A stretch of DNA of 64,000 nucleotides from Xenococcus sp. MO_188.B8. GTDB lineage: Bacteria; Cyanobacteriota; Cyanobacteriia; Cyanobacteriales; Xenococcaceae. This document shows positions 1 through 64,000 of this stretch, piece by piece. The translations under genes and the position numbers were made by a program. Every line of letters starts with the position of its first letter. Positions within the stretch are counted from its first letter, which is position 1. The notes under the pieces were generated by a model, which was not told the origin of the DNA, did not search any database, and saw nothing but the letters and a program-made list of their open reading frames with translations. The stretch is from positions 1-64,000 of the forward strand of contig JASJDR010000021.1 of the NCBI GenBank assembly GCA_030065615.1, in the 5' to 3' direction.

Positions 1-217
1 TAATTCTCTCATTACACTGACTGGTTGTGATTATCTCAGTCAGTATCTGACATTTCCTACTCCTTGAGTATCGGGATGTCTTTTTTCTCGATCTTTCTTT
101 TCCGAAAAAGAACTTCGCACTGTCCAGCTGCCTATTATTGGCAGGAAATGGGCCATATCTGACTAATTTATCTTGACTGGTACAGATCTTAAAATTTAGC
201 GTTGTCGGCGGAAAGCC

Positions 218-244
218 CACACTGTAACCGTTAGGGTCAGTGTG
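218..244 (-). terminator. Possible hairpin terminator downstream of metalloprotease gene
   Basis: CACACTG (218-224) pairs perfectly with CAGTGTG (238-244) around a 13-nt loop, which has a short extra ACC/GGT pairing inside. It lies just past the stop codon of the minus-strand metalloprotease gene. There is no clear T-run on the minus strand, so termination is only a suggestion. Confidence 0.35.
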
Positions 245-252
245 TGGAGAAG

Positions 253-1692
253 TCACTTAATTGGCATTACTAAAAGCTCGACATCTAGTTTGAGCATATC
301 TTCTAGTTTTCCTGAAAGTAAGTCACCTAATACTTCTACATCTAGAGTGGTAGATGTGGCATTCTTTGAAGCAACTATTTTGCTATTATCAACTAGCTGT
401 ACAACTATTTTCTCAACATCGAGCTTGTTATCGACTTTATTTTCACCGGACTCGTAACTTGGTTTATTTTGAGTTATTAGATTGCTATCAAACTCAGAGA
501 AATACCGATCGAACACAATTTGTGCTAAATCTGATTCAGACTGGAAATTAAGATTATCTATTGCTACTTCTACATCCAAAGTTTGAAATTTAATATGTTG
601 CCATAAGCCTACTTGCCAAGAACCACTACTACTCCCACGACTACCACGACGACCATGATAAGTATCGCTTGCTTCAACCATTTTTTCTACGTCTTTAGTT
701 CGTTCTGCGATTAAGGCATCTTTGGCATTTTCAATAGCATTATCGTAAAGCTGTTGCCAATCTAGATGACCTGGATTAACAACATCCCAGCCTATTACGT
801 CCATCGCTGTGGTATCGAGAGTCGAAATATTTCTTGTCTGACCCATTTTCAGGACGGGGTCCATGATTCCCAGAGGATTATCGCCATTGTGTTTCCAATG
901 GCTTGCTTGATAACCGTCTCCCCCTAAATCGCTATATTCTCCTGTGGAAAAATATCCGAGATTGGTATTACCACCATCGATCGAAAAATAAGGATTCTGA
1001 CCAACAGAAAAATCAATTCTGTCTTTGGAAGAATAACGAAATAAATCGAGAGAAGTGGCAAATTTCATGTCGCTACCCTTAATAGTTTTACCATTTGATT
1101 CAGTCACAACATTAAGCCATCCCCCATCATCAACTCCACTAACAAAACCCAATACGTGTCCGATTTCATGTAAAGCTACGGAAAGAAAGTCTAAGCTATT
1201 GGCAGCAATATTATCATTACGCAAAGGATTGTAATCCCATTGGACGTTGGATTGACCAGTAAGATCGCTCATTAATATATAACCATCAAGCTTGTCGTCA
1301 TCGCCCTTGATAAAATCCAATGCTTTAGCATTAGCATTGGTCAGCTTCATTTTTTCAACTTTTTTAAGTTCTCGTCCATCAACAAGTGCCGTAAAGTTCT
1401 TCTTAGTAGAGATACGATTATTGAAAGCAGTCAAGTCATCTGAGGAAGTTCTATCTTCTGACATTTCCTTCCATAATTTGTCATATTTGACATCTTTTTT
1501 CATTCCAGGCAATGCCCCACCAATCACATTTTCTGGTAATTGGTCTGTCATTTCCACATGAATATTAACTGCCACATTATCTTTTAAATAGTGTGACCAG
1601 ATTTCTCCTGCCATTTCAAAAGCAACTATTTGCTCATCAAGTACTCCTGGAGCAAAACTAAAATTAAAATCTACTGCTGAAAAATCATCCAT
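253..1692 (-). CDS. Metzincin-like zinc metalloprotease (NF038122-type)
   Basis: The 479-residue protein carries HEIGHVLGFVSGVD at residues 175-188. This is the HExxHxxGxxxGxD signature of metzincin-type zinc proteases: three metal ligands (H175, H179 and probably D188) and the general base E176. A conserved MDPVL stretch and DTTAMDVIGWDV follow, typical of a cyanobacterial family of secreted or surface NF038122-like proteases. No classical signal peptide is seen; the N-terminus (MDDFSAVDFNFSF) resembles cyanobacterial proteins exported without a Sec signal. The C-terminal 150 residues are a less conserved extension in which the phrase LDVEV or LDVEL recurs. An AAGGAG ribosome site lies about 9 nt upstream of the ATG. 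It stands alone; the substrate is unknown. Confidence 0.8.
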   Translation of the reverse strand: MDDFSAVDFNFSFAPGVLDEQIVAFEMAGEIWSHYLKDNVAVNIHVEMTDQLPENVIGGALPGMKKDVKYDKLWKEMSEDRTSSDDLTAFNNRISTKKNFTALVDGRELKKVEKMKLTNANAKALDFIKGDDDKLDGYILMSDLTGQSNVQWDYNPLRNDNIAANSLDFLSVALHEIGHVLGFVSGVDDGGWLNVVTESNGKTIKGSDMKFATSLDLFRYSSKDRIDFSVGQNPYFSIDGGNTNLGYFSTGEYSDLGGDGYQASHWKHNGDNPLGIMDPVLKMGQTRNISTLDTTAMDVIGWDVVNPGHLDWQQLYDNAIENAKDALIAERTKDVEKMVEASDTYHGRRGSRGSSSGSWQVGLWQHIKFQTLDVEVAIDNLNFQSESDLAQIVFDRYFSEFDSNLITQNKPSYESGENKVDNKLDVEKIVVQLVDNSKIVASKNATSTTLDVEVLGDLLSGKLEDMLKLDVELLVMPIK

Positions 1693-2228
1693 TTTATTAT
1701 TTTCTCCTTATCTTTTTTTGTGTATTTTTTGATTAAAATCGAGAAAAAATATAATCGAATACAAATATATATTGGCATCTAAATATTAACTATAGACTTC
1801 AGCTCTAATAATTTGGGTAAATCTTTAGTGAAATAGTGATAGTAAAAAAAGAATTAATCGTGAATTTTTTAGGCTTTAATCGCAAATTTCATCAGCGAAA
1901 ATACGGATATTAGAAAATATTATTGAAAGAAATTAACTTGACAATAAGCGTTGGAAATTAGGAATCTACCGTATGCACAGAAATTGATAGATCTTTGGCG
2001 TTGCTGAATCATAGTATGATTCTCTAAGATCGCGATCACCAACCAACTACATCACAAACATCCCCATCGACTGCAAATCAATATCCTCTCTTTGCGGCCA
2101 AAGAGTTAAAGTTTAGAGCGGGAATTCCCACCCCATTTATGGGGCAGAATGTCGCAGTTTCAAATCCTGTCATCCCGATTTGTTAAATAATCAATTTTAC
2201 TGATGATGGTCAGAACCTACAACAGTTT
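1693..2228. other. Intergenic region with repeat remnants
   Basis: I found no gene here. The 15-mer TTGGCGTTGCTGAAT at 1995-2009 matches the right inverted end of the MITE-like element at 8669-8765 and is followed by a perfect palindrome, GAATCATA-G-TATGATTC. Near 2131-2144 is the hairpin CCCCAT-TT-ATGGGG. At 2159-2178 the text resembles a tRNA T-arm and acceptor end. The segment looks like insertion-sequence debris leading into the dead transposase. Confidence 0.5.
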
Positions 2229-2802
2229 ATGTCGGACTCACCTTGGTCTGGGTCGGAAGTCTTCAAGCAGATCCAGACGGAAATCAAAGAGCGTCCTGAG
2301 CTTCAAGTAAGAGAAGAATGGTTATTGATCCGAGAAGAGCACGATGGCACTTTCACTTTTTCTTTGAGTAACGCAGCCCCTTCCACTTCGATTGAACAGT
2401 TGGCGCTCTGGCGCTCTCTGCGTTACTTTGCTGAACGAACTGATCCTCGATGCTAAGAGTGAAGCTGGTTGGGATGAGCTGGTAGCTCGTAAGTACCGCG
2501 CCTGGATTCATCATACTGCTTTAGATGCCCTCGCTTTATGGTTTGTAGCTCAAACCAAGCTAGAGTGGCGAGCGACTTATCCTCGTGACTCAGCTTTGAT
2601 TGAACAGCTTGAACTGCTTGTCTTGCCTGCTCTTTCAATGGCTAATTTGCGCGAACTACTCAAGGCAGTTTTACCTCTCAAGCAATTGTCTCCATCCGAG
2701 GCTACTCGTTTAGTGGTTCAACATCTGGTCAACCGCTCCCGTTCTACAAGGTCTCGCTTGAAGCAATTTGTTGGCGATCGCGCAGCGCCAGGCTTCGCCT
2801 GA
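2229..2802 (+). pseudogene. Frameshifted, 5'-truncated IS701-type transposase remnant
   Basis: Two overlapping frames encode adjacent pieces of one protein. The first (2229-2456) ends with LWRSLRYFAERT and then a stop. The second frame, open from 2392, continues with DAKSEAGWDELVARKYRAW, then HHTALDALALWF. Joined, these read like the C-terminal catalytic part of IS701-family DDE transposases, where YFxERTFQDAKSE is followed by the RKYRAW block. The junction at about 2440-2456 implies a frameshift or small indel. The N-terminal DDE region is missing. The 3' end runs into a palindrome-rich repeat at 2774-2833, so the tail VGDRAAPGFA is repeat-encoded. I infer an inactive remnant. Confidence 0.75.
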
Positions 2803-2833
2803 CCACGAAGTGCCAGCCTTCGGCTGATCGCGA
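2774..2833. repeat. HIP1-embedded palindromic repeat
   Basis: A GCGATCGC octamer at 2774-2781 opens a stretch of two related units, CAGGCTTCGCCTG and CAGCCTTCGGCTG, separated by ACCACGAAGTGC, and closes on GATCGCGA. Each unit is nearly self-complementary. This is the style of small dispersed palindromic repeats that sit in or beside HIP1 sites in cyanobacteria. Confidence 0.6.
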
Positions 2834-2898
2834 CCCTTAATCAAATCTAACATTGTCAAGTTAAACAATCTTGATATTAGCCGCATCAAAGCTATCGA

Positions 2899-3993
2899 CT
2901 AAACTGATAGAACTTTACACTGACCATATTGGCATAAAAGGCGATCGCATAATACTAAAGCAACCATCGCTTCTACCATGGGAACCGCTCTGGATAATAC
3001 ACAAGGATCATGTCTTCCTTTCGCTGCCAGAATAGTTTCCTCCCCGTCTTTGGTAACGGTGCGTTGTTCTTTGCCGACGGTAGCAGTAGGTTTAAAAGCA
3101 ACTCGGATCACAATATTCTCGCCGTTAGAAATTCCTCCCTGAACACCACCCGAACGATTGGTACGAGTGCGAGTTTCTCCCTGTTCATCGAGGTAAAACT
3201 CATCATTATGTTCACTGCCTGTCATCGTAGTACCGGCAAACCCAGAGCCAATTTCAAAGCCTTTACTCGCAGGTAAGGACATAACTCCTTTAGCTAGTTC
3301 AGCTTCTAGTTTATCAAATACCGGATCGCCTAACCCTCTGGGAACAGAACGAGCCACACATTCGACGACTCCCCCTAGAGAATCTTTTTCCTTTCTAATT
3401 TCATCGATCAGATCGATCATTTTCTCCGCACAATCGGTATCAGGACAACGGACAATATTACTTTCTACCTGTTCTAAAGTTACAGTTTCAGGATCTACAA
3501 CTGCTTCGAGATCTTTGATCCGTTTGACATAACCAATAATTTCCACTCCCGCAACTTGTTTGAGGATTTTTTTTGCGATCGCGCCTGCGGCAACTCGGCC
3601 AATAGTTTCCCGAGCCGAAGATCTGCCTCCACCCTGCCAATTGCGGAAGCCATACTTGGCATCATAGGTAGCATCAGCATGGGAAGGACGATATTTTACC
3701 GCCATCTCATTATAATCTTGCGATCGCGCATCTTTATTTCTGACCAAGATCGAAATTGGGGTTCCTAGGGTTTTGCCCTCAAATACTCCTGAAATAATCT
3801 CACAGGTATCAGTTTCTCTTCTGGGTGTGGTTATTTTACTTTGTCCTGGTCTGCGGCGATCTAAATCAACTTGAATTTCCTCTTCGCTAATTTCGAGTTG
3901 GGGAGGACAACCATCGATGGTTACGCCTACGCCACCACCGTGAGATTCACCAAAAGTAGTGATCCTAAATAAATGACCGAATGTGTTACCCAT
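2899..3993 (-). CDS. aroC: Chorismate synthase
   Basis: AroC converts 5-enolpyruvylshikimate-3-phosphate to chorismate with reduced FMN, the last shared step of aromatic amino-acid synthesis, in the cytosol. At 364 residues the protein is full length. All three family signatures are visible: [17 protein letters not shown] from residue 15, the central [17 protein letters not shown] block continuing into [12 protein letters not shown], and the C-terminal [19 protein letters not shown]. The start [10 protein letters not shown] is the canonical N-terminus. It is transcribed alone, with no shikimate-pathway neighbour in the window. Confidence 0.97.
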
Positions 3994-4172
3994 AATTTTT
4001 TTGATATAGTTATATCTTTAATATTAAGCTTATATTGCTGTAGAGCTTAAGTTTAACTACAAAGCACAAACTAGTATACAAAAAAAACGCCTTGTTCTTT
4101 AGTCGAGTAATACATCAATCAAAGCAATACATTGCAATAGAATAAAGCTGTGAACCATCCTGAAAAATCTAT

Positions 4173-4391
4173 ATGACTCAGGCGATCGCAGCCAGAAAAA
4201 TCAAGCTCCATGACCTAAAGACAAAGTTTGGTCTGCAACAGATACAGCAGGAGGCATTCTTTCGAGAATGGCAGAATGACCTTCCAGAACTCTCCAGCGC
4301 AGAACAGCAAATACTCGATCGCATCAAGCGGAATTATCTCTACTTACTGGAATATCCGGTGATGGAAAGCATCGTCAATTTTTATTTCTGA
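4173..4391 (+). pseudogene. N-terminal fragment of a cyanobacterial restriction-subunit-R-like protein
   Basis: The 72 residues match the start of a common cyanobacterial family annotated as restriction endonuclease subunit R-like. It has an IKLHDLKTKFGL opening, then FFREWQNDLPELSSAEQQ and YLYLLEYPVMESIV. The family usually continues with a hydrophobic VVLSPLLxLAGFYLPPF block and a nuclease core; here the frame ends directly after ESIVNFYF. I infer a 5' fragment left by a deletion. If translated it should have no activity. Confidence 0.55.
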
Positions 4392-4425
4392 TCTATTTTC
4401 AAGTAAAAGTCTATTTGATGACACA

Positions 4426-4911
4426 ATGAAATATGGCGATAGATTTTATTTTAAGATCATGAGTGATTTTGTTGGAACCACAGAAGCTGCTTTTTTGTTA
4501 AATATTTCCGTATCTAGAGTTAAGGTATTGTTGCAACAAGAAAGGATCAAAGGAGCAAAAAAAGAAGGTAGAGTCTGGAAGATTCCCATCAAAAATGGAA
4601 TTCCCCAAGTCAAAGAATGTAATCACGGTTTAAAAGGAACTTGGAGAAAAAAGCGTTGCGACAAGACAACTAGGATTCATGTCAACAAACCTAAAATCGA
4701 TCGCAATCGGAAACATAAAAGTCTTGAACCAGTCATTACCGTTAGACAAGGCTCCCGTAAAATCTATTGCCACACAGCTGAGGTGAAAGGTTCTTGTCGA
4801 ATAGTCTATCAACCAGACAATCCTCTACCCTGTGGTGCTGTAGTTTGGATAGAGGTTTTACCTGATACGGTAGTAATTCCCCAGTCGTTGATTCCGATAG
4901 GGTTGGGATAA
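4426..4911 (+). CDS. Small protein with excisionase-like helix-turn-helix
   Basis: Residues 12-50 (FVGTTEAAFLLNISVSRVKV, then LLQQERIKGAKKEGRVWKIP) form a MerR/excisionase-type helix-turn-helix followed by a wing, as in HTH_17 proteins. The middle is very basic, with many Lys, Arg and His, which suits nucleic-acid binding. The last 45 residues look like a compact beta-rich domain. An internal ATG at 4459 (MSDFVGTT) is a plausible alternative start. It lies 9 nt before the kinase gene, so the two may be co-transcribed. The target is unknown. Confidence 0.6.
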   Translation: MKYGDRFYFKIMSDFVGTTEAAFLLNISVSRVKVLLQQERIKGAKKEGRVWKIPIKNGIPQVKECNHGLKGTWRKKRCDKTTRIHVNKPKIDRNRKHKSLEPVITVRQGSRKIYCHTAEVKGSCRIVYQPDNPLPCGAVVWIEVLPDTVVIPQSLIPIGLG

Positions 4912-4920
4912 TTAATCAAC

Positions 4921-6195
4921 GTGAATTACCATTTAGGAATTGATTTCGGTACTTCTGGGGCTAGAGCGATCGCAATCAATCAAGCAAAAACTATTATCTC
5001 TCAAGTAAAATATCCCTTTAACAATTCCCAACCAGATAATTTAGCTGATGTTTGGCAAAGAGCATTATATTCTTTACTAGAACAGATCCCGAGCAATATT
5101 AGAAAACAAATAAGAGCGATCGCGATTAATGGCACTTCTTCTACCGTTTTATTATGCGATCGCTCAGGCACTCCTCTAGATAATCCGATTCTCTATAACG
5201 ATGCTAGAGGAGCAGCAGTTTTAGAACAAATCAGGAATATTGCCCCAGCCCATCATGTCGTTATTAGTGCAACTTCGAGTTTGGCAAAACTATTATGGTG
5301 GCAAAAACAAGCCGTATTTTCTCAAGCAGCCTATTTCCTCCATCAAGCAGACTGGTTGAGTTTTTTACTGCATGGCAAATTAGGAATTAGTGATTACCAT
5401 AATGCTTTAAAACTTGGTTACGACGTAGAACATCTCTGTTATCCTGACTGGTTGCAACATCTAAGTTGTAGCAATCTTTTGCCGCAAATTGTTGCTCCAG
5501 GTACAGCGATCGCAGAGATTTTACCAGCCATCAGCGATCGCTTTTCTCTACCTCATGATTGTCTAGTATGTGCCGGAACAACTGACAGTATTGCAGCATT
5601 TTTAGCTAGCGGTGCTTCTCAACCAGGAGAAGCAGTAACTTCTTTAGGCTCAACTCTGGTTTTAAAATTACTGAGTGAAACTAAAGTTGAGAATAGTAGC
5701 TACGGAATTTATAGTCATCGGTTAGGAAATCTGTGGTTAACTGGAGGGGCTTCCAATACGGGAGGCGCAGTGTTAAAACATTTTTTCACCGATGAAGAAT
5801 TAGTTAATTTATCCCAGCAAATCAATCCCCACTTAGCAAGTCCCCTAGAATACTATCCTTTATTAACTAAAGGCGATCGTTTTCCGATAAATAATCCCGA
5901 TCTCTTACCGCAACTCGAACCACGTCCGGCTGATCCAGTAGAATTTCTCCACGGTTTACTAGAAAGCATGGCTCGTATCGAAGCTTTGGGTTATCAAAGG
6001 TTACAGGAATTGGGTGCGAGTAAATTAACTCGCGTTTATCGTGCTGGTGGCGGAGCAAAAAATACTGTTTGGAGCCAAATATGTCAGCGTCATTTGCAAA
6101 TCCCTGTCATCCCTGCTCAGTATACCGAGGCTGCCTATGGCACTGCTTGGTTAAGTTATGCGGCCCTTATAGAGCAATCAATTGCAGTCTTTTAG
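4921..6195 (+). CDS. FGGY-family sugar kinase (xylulokinase/D-ribulose kinase-like)
   Basis: This 424-residue ATP-dependent kinase has the FGGY phosphate-1 loop at its N-terminus (LGIDFGTSGARAIAI), the AINGTSST stretch, the CAGTTDSIAAFLASGA motif and the C-terminal adenosine motif RAGGGAKNTVWSQI. Its length and motifs match the cyanobacterial enzyme group annotated as xylulokinase, one member of which has been characterised as a D-ribulose kinase. I therefore favour a ketopentose substrate. Translation starts at GTG, 9 nt after the preceding helix-turn-helix gene. No pentose-transport gene is nearby. Confidence 0.85.
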   Translation: MNYHLGIDFGTSGARAIAINQAKTIISQVKYPFNNSQPDNLADVWQRALYSLLEQIPSNIRKQIRAIAINGTSSTVLLCDRSGTPLDNPILYNDARGAAVLEQIRNIAPAHHVVISATSSLAKLLWWQKQAVFSQAAYFLHQADWLSFLLHGKLGISDYHNALKLGYDVEHLCYPDWLQHLSCSNLLPQIVAPGTAIAEILPAISDRFSLPHDCLVCAGTTDSIAAFLASGASQPGEAVTSLGSTLVLKLLSETKVENSSYGIYSHRLGNLWLTGGASNTGGAVLKHFFTDEELVNLSQQINPHLASPLEYYPLLTKGDRFPINNPDLLPQLEPRPADPVEFLHGLLESMARIEALGYQRLQELGASKLTRVYRAGGGAKNTVWSQICQRHLQIPVIPAQYTEAAYGTAWLSYAALIEQSIAVF

Positions 6196-6249
6196 TATTT
6201 GAGGCAAAGTGTCATGATTTCTTCTGAGTGAGAGTTTTTAGCCATTGTT

Positions 6250-7005
6250 CTACCTCTCGATTTTTTTAATGAGTAGTCTGTTGCCAGCTTCTTTTATGGC
6301 TGTCTGTGGTTCAAAGCTGTGGTCATCAATCAGGGTTATGGCTAAGCGTTCTACACTATCGACAATCATCAATTCTTCTATGGTCATGGCAGCACGAACA
6401 TCTTTGCAGTCCCAAGCTTCTTTGAGTTTTTTAGCGCTGCGACCAAATACTATACGGTTTACTGCGTCGGTGCAGTTGTTGTAGATGAATTTTTTGTAGT
6501 TGTCGGAGAGGACGTCAGATTTTGCTGTTACATAGTCTCGGATAGAGTTGGTTAGGGTACGACGGGTTATTTTTCCTTGTATTCTAGCTTGCTGTTTTGC
6601 TTGATATTGTTCAAGTTTCTGTTTGTTGTCGAAGGCGATATCGAAGGCTTGTTCTAGAGTTGTGGTGACCGAGGCTTCTGCGATCGCTAATGCTATTTTG
6701 TTCCCTTTGATTAGCATTTGGATATTTATCAATCCAAAAACTTCTAAATCTATAACATTGATCTTCGCATTACTTATTTCAGTAGCAATTTTGGATGGAC
6801 GAAAACCCTTACCAAGCAATCGCTTGAAGTCTCTTGAGGCAGTGTTTTTGGATGGATGAAACCCTTGATTATCTCGTGCATAAATATCAACAATTTGCGG
6901 TATTGCGATCGCATATGCTCCGTTAGGTAGCTTTAAACCTGGAAATTCAAACCCAGCATAATTTATCGTAGCTACGATGGCTTTCTTCGGTTTTTGTTGT
7001 GTCAT
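6250..7005 (-). CDS. Phage antirepressor-like protein of unknown function
   Basis: The 251-residue protein opens with basic MTQQKPKKAIVAT. It has a central VTAKSDVLSDNYKKFIYNNCTD segment and a late FGRSAKKLKEAWDCKDVRA stretch that resembles the C-terminal halves of phage antirepressor (KilA/Rha/Bro-like) proteins. I recognise no catalytic motif. ATG at 7005 is preferred over an in-frame TTG 15 nt upstream. The start follows the stop of a short open fragment (7008-7106) by 2 nt, so it was probably once the downstream gene of a coupled pair. The function is unproven. Confidence 0.5.
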   Translation of the reverse strand: MTQQKPKKAIVATINYAGFEFPGLKLPNGAYAIAIPQIVDIYARDNQGFHPSKNTASRDFKRLLGKGFRPSKIATEISNAKINVIDLEVFGLINIQMLIKGNKIALAIAEASVTTTLEQAFDIAFDNKQKLEQYQAKQQARIQGKITRRTLTNSIRDYVTAKSDVLSDNYKKFIYNNCTDAVNRIVFGRSAKKLKEAWDCKDVRAAMTIEELMIVDSVERLAITLIDDHSFEPQTAIKEAGNRLLIKKIER

Positions 7006-7007
7006 AA

Positions 7008-7106
7008 TTAAATCAGCCAAGCTTCTTTGGCTCGATAAACGTAGTTATCAGCGAGGTACTTTCCTAAGGCGACTCGTTCGAAATAATAGGGTGTATCGCC
7101 CCTAAA
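7008..7106 (-). pseudogene. C-terminal fragment of an unidentified gene
   Basis: This stretch has no start codon. It reads GDTPYYFERVALGKYLADNY and then YRAKEAWLI before a stop that is 2 nt from the antirepressor-like ATG. The spacing is that of a translationally coupled upstream partner. Its 5' part overlaps, in another frame, the end of the cutA fragment, so a recombination joined the tail of this gene to the head of cutA. I do not recognise the family. Confidence 0.35.
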
Positions 7107-7246
7107 TTAGAAACATTGGTAAAAGCTTGGGCTATCTTTTTTCCTTCTTCAGAGGAGGTAACAGTAACCATTACCAGACAATAAGAAGAGGCATCTTTTG
7201 TAATCATGAATTGATATTTAGTGATCGCGATACTTAATTCTGACAT
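7064..7246 (-). pseudogene. cutA: cutA 5' fragment (divalent-cation tolerance protein)
   Basis: Residues 18-42 (SSYCLVMVTVTSSEEGKKIA and on) closely follow the first beta-strand and helix of cyanobacterial CutA proteins, which normally read YCIVLVTASSQQEGEAIA. Intact CutA is about 105-115 residues and forms trimers. Here the frame leaves the family after AQAF and stops at 60 residues, so the core and the Trp/His-rich remainder are missing. I infer a truncated copy joined to foreign sequence. Confidence 0.55.
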
Positions 7247-7328
7247 TTAGATATCAGTTAGAAGAAACAACAGCTTAAAAGCCTTGGCAATTGTGAGATG
7301 CGATGAATAATTGATTTTGCTTGACTAA

Positions 7329-8162
7329 TTATCGATAAATTGCATCAGCTACGCGGGAGACATCGTATATTTCTGCGACATCATGAATTCTTAAGATATC
7401 TGCACCAGAAATAATCGCACTACTACAAGTTGCAGCAGTTCCCCAAACTCGCTTTTGCGGATCTTGTTGATTAATAATTTTCCCGATAAAGCTTTTACGA
7501 GATGTCCCGATAAGAATTGGCACCTCTAAAGCTTTAAACTCTGATAGTCTGCGTAATAACTCAATATTTTGTTCGGGAGTTTTAGCAAAACCAATCCCAG
7601 GATCGATGATAATTTTCGATGAATTCACCCCACAAGCGATCGCTTTTTGAATTTGACAGTTCAGAAATTCAGTTATATCTGTAACTACATCTTGATAATC
7701 TGTCATTTGCTGCATAGTTTGTGGGTTTCCTCGCATATGCATCAGGATAATGGGAACATCTACCTGACCAGCTAGGGTTAACATCTCTTTATCAAAAGTT
7801 CCGCCAGAAATGTCATTGATTAGATCTGCTCCCGCTGCGATCGCTTTTTGTGCTATCTTGGCTCTAGTAGTATCGATCGAAATCGGAATCGAAAATTGCT
7901 GACGGATTGCTTTAATTATGGGAATAACTCGATTACATTCTTCGGCAAATGAGATTTGTTCGGCACCTGGACGGGTGGATTGACCACCAATATCGATAAT
8001 ATCTGCCCCATTGTCAATCATGTACTGAGCTTGTGCGATCGCAGATTGAAGATTATTGAATTGCCCGCCATCGCTAAAACTGTCTGGGGTAACGTTTAGG
8101 ATTCCCATTAAATAGGTTCTCTGGCCCCAATTAAACTGATATTCCCTAATGGTTAATGTCAT
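7329..8162 (-). CDS. folP: Dihydropteroate synthase
   Basis: FolP condenses 6-hydroxymethyl-dihydropterin pyrophosphate with p-aminobenzoate to give 7,8-dihydropteroate in folate synthesis. The 277-residue protein shows both signatures: MGILNVTPDSFSDGGQF near residue 19, and IDIGGQSTRPGAEQIS followed by IPISIDTTRAKIAQ. DLINDISGG, ILMHMRG, IIDPGIGFAKT and LIGTSRKSFIGK are also present. The length is normal. folB, an earlier step of the same pathway, lies about 13 kb away and is not linked in an operon. Confidence 0.96.
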   Translation of the reverse strand: MTLTIREYQFNWGQRTYLMGILNVTPDSFSDGGQFNNLQSAIAQAQYMIDNGADIIDIGGQSTRPGAEQISFAEECNRVIPIIKAIRQQFSIPISIDTTRAKIAQKAIAAGADLINDISGGTFDKEMLTLAGQVDVPIILMHMRGNPQTMQQMTDYQDVVTDITEFLNCQIQKAIACGVNSSKIIIDPGIGFAKTPEQNIELLRRLSEFKALEVPILIGTSRKSFIGKIINQQDPQKRVWGTAATCSSAIISGADILRIHDVAEIYDVSRVADAIYR

Positions 8163-8256
8163 TAATCTTAATGAAAGGCGAAGTTATGTAAGATACTGAT
8201 TTACAATGCCTAGAAAATCTGTACCATAGAAGATATAAGAGCGCAAAAATATTCTC

Positions 8257-8619
8257 ATGACCAATAATAATAATGCTAATGGCAACTGGAAAACTAGACT
8301 AGAAGAATTAGAAGAAGAAATACGCAAAGCAACTTCATCTAAGCAATCTAGCGATCAATCTACCCAAGATGTCTATCCTTATGTGGAAATGGACTCGGAA
8401 ACCTATTTTGCCAAGCGTATCACTGCTTGGATGGAAATGACCCGCGATTGGTTTAAGGCTCTATCCACACCTGGGAAAGTGATCGTGGGGATTAGTGCAG
8501 TTTGGCTAGGATTTTCTCTTCTCAATATGGTTTTGCATCTAATTAGTACTCTCCTTACTGTGGCAATTTTAGGTGTTTTATTTTATTTTGCTTATAATAA
8601 GCTGATTGTTAATAAGTAA
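8257..8619 (+). CDS. Conserved cyanobacterial membrane protein, function unknown
   Basis: The 120-residue protein has a hydrophilic N-terminal half with an acidic coiled segment (TRLEELEEEIRKATSS) and an amphipathic stretch around ITAWMEMTRDWFKALS. A C-terminal hydrophobic region of about 45 residues (IVGISAVWLGFSLLNMV, then LISTLLTVAILGVLFYFAY) fits two tightly packed membrane helices. No enzymatic motif is visible. It is divergent from folP, with 94 nt between the two starts. I know of no function. Confidence 0.65.
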   Translation: MTNNNNANGNWKTRLEELEEEIRKATSSKQSSDQSTQDVYPYVEMDSETYFAKRITAWMEMTRDWFKALSTPGKVIVGISAVWLGFSLLNMVLHLISTLLTVAILGVLFYFAYNKLIVNK

Positions 8620-8668
8620 GTTCAAGGCAATAGGCAATAGGAATTAGATCACTAAGTTTAGATTTTTG

Positions 8669-8765
8669 AGGTTGCTGAATCTAGTTATGCATTGATTTCT
8701 GGCGGAGAATTTTTTTATTTCTATGTGACCGTCTTTATTCATGTTTAAATTCAGCAACGCCAAGT
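8669..8765. mobile_element. MITE-like inverted-repeat element
   Basis: The left end GTTGCTGAATCTAGTTATG and the right end, read on the other strand as GGCGTTGCTGAATTTAAACATG, are imperfect inverted repeats sharing GTTGCTGAAT. They bound about 95 nt with no coding capacity. Cyanobacterial insertion sequences often carry GGCGTTGCTGAAT-type ends, so this is probably a non-autonomous derivative. The same motif occurs alone at 1995-2009. Confidence 0.6.
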
Positions 8766-8869
8766 TTTAAAGATTGTCCACAGATCAACGTAGACTAACA
8801 CAGATGAAGAGCTAAATTCCGAGATAATACTTTGGACAATTAGTAGTTCTTTGTTCCTTAATTTTATAG

Positions 8870-10132
8870 ATGGTGCAAATAGAAGTAATAGGAATTGGCC
8901 TAGATGGTGCGACTGGATTAACAACAAAAACACAAGAAATTATCAAAAAGGCAAGTATTTTGATAGGAAGTAGTCGGCATCTGAGTTATTTTGCATTTCA
9001 TTCTGCTCAGAAAATAAGATTAAATAATTTGCAGCAGAATCTTGACGAAATTGCTCAATTAATTAAGACTCAAGAAAAAATTGTAATCTTAACGAGTGGC
9101 GATCCGCTTTTTTTTGGGTTAGGACGTTTATTGCTAGAAAAATTCCCCCAAGAAAAGTTAAACTTTCATCCCCATGTGAGTTCGATTCAATTTGCTTTTA
9201 ATAAAATAAAAGTGCCTTGGCAAGATGCCAAAATAATTAGTGTTCACGGACGCGACGGTGATGAATTAAGTCAAGCTTTAAAACAGGGAATCGAAAAAAT
9301 TGCGATCTTAACCGATGGGAATTATCATCCAGGCGCGATCGCAAAACTTTATTTATCCTTAGAGCTTCCTGTTAATTATAGATTTTGGATTTGTGAAAAT
9401 TTGGGTGATAATACAGAAAAGATAACTTATTTTACAGGAGCAGAAATTGCTGAATTAGCATTACTTGATCGAGATAGTTTTGCTGCCTTGAATGTGGTAA
9501 TTTTAATCCGAGAATCCTTGAGTAAAGATCCAGTTTATTATCAAAAATTACCCTTAATAGGAATTCCTGATACAGCCTTTTGCAGCTTTCGCGATCGCCC
9601 TGGTTTAATTACAAAAAAAGAAGTTCGTACCGTCATTTTAGGACAGTTAGCATTACAAGCTAAGCAAATAGTATGGGATATTGGTGCCGGGACAGGTTCA
9701 GTATCAATTGAAATTGCTCGTTTATCTCCTAGATCGCAAATTTTTGCTGTGGAAAAAACCGCGATCGGAATATCTTTAATCGAAAAGAATTGCCAAAATT
9801 TCCAAGTTAAGAATATTTCTATTATTAGTGGTAAAGCACCAGAAAATTTAAATCTATTACCAGCTCCTAATCGTATTTTTATTGGTGGCAGTGGGGGAAA
9901 TTTATCTTCTATTCTTGAGTTTTGCCAGGAAAAAATTTTACCTCAAGGAATTGTAGTGATTGCTTTAGCAACTATTGAAAATTGCCATGAAGCATTAGAT
10001 TGGATCAAAGGTAATCATTGGCAATATAGTTTATTGCAATTACAAATATCCCGCTCAGCTTCTGTTGGTTCATTTACTCGTTTTTCGCCACTAAATCCCG
10101 TGACAATTATTACTACTAATCCAAATTTTTAG
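8870..10132 (+). CDS. cobL: Precorrin-6Y C5,15-methyltransferase (decarboxylating)
   Basis: CobL (equivalent to CbiE plus CbiT) methylates C-5 and C-15 of precorrin-6Y and removes the acetate side-chain carboxylate, in B12 ring synthesis. The 420-residue protein joins both parts. Residues 1-200 are the CbiE-type tetrapyrrole methylase (VIGIGLDGATGLT, VILTSGDPLFFGLG). The remainder is the CbiT-type Rossmann methyltransferase with the SAM loop WDIGAGTGSVSIEIARL and GGSGGNLSSIL. The linker TKKEVRTVILGQLAL is typical. No other cob gene is nearby. Confidence 0.94.
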   Translation: MVQIEVIGIGLDGATGLTTKTQEIIKKASILIGSSRHLSYFAFHSAQKIRLNNLQQNLDEIAQLIKTQEKIVILTSGDPLFFGLGRLLLEKFPQEKLNFHPHVSSIQFAFNKIKVPWQDAKIISVHGRDGDELSQALKQGIEKIAILTDGNYHPGAIAKLYLSLELPVNYRFWICENLGDNTEKITYFTGAEIAELALLDRDSFAALNVVILIRESLSKDPVYYQKLPLIGIPDTAFCSFRDRPGLITKKEVRTVILGQLALQAKQIVWDIGAGTGSVSIEIARLSPRSQIFAVEKTAIGISLIEKNCQNFQVKNISIISGKAPENLNLLPAPNRIFIGGSGGNLSSILEFCQEKILPQGIVVIALATIENCHEALDWIKGNHWQYSLLQLQISRSASVGSFTRFSPLNPVTIITTNPNF

Positions 10133-10399
10133 TGACTCTTCTAGAATAGTTATGACAAAATAATATAAATAAGTATCTTCATGTTCTGCTTTGCCGGGTT
10201 TGTAAGATTGTCAAAGACAATTTTAATCAAACTATTTGAGCTTACGAGAGATGGGGTATTATTAGCACAGCTAGTATAAGAGAGCCTTTTTCGTTGTATT
10301 AGTTAAATCTGTGTTTATCTCTCTTCCAAAAGAAGACCTACGGTGTAGACTGATTAAAGAATTAAGCAATCCTATCTAACTTTTATCTAAAAAAATTAA

Positions 10400-11158
10400 A
10401 TGCGCTTATTACCTGTTACTTTAGCGATCGCGCTTTTTTCCTCACCAATGGCAATTGCTGCAGAATTAGCCGAAATTGAAAATCGGGGAAAAATTACCAT
10501 TGCCGTTAAAGATAATCTGCGTCCTTTAGGATATAAAGATAGTCAAGATAATCTCATTGGCTTAGAAATTGATATTGCCCGGCGTTTAGCCGAAGAAATT
10601 TTAGGTGATGCCGATTCGGTTAAATTAGTACCAGTCAGTAATCAAGACCGTTTAAAAGTAGTTATTGATGATGAAGTTGATATTGCGATCGCCAGAGTCT
10701 CGGATACCGCATCTCGTCGTCGTATAGTCGCTCTCAGCCCCCACTATTATCTAGATGGTACAGGAATTATTACCAAAGATATTACATTTGCTAAAGCCGA
10801 CGACTTAAGAACAGGTAGAATTGCGGTACTATACAATTCGACCACTATTGCTGTGGTTCGTCAACGATTACCCCAGGCAGAGTTAGTAGGAGTTTCTTCC
10901 TATCAAGAAGCATTAGATCTCTTAGAAGCAGGGGAAGTTAATGCTTTTGCTGGTGATCGTACTGTTTTGGCTGGTTGGCAGCAAGAATATTCTCAATATC
11001 AATTGTTACCAGAAAGATTATCTGGTGAACCTTTATGTATAGTCATGCCCAAAGGAATACAATATCAGCCCTTACGTAACAAAATTTATAACGCGCTTTT
11101 AGATTGGCACAAATCAGGATGGTTACAAGAAAGAATTGAATATTGGGGACTACCTTGA
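10400..11158 (+). CDS. Periplasmic substrate-binding protein, amino-acid type
   Basis: The 252-residue protein begins with a signal peptide (MRLLPVTLAIALFSSPMAIA, then AELAE). It continues as a type-2 periplasmic binding domain of the SBP_bac_3 family: GKITIAVKDNLRPLGYKD, GLEIDIARRLAEEIL, VDIAIARVSDTASRR, and AGEVNAFAGDRTVL. Such proteins deliver polar amino acids to ABC transporters. No permease or ATPase gene is adjacent, so it is an orphan component or a sensor-like solute receptor. It reads in the same direction as the Ycf37-like gene 55 nt downstream. Confidence 0.82.
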   Translation: MRLLPVTLAIALFSSPMAIAAELAEIENRGKITIAVKDNLRPLGYKDSQDNLIGLEIDIARRLAEEILGDADSVKLVPVSNQDRLKVVIDDEVDIAIARVSDTASRRRIVALSPHYYLDGTGIITKDITFAKADDLRTGRIAVLYNSTTIAVVRQRLPQAELVGVSSYQEALDLLEAGEVNAFAGDRTVLAGWQQEYSQYQLLPERLSGEPLCIVMPKGIQYQPLRNKIYNALLDWHKSGWLQERIEYWGLP

Positions 11159-11213
11159 CATTTAGCATTTAACAGTTCACATTTACCATTTAAGAATAAA
11201 TAATAATTTAGCT

Positions 11214-11747
11214 ATGGATGAAAATTTACCTTTAATTTATATTTCTACTTTGATAGGCATTTTACTAGTTGCTGCCATTTTTATTTTAAAAGAAGTAATT
11301 AAAACTCGTCTGAAGGAAAATAAATTTGGTAAGTTACAAAAAAAACTTAAACAAGAAAAAGGTACAGCTCAAGAATATTATGAATTGGGAAGTTTGTATC
11401 TTGAGAAAAAACTTTTTGTGCAATCTTTAACTCTGTTTCAAAAAGCACTCAAAGATAAGGAAATAGAACCTGAAAATAAAGCATTAGTCTATAATGCGAT
11501 CGGCTATTCTTATTTTGCTCAAGAACAATATGATATTGCTATTCGTCAATACAAAGAAGCTTTAAAAATCTATCCAGAATATGTAATTGCACTCAATAAC
11601 TTAGGTAATGTCTACGAAAAGAAACAAATGATTGTCAAGGCAGTAGAAACCTATGAAGAAGCATTAAAATACGAACCAAATAATAAAACAGCTAGTCGTC
11701 GTGTAGAATCGCTCAAAAAACGTTTAGTCACTAACGATTCTGAATAA
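11214..11747 (+). CDS. ycf37: Ycf37-like TPR protein (photosystem I assembly/stability)
   Basis: An N-terminal membrane anchor (LIYISTLIGILLVAAIFIL) is followed by EVIKTRLKENKFGKLQKKL and three tetratricopeptide units: YYELGSLYLEKKLFVQSLTL, VYNAIGYSYFAQEQYDIAIR and ALNNLGNVYEKKQMIVKAVE. At 177 residues, this anchor-plus-TPR layout and the LQKKLKQEKGTAQEYYELG junction match cyanobacterial Ycf37, a thylakoid protein that supports photosystem I accumulation. The family assignment is from pattern memory. Confidence 0.8.
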   Translation: MDENLPLIYISTLIGILLVAAIFILKEVIKTRLKENKFGKLQKKLKQEKGTAQEYYELGSLYLEKKLFVQSLTLFQKALKDKEIEPENKALVYNAIGYSYFAQEQYDIAIRQYKEALKIYPEYVIALNNLGNVYEKKQMIVKAVETYEEALKYEPNNKTASRRVESLKKRLVTNDSE

Positions 11748-11972
11748 TATCAGCTCTACTAAACATAGTGTGCCGAATTAATTAATATTTGTTTTAGGCA
11801 ATCAGCAAAAATCACCATAAAAATAGAAGGAGAATATTTACAAGAACGAAAGTAAGTAAACATTAAAAATTACTTCGCCATTACTATGATTATGTTATGG
11901 AGTCCTTAGAGCTTGCAGTAAGCTCAAAAGCTGATTCTATATGCTTAAAGTGAAATAAACAATTTAAGTTTT

Positions 11973-14729
11973 ATGAGTAACAGCATAATCACATCTGAGA
12001 TATTGGTAGCTTACTCACAATGTCCTCGCAAAGCATTTCTGCTCCTGTTTGCTGAAGACAAAGGATTATCCAATGAGTACATGCAAGTTTTAGAGCAGAA
12101 AAAGAATAACAATCGGACAAAGTATATAGATTTTTTAAGAAAAAGTTTTCAGATTGAAGCATATAGCCAAAATGCCCTTTACAGGAAAAATGATTATTTG
12201 TTTGAAGTGAATTTAGTAAACAATAGTTTATTAGCTTCTTGCGATCTTTTGAAAAAGGTAGAAGGCAAATCAAATTTTGGCAAATATAGTTATGAAGCAA
12301 TAATTATTAGTGGAAGTTATAAAGTAACAAATGAGCAAAAACTTGAACTTTTGTTTGCTAGTTATGTACTCAAACAGATTCAGAATGAACTTCCTGCAAC
12401 TGGTTCTATCATAAGCTTGGATGGAAAAGTCCATAACCTAGAAACTGCAAAAAGTAATAAAAAACTTAAATCATTCCTCAAACCTTTAAAGGAATGGATA
12501 AAGCATCCGCCTTCTGAAGAAACTCCAGTACTTCTGAATAAACATTGTGCATATTGCCAATTTCAGGCTTCTTGTAGAGATAAAGCTAATAAGTCTAATG
12601 ATCTTAGTTTATTAGATAGAATGACCGCTAAATCAATTCAGAAGTATCACAAGAAAGGGATTTTTACAATTACCCAACTCTCTTATTTATTTAAACCAAG
12701 AAGAAGGAATAAAAAAGCCAAGAAAACTCCCATAAAACATAGTTTTGAGTTGCAAGCTTTGGCACTCAGAACTGGAAAAATATACCTTCAAGAACTACCA
12801 AATCTGGTGAGACAGCCAAAAGAGTTATTTTTAGATATTGAGGGCATACCAGATCAAGGTTTTAATTACCTTATAGGGTTATTAGTATGTGAAGAGGGAA
12901 ATACAGTTTATTACTCATTCTGGGCCAACACAATAAACGATGAAGAGGAAATTTGGCTACAAGTCGTAAACAAAGTAAATGAATATCCTGAAGCACCTAT
13001 TTATCATTATGGTAGCTATGAGTCAAAAGCTCTCAATCAAGTATCTAAAAAATATCAAATTAATTGTGAATTATTCCAGAAACGCCTGATCAATATCAAC
13101 ACATTTATCTATGGCAAAATTTACTTCCCTACAGTATCTAATAGATTGAAAGACATTGGAAAGTTTTTAGGCGCATCCTGGGATAATGATATTTCATCTG
13201 GGATACAGAGTCTCGTCTTTCGATATTATTGGGAAGAATCACAAGATTTAAAATATCAGGAAAGTTTAGTTGCCTATAACGAAGAAGATTGTAGAGCTTT
13301 GAAGCTACTAACTGATAAAATTTCTGAAATCATTAAGACTGCTGATGACAATGCAGATATTGATTTTGCAAATTCACCCAAGCAAGTTTCTACAGAACTT
13401 GGTACTAAAATTCATAATCAATTTGATACTATACTTAAATTTGCTCATACTGATTATAATCGCAAGAAAATTAGTCTTAATCAAAATAATCTTGAACAGC
13501 AAGAGCAGAGTACAAAGAAATTAAATAAACGTGGAGGTCATCTAGGTCATTCCAGAAAAGTTCCCAAAGCTAGAAAAATTGTTGATGTTCCAATAAAGCT
13601 CAAATGTCCTAGGTGCGTGAATGAGCCTCTTCAAGAATCAGCTAAAATGATCGAACGAACTATGATTGATCTAGTTTTTACTAAAAATGGATGCAAAAAA
13701 ACAATCATAAAATATATCGGTGCTAAAGGTTATTGCCAAAAATGTTATCGTTATTATGCTCCAGATTTTCCAGAGTTTATTACCAATTTCAGTACTCAAT
13801 TATTTGGTCATAGATTTCAATCATGGGTGATTTATCAAAGACTTGCTCTTCGTCTGCCTTACAGCGTAATAGCTCAAACAATCGAAGATTTATTTTCTGA
13901 GAGTATAAGTCAAGGAAGTATAGACTATTGGTTGAAAAAATTTGCAAAATATTATTCAGAAACCGAAAAATTATTAACTGAAAAAATTTTGACAAGTCCT
14001 TTTATTCATGCAGATGAAACACCAATCAATATTAGAGGAAGCAATCACTATGTATGGGTCTTTACAGATGCCAAGCACGTTGTTTTCAAGATGACTGAAA
14101 CAAGAGAGGCAAATATTGTTTATGATTTTCTAGGTGATTATAGTGGAGTTCTAGTCTCGGATTTTTATCCGGGATATGATGGCGTTAAATGCAGACAGCA
14201 AAAATGTTGGGTTCATCTTATCAGAGATCTCAATGACGATCTCTGGAAAAATCCTTTTGATACTGATTTCGAAGCTTTTGTCTTGGAAGTCAAGAATTTG
14301 ATTTTACCGATATTAGAAACAGTTGAAAAATATGGATTAAAGCATAGGCATCTTAGAAAATTCAAAAAAAATGTGGATATATTTTACAACAATACAATTA
14401 ATAGGACTTATTATTCCGAGCCAATCTTAAAATATCAAAAAAGATTTGAAAGATATAAAGGAAGTCTTTTTACTTTTCTTGAGCAAGATTTTATTCCTTG
14501 GAACAATAATATGGCGGAAAGAGCTATTAGACATCTTGCCGTACAAAGAAAAATATCGGGGTCTTTCTCTAAGTCTGGTGCTAGTGCATATTTAACCTTA
14601 CTCGGAGTTATGCAAACTTGTAAATTTCAAAATAAATCACTGCTGAAATTTCTTCTGTCACAACAGAAAGATATAGATCAATTTAAAGAGTCCAGGCGTA
14701 CTAAAAACTCAGCGGTAGCAAAAAGCTAA
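11973..14729 (+). CDS. RecB-like nuclease / RNase H-like exonuclease / IS66 transposase fusion
   Basis: One 918-residue frame joins three modules. Residues 1-205 are a TM0106-type RecB-like PD-(D/E)XK nuclease with a Cas4/AddB-style cysteine set: C17, C192, C195 and C201. Residues about 280-445 are a DEDD-type RNase H-like exonuclease (LFLDIEGIPD near 286, YHYGSYESKAL, YNEEDCRAL near 434). Residues 510-900 are an IS66 DDE transposase: a CPRC/CQKC zinc-binding part, HADETP near 680, SDFYPGYD near 730 and the third acidic residue in NNMAERAIRHL near 846. No IS66 helper genes (tnpA or tnpB of IS66) are adjacent. I searched the flanks by eye for terminal inverted repeats and found none convincing. 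All catalytic motifs look intact. Confidence 0.85.
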   Translation: MSNSIITSEILVAYSQCPRKAFLLLFAEDKGLSNEYMQVLEQKKNNNRTKYIDFLRKSFQIEAYSQNALYRKNDYLFEVNLVNNSLLASCDLLKKVEGKSNFGKYSYEAIIISGSYKVTNEQKLELLFASYVLKQIQNELPATGSIISLDGKVHNLETAKSNKKLKSFLKPLKEWIKHPPSEETPVLLNKHCAYCQFQASCRDKANKSNDLSLLDRMTAKSIQKYHKKGIFTITQLSYLFKPRRRNKKAKKTPIKHSFELQALALRTGKIYLQELPNLVRQPKELFLDIEGIPDQGFNYLIGLLVCEEGNTVYYSFWANTINDEEEIWLQVVNKVNEYPEAPIYHYGSYESKALNQVSKKYQINCELFQKRLININTFIYGKIYFPTVSNRLKDIGKFLGASWDNDISSGIQSLVFRYYWEESQDLKYQESLVAYNEEDCRALKLLTDKISEIIKTADDNADIDFANSPKQVSTELGTKIHNQFDTILKFAHTDYNRKKISLNQNNLEQQEQSTKKLNKRGGHLGHSRKVPKARKIVDVPIKLKCPRCVNEPLQESAKMIERTMIDLVFTKNGCKKTIIKYIGAKGYCQKCYRYYAPDFPEFITNFSTQLFGHRFQSWVIYQRLALRLPYSVIAQTIEDLFSESISQGSIDYWLKKFAKYYSETEKLLTEKILTSPFIHADETPINIRGSNHYVWVFTDAKHVVFKMTETREANIVYDFLGDYSGVLVSDFYPGYDGVKCRQQKCWVHLIRDLNDDLWKNPFDTDFEAFVLEVKNLILPILETVEKYGLKHRHLRKFKKNVDIFYNNTINRTYYSEPILKYQKRFERYKGSLFTFLEQDFIPWNNNMAERAIRHLAVQRKISGSFSKSGASAYLTLLGVMQTCKFQNKSLLKFLLSQQKDIDQFKESRRTKNSAVAKS

Positions 14730-14880
14730 ATTAAAAAGACTTTAATAGCATAATATTTAGTGTTTCTTGAATTCCAACTCTTTAGTTATTTAGGCGTTAA
14801 ACCACTAAGTTAAGCAGCTCTTTACAAAAATCCACAAAAATCAGATATCCTAAAATTGCTACTTTTGAGATGAACAGAAC

Positions 14881-15786
14881 TTGAACAATTTTATTGGAGA
14901 GATCTCGGCTTTAACCGCAGCTTTTTTTTGGGCATTGTCTGCCATAATTTATCGCCTTTTGGGTCAGACAATTCCCCCATTACAACTAAATATTCTCAAA
15001 GGTTTAATTGCGATCGCTTTGTTACTGTTAACCCTTACTTGGAAAGGCTGGCAATGGGGACAAGTGTCTTACAATGGACTAATTTTACTAGCTTTCAGTG
15101 GAGTTCTGGGAATAGGTTTAGGAGACACAGCTTATTTTGTCGCACTGAATCAGTTAGGCGCACGGCGAACTTTGCTACTAGAAACTTTAACGCCTCCTAT
15201 TAGTGCCTTTTTGGCTTTTATCTTAATCGGTGAAAGAATATCATACCTCGCCTGGTGCGGTATTTTATTCACTATTCTCGGGGTTGCTTGGGTTATTAGT
15301 GAAAGAACCTTGGATACTGCAAATAATAGAGCTTCTATGTTGTCAGGAGTAATCTGGGGAATGGCAGCTGCGATCGCGCAAGCTAGTGGCGCAGTCTTAT
15401 CCCGTACAGTATTGATTAACTCGAATCTGAGTTCTTTAGAAAGTACTATAGTTCGTTTGACAGCAGGATTCGCGATCGCTCTTGGGTTATGGATGCTCCC
15501 TTTGCCGTTTGCTAAAATCAAGTCCACAAATAGGTTAGAGTTCTTTTCCCTGCGTCTTTGGGGGATTCTGGCGATCGCGACATTTTTTGGTACTTATTTA
15601 GGTATTTGGCTCCAACAAACCTCTTTGAAATTTGCTCCTGCAGGAATTGCCCAAACTTTACTGGCTACTAGTCCTTTGTTTGTGATCCCGATGGTAGTTC
15701 TGCGAGGAGAAAAAGTTAGTTGGCGTTCTCTTGGTGGTGTAGTCGTAGCGATTATGGGAATTAGCTTGTTATTTTTAAGGTTTTGA
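14881..15786 (+). CDS. EamA-family (DMT superfamily) transporter
   Basis: The 301-residue membrane protein has about ten hydrophobic helices in two homologous halves, the EamA duplication. The first half opens with IGEISALTAAFFWALSAIIY and ends with GERISYLAWCGILFTILGVA. The second opens with SGVIWGMAAAIAQASGAVL and ends with GEKVSWRSLGGVVVAIMGIS. Members export metabolites or amino acids across the inner membrane, but the substrate cannot be read from sequence. The start is TTG (MNNFIGE); no in-frame ATG exists upstream before a stop. Confidence 0.85.
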   Translation: MNNFIGEISALTAAFFWALSAIIYRLLGQTIPPLQLNILKGLIAIALLLLTLTWKGWQWGQVSYNGLILLAFSGVLGIGLGDTAYFVALNQLGARRTLLLETLTPPISAFLAFILIGERISYLAWCGILFTILGVAWVISERTLDTANNRASMLSGVIWGMAAAIAQASGAVLSRTVLINSNLSSLESTIVRLTAGFAIALGLWMLPLPFAKIKSTNRLEFFSLRLWGILAIATFFGTYLGIWLQQTSLKFAPAGIAQTLLATSPLFVIPMVVLRGEKVSWRSLGGVVVAIMGISLLFLRF

Positions 15787-15822
15787 TTTGAAGTCTAATG
15801 TTATTGTTTAGGCGATCGCTAA

Positions 15823-16158
<336 letters not shown>

Positions 16159-16271
16159 AATTATATAACCATAGGGCTATTTTGTTTTTCTCAACTTTTG
16201 GCGACAGAACCCTTGCTGAGTAAGTGAATGAATATTTTTACTTAATACAATTAGACCTGAATCATACAAAA

Positions 16272-16763
16272 TCAATCAGTAAAAATGTAGAGAGATATCT
16301 CGGGATTTTCTGTAACTTCAGGGTCTTCTATGGGCTCAGGAGCATCAAAAACTAGGGTTTCATCAGACGGCATCTCGCAATTACCAGACTCTGAACTTTT
16401 GCCTCCTTTTAATTCAGTATCTTCAATCAGACTTTTTAATTCAGTTTGCTGGCTCTGAGTTAAAGAAGAAAAACCAATTTCTATGCCATCAGCACTGTAT
16501 ACTTTCAGCTTATTAAAAACTGATTTGCCTGGGTTACTAGGATCGTATATTCCGTAAACATATTTAAAATATGTTCCATCACTTAGATAAATATCTACTT
16601 CATCTGTTACTTCATTATTGCCGTGTCCGTTATTACTTTTACAAGTTTCTTCTTTAATTTGAGAATAATTGTCTGATTTTGATAATGCTGATTTGGTGAT
16701 TAAAGTAGTTGTCATCAACGTAGTGAAAAGACTAATTATTATAATATTTTTAAATTTAAACAT
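16272..16763 (-). CDS. Secreted small protein, function unknown
   Basis: The 163-residue protein starts with a clear signal peptide (MFKFKNIIIISLFTTLMTTT, then LITKSALSKS). The mature part is acidic, with a predicted beta-rich core (EVDIYLSDGTYFKYVYGIY) and two cysteines (CKSNNGHGN and GNCEMPSD) that could form a disulfide. It ends in a proline/glutamate-rich tail (DAPEPIEDPEVTENPEIS). I recognise no family. It probably acts in the periplasm or outside the cell. Confidence 0.6.
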   Translation of the reverse strand: MFKFKNIIIISLFTTLMTTTLITKSALSKSDNYSQIKEETCKSNNGHGNNEVTDEVDIYLSDGTYFKYVYGIYDPSNPGKSVFNKLKVYSADGIEIGFSSLTQSQQTELKSLIEDTELKGGKSSESGNCEMPSDETLVFDAPEPIEDPEVTENPEISLYIFTD

Positions 16764-17322
16764 TTTTGATTTGCTATTTTTTGCTTAATTATTTATTACT
16801 TTATCAATAAAGTTTTGATAAAGTAAATTCTGGGAAATACTGGTTTTTTGAGATTAATTTATCAAAAAAATATATAATTCTCTTATGTCTCGGAAAATCT
16901 TATCTAGACCCAAGAAGAAACTTCATTAATTAATTGTAAATTGCCAGTGAAATTAACTATATTATGCAACTTTTCTTGGGATTAACTTCATCTTTCTTTA
17001 AAACAACTGTGATATTGACCTAAATATACTGATACAGCATCAGATCCAAAAGAACCACCAGATTGTAGTCGTTGGGAAAACTAAAACGAGGCAGATTGAG
17101 AGAAAGAGATTGTCGAATTACCGATAACTACGGTTCGAGGTAATTACAAAATTGCTATAACCCTATAATCAATCATTAAAATTTGTAGAGGGGATTTGCG
17201 AATCGCCCCTACATAATCATATGTTTTTTATTTGGAATTACTGTATAAAATTTTTAGACAAATTTACTCCTCTACTTCATTTAGATTAAAATTTTAGAAA
17301 AAGCTCTAGAGGAAGTGACAAC
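16764..17322. other. Intergenic region upstream of the EACC1/caspase locus
   Basis: I found no open reading frame with support. The stretch is AT-rich. It contains an imperfect GTAGGGGCG-type palindromic repeat (17184-17213), listed separately, about 110 nt before the EACC1-like gene. Promoters for the divergent signal-peptide protein and the EACC1/caspase pair must lie here, but no box stands out. Confidence 0.5.
17184..17213. repeat. Imperfect palindromic GTAGAGGGG/CCCCTAC repeat
   Basis: TGTAGAGGGGATTTGCG is followed by AATCGCCCCTACA. The arms pair imperfectly around TTGCGAA. It belongs to the same class as the perfect palindrome at 20280-20307, and the two copies bracket the EACC1/caspase locus. 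Related elements are widely dispersed in cyanobacterial intergenic regions. Confidence 0.65.
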
Positions 17323-17706
17323 ATGGCGGATTTAGCTAATGTTCAGGTCATAATCGATCTTAGTGATATTGATTCTGATTTAGAAGCAGAAGCACTGGAA
17401 GAGTTGACTCACAATCTGAAACAGGAAATATCAGAATTGGTAGAAGATGTTGACTTAGTGAGAGAGTCTAGTATTCCCCAAGGAGGTAAACCAGGATTAG
17501 CTAACTTTATCCCTGGAATGTTATCGGCTGTTTTTTCAGTTGAAAATAGCAAAGCATTATTAAACACCTTGGGAGAACGTTTTTATGGCAAAACTTTAAA
17601 ACTAGAATTTTCCAACAAAGGCAAAAGCTATAAACTGGAGTATCGGAGTAAGCAACAGTTGGATGATGCAGTCGAAGCAATTGAAAGACTATCCAAATTA
17701 AGGTAG
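17323..17706 (+). CDS. EACC1-like (effector-associated constant component) protein
   Basis: The 127-residue protein has the three parts I associate with EACC1: an N-terminal strand (VQVIIDLSDIDSDLEAEALE), an acidic helix followed by VDLVRESSIPQGGKPG, and a C-terminal strand pair (KTLKLEFSNKGKSYKLEYRS) with a terminal helix (QQLDDAVEAIERLSKL). EACC1 is a constant partner of caspase, trypsin and similar effectors in cyanobacterial and actinobacterial conflict systems. The stop is 9 nt before the caspase ATG, so the two genes are almost certainly one operon. A signalling or adaptor role is inferred. Confidence 0.8.
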   Translation: MADLANVQVIIDLSDIDSDLEAEALEELTHNLKQEISELVEDVDLVRESSIPQGGKPGLANFIPGMLSAVFSVENSKALLNTLGERFYGKTLKLEFSNKGKSYKLEYRSKQQLDDAVEAIERLSKLR

Positions 17707-17715
17707 AACTCACCC

Positions 17716-20211
17716 ATGAAAAAAATTGCATTGCTGATTGGCGTGAGTCAATACCAATCGGATTTAGCTCCTTTACCCAAAGCCACCAAAGATGTTCAGG
17801 CGATGCAGAAGGTTTTGCAAAATCCTGATATTGCAGGGTTTGAGCGGGTAAAACCACTAATAGATCCTGATGCTCAGACAATGCGAGAAGAGATTGAAGT
17901 CATATTTTCAGAATTACAGAAAGAAGATTTGGTATTGCTATTTTTTTCTGGTCATGGAATTAAAGATGACCGAGGTAAACTATATTTTGCAACTCATAAT
18001 ACTCGTAAAAATGAAAAGGGAAAGCTTATTTGGTCAACAGCTGTAGCTGCCAGCTTTATCCAGAACTTAATGAGCCAGAGTCGCTGCAAGCATCAAGTAG
18101 TAATCTTAGACTGTTGTTTTAGTGGTGCTTTTGCCGCAGGGATGACAGCAAAAGACATTGGCAATGTGGATATTAAAACTCGACTAGGGGGAGAAGGAAG
18201 GGCAGTTTTAACTTCTTCTAATTCCACCCAATATTCCTTTGAACAACAAGAATCAGACCTTTCAATTTACAGCCGTTATATCGTCGAAGGGATCGCTACT
18301 GGGGCTGCGGATCTCGATAGTGATGGTTGGATAGAGGTGCAAGAATTACATGAATATGCCAGGGGAAAGGTGCAAGAAACCGCACCAGCAATGAATCCAG
18401 AAATTTATGCGGTCAAGGAAGGTTTTAAAATTCGCTTAGCTAAAGCATTAATTACTGATCCCAAACTAAAATATCGTAAAGAAGTTGAACGCTATGCCAG
18501 TCGTGGTGATATCCCTGCTCACGGACGCATTATTCTAGATACTTTGGGCAAGCAACTGGGCTTATCATCGGAAGAGGCGGCAGTAATTGAAGATGAGGTT
18601 TTGCGACCATATCGTGAGCGTTTAGAACATTTACAGCGATATAGAGAAGCTTTTACTGCTGCGATTAATGATGAATATCCCTTGAGTGCAGCAACTATCG
18701 ATGATTTAAAGCATTTTCAGGTAATTTTGGGGCTTAGGTATGAAGATATTAAGTTCATTGAGGAGGATGTCAATGAGCAGATTAGGCAGCAAGCAGAGAC
18801 CAAGCAGCAGAATTTAGTTCGGTATCAGGAAGATTTCACAGAAGCAGTTGAGCGGGAATTTCCTCTGTCTGATTCAACTCGTAGATCATTAAGTCAGTTG
18901 TGGCAATCTTTAAATTTGAGTCAACCAGAAGTAAGGGAAATTGAGCAACCGATTGTTGAGCAGAAAGCCAGGGAATATGAGGAACGTTCTCAGACCTCTC
19001 CCCCAGCTCCTCAACCTCTCCCCCAGCCCCTCTCCTACGAGGAGAGGGAGGAAATTCCAGGAGAGGGGAGCAGGGAAAACGAGGAGGGAAGGACAGAAGA
19101 GAATATTTCCCCTGGAGAAACAACTTCTAATCAGGAACTTAGGACTACTCACTCTCCAGCACAACTTAGACGCGAAAGTATTGCTACTGAAAGAACTTCT
19201 TCTGCATCACGACGCAATAATAGAACTACAACAGGAATTACGAGAAAGCAGTTTTTACAATGGGCTGGCTGGGGAGGAAGCGGTTTGATCGCGACATTGG
19301 TAGTCAGTCAGATTATCAAAGATCCTACATATATCTCAGTAGCCAAACCCAAATATACTAAACCTACTGAAGATAGTGATAAATTTGCAGGTTTACCTTT
19401 ATGGACAGTTGAATTTGAAACAGTGACGGTTAATTTCAAAGGCGAGGAAGTTAGGCGTTCTACTCATCAGACTAAGTTTTTCAAAGAAGATTTAGGTAAT
19501 GGCGTGATTTTAGAAATGGTGTCAATTCCTGCTGGTGAATTTGAAATGGGTTCTTCAAACGACGATGAAAAAGATCGAGACAAAGATAAAGGTCCTCAAA
19601 GTAAAGTATCGGTGCCAGCCTTTTTTATGGGGAGATTTACCGTAACCCAGGCACAGTATCAGGCAGTGATAGGCAGCAATCCTGCCAATTTTAAAGGAGA
19701 TAAGCGTCCTGTAGAACAAGTGTCATGGCATGATGCAACTGAGTTTTGTCAAAAATTGAGCGAAAAAACAGGACTTAACTATCGTTTACCCAGTGAAGCT
19801 GAATGGGAATATGCTTGTCGCGCTGAAACTACAACTCCTTTTCATTTTGGGGCAACTCTGACCAGTAATTTGGCAAACTATAACGGTACTTTTATATATC
19901 AATCTGAACCAAAGGGAGAATATCGGGAACAAACCACAGAAGTAGGCATATTTCCACCTAATACTTTTGGTTTGTATGACATGCACGGCAATGTCTGGGA
20001 ATGGTGTTTTGATCGCTGGCATGATAACTATAATGGTGCGCCAAGTGACGGCAGTCCTAGGCTAGACGATAATGACAAGAATTATCGTTTACTGCGGGGG
20101 GGTTCTTGGGACGGTGGTCCGCGGTACTGCCGTTCTGCTAATCGCAATTGGAATGATCCCGCTCAGCGCAGCTTCGGTAATGGGTTGCGTGTGGTATGTT
20201 CGTCGGCGTGA
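17716..20211 (+). CDS. Caspase-family effector with FGE-type C-terminal sensor domain
   Basis: Residues 1-250 are a caspase/metacaspase-like peptidase. The catalytic His is in FFSGHG (H80) and the catalytic Cys in DCCFSG (probably C134). Residues about 290-425 hold two copies of a helical effector-associated module (YREAFTAAINDEYPLS and YQEDFTEAVEREFPLS). A Pro/Glu-rich linker is partly encoded by a palindromic repeat. A single hydrophobic segment preceded by TRKQFLQWAGWGG (about 508-532) suggests membrane anchoring. Residues about 595-831 form a formylglycine-generating-enzyme/C-type-lectin fold (MVSIPAGEFEMGS, RLPSEAEWEYACRA, GLYDMHGNVWEWC, LRGGSWDGG). The last 40 residues resemble a retroelement variable region. 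Both catalytic residues are present. I infer a suicide or conflict effector with a ligand-sensing C-terminus. Confidence 0.88.
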   Translation: MKKIALLIGVSQYQSDLAPLPKATKDVQAMQKVLQNPDIAGFERVKPLIDPDAQTMREEIEVIFSELQKEDLVLLFFSGHGIKDDRGKLYFATHNTRKNEKGKLIWSTAVAASFIQNLMSQSRCKHQVVILDCCFSGAFAAGMTAKDIGNVDIKTRLGGEGRAVLTSSNSTQYSFEQQESDLSIYSRYIVEGIATGAADLDSDGWIEVQELHEYARGKVQETAPAMNPEIYAVKEGFKIRLAKALITDPKLKYRKEVERYASRGDIPAHGRIILDTLGKQLGLSSEEAAVIEDEVLRPYRERLEHLQRYREAFTAAINDEYPLSAATIDDLKHFQVILGLRYEDIKFIEEDVNEQIRQQAETKQQNLVRYQEDFTEAVEREFPLSDSTRRSLSQLWQSLNLSQPEVREIEQPIVEQKAREYEERSQTSPPAPQPLPQPLSYEEREEIPGEGSRENEEGRTEENISPGETTSNQELRTTHSPAQLRRESIATERTSSASRRNNRTTTGITRKQFLQWAGWGGSGLIATLVVSQIIKDPTYISVAKPKYTKPTEDSDKFAGLPLWTVEFETVTVNFKGEEVRRSTHQTKFFKEDLGNGVILEMVSIPAGEFEMGSSNDDEKDRDKDKGPQSKVSVPAFFMGRFTVTQAQYQAVIGSNPANFKGDKRPVEQVSWHDATEFCQKLSEKTGLNYRLPSEAEWEYACRAETTTPFHFGATLTSNLANYNGTFIYQSEPKGEYREQTTEVGIFPPNTFGLYDMHGNVWEWCFDRWHDNYNGAPSDGSPRLDDNDKNYRLLRGGSWDGGPRYCRSANRNWNDPAQRSFGNGLRVVCSSA
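19009..19078. repeat. Palindromic repeat inserted in frame in the caspase linker
   Basis: CCCTCTCCT (19028-19036) and AGGAGAGGG (19040-19048) form a perfect 9-bp stem around ACG. They sit in CCCAGC/GGGGAGCAGGG-rich text typical of dispersed cyanobacterial repeats. It is read through as the linker PPAPQPLPQPLSYEEREEIP without a stop. Confidence 0.6.
20092..20211 (+). other. Candidate DGR variable region (VR) in the caspase gene
   Basis: The 3' end of the caspase gene encodes LRGGSWDGGPRYCRSANRNW, then NDPAQRSFGNGLRVVCSSA and a stop. This is the end of FGE/C-type-lectin targets of diversity-generating retroelements. Codons at normally variable sites fit adenine mutagenesis of an AAC/AAT-rich template: GAC, GGT, GGT, TAC, AGC and TTC beside fixed CGT, TCT and GCT codons. 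The row 20101-20160 is 34/60 G+C, against 19/60 for row 17941-18000 of the same gene, as expected when template adenines have been replaced. The invariant GTGTGGTATGTTCGTCGGCG end resembles the usual initiation-of-homing side. No reverse transcriptase, Avd or template repeat is in the window. Confidence 0.7.
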
Positions 20212-20279
20212 GCACTCTCTATAGTCAGAGCTGGTAAATGGGAATTTAGGTGATTTCTGAGAAAAAACATGCCATTGAT

Positions 20280-20307
20280 GTAGGGGCGCATCGCGATGCG
20301 CCCCTAC
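20280..20307. repeat. Perfect 28-nt palindrome (GTAGGGGCG class)
   Basis: GTAGGGGCGCATCG is followed immediately by its exact reverse complement. It lies 69 nt after the caspase stop. It could act as a hairpin terminator for the operon or as a dispersed repeat. An imperfect relative is at 17184-17213, on the other side of the locus. Confidence 0.85.
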
Positions 20308-20961
20308 AAGTCCAAAAATAAAACCAGGTCGGATAGCTTGGTAGCTAAATGTGTGAAGAGTTATCCGATCTACAGAAAAATAATGCCTAAAATCTTCAAA
20401 GGTAGTATTTCTAATAAGCTGAAATCGGCGATCGCGAAAATCAAACCACTACAGAAGATAGATAACGCGTCAATAAAGCCAGGTTGTGGGAGAAAACTTC
20501 TGCGGAGTCTGACCGCTAGATGAGTCCCTCTTCGAGGATCAAGAAAACTCATCAAGGTCGCCCCGCTTTTGACCAGGGAATACCGGTCACCGTTAGGAAC
20601 TGATGACTGTTTACTGAAAATGATTGCTTTGATGAGAATATTCTTGTTGCCAACATTTTTTCAGTAATTGTATTCGATATAAATACCAAAAGCGTCTGAA
20701 ACTCCAAGTAGATTGTTGATCACAAATACGCTGATTTAAATATTGCCATGTACTGCGAGTTATTAGTTTAAGTTTCATATTTTTTGACCAAAAAAATTGC
20801 AAAGGGTGATTTTTGAGAAATAAGTGTGTGTTGCCTAATACTAATTTGGCAAATTTGCTCCCCAATCTTCTTGGTAGAAATTGCCTAAAAATAATAAGTT
20901 AATCGATAATAATCAAGTAGTTATACTATTGTTATTTTTCAACAATATGATATAATTCAAA
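20308..20961. other. Gene-poor stretch after the caspase locus
   Basis: No supported gene was found. The segment 20495-20590 is GC-richer and contains CTTCTGCGGAGTCTGACC and CTCTTCGAGGATC, the wording of dispersed repeats also seen at 23987-24009. Short frames on both strands (20296-20523 and 20370-20555) show no family pattern. No retroelement template repeat was seen. Confidence 0.5.
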
Positions 20962-21315
20962 CTAACTTCGGGTAATGTTTAGAGTAATTTTGCCACCAAA
21001 ATCAGGAATAGGTGCGGCAAGTTTAGATAATTTGACCTGAACCTTTTCTACTTTCTCTAAAGCTAGAATAGCATCTGCGATCGCGTTAATTAATTTTTCT
21101 ACTAGACCAAACTGAGAATTCTTAATAATTTCTTTAACAGTTGCGATCGCTTCTCGATAATCAAAAGTATCCTCAAGCTCATCAGTTTTCCCAGCAGGAG
21201 ACAGATCTAGCCATAGAATAAGATCTACTTCAAACCATTGCCCCAGAGTTCGTTCTTCTGGTAGATAACCTGTATATCCGTAACAGCGAATTCCTGTAAT
21301 CTCTATTGAATCCAT
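20962..21315 (-). CDS. folB: Dihydroneopterin aldolase
   Basis: FolB cleaves 7,8-dihydroneopterin to 6-hydroxymethyl-dihydropterin and glycolaldehyde in folate synthesis. The 117-residue protein is of normal length. It shows the family markers IEITGIRCYGYTGYLPEERT, the central DTFDYREAIATVKEII with the GLVEKLINAIADAIL helix, and the final VQVKLSKLAAPIPDFGGK. The short N-terminal MDSIEITGI start is canonical. It is divergent from the dehydrogenase gene, with 41 nt between the two starts, so their promoters overlap. Confidence 0.94.
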   Translation of the reverse strand: MDSIEITGIRCYGYTGYLPEERTLGQWFEVDLILWLDLSPAGKTDELEDTFDYREAIATVKEIIKNSQFGLVEKLINAIADAILALEKVEKVQVKLSKLAAPIPDFGGKITLNITRS

Positions 21316-21356
21316 GAAATAAGTTAAATTATTTAGTGCGTTAATATTTTATTGCT

Positions 21357-22313
21357 ATGCAAGGTATTTGGTTAGAAAAACAGCAATTACAACTCAAAAG
21401 CGATCTGCCGATTCCTGACTCACCAGCAGGAGAAGCGAGAATTAAAGTTTTGCGAGCAGGAATTTGCAATACTGATCTAGAACTTTTAAGGGGATATTAT
21501 CCCTACACAGGAATTCTCGGTCACGAATTTGTTGGTGTTGTCGAGTCAGGAGCGCCTAATTTAATCAATAAAAGAGTTGTCGGGGAAATCAACGCCGCTT
21601 GTGGCAAATGTCATTTCTGTCTGACTAATCAACCCACCCATTGTGAACAACGTACTGTATTGGGAATTGTGAATCGCAATGGAGCTTTTGCCGATTATTT
21701 AACCTTACCTGTAGCTAATTTACATGCTGTTCCCGATCAGGTTACTACCGATGCTGCTACCTTTACCGAACCCTTAGCTGCTGCCTTAGAAATCCAGGAA
21801 CAAGTTAAGATCTTGCCTGAACATAATGTATTAGTGGTAGGAGATGGCAAACTCGGACAATTAGTTGCCCAAACTATAGCTTTAACTGGCTGTGATCTCT
21901 TGGTCATTGGTCGTCATCATGACAAGTTAGAGAAATTAGCATTGAGAGGGATTAAGGTCGGGTTTGAAGATATTGTCAGTCCCAGAAGTTTTGATATCGC
22001 GATCGAATGTACAGGAAATCCTGATGGTTTTAATCTGGCTTTATTTGGTTTACGTCCCAGGGGAACTTTAGTCTTAAAGAGTACCTATGCAGGTAAATTG
22101 ACATTAGATGCTTCGGCGATAGTGGTAGATGAAATTACCGTTGTCGGTTCTCGATGTGGTCCTTTTGCCAAAGCTTTAGATCTGTTATCTCAGAATAAAG
22201 TGGATGTTACTTCTTTAATTGAGACTTGTTATCCTCTCGAAGAAGGATTAGCTGCTTTTTCCCATGCTCAACAGCGAGGAACTTTAAAGGTTTTATTGAA
22301 AATGGATTCGTAG
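21357..22313 (+). CDS. Zinc-type medium-chain alcohol dehydrogenase
   Basis: The 318-residue MDR enzyme has the catalytic-zinc site GICNTDLELLRGYY followed by GILGHEFVGVV, and the structural-zinc cysteines in CGKCHFCLTNQPTHC. The nucleotide-binding strand is LVVGDGKLGQLVAQ, with GKL in place of the usual GxG spacing. It is somewhat shorter than the 340-350 residues common in threonine- or sorbitol-dehydrogenase-like members, to which it is closest by eye. The substrate is unknown. It is likely cytosolic and NAD(P)-dependent. Confidence 0.88.
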   Translation: MQGIWLEKQQLQLKSDLPIPDSPAGEARIKVLRAGICNTDLELLRGYYPYTGILGHEFVGVVESGAPNLINKRVVGEINAACGKCHFCLTNQPTHCEQRTVLGIVNRNGAFADYLTLPVANLHAVPDQVTTDAATFTEPLAAALEIQEQVKILPEHNVLVVGDGKLGQLVAQTIALTGCDLLVIGRHHDKLEKLALRGIKVGFEDIVSPRSFDIAIECTGNPDGFNLALFGLRPRGTLVLKSTYAGKLTLDASAIVVDEITVVGSRCGPFAKALDLLSQNKVDVTSLIETCYPLEEGLAAFSHAQQRGTLKVLLKMDS

Positions 22314-22459
22314 ATCATGAGGAAAGTAGAGCGATCATGGAAAATAAACTTTCATAAATACTAATAAGCATAGTTATCAAGAAAATATGATCGCTTTTTA
22401 GACAAATACGTTACATTGCCGTACAATAGGAGCATAATAACCAATTTATCATATCCATT

Positions 22460-22744
22460 ATGGCTAAGACAAATTCTTCTTCTTCAGCCAGACTAGAGGC
22501 TCGCGTTAAACCAGAAGTTAAAGCATTGTGGCAAAAAGCAGCTGAATTAGAAGGTAGAACTCTAACTGATTTTGTTATTACTAGTGTTCAGGAAGCAGCG
22601 TTTAAAGTTATTGAACGGCATGAGAAACTGAAACTAAATCGCGATGATAGTGAAGCTTTTGTCAATGCGTTGCTCAATCCACCTCAACCTAATGAATCTT
22701 TGAAAGCAGCAGCTTTACGCTACAAAGAAACAATGTCAGATTAA
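22460..22744 (+). CDS. DUF1778 antitoxin (ribbon-helix-helix, TacA-like)
   Basis: The 94-residue protein reads ARLEARVKPEVKALWQKAAE, LEGRTLTDFVITSVQEAA, then a C-terminal toxin-binding tail (FVNALLNPPQPNESLKAAA). This is the DUF1778 ribbon-helix-helix pattern of antitoxins that neutralise GNAT acetyltransferase toxins and repress their own operon. Its stop overlaps the toxin ATG by 1 nt (TAATG), typical coupling. The toxin downstream is frameshifted. Confidence 0.88.
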   Translation: MAKTNSSSSARLEARVKPEVKALWQKAAELEGRTLTDFVITSVQEAAFKVIERHEKLKLNRDDSEAFVNALLNPPQPNESLKAAALRYKETMSD

Positions 22745-23260
22745 TGGTTTTCAAAATTGAATCACTAGATCGCAGGAAGCACCAACGAGGTAATTTTTCC
22801 TGTGGAATAGATAGTTTAGATCGCTATATCCAGCAACAAGCTTCTCAAGATTTGAAAAAAAATTGCTACGGTATTTGTGTTAATCGATTTTCCTGAGACA
22901 GAAGTAATTGCTTACTATACCCTTTCTGCCTACACAGTGGAGATAACTGAGTTAAATAGTTCATTAGCTAAAGGTTTACCTCGTTATCCTCTTTTGCCTG
23001 CGACATTATTGGGTCGTTTGGCAGTTGATCGTGATTATCGAGGTCAGCATTTAGGAGAATTGATGTTAATAGATGCTTTAAAGAAAGCATTGGAAGCAAC
23101 TGCCTCTGTAGCCTCTCTAGCAGTAATTGCAGAAGCTATTGATGAAACAGCAGCAAACTTTTATCGGAAGTATGGTTTTCAAGAGTGTCAAGACAATTCC
23201 AGTAAACTATACTTGCCTATGAAATCAATTAACGAGCTTTGTCAAAGTCTGAATATTTAG
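22744..23260 (+). pseudogene. GNAT-family acetyltransferase toxin split by a frameshift at an A8 run
   Basis: From ATG at 22744 the frame encodes MVFKIESLDRRKHQRGNFSC, continuing through GIDSLDRYIQQQASQDLKK, the N-terminus of TacT/AtaT-type toxins. It then leaves register at AAAAAAAA (22855-22862) and stops at TGA after about 50 codons. Removing one A restores FVLIDFPETEVIAYYTLSAY, then LLGRLAVDRDYRGQHLGELM (the acetyl-CoA loop) and AANFYRKYGFQ to 23260. The toxin would acetylate aminoacyl-tRNA. It may be dead, a sequencing error, or expressed by slippage on the A8 run. Confidence 0.8.
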
Positions 23261-23340
23261 CTATTAATCGCATTGTCAGAAGAAACAGAAAAACAACTTT
23301 GTAGATAATAAGCAAAATAGAGCGATAATAGAGAATAATT

Positions 23341-23673
23341 ATGAGCAGATTGACTTTAAGATTACCAGAAACATTACATCAACAATTGACAAATTTAGCT
23401 GAGGAAGAAGGAATTTCTCTTAATCAATATATTGTTTATGCTTTGACGCGCCAAGTAGCTTCTGCTTATACAGTTCAAGTGATTTCAGAAGCAAGTCGCC
23501 AACAACAGCAGCAGAATTTTGACAATTTAGTGGCGCAATTAGGGAAAGCTGACGAAAATGAGATTGAAAAGGTATTATCTCAAAGAAAAGTTGTGCAAGT
23601 CGAACCTGAGTTAACTCCCGATATAGTTAATCGCCTAAAAACACTAATTCAGAATCAAAATTATAAAAAATAA
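23341..23673 (+). CDS. Ribbon-helix-helix antitoxin-like protein (HicB/Arc type), orphan
   Basis: MSRLTLRLPETLHQQLTNLA and EEEGISLNQYIVYALTRQVA form a textbook Arc/HicB ribbon-helix-helix DNA-binding domain in residues 1-42. A Gln-rich linker (SRQQQQQNFDNLVAQ) and a short acidic helix follow. The 110-residue length is normal for cyanobacterial members. No toxin frame is directly adjacent, so it is an orphan antitoxin or a small regulator. It sits between two disrupted toxin-antitoxin loci. Confidence 0.75.
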   Translation: MSRLTLRLPETLHQQLTNLAEEEGISLNQYIVYALTRQVASAYTVQVISEASRQQQQQNFDNLVAQLGKADENEIEKVLSQRKVVQVEPELTPDIVNRLKTLIQNQNYKK

Positions 23674-23815
23674 GATTATTTAGATTTTGAGGTTTTTGAT
23701 CAGGCGATCGCTTTTAGCCAAATATGTCACATAGGTAAGAGATCGCGTTCTACCTTGTGTCAATATGCAATCAGGACGATCCATAATGTATATGTAGCCT
23801 ATAGATTTAAAGCCC

Positions 23816-24079
23816 ATGCTAGAAAAATCCCAAATTATTAGCGTATCTTCAGAGGTAATGGGCGGAACTCCTGTTTTTACTGGTACTAGAGTTCCGATTC
23901 AAACTTTCTTAGATTATTTAAAAGCAGGGGAATCTATCGATGATTTTTTAGCAGGATTTCCGACCGTAACTAGGGAACAAGCGATCTCTTCGAGATCCGC
24001 AAGCGGGGCGCATTTCTCGAAGAAGCGGAAAAACAACTTATTACTACGATTAGGTAATTATGAAACTGCTTTTAGATAA
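23816..24079 (+). pseudogene. DUF433 antitoxin disrupted by a 23-nt insertion
   Basis: IISVSSEVMGGTPVFTGTRV, PIQTFLDYLKAGESIDDFLA and GFPTVTREQAI are the DUF433 winged-helix antitoxin pattern. After REQAI the protein turns into SRSASGAHFSKKRKNN, which is not family sequence. Deleting 23987-24009 restores the ending AIAFLEEAEKQLITTIR and a TAA at 24055-24057, 2 nt before the toxin ATG. The present frame instead runs on to 24079 and overlaps the toxin start by 20 nt. The C-terminal helix that should bind the toxin is lost. Confidence 0.82.
23987..24009. repeat. 23-nt insertion repeat in a former HIP1 site
   Basis: The segment TCTTCGAGATCCGCAAGC plus GGGGC separates GCGATC from GC. Without it the sequence is an intact GCGATCGC, in the middle of a conserved gene. 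TCTTCGAGATCCGC contains a TCTCGAAGA-like dyad. Similar wording (CTCTTCGAGGATC, GCCCCGCTT) recurs at 20528-20570. Confidence 0.75.
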
Positions 24080-24380
24080 ATGTATTGATCGAAGATTAGC
24101 GAGAGAGTTCGTCGGGCAAAATATCAAAACTGTTCGGCAAATGGGATGGGCTGGAACGAAGAATGGTAAGCTTTTAGCCTTAGCAGAAAAAGAGTTTGAT
24201 GTTTTTATTACAGTTGATCGTAACTTATCTTTTGAGCAAAATTTGCCAAGTTTCAACATTGCAGTAGTTGTTTTAAAAGCACATTCTAATCGATTGGCAG
24301 ATTTAAAACCATTAGTACCTCAAATTCTGGAGATATTGCCTAATTTAGTTAAAGGTCAAGCTGTAATAGTTAGTGAATAA
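24060..24380 (+). CDS. DUF5615 PIN-like toxin
   Basis: The 106-residue protein starts MKLLLDKCIDRRLAREFVGQ. It carries the acidic residues expected of a PIN-like RNase fold: D6 in LLLDKCID, E in ALAEKEFDVFITVDRNLSFE and the D of TVDRN. DUF5615 proteins are the usual toxin partners of DUF433 antitoxins. The reading frame is intact although its antitoxin is disrupted just upstream, an arrangement that should be toxic unless the toxin is inactive or poorly translated. Confidence 0.82.
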   Translation: MKLLLDKCIDRRLAREFVGQNIKTVRQMGWAGTKNGKLLALAEKEFDVFITVDRNLSFEQNLPSFNIAVVVLKAHSNRLADLKPLVPQILEILPNLVKGQAVIVSE

Positions 24381-24731
24381 TTGTAATATTTTGGGTCGCT
24401 TTTTGAAAAAATACATCAAATAGATAAGCGATCTCTATGTGCGATGTTATCTCGGAAAATCAGTGTATGACGCTCGATTATCAACCCAGAGAGAACAGAG
24501 GGTTGAGACTGAATTATAGGCTCGCTATGTCTAGTTGAACTCGGGAAACAAGCTCGCAAGTAACTAAGAACTGAAAATAAATTAAGGTATGATGCTACAG
24601 ATGATTTAAATTACTTTACCTATCCTGTTTGAAAAAATTGTAAATTACCTAATGTCCTTGAGATATCTTTTGTCATGTTAGCAAATAGCATCGTTTGTTA
24701 CTTAAATTTTGTTCCCTAATCTTTGTATAAA
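24381..24731. other. Intergenic region before the response regulator
   Basis: No gene is supported. The region should hold the response-regulator promoter. I see no clear regulatory dyad apart from a loose CTCGCTATG/CAAGCTCGCAAG motif near 24522-24560. Confidence 0.4.
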
Positions 24732-25418
24732 ATGAGAATTTTAATTGTAGAAGATGACGATCGCATTGCCAAGCCATTAGCGGAAGACTTGCGACACCAA
24801 CATCATGCTGTAGAGATTGCTAGAGATGGCATTGAAGGATGGGAATATACTCAGGCGATCGCATATGATCTAATTTTATTAGACTTAATGTTACCTCGAT
24901 TAGATGGCATAAGTCTTTGTAAACAATTACGCAAAGAAAAATACAATGCTCTAATTTTAATGCTGACGGCTAAAGATACTCTCACAGACAAAGTTTTGGG
25001 ACTCGATGCAGGAGCAGATGATTATTTAGTCAAACCTTTTGAACTAGAAGAATTAGCAGCCAGAATTAGGGCTTTATCTCGTAGAAGCCTCGAAACCAAA
25101 CCACCCATTCTTAGTTATGGCAAATTGCAACTAGATTCCACAGCAGACAAGGTTACTTACGATGGTGAAATTTTACTCCTCACACCCAAAGAATATATGA
25201 TTTTAGAGTTATTTCTCCGTAACCCAGAAAGAGTGTTTAGTCGGTCGGAAATTCTAGATAAATTATGGGAATTTGACAAAGTTATTAAAGCAAGCGATCG
25301 CACGGTGAGAACTCACATTACCAATTTACGCCACAAACTTAAAGCAGTAGGAATGTCCGCAGATTGTATCGAAACAGTTTATGGTTTGGGTTATCGTCTG
25401 CGTGGTGCAAAAGATTGA
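24732..25418 (+). CDS. OmpR/PhoB-type response regulator
   Basis: The receiver domain has the acidic pocket (ILIVEDDDR), the phospho-acceptor Asp in YDLILLDLMLPRLDG, the T/S switch in LMLTAKD and the Lys in ADDYLVKPF. The C-terminal winged helix (LTPKEYMILELFLRNPERVF, then RTVRTHITNLRHKL) binds DNA. ATG at 24732 fits the canonical MRILIVEDD start; a TTG 9 nt upstream is less likely. It is followed by a DE-rich duplicated protein and then by a histidine kinase, which is presumably its cognate sensor. Confidence 0.93.
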   Translation: MRILIVEDDDRIAKPLAEDLRHQHHAVEIARDGIEGWEYTQAIAYDLILLDLMLPRLDGISLCKQLRKEKYNALILMLTAKDTLTDKVLGLDAGADDYLVKPFELEELAARIRALSRRSLETKPPILSYGKLQLDSTADKVTYDGEILLLTPKEYMILELFLRNPERVFSRSEILDKLWEFDKVIKASDRTVRTHITNLRHKLKAVGMSADCIETVYGLGYRLRGAKD

Positions 25419-25483
25419 TTCAAACGACTGTTTTTATCGATCAAATCGCATCTCATATAAAAAAAATGTAATAACAGATAAAT

Positions 25484-25530
25484 CTTGATAATTTCTTGAT
25501 GTTCTCGAAATAGATATGAGTTATCGAGAA
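25484..25530. promoter_or_regulatory. Candidate response-regulator operator upstream of the acidic protein
   Basis: CTTGAT occurs at 25484-25489 and again at 25495-25500, an 11-nt period expected for tandem OmpR-type half sites. TTCTCGA (25502-25508) and TCGAGAA (25524-25530) form an inverted repeat. Both lie in the 130-nt gap between the response regulator and the acidic-protein gene. Binding by the adjacent regulator is inferred. Confidence 0.4.
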
Positions 25531-25549
25531 TATTGGAGATAATACTTCT

Positions 25550-27358
25550 ATGACAACTTTACTTCCAGACTTTAGCCAAACTACTTTTGAGTCGGGACAG
25601 CCTATTAATAATTCATACTTTCCTCTAACCCCTGGAACAGTTTTTTCCTACCAGGGAGAACTATACGATATAGAAGAAATTGTCGAAGAGGTGACAGAGG
25701 AGATTGGGGAAGAAATCGCCGAAGGAATTACAGAAGCCTTCGGGAGAGAGGAGATAGGTGACGATGATGATAATGAAGAGGAGGATGATTTAGAGGAATT
25801 AGCAGACAAGATTGAAGACGAAGTAGAGGAAACAATTGATCGCCTTGTTGATGATGTTGTTAACGAACTTAGTGATCGCGTTGAAGATTTCGATCCAGAA
25901 GAGTTAGCCGAAGAAATTGCCGATGAACTGACTGAAGATGTTCTTGAGGAATTGACTGGGGAAGAGATTGAGCTAGATGAAGATGATGATGTTGACGATT
26001 TTGGCGACGAAATTGTAGAAGCATTGGATGACGGTATTGATGAACTAGCAGTAGAAATAGCAGGCGAGATTGCCGACGCACAAGCAGATCTATTTGCTAC
26101 TGAAAGCAATCAAGTCTTTGTCACCTATGACACTAAAAATATTCTGGGAGTAGATGCAACCGTCGTTCGCGATGTAGAGTGGGATGAAGGCACACTAGTT
26201 GAAGATACCTTCGATTGGTACGCACAAGACACAGTTGGAAATGTTTGGTATTTAGGGGAATTATCTACCAGCTACGAATACGACGATGCAGGTAACTTTA
26301 TTGGTACTAACACCGAAGGTTCTTGGCAAGCTGGGGTAGATGATGCTTTAGCTGGCTATCTAATGGAAGCTAATCCTCAAGTTGGCGATCGCTACTATCA
26401 AGAATTTGCTCCAGGTATAGCTGAAGATGAAGCAGAGGTAGTAAGTTTAGATGAATCTGTTTCTATCGATTTTGGCGATTTTGATAACGTACTCCAAACT
26501 CGCGAATTTACCCAACTCGAACCAGGGGTGTTTGAATTTAATTATTACGCGCCAGGTGTAGGGCAAATTCTCACCGAGGAAGGCATTACCGAAGCAGGAG
26601 GAGAACCAGAACTATCTCCAGAATTAATCGATATTTCAGGAATCCCCAATTTCACCCTTCCCGCTTTGAGTACGGCTACTTTTGAAAATAGTGCCGAAAT
26701 TAATAATATTTATTTTCCTTTAACTCCAGGAACTCTCTCAATTTACGAAGGAGAAGGAATTGACGCAGACACAGGTGAAATAGAAACGGAAAGAGAGGAA
26801 ATTCTGGTCACTGAAGATACTAAAGATATTCTTGGTGTAACCAGTCGAGTGGTACAGGAGCGAGAATTTGTTGATGGCGTACTTACCGAAGACAATTTAT
26901 CCTACTACGCTCAAGATACAGAGGGAAACGTTTGGTTATTAGGAGAAGCAGAAACTGAATATGAATATGACGAAGCAGGGAACTTAATTGAAACTGATGA
27001 CTCAGATTCTTGGCTGGCTGGTGAAGGTCAATCTCTTCCTGGGTTTATTATGGAAGCCAGTCCCGAAGTTGGGGAAGGTTACTACCAAAGGTTTGATATC
27101 GGAGAGGAAGAAGACCAAGCTGAGATTGTTAATTTAGATGCTGCTATATCTGATTTTGGCAACTACGATGATGTTTTACAAATTAAGGAATTTTCAGCTC
27201 TCGAATCTGACGGCTTTGACTATGAGTATTACGCTCCAGGTGTCGGTCAAGTATTCACAGAGGAACTAAACCAAAATGGCGAAGTAATTTTTACCAGTTC
27301 TCTGGTTAGCTTTAGTGATATCGGCAGCCAAAATTTCTCAACAAATGCGGTACTCTGA
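25550..27358 (+). CDS. Highly acidic duplicated-domain protein between RR and HK genes
   Basis: The 602-residue protein contains two copies of a beta-rich domain, starting near residue 12 (TFESGQPINNSYFPLTPGTV) and near residue 377 (TFENSAEINNIYFPLTPGTL). Each continues with matching blocks: DTKNILGV/DTKDILGV, WYAQDTVGNVWYLGE/YYAQDTEGNVWLLGE and YYAPGVGQI/YYAPGVGQV. Only the first copy is interrupted, at about residues 38-185, by an extremely Asp/Glu-rich helical insert. No Sec signal or membrane helix is visible. Its position suggests an accessory or target of the two-component system, perhaps cation-binding, but that is inference. Confidence 0.75.
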   Translation: MTTLLPDFSQTTFESGQPINNSYFPLTPGTVFSYQGELYDIEEIVEEVTEEIGEEIAEGITEAFGREEIGDDDDNEEEDDLEELADKIEDEVEETIDRLVDDVVNELSDRVEDFDPEELAEEIADELTEDVLEELTGEEIELDEDDDVDDFGDEIVEALDDGIDELAVEIAGEIADAQADLFATESNQVFVTYDTKNILGVDATVVRDVEWDEGTLVEDTFDWYAQDTVGNVWYLGELSTSYEYDDAGNFIGTNTEGSWQAGVDDALAGYLMEANPQVGDRYYQEFAPGIAEDEAEVVSLDESVSIDFGDFDNVLQTREFTQLEPGVFEFNYYAPGVGQILTEEGITEAGGEPELSPELIDISGIPNFTLPALSTATFENSAEINNIYFPLTPGTLSIYEGEGIDADTGEIETEREEILVTEDTKDILGVTSRVVQEREFVDGVLTEDNLSYYAQDTEGNVWLLGEAETEYEYDEAGNLIETDDSDSWLAGEGQSLPGFIMEASPEVGEGYYQRFDIGEEEDQAEIVNLDAAISDFGNYDDVLQIKEFSALESDGFDYEYYAPGVGQVFTEELNQNGEVIFTSSLVSFSDIGSQNFSTNAVL

Positions 27359-27401
27359 ATTTTGAGCAATCCTAAATTAAAAATTTTTTCACAGTGAATT
27401 T

Positions 27402-27426
27402 TCCTGGTATTGTGCCAGGATTTTTT
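27402..27426 (+). terminator. Intrinsic terminator after the acidic protein gene
   Basis: TCCTGG and CCAGGA pair around TATTGTG and are followed at once by six T residues. This would limit read-through from the acidic-protein gene into the histidine kinase, 80 nt further on. Confidence 0.75.
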
Positions 27427-27505
27427 CTTCTCTACAATGCAGAAAGCTCTACAAAATTAAACTTAAAATTTTTAAAAATCCTAATTGCCAATCGCCAATT
27501 GCCAT

Positions 27506-28726
27506 ATGTTTCAAAAAACTCGCTTGCAGTTAACCTTTGCTTATGTAGGAGTATTAACTGTTATCCTGACCGGATTTACTGTTGCCGTTCGCTTGATATT
27601 TACTCGCAGCCTTAACCAGCAACTGACTGTTAGATTGGAAAACTTGGCAACAGCAGCCACTTTCAATATGGATCTTGAAGACGGGGAATTAGATATTGAT
27701 GATGATGAAATATTAGTCGGACAAGAGCAGGCGATACAGTGGTTCGATCTTCAGGGCAAGTTAGTAGCTCAACAAGGAGAGTACCAGCTAAACATCCCTC
27801 TGGAAATCGAGCCGTCTCTCCAAAATCATAGTCATCCCTACCCAATTCGCAGTGTTACTAAACCTGTCAAAGAGCTTGAAGTTGGAGAAGCAATTGGTTA
27901 CGTGAGGGTAAGTGAATCATTGACTGAGCTACACAACACTCTTAGCCGATTAGATTATGGATTGAGTAGTGGAGTGGCGATCGGCATCTTATTAAGTACT
28001 ATTGGTGGTATTTGGTTAACTGGCAAAGCGATGCAACCGATTGAGTCAAGTTTTGAGCGCTTAAGACAATTTACTGCTGATGCTTCCCATGAACTGCGCA
28101 GCCCTTTGATGGCAATAAAAACCAATGCAGATGTAGCTTTAAAATATCCAGAAGGAATCCGAAAAACCGATGTGGAAAAGTTTAAATCAATTTCTTCTGC
28201 CAGTAACCAGATGACTCGATTAACAGAAAATCTCCTGCTTTTAGCAAGGACTGACAAAATATCTCAGATCGAACAAAAACCAATTAATCTTAGTTCTCTA
28301 TTGGCTGACTTGATACAACTTTACAAAAGCCAAGCAGAAGAAAAAAATTTGCTTTGGCAAGCTAACATTGCCCAGGATTTATATTTCCTGGGAGATGAAG
28401 GGTTATTAAGACAAGTTTTTAGCAATTTGCTACAAAATGCTCTTCACTATACTAATGCTGGCGATTCGGTAACTCTTTCTGCTAGTCGAACTAGTTCTAA
28501 GTTGTTGATTAAAGTGGAAGATACAGGAATTGGAATCGCCGCAGAACATTTGGATAGAATATTTGAGCGATTTTGGCGAGTAGATAAATCTCGTTCCTAT
28601 CAAACAGGTAAATCAGGATTGGGATTAGCTATTGTACGAGAAATTGTACGACAGCATCATGGTGAGATTGCGGTGTCAAGTAAGTTAGGAGTTGGCAGTT
28701 GCTTTACGGTCAGTTTTTCTGTTTAA
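27506..28726 (+). CDS. Membrane sensor histidine kinase
   Basis: An N-terminal membrane helix (LTFAYVGVLTVILTGFTVAV) is followed by an extracytoplasmic sensor of about 120 residues containing a DLEDGELDIDDDE stretch. A second helix (GVAIGILLSTIGGIWLTG) follows. The kinase core has the phospho-His in TADASHELRSPLMAIK, the N-box NLLQNALHYT, the G1 box VEDTGIGIA and the G2 box GKSGLGLAIV. ATG at 27506 (MFQKTRLQ) is preferred to a TTG 21 nt upstream. It probably phosphorylates the regulator at 24732. The kinase at 48857 is a paralog with the same architecture. Confidence 0.9.
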   Translation: MFQKTRLQLTFAYVGVLTVILTGFTVAVRLIFTRSLNQQLTVRLENLATAATFNMDLEDGELDIDDDEILVGQEQAIQWFDLQGKLVAQQGEYQLNIPLEIEPSLQNHSHPYPIRSVTKPVKELEVGEAIGYVRVSESLTELHNTLSRLDYGLSSGVAIGILLSTIGGIWLTGKAMQPIESSFERLRQFTADASHELRSPLMAIKTNADVALKYPEGIRKTDVEKFKSISSASNQMTRLTENLLLLARTDKISQIEQKPINLSSLLADLIQLYKSQAEEKNLLWQANIAQDLYFLGDEGLLRQVFSNLLQNALHYTNAGDSVTLSASRTSSKLLIKVEDTGIGIAAEHLDRIFERFWRVDKSRSYQTGKSGLGLAIVREIVRQHHGEIAVSSKLGVGSCFTVSFSV

Positions 28727-28794
28727 AAATTAGAAACTGAGTCAATAACTACTTTTCTGGGAAGAACTTCGGCGATTCGGTTTTGACAACAAAA

Positions 28795-30411
28795 TTAGAA
28801 AGTAAAAGTAGTGCGAATTGCTCCAATAACTAGATCTTCATTGTTATTATTATTATTCGGTGCAGTAATCCACACTATCCCTGGAGTAACGGAAATATAA
28901 TCTGTAATCTTATATTGATAGAAAGCTTCTATATGCCACGATAAATTTTCATCTTTCCCTAAAGAATTAATGCTCGATGAGGTTACCCAAGGTTCCATCC
29001 CCACGACAATACCCCCTAGATTTCCTTCTTGACCCAGATCTCGAAAAGCTAAAGTTACTGCCCAATTCCAAATATCTTGTGTACCACGATCGATTGTTCC
29101 TCCTAGGGTAGACAGAGTAGTTACTTTAGAAAATCCCCCCCAACTTCCAACAACCAAAAACTCACTCAGTTCCCAAGACAATTCAACTCCATAGGAATCA
29201 CTAACAGTAGGGACTGCTTCGCCAAATACTTCTTCCGTAAAAGATTGCAAGTTAGCTAAATTACTACCCGCATCAGTATCGCTTTGATCGCGACTGTGGA
29301 TATAGGTAACAGCTAAATTAAGGCGATCACTGGGACTGATGATAATTTGCCCAATCGCTCCGTAGGGGGCATTAAAAATTCCTCCTTCGTCATTTGGTTC
29401 ATTAACGGGAGAGGCTAAATAACCCGCACTAAGTTCGACAGTTTCTCCTAACTCGTAAATCAGACCCAAACCGGCATCTTCAGCAGTTTCATAGATGGGA
29501 TTTAAACCACCGAAGTTAGAAAGTGCCCCATTGCCCCCATTATCACTTTCCAGGAAATTAATTGTTTCGGCGATATCGTCAGCAGCTAACCCGGATGCTG
29601 CAATAATTACTTCGAGATTATCTCCCCAGGGAAAACTATAAACCAACTCATCTAATTCAAGATTATTCTCATTAGAACCGCCAAAAGACAATTCTCCTTG
29701 AAATGTTCCTGTTACCTCAGAAAAAGCAGGGAAATTTACCGCTTCTAACTCAATTGAGAGGGCATCTTTTCCCGTAAAGCTAGTTTCTAACTCCAGATTC
29801 AGATCATTGCCGAAGACAACTATGTGATCGATGTCTTGTTCGCCATTATCTTTGGAACCAGCAAGCACACTACCCAACCCAAAAATTATTTCTCCTTCAA
29901 GTATGGTTGTAGTCGAAAATTGATGATCTTTAAGAAAAGCTGTGCGCAATTCTAAATTATTTATACTACTGTCTAATTCAGCGATTTCTAGAGCAAAATC
30001 TTGAGCTAGACGATTTATAATCTCAATATCTTGCCTAACTACCATTTCGGCAGAGTCAATTAAACTTGTAATTCTTTTGATACACGAATTTAAACCAGCA
30101 GCGAATTCGTAACGAGATACAGTTTCGCTTCCTCGATAAGTTTGACCAGGAAAACCTGAAATGCAGTTATAATCTGCTACTAAACCGCGTAATGCTTCGT
30201 AAGCCCAATCAGTTCGAGATACATCTCTTAATCGATTAACTTGAGTTATTTCTGCGATCTCTTTTATTGGTTCTTCTGAGCTGTAGTGATCGCTCTGCTG
30301 AATTATCTCTTCCAAGTTTGTTTGAGCATATGTATTAGAAATACTTAGCAAAGAAGCTGTTACTAAAGTAAAAATTATTAGACTACACTTTCCCAAAAAT
30401 TTCAGATGCAT
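28795..30411 (-). CDS. SLH-domain OprB-type iron-uptake porin
   Basis: The protein begins with a signal peptide (MHLKFLGKCSLIIFTLVTAS, cleaved after NTYAQ). An SLH domain follows (DVSRTDWAYEALRGLVADYN, GSETVSRYEFAAGLNSCI) that anchors it to peptidoglycan-linked polymer. Then come a short coiled coil (INRLAQDFALEIAELDSSIN) and a long C-terminal beta-barrel ending in TTFTF with a terminal aromatic. This is the layout of cyanobacterial SomA-like porins, several of which import iron or small solutes. The ATG at 30411 with an AAGGAA site is preferred; an in-frame start 33 nt upstream is less likely. Confidence 0.88.
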   Translation of the reverse strand: MHLKFLGKCSLIIFTLVTASLLSISNTYAQTNLEEIIQQSDHYSSEEPIKEIAEITQVNRLRDVSRTDWAYEALRGLVADYNCISGFPGQTYRGSETVSRYEFAAGLNSCIKRITSLIDSAEMVVRQDIEIINRLAQDFALEIAELDSSINNLELRTAFLKDHQFSTTTILEGEIIFGLGSVLAGSKDNGEQDIDHIVVFGNDLNLELETSFTGKDALSIELEAVNFPAFSEVTGTFQGELSFGGSNENNLELDELVYSFPWGDNLEVIIAASGLAADDIAETINFLESDNGGNGALSNFGGLNPIYETAEDAGLGLIYELGETVELSAGYLASPVNEPNDEGGIFNAPYGAIGQIIISPSDRLNLAVTYIHSRDQSDTDAGSNLANLQSFTEEVFGEAVPTVSDSYGVELSWELSEFLVVGSWGGFSKVTTLSTLGGTIDRGTQDIWNWAVTLAFRDLGQEGNLGGIVVGMEPWVTSSSINSLGKDENLSWHIEAFYQYKITDYISVTPGIVWITAPNNNNNNEDLVIGAIRTTFTF

Positions 30412-30890
30412 TGTTCCTTCATTTTGATATCCATAATATTCCAAAGTGGAAAATCTACAACTATAGCTAGATTCAGAATCATTCAGTTACTGAATGATTT
30501 ATTGGCTTTATTTGTTTTTTTTAACTATAGTTAAATTTGCAATATAAGTAGAAAATATCAAGAACTTGAAAAGATTTTCCATAAACTTTATTAAAGCTTA
30601 TGCGAAGAAAAACTCATCATAGATGTCTACGAATTTATGAGATAGTAAACCCCCAAATTTCACCTAAATGTAGTATCTCTTAAACCTTTCTTTAGGGGAT
30701 TAGTAGACGCTTTGTCTATTAATCGATTAAAGAGACATTAACTAAATTAGAAGGAGAGGAAGAGACGGAGGATTAATTAGGAAGGCGATCGCAATTAAAT
30801 TAAATTCTGCTTCTGTCCAAAACTGCTATCAACAAACAATCGAGACTTTTGGTCAAATTGATTTATGAGTTAAGATCAAAGGTAAAAGTC
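30412..30890. other. Divergent intergenic region between porin and SDR genes
   Basis: No gene is supported. The region is AT-rich with a small hairpin, TAGAC-GCTTT-GTCTA, at 30704-30718. It must contain the porin promoter and probably its metal- or light-responsive control, but I see no clear Fur box. Confidence 0.4.
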
Positions 30891-31598
30891 ATGGAAAACA
30901 AACGCGACAAAATAGCATTAGTTACAGGTGGTAATCGCGGTATTGGATTTGCGATCGCTCAAGGATTATTACAAAAAGGTTACCAAGTAATTATTACTTC
31001 CCGTTCTCTTGCCAAAGCACAAGAAGCTGCCAAAAAACTACAACCACTTGGCAAAGTTATATCCATCGAATTAGCTGTAGCAGATGATAATTCCATCGAG
31101 CAAGCAGTAGTAACCATCAATCAAGAAATAAATCGCTTAGATGTTTTGATTAATAATGCAGGTATTTATCCTGATCGCGATGTCAATATTCTCACCATTT
31201 CCCGCAAACTACTAGATTCAACCCTCAATACCAATACTTTTGGTGCAATTCGGATGGTACAGGTATTGTTACCACTGCTGGAAAAATCTCAAGATGCCAG
31301 AGTAATTAATATTTCTAGTGGTTATGGGCAAATCAATGGACTGTCTGCTGATGTTCCCAGTTACTGTTTGTCTAAACTGGCACTGAACGGTGCGACTATT
31401 ATGCTGGCTGATGCTTTGAGCTCAAAAGGAATTGTTGTAAATGCTGTTTGTCCAGGTTGGGTAAGAACTGATATGGGAGGTGAATCGGCACCGCGATCGC
31501 CAGAACAGGGAGCCGATACCGCAATTTGGTTAGCAACTGAAGCTTCTGGTAGTGAAACAGGTAAGTTTTGGCGCGACCGCACGGAAATTTCTTACTAA
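30891..31598 (+). CDS. Short-chain dehydrogenase/reductase
   Basis: This is a Rossmann-fold NAD(P)-dependent oxidoreductase. It has the dinucleotide loop VTGGNRGIGFAIAQG, the NNAG motif (LINNAGIYPDRD), the catalytic Ser in INISSGYGQ and the Tyr-Lys pair in PSYCLSKLALNG. VVNAVCPGWVRTDMGG is the usual late strand and closes the cofactor site. The preferred start is MENKRDKIALV at 30891, close behind AAAGG; a TTG start 42 nt upstream is possible. It resembles carbonyl-reductase-like SDRs. The substrate is unknown. Confidence 0.9.
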   Translation: MENKRDKIALVTGGNRGIGFAIAQGLLQKGYQVIITSRSLAKAQEAAKKLQPLGKVISIELAVADDNSIEQAVVTINQEINRLDVLINNAGIYPDRDVNILTISRKLLDSTLNTNTFGAIRMVQVLLPLLEKSQDARVINISSGYGQINGLSADVPSYCLSKLALNGATIMLADALSSKGIVVNAVCPGWVRTDMGGESAPRSPEQGADTAIWLATEASGSETGKFWRDRTEISY

Positions 31599-31725
31599 GT
31601 TGCTGATTTAACGCGCTCGTGAAGCGTTAGACTTGAGGTGTAAGATAGATCCCGATCGCCATAGCTATCATGAACGACAAATCAATCCACTAGCCGATTG
31701 AGGAAGCGAGGTTGAGATTATTTTT

Positions 31726-32103
31726 ATGACTCTTGGACAAACAGAAATAATTCGTACAGAGCGAGGTTTGACCATTGCGGGGACTCGCATCACCTTATAT
31801 GACGTGATGGATTACGTAACAGCCCAGTATCCACCAAAGTTTATCCGTGCCATGCTAAGTCTCACAGATGAACAAGTAAATGCTGCGCTATCTTACATTG
31901 AGACACATCGTGGGGAGGTTGAAGCAGAGTATCAAATAGTTCTTAAGGAGGCAGAAGAATTGCGGCAATATTACGAAGAACAAAATTGCGATCTCATTGC
32001 TCGAATTTCTGCAAAGCCACCTAAGCCAGGAATGGAAGCTGCTTGGGAAAAACTTCAAGCTCAGAAAGCCAAACACCAAGCTCAACTTAAAACCCGAGCA
32101 TGA
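31726..32103 (+). CDS. DUF433 antitoxin-like protein
   Basis: The 125-residue protein opens with the DUF433 domain (EIIRTERGLTIAGTRITLYD, then VMDYVTAQYPPKFIRAMLSL). A longer helical C-terminus (EAEYQIVLKEAEELRQYYEE) presumably wraps the toxin. Its stop overlaps the downstream toxin-like ATG as ATGA, the usual coupling of this two-gene family. The reading frame is intact although the partner is disrupted. A role in autorepression and toxin neutralisation is from family knowledge. Confidence 0.8.
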   Translation: MTLGQTEIIRTERGLTIAGTRITLYDVMDYVTAQYPPKFIRAMLSLTDEQVNAALSYIETHRGEVEAEYQIVLKEAEELRQYYEEQNCDLIARISAKPPKPGMEAAWEKLQAQKAKHQAQLKTRA

Positions 32104-32496
32104 TTTTTCTCGTAGACCACAATCTCGAAGGACATGCGCTGCTTCTGTCGGGTACCCTTGCTAGCCTTGGTTAGCTAGATTTGCTATCAATTCACTTTAC
32201 TACTTTTGAGGAGATTTCCTTATCTATATACTAGCAATGAAAGAATAGTTTGGCGATTTGCCCAAGCTAACCAAATGGTTCTCCTAACTGCTAATCGTAG
32301 TATGAAAGGCAATTATTCTCTAGAGCAAGTAATACGGGAAGAAAATACATCAACGTCACTGCCTGTTGTTACTATTGGAAATACTGATCGTGTTCTCACT
32401 GATACCGATTATCGCAATAGTTGTGTTGATAGGCTCATTGAGATTGTATTGGATATTGATGACTACGGAGGATCAAGAAGACTGTTTATTCCGTGA
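32100..32496 (+). pseudogene. PIN-like toxin partner of DUF433, disrupted
   Basis: From ATG at 32100 the frame reads MIFLVDHNLEGHALLLSGTL and reaches TAG after ASLG. Homologs known to me carry Trp there, so a TGG-to-TAG change is likely. Reading through gives LDLLSIHFTTFEEISLSIY, then a shift of frame near 32215-32230 leads to SNERIVWRFAQANQMVLLTA and NRSMKGNYSLEQ, ending DDYGGSRRLFIP. Two lesions, a nonsense codon and a frameshift, make this a clear pseudogene. The antitoxin gene upstream is intact. Confidence 0.8.
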
Positions 32497-32628
32497 TATA
32501 AGGTTTTTGGGATTATGTTTTGGCGATCACAGTAAAATAGCTTTATGAAGCATAAGCAGATTTGGCATCGGAGCGAGAAGATAAAAAGCGAAAGTAAATA
32601 TTATTCCAACGTCTTGGAAACTCAGAAC

Positions 32629-33234
32629 ATGAACAAAAGTTTACCCTCATTTGTCTTAGCCTCTGCCTCCCCCGCTCGTCGTAAGTTATTACAAATGGTG
32701 GGAATTAATCCTCTGGTTTGTCAGAGTAATTTCGATGAATCCCAAATCAAGGTCACCGATTGTGAAACTTTGGTGACAACCTTAGCCCAATGCAAAGCAG
32801 AAACCGTCAAAGATCGTTTTGATGATGCTTTGATTTTAGGTTGCGATTCGGTATTAACCATCGACGGTGAAATTCATGGTAAACCAGAATCAGCCGCAAT
32901 TGCGATCGCACGTTGGCAAGCAATGCGAGGTCAAACTGGTTTCCTCTATACTGGTCATGCTTTACTGGATCTGCGACAACAAAAGCAAATCTTGCGTTGT
33001 GGCATTACAAAGGTTTATTTTGCTAATATTAGCGATCGCCAAATTAGAGATTATGTCGCCACAGGAGAGCCTCTTAACTGTGCGGGTAGCTTTGCTCTAG
33101 AAGGCAAAGGAGGATTATTTGTGGAAAAGATAGAAGGCTGTCATAGCAATGTTATCGGCTTGAGTTTGCCTCTGTTACATCAGATGTTAGATAACTTAGG
33201 CTATAATGTCAGCGACTTTTGGTACTTAAGATAG
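32629..33234 (+). CDS. maf: Maf-family nucleoside triphosphate pyrophosphatase
   Basis: The Maf protein hydrolyses non-canonical or selected NTPs to NMP and pyrophosphate. The family start [20 protein letters not shown] is near the N-terminus. SNFDESQI, the KAETVKDRF helix, [20 protein letters not shown] and the final [13 protein letters not shown] are all in place. The ATG at 32629 gives the standard length; the frame extends 28 codons upstream without family similarity. The stop codon lies inside a 17-bp hairpin. Confidence 0.92.
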
Positions 33235-33258
33235 TAATAGGCTATCTTAAGTACCAAA
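33218..33258. terminator. Long perfect hairpin spanning the maf stop codon
   Basis: TTTGGTACTTAAGATAG (33218-33234) pairs with CTATCTTAAGTACCAAA (33242-33258) through 17 uninterrupted base pairs around a 7-nt loop. It lies between the convergent maf gene and the hypothetical gene ending at 33279. There is no T-run on either side, so it may act as a bidirectional barrier or a transcript-end stabiliser. Confidence 0.65.
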
Positions 33259-33278
33259 GCTATGTTCAGAGATCTCTA

Positions 33279-34187
33279 CTAGTCAACAAAAGTTGTAGTA
33301 GGTACGCTACTAGCGTCAGTAAAAGTCAACTCTGGACTAATAGCAACTGAGGTGTAGTCAGGATTTCTTTGCGTATTACTATCAATATCAGTTGCGTAAT
33401 GCTCGAAGATGATAGTCTGAACTGGAGTATTATATTCAAAAAAGGCACGACCATATTCATTACTAGACTGACTTCCTAATCCCTTGAGGGTCACTGAGCC
33501 ATCAGCATTATTCAAAATCCCAATCAAACTCGGATCATCTGCGCCAGCCAGATTACACTCATGCCCTGCGGCATTATCACTATAGGTTGTATGATTGCAG
33601 GTGGTATTAAAAAAGTCTTGGTAGTCATCAACTTTTGAGGGCGAGACTAGCTCGTTGCTAGAAGCACTCAAATTATTGATATCTACGCTGTTGCTACTAT
33701 AGGCAGATACTTTAATCCACTCTCTCCTATCGCCAATTACCGAAAGACTACCAGCCCAAAGTTGCTCGATAGTTACGGGCGTAGAAAAAGTCATTTTAAC
33801 CCAAGCACTATCATTTCCCTTGTCATGGGGATTATTAGTAACACGCAGAATGCCATGATAAATCCATAAATCGTGACTATCGTTGAGAGAATGTTTCTGA
33901 GGAGCATAATTATCATAGAGATTGAGACCATTATGATTTTGATCTTGTTGCCATCTCTGATTGGTAGAATACTCTACTGTGACATCGACTCCAGAACCAT
34001 TGACGTTAGTAAAAGTTCTTGTGGCTTGAGTGCTGCTAGTATCCCATAAATCATACCAATTAAAAGTAGAAGAGTTATCAAAATTCTCATCTATGGCGTA
34101 CAAAGGCTGAGACACGAAAGTTAATCCCAACAGACTAGTTGTGACTATAGAAGCTGCAAACTGTAAAAAAATTGGATATTTAGCCAT
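33279..34187 (-). CDS. Secreted protein of unknown function
   Basis: A signal peptide (FLQFAASIVTTSLLGLTFVS, cleaved near QPLYA) precedes a beta-rich, Asn/Ser/Thr-rich mature part of about 270 residues. Blocks such as DSAWVKMTFSTPVTIEQLWA, WIKVSAYSSNSVDINNLSAS and YGRAFFEYNTPVQTIIFEHY suggest a jelly-roll or adhesin-like fold. Two Cys in the mature part (CNHTTYSDNAAGHEC) are close enough for a disulfide. No PEP-CTERM motif is visible at the end. I recognise no family. The ATG at 34187 is preferred to the TTG 9 nt upstream. Confidence 0.6.
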   Translation of the reverse strand: MAKYPIFLQFAASIVTTSLLGLTFVSQPLYAIDENFDNSSTFNWYDLWDTSSTQATRTFTNVNGSGVDVTVEYSTNQRWQQDQNHNGLNLYDNYAPQKHSLNDSHDLWIYHGILRVTNNPHDKGNDSAWVKMTFSTPVTIEQLWAGSLSVIGDRREWIKVSAYSSNSVDINNLSASSNELVSPSKVDDYQDFFNTTCNHTTYSDNAAGHECNLAGADDPSLIGILNNADGSVTLKGLGSQSSNEYGRAFFEYNTPVQTIIFEHYATDIDSNTQRNPDYTSVAISPELTFTDASSVPTTTFVD

Positions 34188-34196
34188 AATTGTCAA

Positions 34197-34607
34197 GTTA
34201 AAAAAAGCAGAGAATTACGTACGAAGTTTTTACTCACTACAAGAATAACTAAGTAATACTTGAAATTACTTCCGTGTTTTCTCGAAAAAATTATGTAAAT
34301 TTTTGGCAAAAATCTTGAGATATCAAGAGGAAAAAGGGTCTTAGTTTACGTTCTGCAAGGGTTGGAGTGATTTCCGTATTATTAACGAATTTTGTCGAGG
34401 GCTGAGAAATAGAGAATAAGCAAATTAGGTGATTACAACATAAATGTTAAGAATCCAATGTAATTAGAGTCTTTTTTTCATAGCAACAGTAGAATGCAAA
34501 CAAGATTAAGCAACGATTGTTAAGCGGTGATCTTCGCGATCACAGAATCAGCTTCTCAACAATTTTCTGCAATCTAAGTTCCTACAACATTTTTTTATCA
34601 TAAGCTT
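34197..34607. other. Intergenic region upstream of the unknown operon
   Basis: No gene is supported. The stretch is AT-rich between divergent genes and must include both promoters. A short palindromic tract GCGGTGATCTTCGCGATCAC near 34533 resembles a degenerate HIP1 repeat. Confidence 0.4.
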
Positions 34608-34991
34608 ATGACGCCATTAGAAGAATTTAGAGGCAAAATAGCATCAGGAGAAATCTTTGAGGCTTTAACGGTAGCCATGAGTGAAGCGATCGAACTCAAT
34701 ATTACCACCTGGGTTGCCTCGAACGATACAGATGAGCTAGAAGACAGTTCTCAGCCTGGTTATCGGATGCGAACTAGAATAAATATAGTGGATGGTGAAA
34801 TTGAAAACGAAATTGGCAGCGAGTTTGTGACGAATCCAGCATATTTAGAACTCCAAAAATTACATTTAGAACAAGTACAGCAAGGAAGAGAGATTTTGTT
34901 AAACAATCTTGCTAGTTTACAAACCATGTTCGCTACTTTTAGCAATACTATGCCTAAAATGGCGGAAAACAAAGTTATTGAATCGCAATAA
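34608..34991 (+). CDS. Unknown operon protein 1 (paralog of the next gene)
   Basis: The 127-residue protein shares its plan with residues 1-120 of the next gene. Both begin with a short helix (EFRGKIASGEIFEALTVAMS against EFKKALREGKLSEAFIIAMG), then have a strand pair (ELNITTWVAS against ELHITTWISS), an R/K-rich TRINIVDGEIENEIG or THVNLIEGKIANVIG strand, and a helix (LHLEQVQQGREILLNNLASL against FHSQQVTQGHQAISQNLWSL). A tandem duplication is evident. No motif suggests a function, and no membrane segment is present. Confidence 0.65.
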   Translation: MTPLEEFRGKIASGEIFEALTVAMSEAIELNITTWVASNDTDELEDSSQPGYRMRTRINIVDGEIENEIGSEFVTNPAYLELQKLHLEQVQQGREILLNNLASLQTMFATFSNTMPKMAENKVIESQ

Positions 34992-35048
34992 ACATTAATT
35001 CAAGATAGCCACAATTAATCACTGATTTTTATAGGAAGATAAAATATT

Positions 35049-35828
35049 ATGGCATCCAGTACAGAATTCAAAAAAGCTCTCAGAGAAGGGAAATTGAGTG
35101 AAGCATTCATCATCGCGATGGGAAATGCCCCAGAGTTGCATATTACTACTTGGATCTCCTCTCCCGAAGATAATGCGGCCCAAACTTCTCGGGGAAAATG
35201 TTTAAAAACCCATGTCAATTTGATAGAGGGGAAAATTGCCAATGTAATTGGGGAAGATCTGATGGAAGATAATCTCTATGGTGCAATTCAAAAGTTTCAT
35301 AGTCAACAAGTCACTCAAGGGCATCAAGCAATTAGTCAAAATTTATGGAGTCTGCAACAGATGTTTCGCTTGATGACTATCATGCAAAAACAACAAAATG
35401 GCGAAGAATTTCAACCCCTACCATTATTAGAATCTTTCCCTAAAATTACTCCTTCCCCCATTGCCATTGAACCTGCAACCATAATCGCCCCAAATGTTGA
35501 GCAAACAAACCAGGAGATCGAGACTAATCTTCAGAGTTTTCCCCAGGGAATTTCTCAACAAAATTTATCAGAATCAGAAGTTGATAATGTCACTGATGAT
35601 CTGCTATCTTTAGTCGATTTAGACATAGAAGAAGAGGAAGAACCCCAACTAGCTGAAGAAGAAAATGAAGACTGGGGAGAATGGTTAGATGATGATTCTA
35701 GTATAGAAGAAGATGTTGTGAGTTTAGAATCTGTTGACATCAATGAATCAAAAGATTGGGGGAAAGAAACGACATTTACTCCCCAGAGATTAGATAATAA
35801 TTCAGATAATTCTATTCAGGATAATTAA
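35049..35828 (+). CDS. Unknown operon protein 2 (acidic C-terminus)
   Basis: Residues 1-120 are a paralog of the preceding protein, from which it is separated by 57 nt. Residues 120-259 form a low-complexity, strongly acidic tail (DLDIEEEEEPQLAEEENEDW, WLDDDSSIEEDVVSLESVD), probably disordered. I recognise no domain. The gap to the next gene is 32 nt and the spacing through four genes implies one transcript. An assembly or scaffold role would be a guess. Confidence 0.65.
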   Translation: MASSTEFKKALREGKLSEAFIIAMGNAPELHITTWISSPEDNAAQTSRGKCLKTHVNLIEGKIANVIGEDLMEDNLYGAIQKFHSQQVTQGHQAISQNLWSLQQMFRLMTIMQKQQNGEEFQPLPLLESFPKITPSPIAIEPATIIAPNVEQTNQEIETNLQSFPQGISQQNLSESEVDNVTDDLLSLVDLDIEEEEEPQLAEEENEDWGEWLDDDSSIEEDVVSLESVDINESKDWGKETTFTPQRLDNNSDNSIQDN

Positions 35829-35860
35829 GCAATCTTGCTTCAGGATTTTTTACTATAGTT

Positions 35861-36682
35861 GTGGCTGTCCAAAGAAATAATAGTTCTCATAATTTACGAT
35901 CGCAATCGAGAAATCAATTTTCCTTTCCCAAAATCTCTGCTTTTTCCTGGGGGAATTTCGATCAATGGCTCACTGCAATAAATTCTCTGTTAGAAGATAT
36001 TCCCGCTTTAGAAGTGAGCACAACTATTGTAGAAGAAATTACCCCAGAAATTTTTATTCCTTGGGAAATTTATCAAGATATTTATCAAATTTCTCCTGTT
36101 TACTTGCAGGAAAGAGCCATAGATCCCAGTTTATGCGATCGCTATCTTGATTTACGTCGTCGCTTAGAGTTGCAATATGCTTTGCTATTAGTAAATCCTA
36201 AAAGTAAATTATATAATTCCAGATTAAAATTAGAAGTTCAAGCAGATTTACCAATTTTAGCTAAACATTCGTCTAATTGGTTAGATATTACTCCCAGATT
36301 ACCATCTCCTGAGAGTTTAAGCGATTCCGATCAAAAAACTCTGCATCAATTATTAGAAGAACCCCAGTTTCTTGCGACTCTACGACAACTAGGAAAGCTA
36401 AAAGATATTTTAGATCGTAAAGATTTAAATACTCAAAAAATAGCATCAAAAACTTCTATTGATAATAAGATTACTCCTGATATTACCTATGCTCAAACTT
36501 TAATTAAAATAGATGGTAAAATTGATAATCGCTATTCCCAGGAAATTCTCGACCTGAATATTCAGCAGCAAGAAAATATCATCGAATTACATAATAAAGG
36601 AATATTATCAGGGGAAAAACAATGGCATCAATTATTTAAATTTGTACTTATTGTGATTAGGAATTGGGGATTTAGAGATTAA
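35861..36682 (+). CDS. Unknown operon protein 3
   Basis: The 273-residue protein starts at GTG. Its N-terminus is basic and Asn/Ser/Gln-rich (NNSSHNLRSQSRNQFSFPKI). It is then mostly alpha-helical (WGNFDQWLTAINSLLEDIPA, RYLDLRRRLELQYALLLVNP), with a hydrophobic final helix (WHQLFKFVLIVIRNWGFRD). No known catalytic motif is visible. It lies third in the apparent operon, 32 nt after the acidic paralog. The function is unknown. Confidence 0.6.
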   Translation: MAVQRNNSSHNLRSQSRNQFSFPKISAFSWGNFDQWLTAINSLLEDIPALEVSTTIVEEITPEIFIPWEIYQDIYQISPVYLQERAIDPSLCDRYLDLRRRLELQYALLLVNPKSKLYNSRLKLEVQADLPILAKHSSNWLDITPRLPSPESLSDSDQKTLHQLLEEPQFLATLRQLGKLKDILDRKDLNTQKIASKTSIDNKITPDITYAQTLIKIDGKIDNRYSQEILDLNIQQQENIIELHNKGILSGEKQWHQLFKFVLIVIRNWGFRD

Positions 36683-36790
36683 AAAAAAAAGTAATTTTAA
36701 TTCAATAAAAAATTTTATCTGCATTTTTATTTATGGACAATCTTGAAAACTTTAACCAGCTTATAGCTAATCGCGAAGCGATTTTAATTT

Positions 36791-37489
36791 ATGCCAGAAA
36801 ATTATACTAGACTTCAAATTATCAATAATTTTTATATTAGTATTGAGGAACAAAGAGTTTCTCGTCAAAATATTATTCCTCAGCAAGTTAATTTTGAATT
36901 TAATCCAGAAAGTTTAGATAAAATAGGGCAGATGCGACTTAATCGTAATTCTTTATCCTTTGATACTCAATTATTAACTAATTTAAGATACTATAGCCTC
37001 TTGCAATGTAATAATATCAGGCGATCGGGATTAACTTTTACTAGTTACTATTGGCAAGGCGAACAAAAAATAGCCGTTATCAGTAGTAATATTTCTATTC
37101 AAGGTCAAATTTATCAACAAATTCGGCATGATTTTTTGGTTAACTTTTCCTTACTAGAAAAAATAATTGATGCTCATTATTGGTCGATCAATCAGATATT
37201 CAAACAATTACCCTTGACTTATCAGAAAAAAAGCTATTTACTATCTTGGATTTTTCCCTTATTAATTACGTTGGGGATTGTAATAGTAATTTTTATGTTC
37301 TTCCCAACTATTGTCTTAGTTAAAGCGATCGCATTTTTGATAATATTTATCCTAACTAAATTTAGTTTTCAGTATTTCATTAATAAATATCTATTTAAAT
37401 TCATTTTACAGCAATTATTATTTGGTTTATTTTCCCATAATTCCACTAGAAGAAAACTGGGTTTTCTTCTTCTAAACTATTTTAGTTGA
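36791..37489 (+). CDS. Unknown operon protein 4, membrane protein
   Basis: The 232-residue protein has a soluble N-terminal two-thirds rich in Gln and Asn. Two adjacent membrane helices follow (LLSWIFPLLITLGIVIVIFM and TIVLVKAIAFLIIFILTKFS), then a hydrophobic C-terminus. An AGAAGAAAAC/GTTTTCTTCT hairpin inside the last codons (37448-37470) may help end the transcript. A 25-codon frame (36733-36810) overlaps its start and could be a leader. I know of no family function. Confidence 0.6.
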   Translation: MPENYTRLQIINNFYISIEEQRVSRQNIIPQQVNFEFNPESLDKIGQMRLNRNSLSFDTQLLTNLRYYSLLQCNNIRRSGLTFTSYYWQGEQKIAVISSNISIQGQIYQQIRHDFLVNFSLLEKIIDAHYWSINQIFKQLPLTYQKKSYLLSWIFPLLITLGIVIVIFMFFPTIVLVKAIAFLIIFILTKFSFQYFINKYLFKFILQQLLFGLFSHNSTRRKLGFLLLNYFS

Positions 37490-37594
37490 TCAGTAGTCCA
37501 ATATTAAGTTCTAAAGCAATGAGGGAATCCACACTACTATTTGCTTGATAATCTGCGAAAATGAGATTAATCATTCATAAATTAACTCTAAAAT

Positions 37595-37912
37595 ATGAAG
37601 GTATCAATCACATCACTCTATAACTGGTATCGTGACACTCTTCGCAATCCCAAATATCGTTGGTGGGTTGTTTTAGGAACTTTAGCTTATTTGGTTAGTC
37701 CTTTTGATATTGCTCCTGATTTTATTCCTATCGGAGGACAAATAGACGATTTTGTATTAGTAACCTTGCTAGTTACAGAATTATCTCAATTAATTCTTGA
37801 GAGTTTTCAAAGCCGCAATCAAAGTCAAAAAGTAGAGGAAAATTTAGACGACAATAAAGATGTCAAAACTGTAGATGTCAAAGCAGAAAAAGTGGAAACA
37901 GAATCAATTTAA
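37595..37912 (+). CDS. YkvA-family (DUF1232) membrane protein
   Basis: Residues 5-70 hold the DUF1232 signature: YRDTLRNPKYRWWVVLGTLA, then YLVSPFDIAPDFIPIGGQID, the hallmark PxDxxPDxIPxxGxxDD motif, then DFVLVTLLVTEL. Cyanobacterial members are short, inner-membrane-associated and of unknown role. The C-terminal tail (KNVEENLDDNKDVKTVD-like) is acidic and likely disordered. It stands apart from the upstream operon by about 100 nt. Confidence 0.85.
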   Translation: MKVSITSLYNWYRDTLRNPKYRWWVVLGTLAYLVSPFDIAPDFIPIGGQIDDFVLVTLLVTELSQLILESFQSRNQSQKVEENLDDNKDVKTVDVKAEKVETESI

Positions 37913-38194
37913 ATGATGAGGCATGAAGCAGTTAAACCACCTAAAGGTTTTAACAGTTGGCTTATAGCGAGGAACCCTTTTGAAAGTTGTTTCTTGGGGA
38001 AACCACCACCGCGATAGTGGAACATCGAAGCACTGCTTTGTGGAATTATCCTACTTTGAGCAAGTGCTTCAAGACAGTTGGAACAACCCGACTGTTTCCT
38101 TTCGTAAACAAGGCAATGCTGACTAACAAAAGATGAACTATGAGTACTAAGAAATATTTAATAACTACCAATCTCTAATTCCTAATCATCAAAA
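37913..38194. other. Unexplained intergenic segment, possible structured element
   Basis: This stretch is GC-richer than its flanks, with several short dyads: AAACC/GGTTT near 37935-37951, CCAC/GTGG near 38008-38022 and ACAGT/ACTGT near 38078-38090. None of the frames reads like a known protein. It may be a relic of an insertion-sequence end. Confidence 0.3.
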
Positions 38195-38968
38195 TTACCA
38201 AGGTAAACGACTACCATCCCAAGAGAAAAATTCTCCACTATCAGTTGACTTCAAACTTGCCAAAACTTCTAATAATAAATTTACAGTCTTGGTCACAGAA
38301 AATAATTTTTCTGGCGGTACATTTTTTTGAAAAGGCTGGGAAAGACGAGTATCAGTTGTCCCAGGATGAAGAGCAACAACAATAGTTTTTGGACAACGAC
38401 GACTATATTCGATAGAAATAGTTTTCAGAAACATATTTAAAGCAGCTTTGGACGCACGATAACCGTACCAGCCCCCCAAGCGGTTATCACCAATGCTCCC
38501 AACTTTTGCGGAAATACTAGCAAAAATACTCCCTTCTTTATGACGTAACAATAGCATTAAATGTTTGGCCAATAATACTGCCCCAATACTATTAACCTGG
38601 AAATAATTGATCAGATTTTGTGAATTTATTTGTCGTAAACTTTTCTCCGGTTGTAATTCTCCTTGATGAAGCATGCCGACACAATAAATAACCAGATGTA
38701 ATTTTTGCGTTTCTGAGCTAATTACTTTGATACCCTGGATAATTGACGATTCATCGGTAATATCCATTGTTAGGCATACTAATCTATTGGGATTGTTAGC
38801 TGCTAAGGTTAGTAATTCTGACGCTGTATCACTACTGCGATAAGTTGCATAGATTTTGGTGACTTGATTGTCTTGTAAAATTTGTTTGACAAAACCTAAC
38901 CCAATACCTTGACTCGCACCGACAATTAAAATATTCGATTGATCAGCAATATAGTTAATTTTTTGCAT
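38195..38968 (-). CDS. Short-chain dehydrogenase, CsgA/C-factor-like
   Basis: The Rossmann loop is ILIVGASQGIGLGFVKQ. VIYCVGMLH takes the place of NNAG, which is common in the C-signal-like SDR subgroup. The catalytic Tyr and Lys are in YGYRASKAALNMFLK, preceded by the Ser in IFASISAKVGSIGD. VVALHPGTTDTRLSQPFQKN and FFSWDGSRLPW at the end are typical of cyanobacterial members. It uses NAD(P)H, substrate unknown. It is convergent with the YkvA gene. Confidence 0.88.
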   Translation of the reverse strand: MQKINYIADQSNILIVGASQGIGLGFVKQILQDNQVTKIYATYRSSDTASELLTLAANNPNRLVCLTMDITDESSIIQGIKVISSETQKLHLVIYCVGMLHQGELQPEKSLRQINSQNLINYFQVNSIGAVLLAKHLMLLLRHKEGSIFASISAKVGSIGDNRLGGWYGYRASKAALNMFLKTISIEYSRRCPKTIVVALHPGTTDTRLSQPFQKNVPPEKLFSVTKTVNLLLEVLASLKSTDSGEFFSWDGSRLPW

Positions 38969-39724
38969 TTTTGTAATGGTTCATCAAGTTGGATTTGAGA
39001 ACTAAGTATCATTAAATTTTCTCTGCTCTTGGTTTGAGTCTCTTGGTCAGCATCGGTAAAGGGCAGGGCTGTTTCATTCTCAACTAAGACAGCAGAGGAG
39101 CTTCGGAGAGGGGAGCAGGGGAGGATTTTTCAAGCTATACACTCTATTTTGACGAAATTTGTCGGTATATTTTTTGGGAAACTCAACGAAATTTTAATAG
39201 TTCCAGTTAATTTCACGATAACAGTCATCAAGTTTTTAAACTCTAAATTCAGTTATTTTTAGACAAATTTGTTTTTATTTTACTCTCTTTCCTATTCTCC
39301 TCCTTCTATTAAGCTCTGACAACTTTTTTCTTGAACTTGAAACAGCCCTGCCCTTCTAGGGGTACTTTCTCTGGTCTTTTTTTGGCGAAGGTATTGAAGA
39401 GAAATATATGCTGGAATCAATAGCTGCGTCTTCTGACAAATTAACTGAGATTTCTAGTGTTTTTGTCTGATTTTTATTGACTAACAATTAGCAATTTCTT
39501 ATTTTGAAAAACTTTATGAAAATAGAATTTTATTTTTAAGAAATGTAAATATTTTCAAAGAAAGATATTATTTTGCATAAATCAAAAGGTCTAACTACAA
39601 GTAAATAATAGAATCCTTTTTATGCAGATACAGCCCCAAAAAGAATTTATGTGGCATGGAACAATAAAGTATTGTAAAAGTATTATGCCAAAGTCTCGAT
39701 AATTTAGAGAACTCTCCTAAAACC
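38969..39724. other. Intergenic region upstream of the protease-led cluster
   Basis: No gene is supported on either strand. GAGGAGCTTCGGAGAGGGG near 39097 resembles dispersed GGGGA-type repeats, and CAGGGCTG recurs at 39064 and, inverted, at 39343. The remainder is AT-rich. Confidence 0.4.
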
Positions 39725-39808
39725 ATGACTAAGCCAACGCAAATTAATTCAATGGTGGCACCATTGGACGATCTAAGTGAATTGGCAAAAAACAAAATTA
39801 CGGAGTAA
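39725..39808 (+). CDS. Tiny ORF (27 residues) directly before the protease gene
   Basis: The frame opens MTKPTQINSMVAPLDDLSEL and ends AKNKITE, 4 nt before the protease ATG, with its stop overlapping the GGAG ribosome site of that gene. It has no Cys, Trp or aromatic residue, so it is an unlikely thioether or quinone substrate. It may be a coupling leader peptide or chance. Confidence 0.25.
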   Translation: MTKPTQINSMVAPLDDLSELAKNKITE

Positions 39809-39812
39809 GAAT

Positions 39813-40874
39813 ATGGCTACTATACACAACAAAAAATTAAGCGATTGTAGTGCAGAAGAGATCCGAGAAGAACTACACCAACGAGAATGCGAATCAGATT
39901 CTTTAGCTAAAAATAAACGGAATTTGGCTGAGTATGATTCAACAACATTGCAAAAAGAATTAAAACGTTCTCAAAAATTAGTTTATGGAGTAGATGATCG
40001 CCAAGACTTATATCAAGTTGCAGATCGACGCATACAGACTTTAGCTGACAGTGTGGTTAGTTTAATTGATATCAGTCGTATTTCTGATAATGGCAATGGT
40101 AGTTCGACAATCTCAACCATTCCTTTTCGGATATCTAATAATCTATGTGATGGCGAACGCTTTCGGGAACAACCAACTGCTCCTCGTTGTTCGGGATTTT
40201 TAGTGGCTCACGATATCGTAGCCACTGCGGGACATTGTATTAATCAAAATAACCTAGCACGCAATCGGTTTGTATTCGGTTTTCGCATGATTAATGAAAC
40301 TGAAGCTAATGTGGTGATTTCTAACAATGATATTTTTCGGGGAGTAGCCTTAATTGTCCGTGAAGAAATATCTACTGGGGCTGATTTTGCTTTAGTTCGT
40401 TTAGATCGTCCCGTAACAGGACATACTATTGTGCCGATTCGACGTTCGGGCAAAATTGACGATGGCGAAGATGTTGTTGTGATCGGACATCCATCAGGAT
40501 TACCTCTCAAATTTGCTAATGGGGCTCAAGTTCGAGATAATTCACCCTCTAGTTTCTTTGTCGCTAATTTAGATACCTATGGCGGGAATTCTGGTTCTCC
40601 CGTTTTCAATGAAGATGAAGGTGTTGTGGAAGGAATTTTAGTACGGGGAGATGCGGATTTTGATCGGTTAAACGGATGTTTCGTATCTAATGTTTGTCCT
40701 ACCACTGGTTGTCGAGGAGAAGATGTAACTCGCACCACAGAATTTGCTGACTCTGTTCCAGAAACCGTTACGGAACCTCAACTTAATTTAGAAAGCCGCG
40801 TGGCTCATTTAGAAACAGCAATTGAATCAATTGCCAGTGACATCAAAGCAATTAGGGAAAGTCTTGGAACCTAA
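39813..40874 (+). CDS. Trypsin-like serine protease
   Basis: The 353-residue protein has a charged helical N-terminus (EEIRELHQREC-like, about residues 10-60) that could be a propeptide. The V8-like marker VYGVDDRQDLYQV comes next. The chymotrypsin-fold triad is H141 in TAGHC, D191 in GADFALVRLD and S260 in GGNSGSP. A Cys-containing loop (CFVSNVCPTTGC) and a C-terminal coiled coil (LESRVAHLETAIESIASDIK) follow. There is no Sec signal. ATG at 39813 has GGAG 7 nt upstream. It is the first gene before the LodA-like protein and may process that system's product. Confidence 0.85.
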   Translation: MATIHNKKLSDCSAEEIREELHQRECESDSLAKNKRNLAEYDSTTLQKELKRSQKLVYGVDDRQDLYQVADRRIQTLADSVVSLIDISRISDNGNGSSTISTIPFRISNNLCDGERFREQPTAPRCSGFLVAHDIVATAGHCINQNNLARNRFVFGFRMINETEANVVISNNDIFRGVALIVREEISTGADFALVRLDRPVTGHTIVPIRRSGKIDDGEDVVVIGHPSGLPLKFANGAQVRDNSPSSFFVANLDTYGGNSGSPVFNEDEGVVEGILVRGDADFDRLNGCFVSNVCPTTGCRGEDVTRTTEFADSVPETVTEPQLNLESRVAHLETAIESIASDIKAIRESLGT

Positions 40875-40958
40875 TAATTAATGCTTAATACTTTTGGCGA
40901 ACTTAACATTCGCTATTCTTCTAATAACAAATACTAGGACTGTAAAATCCTCAATCAT

Positions 40959-42410
40959 ATGTCTTCTAGCTCCCATTTAACCATTGAAGAAATCTGGATT
41001 TGTCCCCCTTTATCCTTTGCTCGGTTTGGCCAATCTCCTTATCCGATGGAGAATTTTCACTGGGCAGAAAATGACTATTCTCCAAGGGGAACAGCAGAAA
41101 CCGTTATTGAACCAGCCTTGACCTTTAATATTGATGCCAATAGCAATATTTCTGCCTATTTGCCTGAGGAAATTCGTTTTAAAGATAATGGAAAATGGCG
41201 ACCCGTTTGTCCATTTTTTGAGTTGCATGGACGTTTATCAGACGGCAGTGAAGGGCCTATTGGGTTGAATGAATTGCAAGCAGCTGGATTAAGTCTGAAA
41301 AATATTGTTTGGCAAATTAGGGTCGCTAATCGTAAAGCCTATCATTACACTTTAGCAGAAGGCGATCGCGTTGAAGCCAATGTGACCATTTCCGGGGAAG
41401 ATCATCGCATCCATCCCTTGTTAGGAAGCAGCCCCCAAGATGCAGATAATCCCCTAATTCCTGAAGGAATGTATATTCCCTTGGGTCAGATTAGAGTGAT
41501 TCGACCTAATCCCACTTGGCCAGAAGTCCGATTGCGGATTACGCCACCCCAAGGCTTAATTTATGCCCCCAGTAACACCAGTGATCGAGATTTAAGCGCA
41601 TTAGTTCCACCAACCCAAAACCAAGCCGCGTTCTTGCGACATATTAATTGTTTCCTTAACCCCCAAGCCGCTTGGCCCAATTGGGAGCTAGGCTCAGGAG
41701 CCAACAGCGATCCCCGAACCAATCCAGGAGGCTTATATGCCCAGGATTCCCAAGGAAACAGCCTGGGATTTATCGATGATTCTAATGATGGACTGATTCA
41801 AGTTACCTTGACTGGAACAGGCGTAGGCAAGGAATTAACCGCCTATGCTCGTTATACCTGTTGTCCCCCAGATTTTCAACCAGATCGCCGTCCCTTTGTC
41901 TCCATTGCTGATGGGTTAAGCGACTTGACCAAACGGGAAGAAGTCTTGAGAAGGGGTTATATTGATGGAGCTAACTGGGCTGAAACCGAGGAAGAAATTG
42001 CCGATTTGATGCAGCGAGTCAGAGAGACCATGGAAGCATCTAATCTAGATCATCAAAATCTGCGATCGCAATTGGCCAATCCCAGTCCCAATGGCGAAAA
42101 GATTTTCCCCTTTGAACCAATGGAACCACGACCTGGACATCCCCTACCCTTAACAGAATTAGGTCGTTCTAATCATGCCAGATTTCTCGCCTACGAGGTC
42201 TTTAAACAAAGGTTAGGACAAAGACCAGAATTATTTGAGAAGTGGATTCGTAAACCCACCAACGAACCAGAACCTTACAACGAACAAATGCCAGCCTTGA
42301 TGAGAGGATCAGATTCTTCCCCAATGTTCATCTCCCAACGGCAATATTACTTGATGAAGGAATGGTTAGACGTAGTGCAAAATAATCCCCAAGAAGGAGG
42401 AGAATCCTAA
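40959..42410 (+). CDS. Short LodA/GoxA-like protein
   Basis: The 483-residue protein follows the LodA/GoxA family (cysteine tryptophylquinone amino-acid oxidases) in order. It has an SFARFGQSP opening like LodA's ARVGNSP, then IVWQIRVANRKAYHYT (family: WTVHLANKKA), DPRTNPGGLY, FIDDSNDGLIQVTLT (family: DDxSDGPV), ARYTCCPPDFQPDRRPFVSI (family: PPDFAPxxxxVVTL) and a final MPALMRGS with ISQRQYYLMKEWLDV (family: TxxQYxxLxxWA). LodA is about 730 residues. Here the C-terminal catalytic part is much shorter and has no Cys after the CCPPDF pair, so a canonical quinone is unlikely. It lies 2 nt before the radical SAM gene. I infer a scaffold or substrate protein. Confidence 0.75.
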   Translation: MSSSSHLTIEEIWICPPLSFARFGQSPYPMENFHWAENDYSPRGTAETVIEPALTFNIDANSNISAYLPEEIRFKDNGKWRPVCPFFELHGRLSDGSEGPIGLNELQAAGLSLKNIVWQIRVANRKAYHYTLAEGDRVEANVTISGEDHRIHPLLGSSPQDADNPLIPEGMYIPLGQIRVIRPNPTWPEVRLRITPPQGLIYAPSNTSDRDLSALVPPTQNQAAFLRHINCFLNPQAAWPNWELGSGANSDPRTNPGGLYAQDSQGNSLGFIDDSNDGLIQVTLTGTGVGKELTAYARYTCCPPDFQPDRRPFVSIADGLSDLTKREEVLRRGYIDGANWAETEEEIADLMQRVRETMEASNLDHQNLRSQLANPSPNGEKIFPFEPMEPRPGHPLPLTELGRSNHARFLAYEVFKQRLGQRPELFEKWIRKPTNEPEPYNEQMPALMRGSDSSPMFISQRQYYLMKEWLDVVQNNPQEGGES

Positions 42411-42412
42411 AA

Positions 42413-43798
42413 ATGAAGCTTACCGCACCCGATGGGACTGATTCAAAACTTACTCCTTCATCTGCTACCCCTTCCCCATTATTTCGTGATTTTCATTTAT
42501 TTGAGAGTCAGTTGGGTCAACATTTGTTAGTGGTAGATGGTTCCCAGGTATTTGACCTCGATCCATTTTGGGTCGAGCAGTTAAATCAATGGCTAGTAGC
42601 CGAAGAGGTTACCGCAGAAATGATCGCCTTTCGAGACAGCTTTTTAATGTCTGGGGGAAAAATTGCGCTCGATGATACGCCCCTAGAACCGCCACCACTG
42701 CGTTCCCTGTCCTTAAATGTTGCCCAAAGCTGTAATCTCGGTTGTCAATATTGTTATGCCGATGCCGGGAAATTTGGCGGTCAGGCTAAATTTATGCCCC
42801 AAGACGTAGCAGAACAAGGAGTTGAGCGTCTGATCGCCGAAGCTGAACCAGGGGTTGATTTAGTGGTGGGATTTATGGGAGGAGAACCCCTACTAAATCG
42901 TAAACTTATTCATCATATTACCCGTTATACCAGCCAACGAGGGCAAGAAACTGGTCATAAAATAAGATTTTCCCTAACTACCAACGGAACCTTGATTGAA
43001 CCTGAAGATGTGGCTCTTTTTGCTACCTATGGTTTCAATATTTCTGTTAGTTTAGATGGTCCCCAATGGCTACACGATCAATTGCGTCCCACTCCCAAGG
43101 GACAGGGTAGTTATGAAGCAGTTTTAAGGGGGTTGGAGAGACTCAAAGCACAACGTCCTGGTCATTTATCAGCAAGGATCACCGTCACTCCCCAAACAGG
43201 GCAATTATTACCGATCTTGCGCCATATTCTATCCTTAGGGTTCGATGACGCAGGTTTTGCTCCTGTTTTAGTCTCACCCAATCCAGATTATGCCTTTGGA
43301 GTGGAAGACTTTCAGCAATTTTTACAGGACATGATTGAATGCGGTCAAGTCTGTCAACAACACCTCTTAGATGGTAAGCGTTTTCCCTTTACTAATTTTG
43401 AAACCGCTCTCCATGAAATACATCGGGGAAGTCATCGTCCCTATCCCTGTGGTGCAGGTGCCGGATATTTAAGCATGAATAGCCAAGGTAAATTATATGC
43501 CTGTCATCGCTTAGTGGATCAGGAACAATGGAACTTGGGTTCTGCCCAAAACGGATCGGACTTTGAGGCGCGACAAGAACTCTTAAAACGCGCTCATGTC
43601 AACAGTATGGAGCCTTGCCGTAACTGTTGGGCTCGTTATCTTTGTGGGGGCGGTTGTTATCACGAAGTCAGTCAACGGGGACGCATTGCCTGTGACTATA
43701 TTCGGGGATGGCTGGAATTTTGTTTAGCCGCCTATGCCGAACTTTCGACAGCTAGGCCAGAATATTTTCTCACTCCTGAGACCTATTTTGTTGATTGA
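42413..43798 (+). CDS. Radical SAM/SPASM protein, QhpD/PeaB-like
   Basis: The 461-residue protein has the SAM cluster motif CNLGCQYC (C107, C111, C114) in LNVAQSCNLGCQYCYADAG. GGEPLLNRKLI and SLTTNGTLIEPEDV follow, as in anaerobic sulfatase-maturase-like enzymes. ISVSLDGPQWLHDQLRP and ARITVTPQT are close to QhpD, which forms Cys-Asp/Glu thioethers in the quinohemoprotein amine dehydrogenase gamma chain. The C-terminal SPASM region supplies auxiliary cluster cysteines (CGAGAGYLSMNSQGKLYACH, CRNCWARYLCGGGCYHE). It is adjacent to the LodA-like gene with a 2-nt gap. It should modify a protein or peptide; the substrate is unknown. Confidence 0.88.
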   Translation: MKLTAPDGTDSKLTPSSATPSPLFRDFHLFESQLGQHLLVVDGSQVFDLDPFWVEQLNQWLVAEEVTAEMIAFRDSFLMSGGKIALDDTPLEPPPLRSLSLNVAQSCNLGCQYCYADAGKFGGQAKFMPQDVAEQGVERLIAEAEPGVDLVVGFMGGEPLLNRKLIHHITRYTSQRGQETGHKIRFSLTTNGTLIEPEDVALFATYGFNISVSLDGPQWLHDQLRPTPKGQGSYEAVLRGLERLKAQRPGHLSARITVTPQTGQLLPILRHILSLGFDDAGFAPVLVSPNPDYAFGVEDFQQFLQDMIECGQVCQQHLLDGKRFPFTNFETALHEIHRGSHRPYPCGAGAGYLSMNSQGKLYACHRLVDQEQWNLGSAQNGSDFEARQELLKRAHVNSMEPCRNCWARYLCGGGCYHEVSQRGRIACDYIRGWLEFCLAAYAELSTARPEYFLTPETYFVD

Positions 43799-43889
43799 AG
43801 TTTAGTAGGAGTCCAACGGCTGTTACCCCCTAAATTATGAATGAAATGAATTAATTGATCAATTAATTACCAAATTGAGAGATTGGAAC

Positions 43890-46010
43890 ATGAGTCAAAA
43901 TAACAAACCTCTTCGTCCGTCTTCGACCCCTGAAGATCCCAAAGCTTGGAAGATTTTTCCCCGTAACCTAACTGCCCGAGCCGCTTATATTGTACCTGGA
44001 AACCCTACCAGTAGCCGACCAGAGGATGGTGTCGATAATAGCTATCCAGGGTTAGAAATGGATGCCCGTAACCTGCAAAAATACTTCTTTCCTGGCCTAT
44101 ATTTTGAAGTATATCGAGACAATGGGGCGCGACTCGCAGGACTAACACCACCGGATCGAGCTGCTCAGTGGCTTAATTTAGGCTTAAGAGAAGAGGATCT
44201 TCAGAACAATTTATACTTGTGGGTTCTGCAAGGAAAAACTGCCGCTGCTCAAGATGCTAACCATCCTCCAGCTATTGACTTTGTGAAGACCCAAGGTTTA
44301 GGAGGATTATATGCCTGGCGTAAAATTAATGCCTTGTTTCCTGGTAAAGTTGCCGTGGCGATCGGACCGGAACCCCCTGCTGCTGGCGAAAAACTGGAGG
44401 CAGCAAAAGCTAAATTAGCTGAGGCTTGGCAGCATAATCAAAGTTCTGTCCAACGAGATGGAGTGGGGAAATTGGAATATGCGATATTGATCGCTCAACG
44501 TGCAACCTATCTCAGTCAGGAAGGAGTGCTCGATCCTGATGTTTATCAACCAGGAGAACTAACCCGAACCCTTTGTACGCCTTGGACTTATGATTTTCGG
44601 GACTGTCAATGTTTCTATTGGGCTTCTAATAAACCCGATGTTAGCAGTGGGGAAGATGATAAATATCCTTATCTGAATTTTCAACGCAAAAACTGGCAAG
44701 TTGACCCCCAAACTGAGGATATTGCCAATAGTTATCAAGCCCGTCGAGACCGTGAGATTGACTATGCAGAGATGATGATTGATTGGGAACAGTTGCGTCC
44801 TGTGGTCAATGGTCGAGAATGTGGTCAATCCTATAAACCAGAAGCTTCTCCCCAAGGACCGATTCTCACCTTAGAAGAAATTAAAACAGAATTGACTTAT
44901 TTGGCAACGGTAGAACATGCCTTAGCGGTGCAATATCTCTATGCTTACTATTCTGTTAATACCACCTATGAGGAACCAAACGATCCCGATCTCAGAACCT
45001 TTCGCCTCTGGAAAGGGGCTAACGAAATCTTTAAAATTGCCATTGATGAAATGCGCCATTTGCGTTGGGCTAATCAGGTATTAAAACTATTAGGAGCCCC
45101 AACTATTGTTAAACGGGCTGCTAAGCTGGGGCGACGTTTCCAAACTCCTTTCTATTTACAAAGTTTGACTAATACTCAATTACAGTGGTTTGTGGATGTA
45201 GAAAGGCCGAGTCGTTCGACCATTATCGGACTGGATGGGATGTATGTCGGTATTCAAACCTCCTTACAGCGACTCTCAGCTCAGGAAATCGATCCCGAAA
45301 TTCAACGCCGTGCCGTGGAAATCATTAAGCTGATTATTGATGAGGGAGAAGGTCATTATGTGCGTTTTAGTACGGCTCAACAAAATTTAGCCTTCTATGA
45401 TAATTCAGGACGGGGATATGATGATAACGGTCAGCCAATTTTACCTAGCTATATTCGTTCAGGAAATTGGAGTCAACAGAGTGAACCCCGACCTGATGTA
45501 CCTGGTGGTGTACTTTATGGGGCACCCCATCGGGAAACCCAAGATCCCGAAGGAATTAAATTACAGCTCCAAAGCGATGTACTTTATTTTACCTTGTTAG
45601 TCTTGTTAAAAATTGCCTTTGCCATGGAAGATGAACGTATTAGCGGGGCATCTTTACGTCAGGCGATCGCTTGTATGTTCAAGATGAATGACATTAATTT
45701 CCAACTGGCAGCCAAGGAAATGACCCCGTTATTTACCATTCCTGAATGGTGGGAAAGTGATCCCCCTGTGACTTCTCAAAATGCAGCTCATATATTGTTT
45801 GAAAAGGCCAAACAACAATTGATAGACTCAGGAGTGATCCAAAGTCCCGAGTTTGTCCAGAAGTTAATCCAACCCTCCTTAACCCAGTCCCGTGCTTTAC
45901 AAAATCCAGTCTTGACTCAAGTTTTAGGTAAACAGCATCAAGAAAGCATCGAAGATGTGATTGCCTACTTTGACCATGCCATCGATCAAACGTCTTATGA
46001 ATCAGTTTAA
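43890..46010 (+). CDS. Ferritin-like diiron protein (VioB-like domain) with LodA-neighbour N-terminus
   Basis: The 706-residue protein has two parts. Residues about 15-75 (IFPRNLTARAAYIVPGNPTS, NSYPGLEMDARNLQKYFFPG) resemble the openings of proteins encoded beside lodA genes. From about residue 325 is a ferritin-like four-helix domain of the iminophenyl-pyruvate-dimer-synthase type. Likely iron ligands are seen in ELTYLATVEHALAVQYLYAY, EIFKIAIDEMRHLRWA and IIDEGEGHYVRF, which provides the Glu/His pattern of a diiron site. A C-terminal helical region follows. The ATG at 43890 is preferred over a TTG 15 nt upstream. It overlaps the flavoprotein gene by 14 nt. Oxidase or oxygenase chemistry is inferred. 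Confidence 0.72.
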   Translation: MSQNNKPLRPSSTPEDPKAWKIFPRNLTARAAYIVPGNPTSSRPEDGVDNSYPGLEMDARNLQKYFFPGLYFEVYRDNGARLAGLTPPDRAAQWLNLGLREEDLQNNLYLWVLQGKTAAAQDANHPPAIDFVKTQGLGGLYAWRKINALFPGKVAVAIGPEPPAAGEKLEAAKAKLAEAWQHNQSSVQRDGVGKLEYAILIAQRATYLSQEGVLDPDVYQPGELTRTLCTPWTYDFRDCQCFYWASNKPDVSSGEDDKYPYLNFQRKNWQVDPQTEDIANSYQARRDREIDYAEMMIDWEQLRPVVNGRECGQSYKPEASPQGPILTLEEIKTELTYLATVEHALAVQYLYAYYSVNTTYEEPNDPDLRTFRLWKGANEIFKIAIDEMRHLRWANQVLKLLGAPTIVKRAAKLGRRFQTPFYLQSLTNTQLQWFVDVERPSRSTIIGLDGMYVGIQTSLQRLSAQEIDPEIQRRAVEIIKLIIDEGEGHYVRFSTAQQNLAFYDNSGRGYDDNGQPILPSYIRSGNWSQQSEPRPDVPGGVLYGAPHRETQDPEGIKLQLQSDVLYFTLLVLLKIAFAMEDERISGASLRQAIACMFKMNDINFQLAAKEMTPLFTIPEWWESDPPVTSQNAAHILFEKAKQQLIDSGVIQSPEFVQKLIQPSLTQSRALQNPVLTQVLGKQHQESIEDVIAYFDHAIDQTSYESV

Positions 46011-47127
46011 GGTTATTTCAACCACAGCAGTTCCCATTGCTGTGGTTGGTCAAAGTTTGACGGTCTATGCTGTCGCTGCAGCGTTAAGTCAGTTGGGTTA
46101 TGCTTGTACGTTAATTCATAATCCAAAAACTCTACAGTTTGCCGGACCGTCTTTAGTGCTCAATGATGTTGGTCAAACTTTGTTGCGGGAATTGTTTGGC
46201 GAGCTCAATTTTGAGCAGCTCGCTCAGCGTTTAACTTATCGTTGGGTGCGTTGGGGACAAGAAACGGACTCAGAACAGGTCTATCAACCTGCTTGGGTCA
46301 TTCCTTACTCTGTTTTATTAAACCAAATACTACAGTCCGAGATCATGCAGTCTGTTTCGATTGCTGATTCAAGGCAGATGACACTCCAGCAGTTGTCTAA
46401 TGATTATGCTTGGACAGTTTATGGGAGTCAACAACAAGCCGCTCTCACTATGGCAGAAACTCTTGATATCTTCCCTGGCGGGCAACGAGTAATGATAACG
46501 GCTGAGATTCCTCATGAGAGCTTAACCTTACGGGACAGTTGTTATATTGAATCCTTACCTAACGGTTGGTTGTTTTACGCACCCCTTGATGGTGATTCGG
46601 GAATACTTCAAGCTTGTTTGCCTAAGTTACCCATAAATCCGCGACGGGCTTTATTAGATTGCTTGTATTACAGTCAGCTAATTAGCCCTTTAGTTAACCA
46701 TCTCGATCAGGTGCGCTGTTTCCCTGCTGCTCCCTGTTTGCAGTTACCTCTTTATGGTTCAAGATGGCTGATGGTTGGGAATCCTGCGGTTAAGCTCGAT
46801 CCGATAAGTGGTGAAGGAACACCTTTTGCGCTCCGCACTGGGATTTTAGCGGCTGCAGTTATTGATGGTATTTTACAAAATTCTACTACCGCAGATGCTT
46901 TGTTAAATCATTATCAAACTCGCTTAACTCATTCATTCCTGTCTCATTTACAAGGATGTAGTAAATACTATCAACCTGTATTAGGCAATCATGAGTTATG
47001 GCAAGGTGAAATTAATCAGATGATTAATACTGGTCAGAATTTATCAAGTCGATTAAAACAACAAACAAACCTCAATCTAAATTATCAATTAATTGGTTTG
47101 AAATTGCAGGAACTTGCCCCAAACTAA
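45997..47127 (+). CDS. LodB-like FAD-dependent oxidoreductase
   Basis: The 376-residue protein has an N-terminal dinucleotide-binding strand-helix (IAVVGQSLTVYAVAAALSQL) in which the usual GxGxxG is degenerate. The conserved second FAD motif is WLMVGNPAVKLDPISGEGTP followed by FALRTGILAAAVIDG. This is the fold of LodB, QhpG and tryptophan halogenase-like monooxygenases; LodB and QhpG hydroxylate the Trp that becomes the quinone cofactor. ATG at 45997 overlaps the ferritin-like gene by 14 nt, so translation is coupled. The degenerate FAD loop makes activity less certain. Confidence 0.75.
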   Translation: MNQFKVISTTAVPIAVVGQSLTVYAVAAALSQLGYACTLIHNPKTLQFAGPSLVLNDVGQTLLRELFGELNFEQLAQRLTYRWVRWGQETDSEQVYQPAWVIPYSVLLNQILQSEIMQSVSIADSRQMTLQQLSNDYAWTVYGSQQQAALTMAETLDIFPGGQRVMITAEIPHESLTLRDSCYIESLPNGWLFYAPLDGDSGILQACLPKLPINPRRALLDCLYYSQLISPLVNHLDQVRCFPAAPCLQLPLYGSRWLMVGNPAVKLDPISGEGTPFALRTGILAAAVIDGILQNSTTADALLNHYQTRLTHSFLSHLQGCSKYYQPVLGNHELWQGEINQMINTGQNLSSRLKQQTNLNLNYQLIGLKLQELAPN

Positions 47128-47412
47128 AGCGGGTAAACCGCTGTTAGCCCCGTCCATAGTCAAAACTGGATTTTTTAAATCCTCTTCGCTCTTGAATCGA
47201 GGCACTGTGAACCATTACATCGAAGATAATCCTCTGCCGTATTGCTTCTGATGGTGGAGTTACAATATCTGTGTTGAAGAAATATGTTGAAGGGCAAAAT
47301 ACGCCCCATTTAACCCTGCCCGTGCTAGCATCTCAAATTTCGCTTATCGGCGGAAAGCGAAGCTTCCCGCACGGAAGCTAAAAAGAATTTGCCATTACAT
47401 TCATAACATTCT
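47128..47412. other. Intergenic segment with repeat fragments
   Basis: No gene is supported. AGCGG-GTAAA-CCGCT at 47127-47141 is a small hairpin after the flavoprotein stop. TCGGCGGAAAGCGAAGCTTC at 47347-47366 shares TCGGCGGAAAGC with position 205-216, a dispersed repeat. Confidence 0.45.
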
Positions 47413-48828
47413 ATGAATCCTAATCCCTTTTTAAATCTTGAATATGAACCAGAGGTCGAGCATAACTTAGGAGCAGACTATTATGATGTAGTTCCAGCAG
47501 CAGAATTTCCCATACATATTTTACGATTTCGTAATGATCGTCTACTGCCAATCTTAAAATTAAATCCTGAACAAGTCAGCGATCAAGATTTTATCGAAGC
47601 TTTTGGCAAATTTCAGATCCAACAACCTTTTCTGGCTTTACGATATCATGGCTATCAATTTGGTCAGTACAATCCCTATTTAGGCGATGGGCGAGGTTTT
47701 CTGTATGGACAAGTTAGGGGCAATGATAATATTCTCTATGACTTTGGTACTAAAGGTTCGGGGAGAACACCCTATTCCCGGACAGCAGATGGCAGATTAA
47801 CCCTCAAAGGAGGGGTAAGAGAGATCTTAGCAGCAGAGGCATTACATCAGTTGGGAGTAAGAACTTCTAGATGCTTAAGTATGATCGAAACAGGAGAATC
47901 CTTATGGCGTGGTGATGAACCTTCACCGACTCGTTCCTCAGTAATGGTAAGATTTAGCCGTTCCCATATTCGTTTCGGAACTTTTGAAAGGTTACATTAT
48001 TTGCAGCGTCCTGATTTAATTCAAAAATTATTAGATCGCGTTATTGCTGTTTATTATCCCCATCTTGCTCGGACAGCGGAAAAATATGCTTTATTTTATG
48101 CAGAATTGGTGACTAGAGTTGCCGAATTAGTTGCCCAATGGATGGCTGCGGGATTTTGTCACGGAGTCTTAAATACTGACAATATGTCGATTACAGGGGA
48201 AAGTTTTGATTATGGACCCTATGCTTTTATTCCGACCTATAATCCTCAGTTTACTGCAGCTTATTTTGATTATGGAGGACGCTATAGCTATGGGAATCAA
48301 CCTTTTATCTGTAAGCTAAATTTAGAGATGCTGCAATTACCTCTGGCAATGGTAATGTCAACCGCAGATTTAGAAGCAGGATTGGCACAGTTTGATGATT
48401 GCTATAATGCTACTTACGAAAAATTAATGATCCAAAAGTTGGGGTTTCCTGATATATTTGTTCCTCAAGCAGCCGAGTTATTAACTGAGACGATTAACTT
48501 ACTGCGTAATAGTGATTTGGGATATCATAATTTTTTTGCCGAACTCGCTCAATGGTTTAATGATGGTTGGCGAGATCATCATGATTTGATATTAGAAAAT
48601 GCTTCTTTTACTCAAGAAATCGGAGATAACTGGAAAAAACTATATCATATTTGTTTAAATAAATTAGCATCATCAACCATGGCAGAAATACGCGATCGCT
48701 TATCTTTTAACAATCCCAAAACGGCTTTACTCCGGCCTGTAATTGAATCTATTTGGCAACCTATTGTAGAAACAAATAATTGGCAACCTTTTTATGACTT
48801 AATAAAAAAAATTCAACCTAAAAATTAA
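47413..48828 (+). CDS. selO: SelO/YdiU-family protein AMPylase
   Basis: SelO is a pseudokinase-fold enzyme that transfers AMP to Ser, Thr or Tyr of redox proteins. The 471-residue protein has [20 protein letters not shown]-like text, [60 protein letters not shown] (catalytic-loop equivalent with the metal-binding Asn and Asp) and [13 protein letters not shown]. The length is normal for cyanobacterial members. The C-terminal selenocysteine or Cys seen in some SelO proteins is absent here. Confidence 0.92.
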
Positions 48829-48856
48829 TCACTAATAACTGAAAACTGAATTAATT

Positions 48857-50212
48857 ATGTTTCAAGGTTTACGCTGGCGTTTGCTGATTTATTACTTAAC
48901 AGTAATAGCAAGTATTTTAAGTGTGTTTGTTGCAGGAGTATATCTCTTCTTTGGCCGCACTCTATATCAACAATTAGACAAAAAATTATTAACCTTAGCT
49001 CAATCTGCTGCCTCTTCTTTCTCCGCAGTGGAAAACCAAGGAAAATCCTATTTAAATAAAGTAGATAAGGTACCATGGCGAGATATTTTTAACAGGGACA
49101 AACAAAGCTTAGAATGGTTTGATGCTCAAGGTAATTTGTTAGGAAGTAAAGGTTTCTTCCAATTGGAAATGGAACCAAAACCTGGGGCATTGAATATGGT
49201 AGTGAATTTACCTCAAAATAAAAAGCAAAAACAAGAACAAGAACAAGAACAAGAACAAGAAGAAGTTGAAATTCGTTCTTATACTATTTCTGTTTTTAAA
49301 GATAGTAAGATTCCTGATACACCTGCTACTTTAGAAGGATATATCAGAGCTAGTCAATCTATTGAGGAAATAGATGGAGTACAGAATAAACTTTTTTGGG
49401 TTTTGATTGCTGGGGAAGGAGTGACTTTAATTTTGAGTGGCTTGGGAGGAATTTGGTTAACCCATGAAGCTATTGCTCCTATCAAAGCAAGTTTTTTACA
49501 ATTAAAACAATTTACTGCTGATGCATCCCATGAATTAAGAGGGCCTTTAACTGCTATTAAAGCTTCTGTTGATATCATGAAAAGTCATCCTGAAAGAATT
49601 CATCCTAAAGATACCAAAAAAATAACAGCAATTTCTAGTGCTACTGATCAAATGGGTCAGCTGATAGAAGACTTATTGTTTCTCGCAAGAACTGACAAAA
49701 AAGTTGTTATGCCAACTAGGGAAAAAAAAGCAGTGTCTCTCGATCAGATTTTACAAAATATTGTAGTTTTATTAGAACCTTTTGCCCAAAGTAAAAATAT
49801 TACTTTAGAGTCCCAAATTCAAGAAGATTTTTTTGTTCTAGGAGAAAAATCTCAACTCACTCGTTTGTTTTCTAATTTATTACAAAATGCTTTGCAATAT
49901 ACCCCAGAAGGCGGAACTGTTATCTTAGAATTATACAAACAGAGTCGTTATGCAGTTATTAATGTTAAAGATACGGGAATTGGCATTAGTCCTGAACAAC
50001 TACCCTATATCTTTGATCGCTTTTGGCGTGCCGATAAAGCTCGTTCTCGTAGAGAAGGTGGAACAGGTTTAGGGCTCGCTATTGTAAAAGCGATCGCTGA
50101 CAGTCATGGCGGAAAAATTTCTGTTACAAGTAATGTTAATGTTGGCAGTTGTTTTCAAGTAAAACTACCTTTACTCAATTATAGTGGAGCGCAGACTATA
50201 AGTAATAAGTAA
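48857..50212 (+). CDS. Membrane sensor histidine kinase with a hexanucleotide repeat
   Basis: The 451-residue kinase has two membrane helices (LIYYLTVIASILSVFVAGVY and VLIAGEGVTLILSGLGGIWL) around an extracytoplasmic sensor. The core has the phospho-His in FTADASHELRGPLTAIKASV, the N-box NLLQNALQYT, the G1 box VKDTGIGIS and the G2 box GGTGLGLAIV. The sensor contains an EQEQEQEQEE run encoded by five CAAGAA repeats at 49232-49261. No response regulator is adjacent, so it is an orphan. It is a clear paralog of the kinase at 27506. Confidence 0.9.
   Translation: MFQGLRWRLLIYYLTVIASILSVFVAGVYLFFGRTLYQQLDKKLLTLAQSAASSFSAVENQGKSYLNKVDKVPWRDIFNRDKQSLEWFDAQGNLLGSKGFFQLEMEPKPGALNMVVNLPQNKKQKQEQEQEQEQEEVEIRSYTISVFKDSKIPDTPATLEGYIRASQSIEEIDGVQNKLFWVLIAGEGVTLILSGLGGIWLTHEAIAPIKASFLQLKQFTADASHELRGPLTAIKASVDIMKSHPERIHPKDTKKITAISSATDQMGQLIEDLLFLARTDKKVVMPTREKKAVSLDQILQNIVVLLEPFAQSKNITLESQIQEDFFVLGEKSQLTRLFSNLLQNALQYTPEGGTVILELYKQSRYAVINVKDTGIGISPEQLPYIFDRFWRADKARSRREGGTGLGLAIVKAIADSHGGKISVTSNVNVGSCFQVKLPLLNYSGAQTISNK
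49232..49261 (+). repeat. Five tandem CAAGAA hexanucleotides in the kinase sensor
   Basis: Five exact CAAGAA units encode alternating Gln-Glu in the extracytoplasmic domain. A unit gain or loss would change the linker by two residues without a frameshift. Confidence 0.9.
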
Positions 50213-50250
50213 TAAGTGATATAGTGTTTCTCTTACTCCTGTTTGCTATC

Positions 50251-51321
50251 TCAAAACTGAGATCTTAGGGCTTGTAGTAATATCTGATTTTCTTCTTGTG
50301 TGCCGATCGCGGTTCGGAAATAATAGGGTTCTAATCCTTGTTTGCCACCAAAATCTGCTACTAAAACATTGTTTTCTTCTAAGAATTTAACTAAATCACC
50401 AGAGGTAATTCCTAAAGGTTTGCTGTTAATAAAAAGAAAATTTGTTGCGGTGGGATAAACTATCAATCCCAGTTTTTCTAAAGCAGGAATTAACTGCTGT
50501 TTACTTTGGTGAATTTGGTTAATATTATGCTGAATATATTCTCGATCTTTTAAAGCGGCTCGGGAAGCTGCGATCGCAAGTTTATTCACAGGAAATAGTT
50601 GGGCAATCCGATAAAGATAGTCAGCAATCTTATGATTAGTAATGGCATAACCAACTCTAATTCCTGCAAGCCCAAAGCTTTTCGATAAACTTCGTAGCAC
50701 AATTAAATTAGGGTAAATATCGACTAAATCAGCTACGGTTTCTTGACAAAATTCGTAGTAACATTCATCGATTACCACAATAGAATCTAGTTTTTCCAAG
50801 ATTTTTAGCAGATTTTCTCTAGGTTCTAAATTAGCAGTAGGATTATTGGGATTTGCCAGAAAAATAACTTTAGTTTGCGGGGTAACTCGATTGATAATAG
50901 CATCAACATCTAAGCTGAAATCTTCTTTTCTTGCTACTTCAATTGGTACAGCTCCAACAACTTTTGTCGCGAAACTATAGACAAAAAATGTTGGCCTTGG
51001 CAGTATAACTTCTTCTCCTGGTGCCAGGAAAATTTTAACAATTAATTCTATTAAATCATCAGAGCCATTCCCAATGACAATCTGTTCGGGGCTAACCCCT
51101 GTATAATCTGCTAAAGCTGTCCTTAAACTACCACCTAAGACATCAGGATAGCGATTAATTTGATTTGCGGTTTCCGCGATCGCTTGTACTACTTTAGGCG
51201 ATGGTGGATAGGGTAATTCTCCTTTGTCTAAGCGAATCGCATTTTCCCCTCTAATGATGGCTTGTTTGGGGCTTAAGTTTTTAATATATTCGTTGAAGAG
51301 ACTATCTAATTTGATATTCAA
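50251..51321 (-). CDS. hisC: Histidinol-phosphate aminotransferase
   Basis: HisC transfers the amino group from glutamate to imidazole-acetol phosphate in histidine synthesis. The 356-residue PLP enzyme has IVIGNGSDDLIELIVKIF, ANPNNPTANLEPRENL, VVIDECYYEF and the PLP-binding Lys in VLRSLSKSFGLAGIRVGYA. The N-terminal ENAIRLDKGELPYPPSP is typical of class I aminotransferases of the HisC branch. It is not linked to other his genes here. Confidence 0.92.
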   Translation of the reverse strand: MNIKLDSLFNEYIKNLSPKQAIIRGENAIRLDKGELPYPPSPKVVQAIAETANQINRYPDVLGGSLRTALADYTGVSPEQIVIGNGSDDLIELIVKIFLAPGEEVILPRPTFFVYSFATKVVGAVPIEVARKEDFSLDVDAIINRVTPQTKVIFLANPNNPTANLEPRENLLKILEKLDSIVVIDECYYEFCQETVADLVDIYPNLIVLRSLSKSFGLAGIRVGYAITNHKIADYLYRIAQLFPVNKLAIAASRAALKDREYIQHNINQIHQSKQQLIPALEKLGLIVYPTATNFLFINSKPLGITSGDLVKFLEENNVLVADFGGKQGLEPYYFRTAIGTQEENQILLQALRSQF

Positions 51322-51438
51322 GGTAGTAGCATAATTTTCATTGATCTATCTCACTATACAAGGAGAAAAAAACTTCTACCAAATAAGTTCAAGATTAAGT
51401 GTAAATCCAGGTAAAACCAAGTAGTTAATTAATATTAA

Positions 51439-52140
51439 CTACTCCCAGGAATAATCAGTTCTTGCCCAAAAAGTATTTTTCCAGACGAAAATTAATAAAA
51501 AAATAGAAATTAACGCTCCTAAATTATATTTAACAACTTTTTTGAATAATTGATGTCGTTTTTGCCTTTTGTTATTTTGGGCTATATTTTGCAGGGAATC
51601 TGTTTCTTTTTGGAGATTATCAGTAATATCACTTTTTAAGTTTTCAATATCTAGCGACTCAGGAAATTTTACTTTATTAGAAGATTTTTTTTGAATTATT
51701 TCAGCAATAGTCTCTTGGGAATTAGCAGATTCTATCTGGGTCTGAAAATCTTGAATAACTTCCAATCTTGGGACAATTTGATAATTTATATTAGCATTAT
51801 ATGTATGATAAATTCGAAAAGCGTTATTAATATTAAGAGGAATTGCTAAGATCAGCAAGATAGCAAAAACTAGACATAACCAGGAAATAATTTTCAGGAA
51901 AATTTTTTCTATCGGAGTACGATAATTTGTGTCTTCGTAAAAAACAAAAACGATGCCGAGAAAGATGATGGGAATCCTTTCAATAATAGCTCCTATGCTC
52001 CGAAGTTCCCAATCAGGATTCATTAAATCTGGTGGAATAAAGATATTTATGAAATCAACCGCAGCCATCATCAGTAGTCCGTAACCAACTATTCGTAAAA
52101 TAGAAATAGTTAAAATCTGTTGTTCGTTGGGAACTTTCAT
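51439..52140 (-). CDS. HpsJ-like membrane protein
   Basis: The 233-residue protein has four membrane helices (ISILRIVGYGLLMMAAVDFI, ERIPIIFLGIVFVFY, IISWLCLVFAILLILAIPLN and YNLGALISIFLLIFVW) and a long hydrophilic coiled region between the third and fourth (IQDFQTQIESANSQETIAEI). The plan matches the cyanobacterial HpsJ family, linked to exopolysaccharide or hormogonium polysaccharide loci. The family call is from architecture, so it is moderate. No hps gene is nearby. Confidence 0.6.
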   Translation of the reverse strand: MKVPNEQQILTISILRIVGYGLLMMAAVDFINIFIPPDLMNPDWELRSIGAIIERIPIIFLGIVFVFYEDTNYRTPIEKIFLKIISWLCLVFAILLILAIPLNINNAFRIYHTYNANINYQIVPRLEVIQDFQTQIESANSQETIAEIIQKKSSNKVKFPESLDIENLKSDITDNLQKETDSLQNIAQNNKRQKRHQLFKKVVKYNLGALISIFLLIFVWKNTFWARTDYSWE

Positions 52141-52362
52141 AGGGAAAGAAAGTTAAAGCAAATTGAGAATTAGACCTGTCTAGTATAGCGGCTCAGAATA
52201 TTATGGCAATACAACATTAGAGATGGTCATTATCTTTTAAATAAGGCGTTAATTGTGATAATTCAAAGAGATTAAAGGTTTTTGACTAAGTATAATTTTT
52301 CCCTCCATCGATTTGAGAAACGCTATAAAATCAATCTTGAGCTCAATAATGAAATATTAAGA

Positions 52363-53859
52363 ATGAACTTTAGTGAAGAACTAACCCTACTCTTGCGTGC
52401 CTGTTACCCTTTGATTTATATAGCTACAACCGAAGAAGAAAGATTAGAAAAAGCGATCGCAGAGATTGTTCGTCCTTTGGGAAATCGTAATGTTTATATC
52501 TGGGATTTTGTCGAAGGTTATGGCGATAATCCTAATAATCAAGGATTTGGCAAACGTAATCCGTTACAGGCTTTAGAATTTATCGAAAAATTGCCTTCTC
52601 AGACTGGAGGAGTCTTTATTTTACGAGATTTCCCCCGTTTTTTTGAAGATATTTCCATCTCCCGTAAACTACGTAACCTAGCTCGTGATCTCAAGTCGCA
52701 ACCGAAAAATATTATTATTATTTCTTCACAAATCGATATCCCTGCCGAATTAGCTGAAATATTAACTATCTTAGATTTTCCTTTACCAACCGCTGCTCAA
52801 ATTAAGACAGAAATTACCAGATTAATCTCAGCAACGGGTCAAGTTATAGGGTCAAAACTGCTCAATGAATTAGTGCGGTCGGCTCAAGGTCTATCCTTAG
52901 AAAGAATTAGAAGAGTTTTAACTAAAGCGATCGCATCCCACGGTAAACTAGAACCAGAAGATGTGGAATTAATTTTAGAAGAAAAACGACAATCGATTCG
53001 GCAAACCCAAATTCTCGATTTTTATCCGGCGACCGAACAAATCTCAGATATTGGCGGTTTAGATAATCTTAAGGATTGGCTAGTCAGAAGAGGAGGTGCT
53101 TTCAGTGAACAAGCCCGAGCCTACGGTTTACCAAATCCTCGGGGCTTACTACTGGCAGGAATTCAAGGCACAGGTAAATCTCTCACCGCAAAAGCGATCG
53201 CCCATAACTGGCATTTACCGCTCCTGAGATTAGATGTTGGGCGTTTATTCGCTGGTTTAGTGGGAGAATCAGAATCCCGCACGCGACAGATGATTAACCT
53301 AGCAGAAGCTTTAGCACCTTGTATCCTATGGATTGACGAAATTGATAAAGCCTTTGCGGGGGGCACCTCTAAGGGTGATTCCGGTACTACTAGTCGGGTT
53401 TTTGGAACATTTATCACTTGGTTAGCGGAGAAGCAGTCTCCAGTATTTGTAGTTGCCACAGCTAATAATATTCAGACTTTACCCCCAGAAATGTTGCGCA
53501 AAGGAAGATTCGACGAAATCTTTTTTGTAGGTTTGCCTTCTCAAGAAGAAAGAGAAGCTATTTTTCAGGTGCATTTAGGCAAATTACGCCCTCACAACCT
53601 CAAAAATTACGATCTCAAACGATTAGCTTATGAAACCCCCGACTTTTCAGGAGCAGAAATCGAACAAACTCTCATTGAAGCGATGCATATTGGCTTTAGT
53701 CAAAATCGAGATTTTACAACAGAAGATATCTTAGAAGCCGCTAGTCAAACTGTTCCCTTAGCCAAAACTGCCCAGGAACAAATTAAATTCTTACATGATT
53801 GGGCAGCCGCAGGAAAAGCTCGGATGGCATCGCGGAAAACTGGCATTTCGATGAGTTAG
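52363..53859 (+). CDS. ycf46: Ycf46-like AAA ATPase
   Basis: Residues 1-190 are the helical Ycf46 N-terminal domain (LTLLLRACYPLIYIATTEEE, VYIWDFVEGYG). Residues 220-400 are an AAA module with Walker A GIQGTGKSLTAKAIA, Walker B CILWIDEIDKAF, the second region of homology RKGRFDEIFFVGLPS and the FSGAEIEQTLIEA lid. Ycf46 is conserved in cyanobacteria and plastids and linked to CO2 utilisation, though its substrate is unclear. ATG at 52363 starts the conserved part; a TTG 81 nt upstream is less likely. Confidence 0.9.
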   Translation: MNFSEELTLLLRACYPLIYIATTEEERLEKAIAEIVRPLGNRNVYIWDFVEGYGDNPNNQGFGKRNPLQALEFIEKLPSQTGGVFILRDFPRFFEDISISRKLRNLARDLKSQPKNIIIISSQIDIPAELAEILTILDFPLPTAAQIKTEITRLISATGQVIGSKLLNELVRSAQGLSLERIRRVLTKAIASHGKLEPEDVELILEEKRQSIRQTQILDFYPATEQISDIGGLDNLKDWLVRRGGAFSEQARAYGLPNPRGLLLAGIQGTGKSLTAKAIAHNWHLPLLRLDVGRLFAGLVGESESRTRQMINLAEALAPCILWIDEIDKAFAGGTSKGDSGTTSRVFGTFITWLAEKQSPVFVVATANNIQTLPPEMLRKGRFDEIFFVGLPSQEEREAIFQVHLGKLRPHNLKNYDLKRLAYETPDFSGAEIEQTLIEAMHIGFSQNRDFTTEDILEAASQTVPLAKTAQEQIKFLHDWAAAGKARMASRKTGISMS

Positions 53860-53861
53860 GA

Positions 53862-53995
53862 GGATAGGGGAAGTTGAGGGAAATATGGAAGACAAGGGAG
53901 ACGAGGAGACGGGGAGCCCTAAAGGATTAGCTCCGCGTCACGGGGAGATGGGGAAATGGGGAAATTGGGAGATGGGGAGACAAAAAATCTTAAAG
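53862..53995. repeat. GGGGA-rich low-complexity repeat cluster
   Basis: Units such as GGGGAGATGGGGAAATGGGG recur, with an inserted CCTAAAGGATTAGCTCCGCG, before the convergent dihydroorotase-like gene. Purine-rich tracts of this kind are common dispersed repeats in cyanobacterial intergenic DNA. No protein is supported. Confidence 0.65.
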
Positions 53996-54029
53996 TCTTC
54001 AGCTTTCTGCCTTCCGATTCCTGCCTTTG

Positions 54030-55286
54030 TTAAATTGTTTGCCCTTGTATTTGTTGCCCCCACCAGGGAGTGTTGGAACTTAAGGAATGGATATTTTGAT
54101 GATTTACAGTCCAAATCTTTTCAGGATCAAATAGAGTAAATTCTGTAGTGTCGATCGCAATAGTGTTCGGAGTTTGCTGTAAACAAAGTTGGGGATTGGT
54201 ACTCAGAGCCTGCCACAATTGCAGTGCCGACCATTTTTGAGTAGTCACAAACTTTTGCCACAAGATCGGTAACGCCAACTGCAAACCGATCGCGCCAGTT
54301 GGTGCTTCGCTAAAGGCTACGGTTTTTTCTTCGTAGGTATATCCTTGATGATCAATCGCGATCGCGTCAATAGTTCCTGCTAGAACTCCTTGTTGTAATA
54401 CTTGAAGATCGCTGGGATTACCTAGGGGAGGTTCGAGTCTTAGGTTGGGGTCATAACTAGCAAGATCGCTAGTACTAAATAGTAAATGCATCCAGGTTGT
54501 ACTAGCTGTAACAGGAATTCCCCTTTCTTTCGCTGCGGCGATTAATTCAACTCCTCTGGCGGTAGAAATTCTCATTAAATGCACTGGAGTGTCGATCGTG
54601 GCGACGATCTCTAAAATAGCTGCGATCGCGGAAGCTTCGCTATAACCAGGATTTCCCACTAAACCATAACGAACTGAATTGACTCCTTCTCGGATCACTC
54701 CTTGAGTTGTTAATTCATTAGCGGAAACATCGATCGCGACCGGCTTTTGTAGTGGTTGGAGATACTCTAAAACTTGTCTGAGAAACGGCAAATCGGCGAG
54801 GGAAAAGTGATCGCTAAACCCGATAGCATGGGGACTAAGTTCAGCTAACTCTGTCATTTGCTTCTGTTCTCGTCCAGAGGAAATTGCTGACCAAAAATGA
54901 ATTTGGGGCACCTTATCCTCTCCTAGAAATTGAGTTTTTTGTTGTAGAGAAGTTAAAACCTGAGAATTATCGATTCGCGGTCTGGTATCAGGAAGAACGG
55001 CAATTTGGGTAAACCCGCCAGCTGCCCCACTAGCAGCCAGAGTCTGTAACGTGTCCCTGGTTTCGTTTCCTGGCTCCCCACTATGACTGTAAAGATCTAC
55101 CAATCCTGGACCGAGAACTAATTTTTGACCGTCGATAATTTGGGTATTTGGCGGAAAATTAGTAATATTTGAGTCTATAGCGGCAATTTTCTGATTAATA
55201 ATTAAAACATCAGCAATGCGATCGCTTTCAGCAATAGGATCTAAGATTCTTACTTTTCGTAGTAGTCGGGGTAATTCTCCGTTCAT
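54030..55286 (-). CDS. pyrC: Dihydroorotase-like protein, metal-site degenerate
   Basis: Active class-I dihydroorotases read DLHVHLREPG, supplying two zinc-ligand His and a substrate-binding Arg. The 418-residue protein instead has LGPGLVDLYSHSGEPGNETR, so the first His is Tyr and the Arg is Gly. The rest of the fold is clear: GGFTQIAVLPDTRPRID, HLMRISTARGVELIAAAKER and DAIAIDHQGYTYEEK. It resembles non-catalytic dihydroorotase homologs that support aspartate transcarbamoylase. Cyanobacteria often have a second, intact PyrC. I infer a structural or altered role. Confidence 0.8.
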   Translation of the reverse strand: MNGELPRLLRKVRILDPIAESDRIADVLIINQKIAAIDSNITNFPPNTQIIDGQKLVLGPGLVDLYSHSGEPGNETRDTLQTLAASGAAGGFTQIAVLPDTRPRIDNSQVLTSLQQKTQFLGEDKVPQIHFWSAISSGREQKQMTELAELSPHAIGFSDHFSLADLPFLRQVLEYLQPLQKPVAIDVSANELTTQGVIREGVNSVRYGLVGNPGYSEASAIAAILEIVATIDTPVHLMRISTARGVELIAAAKERGIPVTASTTWMHLLFSTSDLASYDPNLRLEPPLGNPSDLQVLQQGVLAGTIDAIAIDHQGYTYEEKTVAFSEAPTGAIGLQLALPILWQKFVTTQKWSALQLWQALSTNPQLCLQQTPNTIAIDTTEFTLFDPEKIWTVNHQNIHSLSSNTPWWGQQIQGQTI

Positions 55287-55457
55287 TAAAATCTGGAAAA
55301 AATGGGATTTTCAGCTAGAGCATTTCAAGGTTCCGAATCCAATATTATAGTAAGCAGTAGTTCAGAGGAATCCCTTCTACAGTTAATTTAATATTCAATC
55401 CCAAATGCGATCGCAAAAAATCACCAACTTCAAACGCAAAAGGGCAGATTTAAAAAT

Positions 55458-55862
55458 TTAAAGATTAGTAGAAATCGCATCAACAGGACAAGTAGAAACA
55501 CATTGTTCACAAACCACACAACGCGATCGCATGAACTTGAGACGAAAACTTATCGGATCTAACGTTAGAGCTTTGGTGGGACAAACTCCGGTACATAAAC
55601 CACAATCAACGCAAAGATTCTCATCAATAGCAATTTCACTATTAGCAGAAGAAACATCAATATTGCGACTAGTCATCCATTCGAGCGCTGCATCGATCGC
55701 GTCAATATCTCCTTGAAGTTCTACTGCTAGTTTACCCACTTTATCTGGGGCAATTTGGGCACGAATAATATTTGCCGCGATGTTGAAATCCTTAGCCAGA
55801 AGATAGGTAATCGGAATCGGTACGGTGGTGCGAGGAAAAGTTAGAGTAACTCGTTTTTTCAT
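55458..55862 (-). CDS. NIL-domain 4Fe-4S ferredoxin
   Basis: Residues 1-75 form a NIL ligand-binding domain (VTLTFPRTTVPIPITYLLAK, AANIIRAQIAPDKVGKLAVE). Residues 78-134 carry two 4Fe-4S motifs: CVDCGLCTGVCPTKA and CVVCEQCVSTCPVDAIS. The combination is standard in cyanobacteria and in methionine-related or sulfur-relay ferredoxins. It stands alone, convergent with nothing. It probably shuttles electrons or sulfur in the cytosol. Confidence 0.9.
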   Translation of the reverse strand: MKKRVTLTFPRTTVPIPITYLLAKDFNIAANIIRAQIAPDKVGKLAVELQGDIDAIDAALEWMTSRNIDVSSANSEIAIDENLCVDCGLCTGVCPTKALTLDPISFRLKFMRSRCVVCEQCVSTCPVDAISTNL

Positions 55863-56685
55863 CAGAATTCAAGAGATAAGGAAGATCAAGGAGGAATTCT
55901 CTTATTTCTATTCTAAGTCTGGATGATCAGAACTCGACTGTTAGGATTGTCAGCGCGATTTCCCCATCAACTATTCAATATCTTTGGAATTAGCTGGGTA
56001 ATAGTTTTTGTATTTGTTGAGGTTAAAGCGATAGTCTGAAATGTTAATTGCTATTGCTCCTCTTCAGGCGATCGCAAAAATATTTTACTCAGTCACCATA
56101 ATTTGTCATCACAAAGCAAGCTTGGATGTTCTGTTGATAAATCAAACAATGCAGTTCAATTAGTAATTTGAGTTTACTTTTATCAGGCAGATGCTGATAA
56201 AAGGCTTTAATCACCGCATGAAAACAAACCGTAAATAGATAATCATTCCACTTTTTGCTGCCAATTTCCCAGTAGATAAGACGAGACTTCCGCACAGCAG
56301 CAGTATATACTTACGTTTGTTTTCGTAAGTATTACCATGCCCATTGATAATACTTAGCTCTTTATTCTTTACAAGATAACTATTAGTTAAATAACGATAT
56401 TTCATGAAGTTAATGTTAAGAGATCGGAAAAAAATAAGCGTAATACTTAAATTATACAAGTATTTTTATTGAAAAAAAGTATGAGATCTCTAGGCACCTG
56501 TGATTGCCGTCACTGAAATATCTTTTTGGGGTTTTTACTATATATTCATTGGAGTTGATTAATTCTTTATTAATGCTTCTCTAAGCCAGAAAAAATATTA
56601 TCAAGATTACTTAATTTCTTGAGTAAACAATATTTGTAGCGAAAATTACTACTATTTTTTTTTATTAAATAAACAGGAGAAAATA
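55863..56685. other. Long intergenic region before the Cys-rich peptide gene
   Basis: No convincing gene. Two minus-strand frames (56089-56295 and 56211-56459) are AT-rich and lack family pattern; the first (LPDKSKLKLLIELHCLIYQQ) could be a decayed gene. The promoter of the 58-residue peptide gene should lie in 56540-56680. Its AGGAGA site is at 56676. Confidence 0.4.
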
Positions 56686-56862
56686 ATGAAAACTTTATCT
56701 TATTTTTTAGCTACACTAGCTGTTATTGGTTTTGGAATGTTACCTGCTAATGCAGTGGAAAAAGACATCAATAACAATACAATAATTACTGATGCCACTG
56801 AGCAAATCAAACAATCTACCGAACCTGAAGCATGTTGTTTACCCATTTATAATTGTTGTTAA
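56686..56862 (+). CDS. Small secreted Cys-rich peptide
   Basis: This 58-residue frame starts at ATG with AGGAG 6 nt upstream. A clear signal peptide (MKTLSYFLATLAVIGFGMLP, cleavage after ANA) is followed by a short acidic mature peptide of about 34 residues ending EACCLPIYNCC. Two Cys pairs in the last nine residues could form compact disulfides or bind metal. An intrinsic terminator follows at 56939-56974. I know of no family. It precedes the exoprotein gene by about 170 nt and may act in the periplasm or outside the cell. Confidence 0.7.
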   Translation: MKTLSYFLATLAVIGFGMLPANAVEKDINNNTIITDATEQIKQSTEPEACCLPIYNCC

Positions 56863-56938
56863 ATTTTTATTTTAAGACACTAAAATCAAAAATATTTGAG
56901 ATCATCTATTAAGTGTAAAATCTTATTTAATGAGTATT

Positions 56939-56974
56939 GAGAGTTCTATTTATTTTATAGTGCTCTCTTTTTTT
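56939..56974 (+). terminator. Intrinsic terminator after the Cys-rich peptide gene
   Basis: GAGAG (56939-56943) with further TCTAT/ATAG pairing closes on CTCTC (56963-56967), followed by seven T residues. It separates the small peptide transcript from the exoprotein gene at 57037. Confidence 0.8.
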
Positions 56975-57036
56975 AATTACGATTAGGGTTATGGTTTGTG
57001 AAAAACTAAGCTAATATTGCCAAGTAACTTTTCTCA

Positions 57037-59316
57037 ATGTACTTGGTGATTCTAGTGCCGCAATTTTTAACTTATAAAGTAGAACATATTGTAACTGCTA
57101 CTATTTTAAGTATTAATAGTCTATTTCTGAGTGACTCTATTAAAGCTCAAATAGTCCCTGATGAGACGCTCAATACTCAAGTTAATTTAATAGATGGACA
57201 ACAAAAAATCACTGGGGGCACAGAATCAGGAACCAATCTTTTCCATAGCTTTAAGGAATTTTCTCCTACCGCAGATTTTGGTACCCATTTTGATAACAAT
57301 AACTATATTCAAAATATTTTTATCCGTGTAACAGGAGATTCCGCTTCCTTAATAGACGGATTACTTAAAACTAATGATAGCGCCAGTTTATTTATTCTCA
57401 ATCCCGCAGGTATTATCTTTGGGAATAATGCACAGTTAGGCATTGGCGGTTCATTTATTACGACAACTGCTGAATCAATTATGTTCGCTGATGGGACTAA
57501 GTTTGATACTAAAATCAACCAGCCATCACCATTACTAACAGTTAGTATTCCTATTGGTTTACAGTATGGCAATAATCCAGGAGCGATTTCTAGTAGCAAT
57601 ACTGAGCCTATTAATTTAAATCTCTCTCCTGGAAATACTATTGCTTTTTTAGGAGGGAATATTGATCTAAGAAGTATATCCATTAAAGCTTTTTCTGGAA
57701 ATGTTGATATTAGTGGTATAGCTGAAGGGGAAATAATTAGCCTATACCCTAGTAATAATAAATGGGAATTTCAATATAATAATGTTAGCAAATTTAATGA
57801 TATTAAAATTTCTCAAAAATCTCGAATTAATGCCAGTGGAAGCTCAGGAAACGTAAATTTGCAAGGTCAAGACATAATTTTAAATCATGGTATAAATATT
57901 GAGAATACTACAAATACAGATTTTGACGGAGGAAATATATCTCTGTCAGCAGCTAACGATATTGATTTAAACAACATTTTTTTATCAACCGAAGTAGGAG
58001 GTCTTGATGAAAATGGCTTACCTTTAGAACATCCAGTTCAAGGAAAAGGAGGAAATATAATAATTGAAGCCCAAGACATCAAAATTAGAAATGGTTCAGT
58101 AATTTCTGCGAGTACTCTAGATCAAGGAGCAGGGGGTGATATTACTATTTATGCTCGTGAATCTCTAGAATTGTCAGGTTTTAATGAACTTCGTCCCTCT
58201 CTAATTCTCAGTGGTGTAGCTGATAGTGGTGCAGGAGGAAATGTTCAAATTAATACTGTAAAATTCGTAATAACTGATAGTTCAAGAATAGATTCTAGTA
58301 CTTTTGGAGCAGGCAAAGCAGGAAATATTATTGTTAATGCTCATGAATCAATTGTTATATCTGGAAACAAAAGCTTTTTTAGCAATAATCTTAATAAAGA
58401 ATTAAAGTTTAATAGTGGGTTAATTGCTTCTTCTGGATTTGAAGGTTTATCATTTTCAGATTTAGGAGAAAGTGGAAGTCTAATTGTCAATACGCCTCGA
58501 CTATCTATTGAGGATGGAGGAGAAATATCGGTTAGTAACTTTGGCTCAGAAGATGCTGGAGATATTAATATTAATGTAGAAGAATTACTATTAAATAATG
58601 ATAGCCAAATTACTGGCAAAACTGCTTCTGGAAACGGAGGTTCAATTAATGTTAATGGCAATCAAATTGTGTTAAGAGATGAAGCTACTATTGCTGCTAC
58701 AGCTGATTTCAATAGAGGTGGAGGGGATGGAAACGGAGGCAATATTGCTATTACAGCAGATAATATGGTCATGTTTGATGACAGTAGTATTAATGCCAAT
58801 GCTTTTGAAGGTCGTGGCGGTAATATTTCAATTACGACCCAAAGTTTATTAACTCACAAGAACCCTGAAGATGCAATTACTGCTAGTTCTGAGCGTGGAA
58901 TTGATGGCATAGTTGAAATCAACACTCCTGATACAAACTCCAAACTAGAAACTATACAAGCAAGGATCGCCCCCCTGGCAGGAGAAGAATCAATTGATAC
59001 TAGTTGTGCTTCTGGTACAGATTTTTCAGCTAATAAGTTTGTTTATATTGGTCGTGGAGGTATCCCGAGCAGTCCTTTTGAATCTACAGGTAATAGAGAA
59101 TTTCTGGGAGATCTTGGTCTTGAAGAATCACTATTTGAAGGTGTTGAGCTAGATGCTAATTATAATTTTCATCACCAGAAGACAGCCAAAACTCCCAAAT
59201 TAATTATCGAAGCAACTGCATGGATCGTAAATGCTCAAGGAAATGTAGAGTTAATCGCTCAAGCTGCTAATGACTCTTTACCTTCAGGATGTTTATTCAA
59301 CTCATATTTTCAATAA
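57037..59316 (+). CDS. Two-partner-secretion exoprotein (filamentous-haemagglutinin N-terminal domain)
   Basis: An N-terminal signal region (VTATILSINSLFLSDSIKAQ) leads into the TPS domain: TNLFHSFKEFSPTADFG-like text, SLFILNPAGIIFGNNAQLGI and FLGGNIDLRS. A right-handed beta-helix of repeated GNIxI, GGNI and INAxG turns follows. The C-terminal SCASGTDFSANKFVYIGRGG and PSSPFESTGNREFLGDLG are conserved in cyanobacterial members. At 759 residues it is a short TpsA. No TpsB outer-membrane transporter is in the window. It probably acts as a surface adhesin. Confidence 0.88.
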   Translation: MYLVILVPQFLTYKVEHIVTATILSINSLFLSDSIKAQIVPDETLNTQVNLIDGQQKITGGTESGTNLFHSFKEFSPTADFGTHFDNNNYIQNIFIRVTGDSASLIDGLLKTNDSASLFILNPAGIIFGNNAQLGIGGSFITTTAESIMFADGTKFDTKINQPSPLLTVSIPIGLQYGNNPGAISSSNTEPINLNLSPGNTIAFLGGNIDLRSISIKAFSGNVDISGIAEGEIISLYPSNNKWEFQYNNVSKFNDIKISQKSRINASGSSGNVNLQGQDIILNHGINIENTTNTDFDGGNISLSAANDIDLNNIFLSTEVGGLDENGLPLEHPVQGKGGNIIIEAQDIKIRNGSVISASTLDQGAGGDITIYARESLELSGFNELRPSLILSGVADSGAGGNVQINTVKFVITDSSRIDSSTFGAGKAGNIIVNAHESIVISGNKSFFSNNLNKELKFNSGLIASSGFEGLSFSDLGESGSLIVNTPRLSIEDGGEISVSNFGSEDAGDININVEELLLNNDSQITGKTASGNGGSINVNGNQIVLRDEATIAATADFNRGGGDGNGGNIAITADNMVMFDDSSINANAFEGRGGNISITTQSLLTHKNPEDAITASSERGIDGIVEINTPDTNSKLETIQARIAPLAGEESIDTSCASGTDFSANKFVYIGRGGIPSSPFESTGNREFLGDLGLEESLFEGVELDANYNFHHQKTAKTPKLIIEATAWIVNAQGNVELIAQAANDSLPSGCLFNSYFQ

Positions 59317-59452
59317 TTTTAATAATCTTTACACTTAGCAACTTCCATTGCTGCTAAGTTGAGTTAGATTAGAGCAGTTTGTCCCTGAAATCGCTGATTA
59401 ATATTAAGATTCACACCCCAGTAAAGTTAAATGGCAGTACATATCGAAACTT

Positions 59453-59662
59453 ATGTTTTTAGATCCTACATTAATCCAAGCAGCTAAACAGATTTACCGC
59501 AATTATTATGATTCGCACCCTAAGGTCAAGATCAAACCATTGGGAGTTGCTCTGCATAAAGAAACTTTGAAAGGACAATTAGTATTTAAAGAGCCTCCTA
59601 TTCTCTTACCAGGGGAATGCTTTATCAATATTAATCACCTTGAGGCAGAAGTTTATCCTTAG
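59453..59662 (+). CDS. Small conserved hypothetical protein
   Basis: The 69-residue protein opens MFLDPTLIQAAKQIYRNYYD and contains LGVALHKETLKGQLVFKEPP then ILLPGECFININHLEAEVY. It looks like a compact alpha-plus-beta domain without transmembrane helices. It is short but has a clean start and codon usage like its neighbours. I do not recognise a function. Confidence 0.55.
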   Translation: MFLDPTLIQAAKQIYRNYYDSHPKVKIKPLGVALHKETLKGQLVFKEPPILLPGECFININHLEAEVYP

Positions 59663-59752
59663 TAGTAAGTATGACTTAATTAATGAGGTCGTGGGATTTG
59701 GGTTAAAAAAAGGGGAATTGTTAACATAGTTCTGAATTTATAGTAATTGATT

Positions 59753-60568
59753 ATGGAAACGCTGGTTTCAGCGATCGCGAATATTTTTATCTTTATTTTT
59801 GGTGCTTGTATTGGCAGCTTTTTAAACGTAGTTGTTTACCGAATACCCGCCAGTTTATCTTTGATTCATCCGCCTTCCCGCTGTCCCCAATGTCAACATC
59901 AATTAGGAAAAACCGAAAATGTTCCGATACTCGGTTGGTTATGGTTAAGAGGACGTTGTCGTTGGTGTAAAACCGCTATTTCTCCGCGTTATCCGATAGT
60001 GGAAGCAGTTACAGGTTTGCTGTTTTTATTAGTATTTTGGCATTTTAACTATACGATTCAAACTATTGGCTATGCTGTATTTTTAAGCTGGTTATTATCT
60101 TTATCTTTAATTGATTTGGATACAATGACTTTGCCTGCTTCTTTGACTAAATCAGGATTGGTGGCAGGTTTAGTATTTCAAGTCATTGTGGGTTGGCATG
60201 ATGGACAAATATCAGGAATTATAGAACAGTTAATCTTTGGTATTAGCGGTGCAGTCTTAGGTATTTGGTTGCTAGAAACTATTAGAATTATTGGCACATT
60301 AATCTTGCAACAAGAAGCTATGGGAGATGGCGATGGCAAACTATTGGCAACTATTGGTGCTTGGTTGGGTTGGAAATTAGTTTTGATCTCGAGTTTTTTG
60401 GCTTGTGCTGCAGGAGCAATTATTGGTGGTGGTGCGATGTTATTTGGCATTTTAGGTAGAAAGCAACCGATGCCTTTTGGTCCTTTTTTAGCCTTAGGAG
60501 GCGCGATCGCATTATTTTATGGACATGAGATTGTTGCTTCCTATCTGAGTTTATTGGTCATTCCTTAA
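59753..60568 (+). CDS. pilD: Prepilin peptidase/N-methyltransferase
   Basis: PilD cleaves and N-methylates type IV prepilins in the inner membrane. The 271-residue protein has the N-terminal GSFLNVVVYRIP, two zinc-binding Cys pairs (CPQCQHQLGKTENVPILGWL and CRWCKTAISPRYPIVE), eight hydrophobic segments and the two catalytic Asp in LIDLDTMTLP and GDGDGKLLATIGAWLG. The ATG at 59753 is preferred to a TTG 6 nt upstream. No pilin gene is adjacent. Confidence 0.95.
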   Translation: METLVSAIANIFIFIFGACIGSFLNVVVYRIPASLSLIHPPSRCPQCQHQLGKTENVPILGWLWLRGRCRWCKTAISPRYPIVEAVTGLLFLLVFWHFNYTIQTIGYAVFLSWLLSLSLIDLDTMTLPASLTKSGLVAGLVFQVIVGWHDGQISGIIEQLIFGISGAVLGIWLLETIRIIGTLILQQEAMGDGDGKLLATIGAWLGWKLVLISSFLACAAGAIIGGGAMLFGILGRKQPMPFGPFLALGGAIALFYGHEIVASYLSLLVIP

Positions 60569-60638
60569 CACGGTTTTAATAACCTAGGAAATTACGGTCT
60601 ACTACTTCCTCTTTGAGTGTAACTTGTAGGCAGTTTAG

Positions 60639-61277
60639 CTATCTAGCTAGATCATGGAGTTGATTAATAATCTCCGCACATTGGGCAGTCACAGCTTCTA
60701 ATTCTTCTCTCTTAGTGGATTTGGGTGGTTCAATCAAATCGCCAATCCGAATTGTTAGGGGTACTGGTTTGGGAAAAGCTGAATCTGAAAGAATCTTTTC
60801 AGTGCCCCATAAACTTACAGGAATCAAGGGAACTTGTGCTTTGGCAGCAATCAAGGCAGCACCAGATTTGGGATTGGTGATTTTGCCATCTTGAGTGCGA
60901 GTTCCTTGAAGAAAAATGCCGACGATCCAGCCAGATTCTAAAGCTTGGAGCGCTGAACGAATCGCGGAACGATCGCCGGTACTTCTATTAACAGGATAAG
61001 CTCCATAAAGCGCGATCGCATTTTTAAAGACAGGAATCTTGAATAATTCTTGCTTCGCCATAAAAGCTACAGGACGACCGATACAATTAGAAATTATTGG
61101 GGGATCGAAGTAACTAGCATGATTACTTACAGCGATCGCGGCACCCGATTTGGGGATTTTTTCTGCTCCATAAATATGTACTCGGAAGTAAGTATGCAAT
61201 AAAGGACTAACGACTGACCATTTCAACAGGTGGTAAAGTACTAAACTAGCAACAGGTTCTCGATTTTTAGCTACCAC
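60639..61277 (-). CDS. plsC: 1-acyl-glycerol-3-phosphate acyltransferase
   Basis: PlsC makes phosphatidic acid at the inner membrane. The 212-residue protein has the HX4D catalytic motif in AVSNHASYFDPPII and the third block FLQGTRTQDG, where the usual Glu of PEGTR is Gln. LIPVSLWGTEKIL is the last block. The E-to-Q change is unusual, but the catalytic His and Asp remain. It is divergent from the MidA-type gene, with 23 nt between the two starts. Confidence 0.9.
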   Translation of the reverse strand: MVAKNREPVASLVLYHLLKWSVVSPLLHTYFRVHIYGAEKIPKSGAAIAVSNHASYFDPPIISNCIGRPVAFMAKQELFKIPVFKNAIALYGAYPVNRSTGDRSAIRSALQALESGWIVGIFLQGTRTQDGKITNPKSGAALIAAKAQVPLIPVSLWGTEKILSDSAFPKPVPLTIRIGDLIEPPKSTKREELEAVTAQCAEIINQLHDLAR

Positions 61278-61300
61278 AACTTACTCTTTATTTATTTTCA

Positions 61301-62464
61301 ATGGAACAAAATAATTCCCAAGCATTATACAAGATTGTCCTGGAAAAAATTCGCCAATCTTGTAAATCACAACTTACTTTTGCCGAATATATGGATTTGG
61401 TTCTATATCATGCTCAATATGGTTATTACAGTTCGGGAGCTGTGGGAATTGGTGCCGAGGGAGATTTTTTTACGGCGGTTTCTTTGGGAAAAGATTTTGG
61501 GGAGTTGTTAGCCATCCAATTATTTCAGATGTGGCAAAATCTAGATTGTCCTCATAATTTTTCCTTAGTGGAAATGGGAGCAGGTAAGGGTGATTTGGCT
61601 CAAGATATTCTTAATTATTTATCTAAAAAATATCCTGAATTTCTTGAGGCTTTAAATTATATTATTGTTGAAAAATCTCCTAGTTTACGGACAAGACAAC
61701 AGCAAAAGTTAGCAGATTTTAACGAAGTTAATCTTATTTGGAAATCTTGGGATGAGATTTCTGACAATGAGCTTATTGGTTGCTGTTTCTCTAATGAGCT
61801 AGTAGATGCCTTTCCTGTCCATCAGATAGTTATTAATGATCGAGCTTTGCAGGAAGTATTTGTTACAGAACAGGAGGGTCAAATCCGAGAACAATATGAT
61901 GATATATCTACTAATAGATTACAAGAATACTTTGATTTGGTAGCAATAGATTTCAAGAAACAGGATTATCCTCAAGATTATCGTACTGAGGTTAATTTGA
62001 TGGCATTAGATTGGCTAGAAACTATTGCCCAAAAATTACATCAAGGATATCTTTTAACTATTGACTATGGCTATCAGGCTGCTAAATACTATCATCCCCA
62101 AAGAAGTCAAGGAACTCTAAAATGTTACTATCAACATCGTCATCATAATAATCCCTATGTTAATTTGGGGCAACAAGATATTACTACCCATGTGGATTTT
62201 ACAGCTTTAGAACATCAGGGAAAAAAATTGGAATTAGAGACAGTTGGTTTTACTAAACAAGCAATATTTTTAATGGCTTTAGGATTAAGCGATCGCCTTC
62301 AAGAGCTTTCTAGCGGTAAATATAATATTCAGGAAATCTTTCAACGAAGAGATGCGCTTCATCAACTTATTGATCCCAATGGCTTGGGAGGATTTGGCGT
62401 CTTAATTCAAGGAAAAAACTTAACCCAAGAACAACATAATCTTCAAGGACTTAAGATGTTTTAA
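61301..62464 (+). CDS. MidA/NDUFAF7-family SAM-dependent methyltransferase
   Basis: The 387-residue protein has LTFAEYMDLVLYHAQYGYYS, FFTAVSLGKDFGELLAIQLF, the SAM loop LVEMGAGKGDLAQDIL and FSNELVDAFPVHQIV. The family includes mitochondrial NDUFAF7, which methylates an Arg in complex I. The bacterial role is less clear, and Arg methylation of a respiratory or photosynthetic NDH-1 subunit is a reasonable inference. LTIDYGYQAAKYYHPQRSQG is also conserved. The length is normal. Confidence 0.9.
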   Translation: MEQNNSQALYKIVLEKIRQSCKSQLTFAEYMDLVLYHAQYGYYSSGAVGIGAEGDFFTAVSLGKDFGELLAIQLFQMWQNLDCPHNFSLVEMGAGKGDLAQDILNYLSKKYPEFLEALNYIIVEKSPSLRTRQQQKLADFNEVNLIWKSWDEISDNELIGCCFSNELVDAFPVHQIVINDRALQEVFVTEQEGQIREQYDDISTNRLQEYFDLVAIDFKKQDYPQDYRTEVNLMALDWLETIAQKLHQGYLLTIDYGYQAAKYYHPQRSQGTLKCYYQHRHHNNPYVNLGQQDITTHVDFTALEHQGKKLELETVGFTKQAIFLMALGLSDRLQELSSGKYNIQEIFQRRDALHQLIDPNGLGGFGVLIQGKNLTQEQHNLQGLKMF

Positions 62465-62496
62465 TTAAGTGACTATAGTTATGTTTATCGGTAAAT

Positions 62497-63681
62497 ATGA
62501 TGGGCGATCGCGTAATTGTTTGGGCTAAAGTTTGGGGTATAGCTGCTACGCAAGGGGCTATTACTTTATGTTGGGTTATTTATAATCTTTACTTCCCTTC
62601 ACTATTAGTTGAGTTTGGCTTTAGTAAAGAATTTGCGGTAACTTTACTCATAGCTGAAAATGCTTTAGAAGCAATTGTAGAACCAATATTTGGTGCTATT
62701 TCTGATAACCAAAAAACCAAAATTGGGAGTAAAATACCCCTGATATCTCTAGGAATAGAAATATCATCCATTCTCTTTATTTTACTTCCCTTGGTGGCAA
62801 TTTTTACCACTCCCACTCAATTATGGCGATGGACGTTACCTGGATTAGCAGTGCTATGGGCTTTTGCCATGGCAATATTTCGCGCTCCTGTCATGTCATT
62901 ATTAGGCAAAACTGCCCCTACTAATAAGTTACCCCAAGCTGCTAGTATTCTCAGTTTAGTGGGGGGAGTTATTGGTGCATTTCGTTTTGATGCTTACGGT
63001 GTTATTCTCAAACTGGGTGCGGGTTTTGCTTTTACTATAGGTTCGATCGCGTTGCTAGCTGCTGGTGCAATGTTAAGGTTGCTTAATCCCCCTAGTTTGG
63101 TAAGATCAGAAGATGAGGATACTATTAGAGAAGAAGCAAGAAATTTCTTTAAGTTTGCTTTAGTTTGTTTAACAGGAATTAGTGTTGCTTGGAGTCTGCG
63201 TTTTTTAATTCCCGCCGTGCAAAAATCTTTAACCATTGCATGGGGAGAAGCTAATACCAAAGTTGCTATGACTTTATTTTTTATTGGGTTAGGTTTAGCT
63301 GCCTTGCCTGTGGGAAAAATAGCAACAAAATGGGGTAATTCTCAGGGGATTTTATTAGGATGCATCTTGACTATTATAGGTTCTAATTTACTTAATCTTA
63401 AGAGCTTCGCCGATGCCAATTTTGTTTTGACTATAATTGTAGTTGTGGGTTTTAGTTTTGTTTTGAATGGCGCGATTCCTTTTGTTTTACAATTAATTCA
63501 TCAATCAAGATCTGGCTTAGGATTAGGACTATATTTTGGTGCTTTAAGTGCAGGTATTAGTTTTTTTGATGTGATTTTTAAGAATCTAATTAATTTACCG
63601 CCAGATTTTAATCTGACAGGGGCTAATTTATCTTTCTTATTGATTATAATTTGGATCATTATTAGGTTAATTTTAATTTAA
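62497..63681 (+). CDS. MFS transporter (SLC45-like)
   Basis: The 394-residue membrane protein has about twelve hydrophobic helices. The first loop carries EPIFGAISDNQKTKIGSKIP, the MFS motif A region of the sugar/cation (GPH or SLC45) branch. The MidA-type gene ends 32 nt upstream, in the same direction. Likely substrates are sugars or organic solutes, but this cannot be read from sequence. Confidence 0.82.
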   Translation: MMGDRVIVWAKVWGIAATQGAITLCWVIYNLYFPSLLVEFGFSKEFAVTLLIAENALEAIVEPIFGAISDNQKTKIGSKIPLISLGIEISSILFILLPLVAIFTTPTQLWRWTLPGLAVLWAFAMAIFRAPVMSLLGKTAPTNKLPQAASILSLVGGVIGAFRFDAYGVILKLGAGFAFTIGSIALLAAGAMLRLLNPPSLVRSEDEDTIREEARNFFKFALVCLTGISVAWSLRFLIPAVQKSLTIAWGEANTKVAMTLFFIGLGLAALPVGKIATKWGNSQGILLGCILTIIGSNLLNLKSFADANFVLTIIVVVGFSFVLNGAIPFVLQLIHQSRSGLGLGLYFGALSAGISFFDVIFKNLINLPPDFNLTGANLSFLLIIIWIIIRLILI

Positions 63682-63771
63682 AATTAGGTCAAACTCCTGC
63701 GTTGATCCTCGAAGGGAAATAGAAATTCTCATTGAATTGAATCCAATTACTTATTTGCTCTTAAATTAAAA

Positions 63772-64000
63772 ATGCTTGCAGAAATTAAAGATATAGCAGA
63801 AAAACTTGCCCCAAGACTAATTGAAATTCGTCGTCATCTCCATGCACATCCCGAATTAAGTGGGGAAGAATATCAAACAGCAGCTTATGTAGCAGGGGTT
63901 TTATCCTCCTGTGGCTTACATGTAACTGAATCTGTGGGCAAAACAGGGGTAATTGGAGAATTATCAGGTGACAATACAGATAATAGAACATTAGCAATTC
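63772..64000 (+). CDS. M20-family amidohydrolase, 5' part (runs off the window)
   Basis: The first 76 residues read LAPRLIEIRRHLHAHPELSG, EEYQTAAYVAGVL and GKTGVIGELSGDN. The RRHLHAHPELSGEE block is the hallmark opening of M20 metallopeptidases of the IAA-amino-acid or N-acyl-amino-acid hydrolase type. The metal ligands lie beyond the window edge. The gene continues past 64000. Confidence 0.85.
   Translation, partial: MLAEIKDIAEKLAPRLIEIRRHLHAHPELSGEEYQTAAYVAGVLSSCGLHVTESVGKTGVIGELSGDNTDNRTLAI

Follow-up and report, generated by a model that had tools for sequence, protein, structure and literature searches.

A conserved bacterial gene cassette for a probable split LodA-type cysteine tryptophylquinone oxidase with a QhpD-like radical SAM protein

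Introduction

Cysteine tryptophylquinone (CTQ) is found in quinohemoprotein amine dehydrogenase (QHNDH) and in the LodA/GoxA oxidases. In the QHNDH subunit QhpC, Cys37 and Trp43 form CTQ, and a Cys41-Asp49 thioether has been mapped (C14-D22, counted from the first crosslink Cys); of the maturation proteins, QhpE is subtilisin-like (PMC7876137). In LodA, the CTQ residues are C516 and W581, and fungal LodA-like genes also adjoin genes for PF12902 ferritin-like proteins (PMC4417212). It has been concluded that convergence, through divergent strategies, gave rise to the tryptophylquinone systems (PMC7876137). Cys-Asp thioethers are also made by the radical SAM protein PapB (PMC11002830).

Here we analyzed a 64,000 nt window of Xenococcus sp. 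MO_188.B8 (GCA_030065615.1, contig JASJDR010000021.1, positions 1-64,000, forward strand). A first-pass annotation had read five of its genes as a protein- or peptide-modification system matching no described pathway, and we likewise found no description in the literature searched. Our analysis makes it likely that the genes encode a split LodA-type CTQ oxidase whose chain B is thioether-stapled by a QhpD-like radical SAM protein, oxidized at Trp244 by a flavoprotein, and attached to a diiron ferritin domain.

Results

Four of the five genes form a conserved cassette

The five reading frames were all confirmed where they had been placed, on the + strand. The last four are indeed tightly packed, with gaps of 2 nt and 91 nt followed by a 14-nt overlap. 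The features are as follows.

39813..40874, + strand: trypsin-like serine protease, 353 aa, an optional accessory gene (Trypsin_2, 72.3 bits)
40959..42410, + strand: chain A, the LodA/GoxA N-terminal part, 483 aa, without CTQ residues (weak LodA_N, LodA and GoxA matches)
42413..43798, + strand: QhpD-like radical SAM/SPASM protein, predicted maker of Cys-Asp thioethers in chain B (TIGR03906 match)
43890..46010, + strand: chain B plus ferritin-like domain, 706 aa, with the LodA C-terminal CTQ-bearing domain at residues ~1-310 and the PF12902 diiron domain at ~320-700
44040..44042, + strand: chain B residue 51, Ser in the window and Cys in 76/84 relatives (NCxPGLE)
44574..44639, + strand: CTQ/crosslink motif, chain B residues 229-250 (C229/D235 predicted thioether, C239/W244 predicted CTQ, C241/D250 predicted thioether)
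44913..45356, + strand: diiron site E342, E387, H390, E438 and H489 (window residues), invariant in 43/43 aligned chain B/ferritin fusions
45997..47127, + strand: QhpG/LodB/GoxB-type flavoprotein, 376 aa, predicted Trp244 oxygenase (QhpG best match)

Comparison with other genomes, a check proposed in the first-pass annotation, bore out a conserved neighbourhood for the last four genes but not for the protease. A search with one peptide pattern gave 166 relatives, of which the best 80 supplied the 80 genome loci compared. All five protein modules occur together in 75 of 89 loci, and the radical SAM gene lies within 7.5 kb in 83 of the 89; of the other six loci, five are cut by contig ends and one (L069) has the gene farther away in the locus. 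On plasmids, chain A occurs in 20 records, and the 20 top plasmid matches of the radical SAM protein fall in exactly these 20, a grouping far from chance. Chains A and B are encoded in a single frame at six loci (L075, L081, L085, L090, L093 and L094), and triple fusions of A, B and ferritin are present at L042 and L062. No chain A matches were found in phage genomes. The spread of the cassette across genomes is patchy.

Homologues of the protease, which holds the triad motifs TAGHC, DFAL and GGNSGSP, lie directly upstream of chain A at L027 and L055 (53-55% identical) and are also found at L068 (54%) and L009 (48%); at E 0.001, no kin were detected at the other 86 of 90 loci. The protease had been assigned the role of QhpE. 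This was rejected, since kin are present at only 4 of the 90 other loci, and the protein is trypsin-like rather than subtilisin-like. Clustering of neighbouring open reading frames, which returned mostly antisense ORFs of core genes, was used solely for a BBE-type oxidase and for the protease.

Chains A and B correspond to the two parts of LodA

The product of the 40959 gene had been described as a short LodA-like protein at the core of the system. Its kinship to LodA stands, but it is not the core by itself, being the N-terminal part of LodA. Window chain A scores 18.3 bits against LodA_N in Pfam, below the cut-off of 26.3, and the cassette chain A profile matches 19 of 23 LodA controls (E 3.4e-11 to 1.9e-4). 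The fold match comes from the chain A part of the homologue at L042, not from the window protein: residues 6-547 of the L042 fusion model, in which the CTQ domain is unresolved, superpose on residues 2-420 of LodA (3wev) with Z 13.1 and rmsd 4.1 over 322 aligned residues. When a naturally occurring A+B+ferritin fusion was modelled, its top Foldseek match was PlGoxA (E 5.1e-8, with a low TM-score). The most conserved Cys column of chain A, a site shared with GoxA, has Cys in 64 of 85 sequences and another residue in the window; without a universal Cys, chain A was rejected as a target of the radical SAM protein.

The missing C-terminal part is carried by the protein previously described only as ferritin-like, as indicated by a LodA_C match overlooked in the first-pass annotation (residues 210-252, 22.7 bits, cut-off 25). 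In the genome search, the LodA_C score was at the cut-off margin (24.8, or 25.2 with neighbours), and the chain B profile aligns with the LodA_C profile (hhalign 97.0%, E 9.5e-11).

The predicted CTQ residues of chain B are invariant and flanked by candidate crosslink residues

C229, D235, C239, C241, W244 and D250 are invariant in 84/84 chain Bs, a set that excludes L002 (the window copy) and L050 (truncated) and does not represent 84 independent events, since it is one family with near-duplicates, for example many from Ruegeria. C239, W244 and D235 align with LodA/GoxA equivalents, and by phmmer LodA C516 and the GoxA Cys fall on the Cys of PWxxDxxxC. The distance from the CTQ Cys to the Trp is 5 residues in chain B and ranges from 5 to over 30 in the LodA controls.

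The 23 LodA-like controls came from stronger LodA_C matches and were read by the PWxxDxxxC pattern, present in all 23, which takes the CTQ Cys for granted and makes no assumption on the extra crosslink residues; 16 further loci that these searches returned belong to the cassette and were excluded from the controls. Cys occurs at the C229 equivalent in 0/23 and at the C241 equivalent in 0/23, and the D250-equivalent Asp in 7/23. The radical SAM gene was found at none of the 23 control loci, which span about 2.2-3.5 kb each. In most relatives, the Cys at position 51 is a further candidate residue, kept in the three closest Nostoc relatives. Judged by its conservation, it may possibly take part in a third crosslink, which would have been lost in the window genome.

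The predicted maturation proteins are related to QhpD and QhpG

The radical SAM cysteines pointed out in the first-pass annotation (C107, C111 and C114) were confirmed, and the triplet is present in 86/86 cassette radical SAM proteins. The window protein scores 76.4 bits against Radical_SAM in Pfam. Its best NCBIfam match is TIGR03906 (QhpD; 290.6 bits, below the equivalog cut-off of 453), making QhpD the nearest relative and upholding the QhpD-like assignment; the PapB model scores lower, at 263.6 bits. The 3 radical SAM and 7 SPASM cysteines are kept, in the same columns, in 85-86 of the 86 cassette proteins and in 3/3 QhpD sequences. Among plasmids, the next matches below the cassette records carry annotations as QHNDH maturation proteins. 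In a tree rooted with an outgroup of two remote sequences only, the cassette clade has a support of 0.83.

Kinship of the flavoprotein to LodB, claimed previously, was borne out, though the NCBIfam match to QhpG (NF049967, 73.4 bits against a cut-off of 240) exceeds those to LodB (35.1) and GoxB (31.2), all below cut-off. The homologue at L036 does pass the curated QhpG cut-off (274.3 against 240). The window protein also matches the peptidyl-Trp dihydroxylase 7ctq (E 1.9e-6). Against the reading proposed here, its FAD motif is degenerate (VVGQSL), GN replaces GD, and no flavoprotein match was found at four loci (L035, L043, L065 and L079).

A diiron ferritin-like domain accompanies the predicted oxidase

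The ferritin-like diiron assignment was also upheld, with residues 340-443 scoring 51.7 bits against the Pfam Ferritin-like family (cut-off 22.3). Such a domain is fused to the cassette oxidase or encoded nearby in 82 of 89 loci. The ferritin part of the L042 homologue superposes on the Caulobacter ferritin-like protein 3hl1 with Z 17.5 and rmsd 3.2 over 229 aligned residues. VioB, considered as a parent of this part, was rejected: it matches the window protein only at E 0.0057 and, up to E 1, is not among the matches of the fusions at L042 and L062.

A proposed route to the mature enzyme and its alternatives

We propose that chain A (40959-42410) would pair with the chain B N-terminal domain (43890 to ~44820) to form one LodA/GoxA-like enzyme. 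The QhpD-like protein would tie the CTQ loop with thioethers Cys229-Asp235 and Cys241-Asp250, before or during the modification of the Trp. The flavoprotein would oxygenate Trp244, to which Cys239 would then couple, giving CTQ. The mature enzyme is predicted to oxidize a primary amine or amino acid and to pass the electrons to O2. Beside the oxidase, the diiron domain may handle H2O2, assist in the initial oxidation of the Trp or process the product.

A protein- or peptide-modification system, as first envisaged, stands as far as modification goes, but probably not with a separate target. Chain B of the oxidase itself, which bears the CTQ residues, is most likely what is modified, pointing to cofactor biogenesis and not to the processing of some other peptide or protein. 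An unlikely alternative is that the radical SAM protein modifies a separate small precursor peptide, as in RiPP pathways, with chains A and B as tailoring oxidases. QhpD-type proteins do include peptide maturases such as PapB (PMC11002830), whose model the window protein matches, and a 27-aa ORF is present at 39725, the start of the interval annotated earlier. This ORF, however, is without relatives in 90 other loci and was rejected as a precursor. In 59 of 73 loci, the ORFs are separated by no more than 100 nt, so that a distinct peptide gene would hardly fit between the cassette genes, though one might lie outside the cassette. Among the modules examined, moreover, the only universally conserved Cys besides those of the radical SAM protein are in chain B, where they have Asp partners; the best Cys columns reach 32/70 in the flavoprotein and 16/82 in the ferritin part.

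It is similarly improbable that the chain B cysteines are metal ligands (for Fe-S, Cu or Zn) or pair in disulfides without any CTQ, the ferritin-like domain being the real oxidase. The compact motif CxPWxxDxRxCxC could accommodate a metal, the diiron ligands never vary in the aligned fusions, and the CTQ loop is unresolved in the models (pLDDT <50 at window chain B residues 228-240 and 244-248, and 52-56 at fusion residues 761-790). Against this, the CTQ Cys, Trp and Asp align with those of LodA/GoxA and are invariant, and a QhpG-type flavoprotein and a QhpD-type radical SAM protein would be left without evident purpose. Pairing of chain B Cys51 with the DDxC Cys of chain A in a disulfide was rejected, since the two show no clear co-loss (n=81: both in 57, one alone in 16 and 4, neither in 4). 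That this is an ordinary LodA/LodB operon with coincidental radical SAM and ferritin neighbours is highly improbable: chains A and B and the flavoprotein are kin to LodA and LodB, but the radical SAM protein accompanies chain A in 20/20 plasmid records and in most of the 89 loci, and all 84 chain Bs have the extra Cys that the LodA controls lack.

Chain B resembles QhpC in residue spacing

Counted from the first Cys, the spacing is C0 D6 C10 C12 W15 D21 in chain B and C0 D6 C10 C14 W16 D22 in QhpC (10/10 sequences; these came from 10 PF08992 loci, all of which had the pattern, itself presuming the Cys/Asp/Trp spacing). By spacing, the window protein has counterparts to the CTQ pair and to two of the three Cys-Asp/Glu pairs of the QHNDH gamma subunit, the first-pair Cys being Ser. 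Direct hhalign of chain B with QhpC gave a probability of 1.6% (0.1% in global mode), and column-shuffled QhpC profiles scored as high in 3/200 and 4/150 cases. This comparison being weak, the link between the two is drawn from the motif and its spacing, from the maturation enzymes and from the match between LodA_C and QhpC. NF037958 (QH_gamma) was matched by one of four chain-B-bearing proteins scanned (L042, E 0.067).

No gamma-subunit gene (PF08992) was matched in the window genome or in 18/18 cassette genomes, although no positive control registered in either run and absence is therefore not proven; the same family search was positive in 4/299 and 7/337 other genomes. No diheme alpha- or beta-subunit families were detected among the 10 proteins scanned from the cassette and its surroundings.

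The LodA and QhpC profiles match each other, which bears on the question of convergence between the two CTQ systems and suggests that they may be related. We tentatively raise the possibility, which we hold at slightly less than even, that the CTQ segments of QHNDH gamma and LodA/GoxA share one ancestor (PGxE ... PxxxDxxxC ... WWxAxxP ... WxxLxxV), the cassette being an intermediate, a LodA-type enzyme still needing QhpD-type stapling. If so, tryptophylquinone systems called convergent would be one family in which staples were lost or kept.

Discussion

If the proposed maturation is correct, the cassette would represent a third route to CTQ and, as far as the literature searched shows, the first radical SAM thioether stapling inside a LodA-type oxidase. 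Names can be suggested for its proteins, currently annotated 'hypothetical protein', 'ferritin-like', 'radical SAM' or 'tryptophan 7-halogenase', and the natural A+B+ferritin fusions offer single-chain constructs for structure work.

The domain attached to chain B has the fold and diiron ligand pattern of PF12902 ferritin-like proteins (Caulobacter CC_0557, 3hl1) but, unlike them, is fused to a CTQ chain. PapB-type ranthipeptide maturases are related SPASM radical SAM proteins that form Cys-Asp thioethers (PMC11002830); they work on small precursor peptides, whereas the predicted target here is chain B. With LodA/LodB and GoxA/GoxB, the CTQ lysine and glycine oxidase systems, the cassette shares the chain A fold, the C-terminal PWxxDxxxC...W CTQ domain and an adjacent flavoprotein. 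The known enzymes are single polypeptides of ~600-800 aa, whereas the cassette encodes two chains at most loci and adds conserved Cys and Asp residues, a QhpD-like radical SAM protein and a ferritin domain, fused or nearby. Unlike QHNDH, it places the CTQ domain within a LodA-like enzyme rather than in an 80-residue subunit, has a ferritin partner and lacks a conserved leader protease. With QHNDH it has in common a near-identical spacing of crosslink and CTQ residues, a QhpD-like protein with the same 3+7 Cys and a QhpG-like flavoprotein. The cassette would join both CTQ strategies, making the question of their convergence testable.

A LodA-like protein split over two genes

The five genes that the first-pass annotation had grouped into one cluster are present in the window as described there, and four of them (40959-47127) are packed like an operon, with spacings of 2 nt and 91 nt and a 14-nt overlap. 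The gene described as ferritin-like does encode a diiron domain (residues ~320-700), but a LodA C-terminal domain at residues ~1-310 had been missed. We named this LodA_C-diiron fusion gene chain B and the LodA-like gene chain A.

39813-40874, trypsin-like protease
40959-42410, chain A (LodA N-terminal part)
42413-43798, radical SAM/SPASM protein
43890-46010, chain B (Pfam LodA_C match at residues 210-252) with ferritin-like domain
45997-47127, flavoprotein
47413-48828, SelO protein adenylyltransferase, ~290 nt 3´ of the cassette and probably unrelated to it

Chain B matched the LodA_C profile in hhalign (97.0%, E 9.5e-11), and the chain A profile matched 19 of 23 ordinary LodA-like control proteins (E 3.4e-11 to 1.9e-4). 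Across loci the modules are fused and reshuffled in many ways, and the LodA layout is restored in the A+B fusions.

Module arrangements across homologous loci
B+ferritin: window, Nostoc, Streptomyces, Ruegeria
All separate: Bradyrhizobium L009, myxobacteria
Ferritin+A: L011, L088
A+B: L075, L081, L085, L090, L093, L094
A+B+ferritin: L042, L062

For the triple fusion of L042, an AlphaFold2 model (pLDDT 82.1, pTM 0.51) had PlGoxA as its best Foldseek match (E 5.1e-8, with low TM-scores of 0.19/0.27). In VIA-align, its chain A part (6-547) superposed on LodA 2-420 (Z 13.1, rmsd 4.1, 322 aligned). The ferritin part of the model aligned with Caulobacter 3hl1 (Z 17.5, rmsd 3.2, 229 aligned). The cysteine tryptophylquinone (CTQ) loop was of low confidence in this model and lower still in window chain B modelled without chain A.

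Conservation and spread of the cassette

The surroundings of 89 chain A loci (9 on plasmids and 80 in genomes, the latter the best 80 of 166 relatives from a genome scan) were searched with profiles, and all five modules (A, B, ferritin, radical SAM, flavoprotein) were detected within 7.5 kb in 75 loci, a neighborhood conserved in other genomes. A module lies on the opposite strand in 5 of these 75, including L012, where a weaker ferritin match lies inside a 909-aa protein. Among the 14 incomplete loci, contig ends cut seven, an IS3 element is present in one (L007), radical SAM and flavoprotein matches lie farther away in L069, and the profile searches gave no flavoprotein match in four and no ferritin match in one. 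In L007 (Azospirillum; 10494-12507) a short radical SAM gene is followed by an IS3 transposase gene, and the searches detected neither chain B nor ferritin nor flavoprotein alongside.

The best 80 relatives come from Cyanobacteria, Planctomycetes, Actinobacteria, Acidobacteria, Nitrospirae, Myxobacteria, Verrucomicrobia and Proteobacteria, with complete cassettes in seven of the eight groups; Nitrospirae is represented by a single short contig with chain A only. A tblastn search with chain A found 20 plasmid records, and the radical SAM protein has its 20 best plasmid matches in exactly these 20; the next five listed are Paracoccus maturation proteins of quinohemoprotein amine dehydrogenase (QHNDH), at ~33%. 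Its relatives place the window in a cyanobacterium: the nearest are from Nostoc (76-77%), and the same chain A and flavoprotein matches came from L005 (a same-phylum genome) and L008 (a Nostoc UHCC 0926 plasmid). Since chain A occurs in only 3 of 386 genomes of the phylum, counting the window genome, the cassette is uncommon and patchily distributed, the pattern to be expected if it is a transferred element.

The protease has kin in L027 (243-1277), L055 (7871-8926), L068 and L009. The window copy is 53-55% identical to those of planctomycete cassettes (48% for L009), whereas chain A of L027 and L055 is only 39-41% identical to that of the window, which may reflect either strong constraint or a separate transfer. 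A berberine-bridge-type FAD oxidase (FAD_binding_4 + BBE; 7405-8964) lies directly upstream of L042 chain A, and its BLAST kin in 21 loci, mostly of the Ruegeria/Bradyrhizobium type, suggest that one subtype of the cassette includes it as a sixth gene.

On a Mycetohabitans megaplasmid (L010; features at 451-2403 (-) and 7453-14266 (+)) an ordinary LodA gene lies ~5 kb from the hybrid cassette. The window genome itself encodes a single-chain LodA (L143, contig C346, 5631-8644, - strand; LodA_N 263.5 bits, LodA_C 135.7 bits) adjoined by a LodB-like flavoprotein.

Candidate crosslink residues of chain B

Ten residues are invariant in all 84 chain Bs: C229, P231, W232, D235, C239, C241, Y243, W244, P249 and D250. 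In a PDB alignment the Cys of PWxxDxxxC takes the position of LodA C516 and the GoxA Cys; the CTQ residues of LodA are C516/W581 (PMC4417212), and their chain B equivalents are C239 and W244. D235 corresponds to an Asp described as strictly conserved among tryptophylquinone enzymes (GoxA Asp678, QhpC Asp33; PMC7876137). Cys is missing at the C229 and C241 positions in 23/23 LodA controls, whose loci (2.2-3.5 kb each) gave no radical SAM match. The window genome's ordinary LodA (L095 among these controls), without the extra Cys, is a built-in control. D250 is less diagnostic, as 7 of the 23 have Asp there.

A further Cys, C51, is found in 76/84 chain Bs directly ahead of PGLE, much as the first Cys of QhpC, the QHNDH gamma subunit, precedes PGWE; it is Ser in the window and missing in seven other loci. 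Nearby, E56 (82/84) and D58 (84/84) are conserved and are both candidate partners for C51, should it have one. The 'DDxC' Cys of chain A, common to PlGoxA, is present in 64/85 chain As and missing in the window (N in IDDSNDG) and close Nostoc, with no clear tie to loss of Cys51.

Proposed maturation

A separate peptide as substrate of the radical SAM enzyme is unlikely, since chain A, ferritin and flavoprotein lack a universal Cys and inter-ORF gaps are ≤100 nt in 59/73 loci. We propose that the substrate is chain B, inferring covalent bonds from conserved residues: the radical SAM enzyme would staple C229-D235 and C241-D250, the flavoprotein would oxygenate W244, and C239 would couple to it, yielding CTQ. 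Chains A and B would then function as an oxidase of the LodA type, next to the diiron domain. In QHNDH maturation the radical SAM enzyme works ahead of the flavoprotein as well as jointly with it (PMC7876137).

Comparison with the QHNDH and LodA systems

The best NCBIfam match of the window radical SAM protein is QhpD (290.6 bits; equivalog cut-off 453), with PapB at 263.6, and its three radical SAM and seven SPASM Cys are all present in QhpD as well. Cassette enzymes form a clade separate from QhpD (support 0.83, tree with two remote outgroups). The flavoprotein is nearest QhpG (73.4 bits), with LodB and GoxB behind; its L036 homologue exceeds the QhpG cut-off, and a search without positive control did not find the PF08992 gamma subunit in that genome (G390). 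The window flavoprotein has a degenerate FAD motif, as do its three nearest Nostoc counterparts, a warning that the window protein may not be fully active.

All ten QhpC comparison proteins carry CQPMEADLYGCxDPCWWPAQVPD or near variants. Counted from the first Cys, QhpC has D6, C10 (CTQ Cys37), C14 (Cys41), W16 (CTQ Trp43) and D22 (Asp49), and chain B has D6, C10, C12, W15 and D21. Two QhpC crosslinks are Cys27-Asp33 and Cys7-Glu16. Its other pairs are the Cys41-Asp49 thioether and the CTQ pair Cys37/Trp43 (PMC7876137).

In the titles, abstracts and passages covered by a literature search, with most subscription papers outside its reach, no system was found that unites LodA-like proteins with a radical SAM enzyme. 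The LodA family survey (PMC4417212) lacks the word 'radical' in its main text, and PMC7876137 discusses QhpD alongside LodA but as two distinct systems, calling their CTQ segments convergent. Direct matches of chain B to QhpC are weak (1.6%, equaled by 3/200 and 4/150 shuffles; global mode gives 0.1%). The QH_gamma model NF037958 is matched by the L042 fusion (E 0.067) but was not among the matches of L062, L093 or window chain B. The LodA_C and QhpC profiles match at 81.6% probability (E 1.1e-5), and when QhpC is represented by ten sequences the match is 67.3% (E 5.1e-5); these scores were reached by 0/200 and 0/150 column shuffles. These sequence comparisons favor, without proving, common descent of the LodA and QHNDH CTQ segments.
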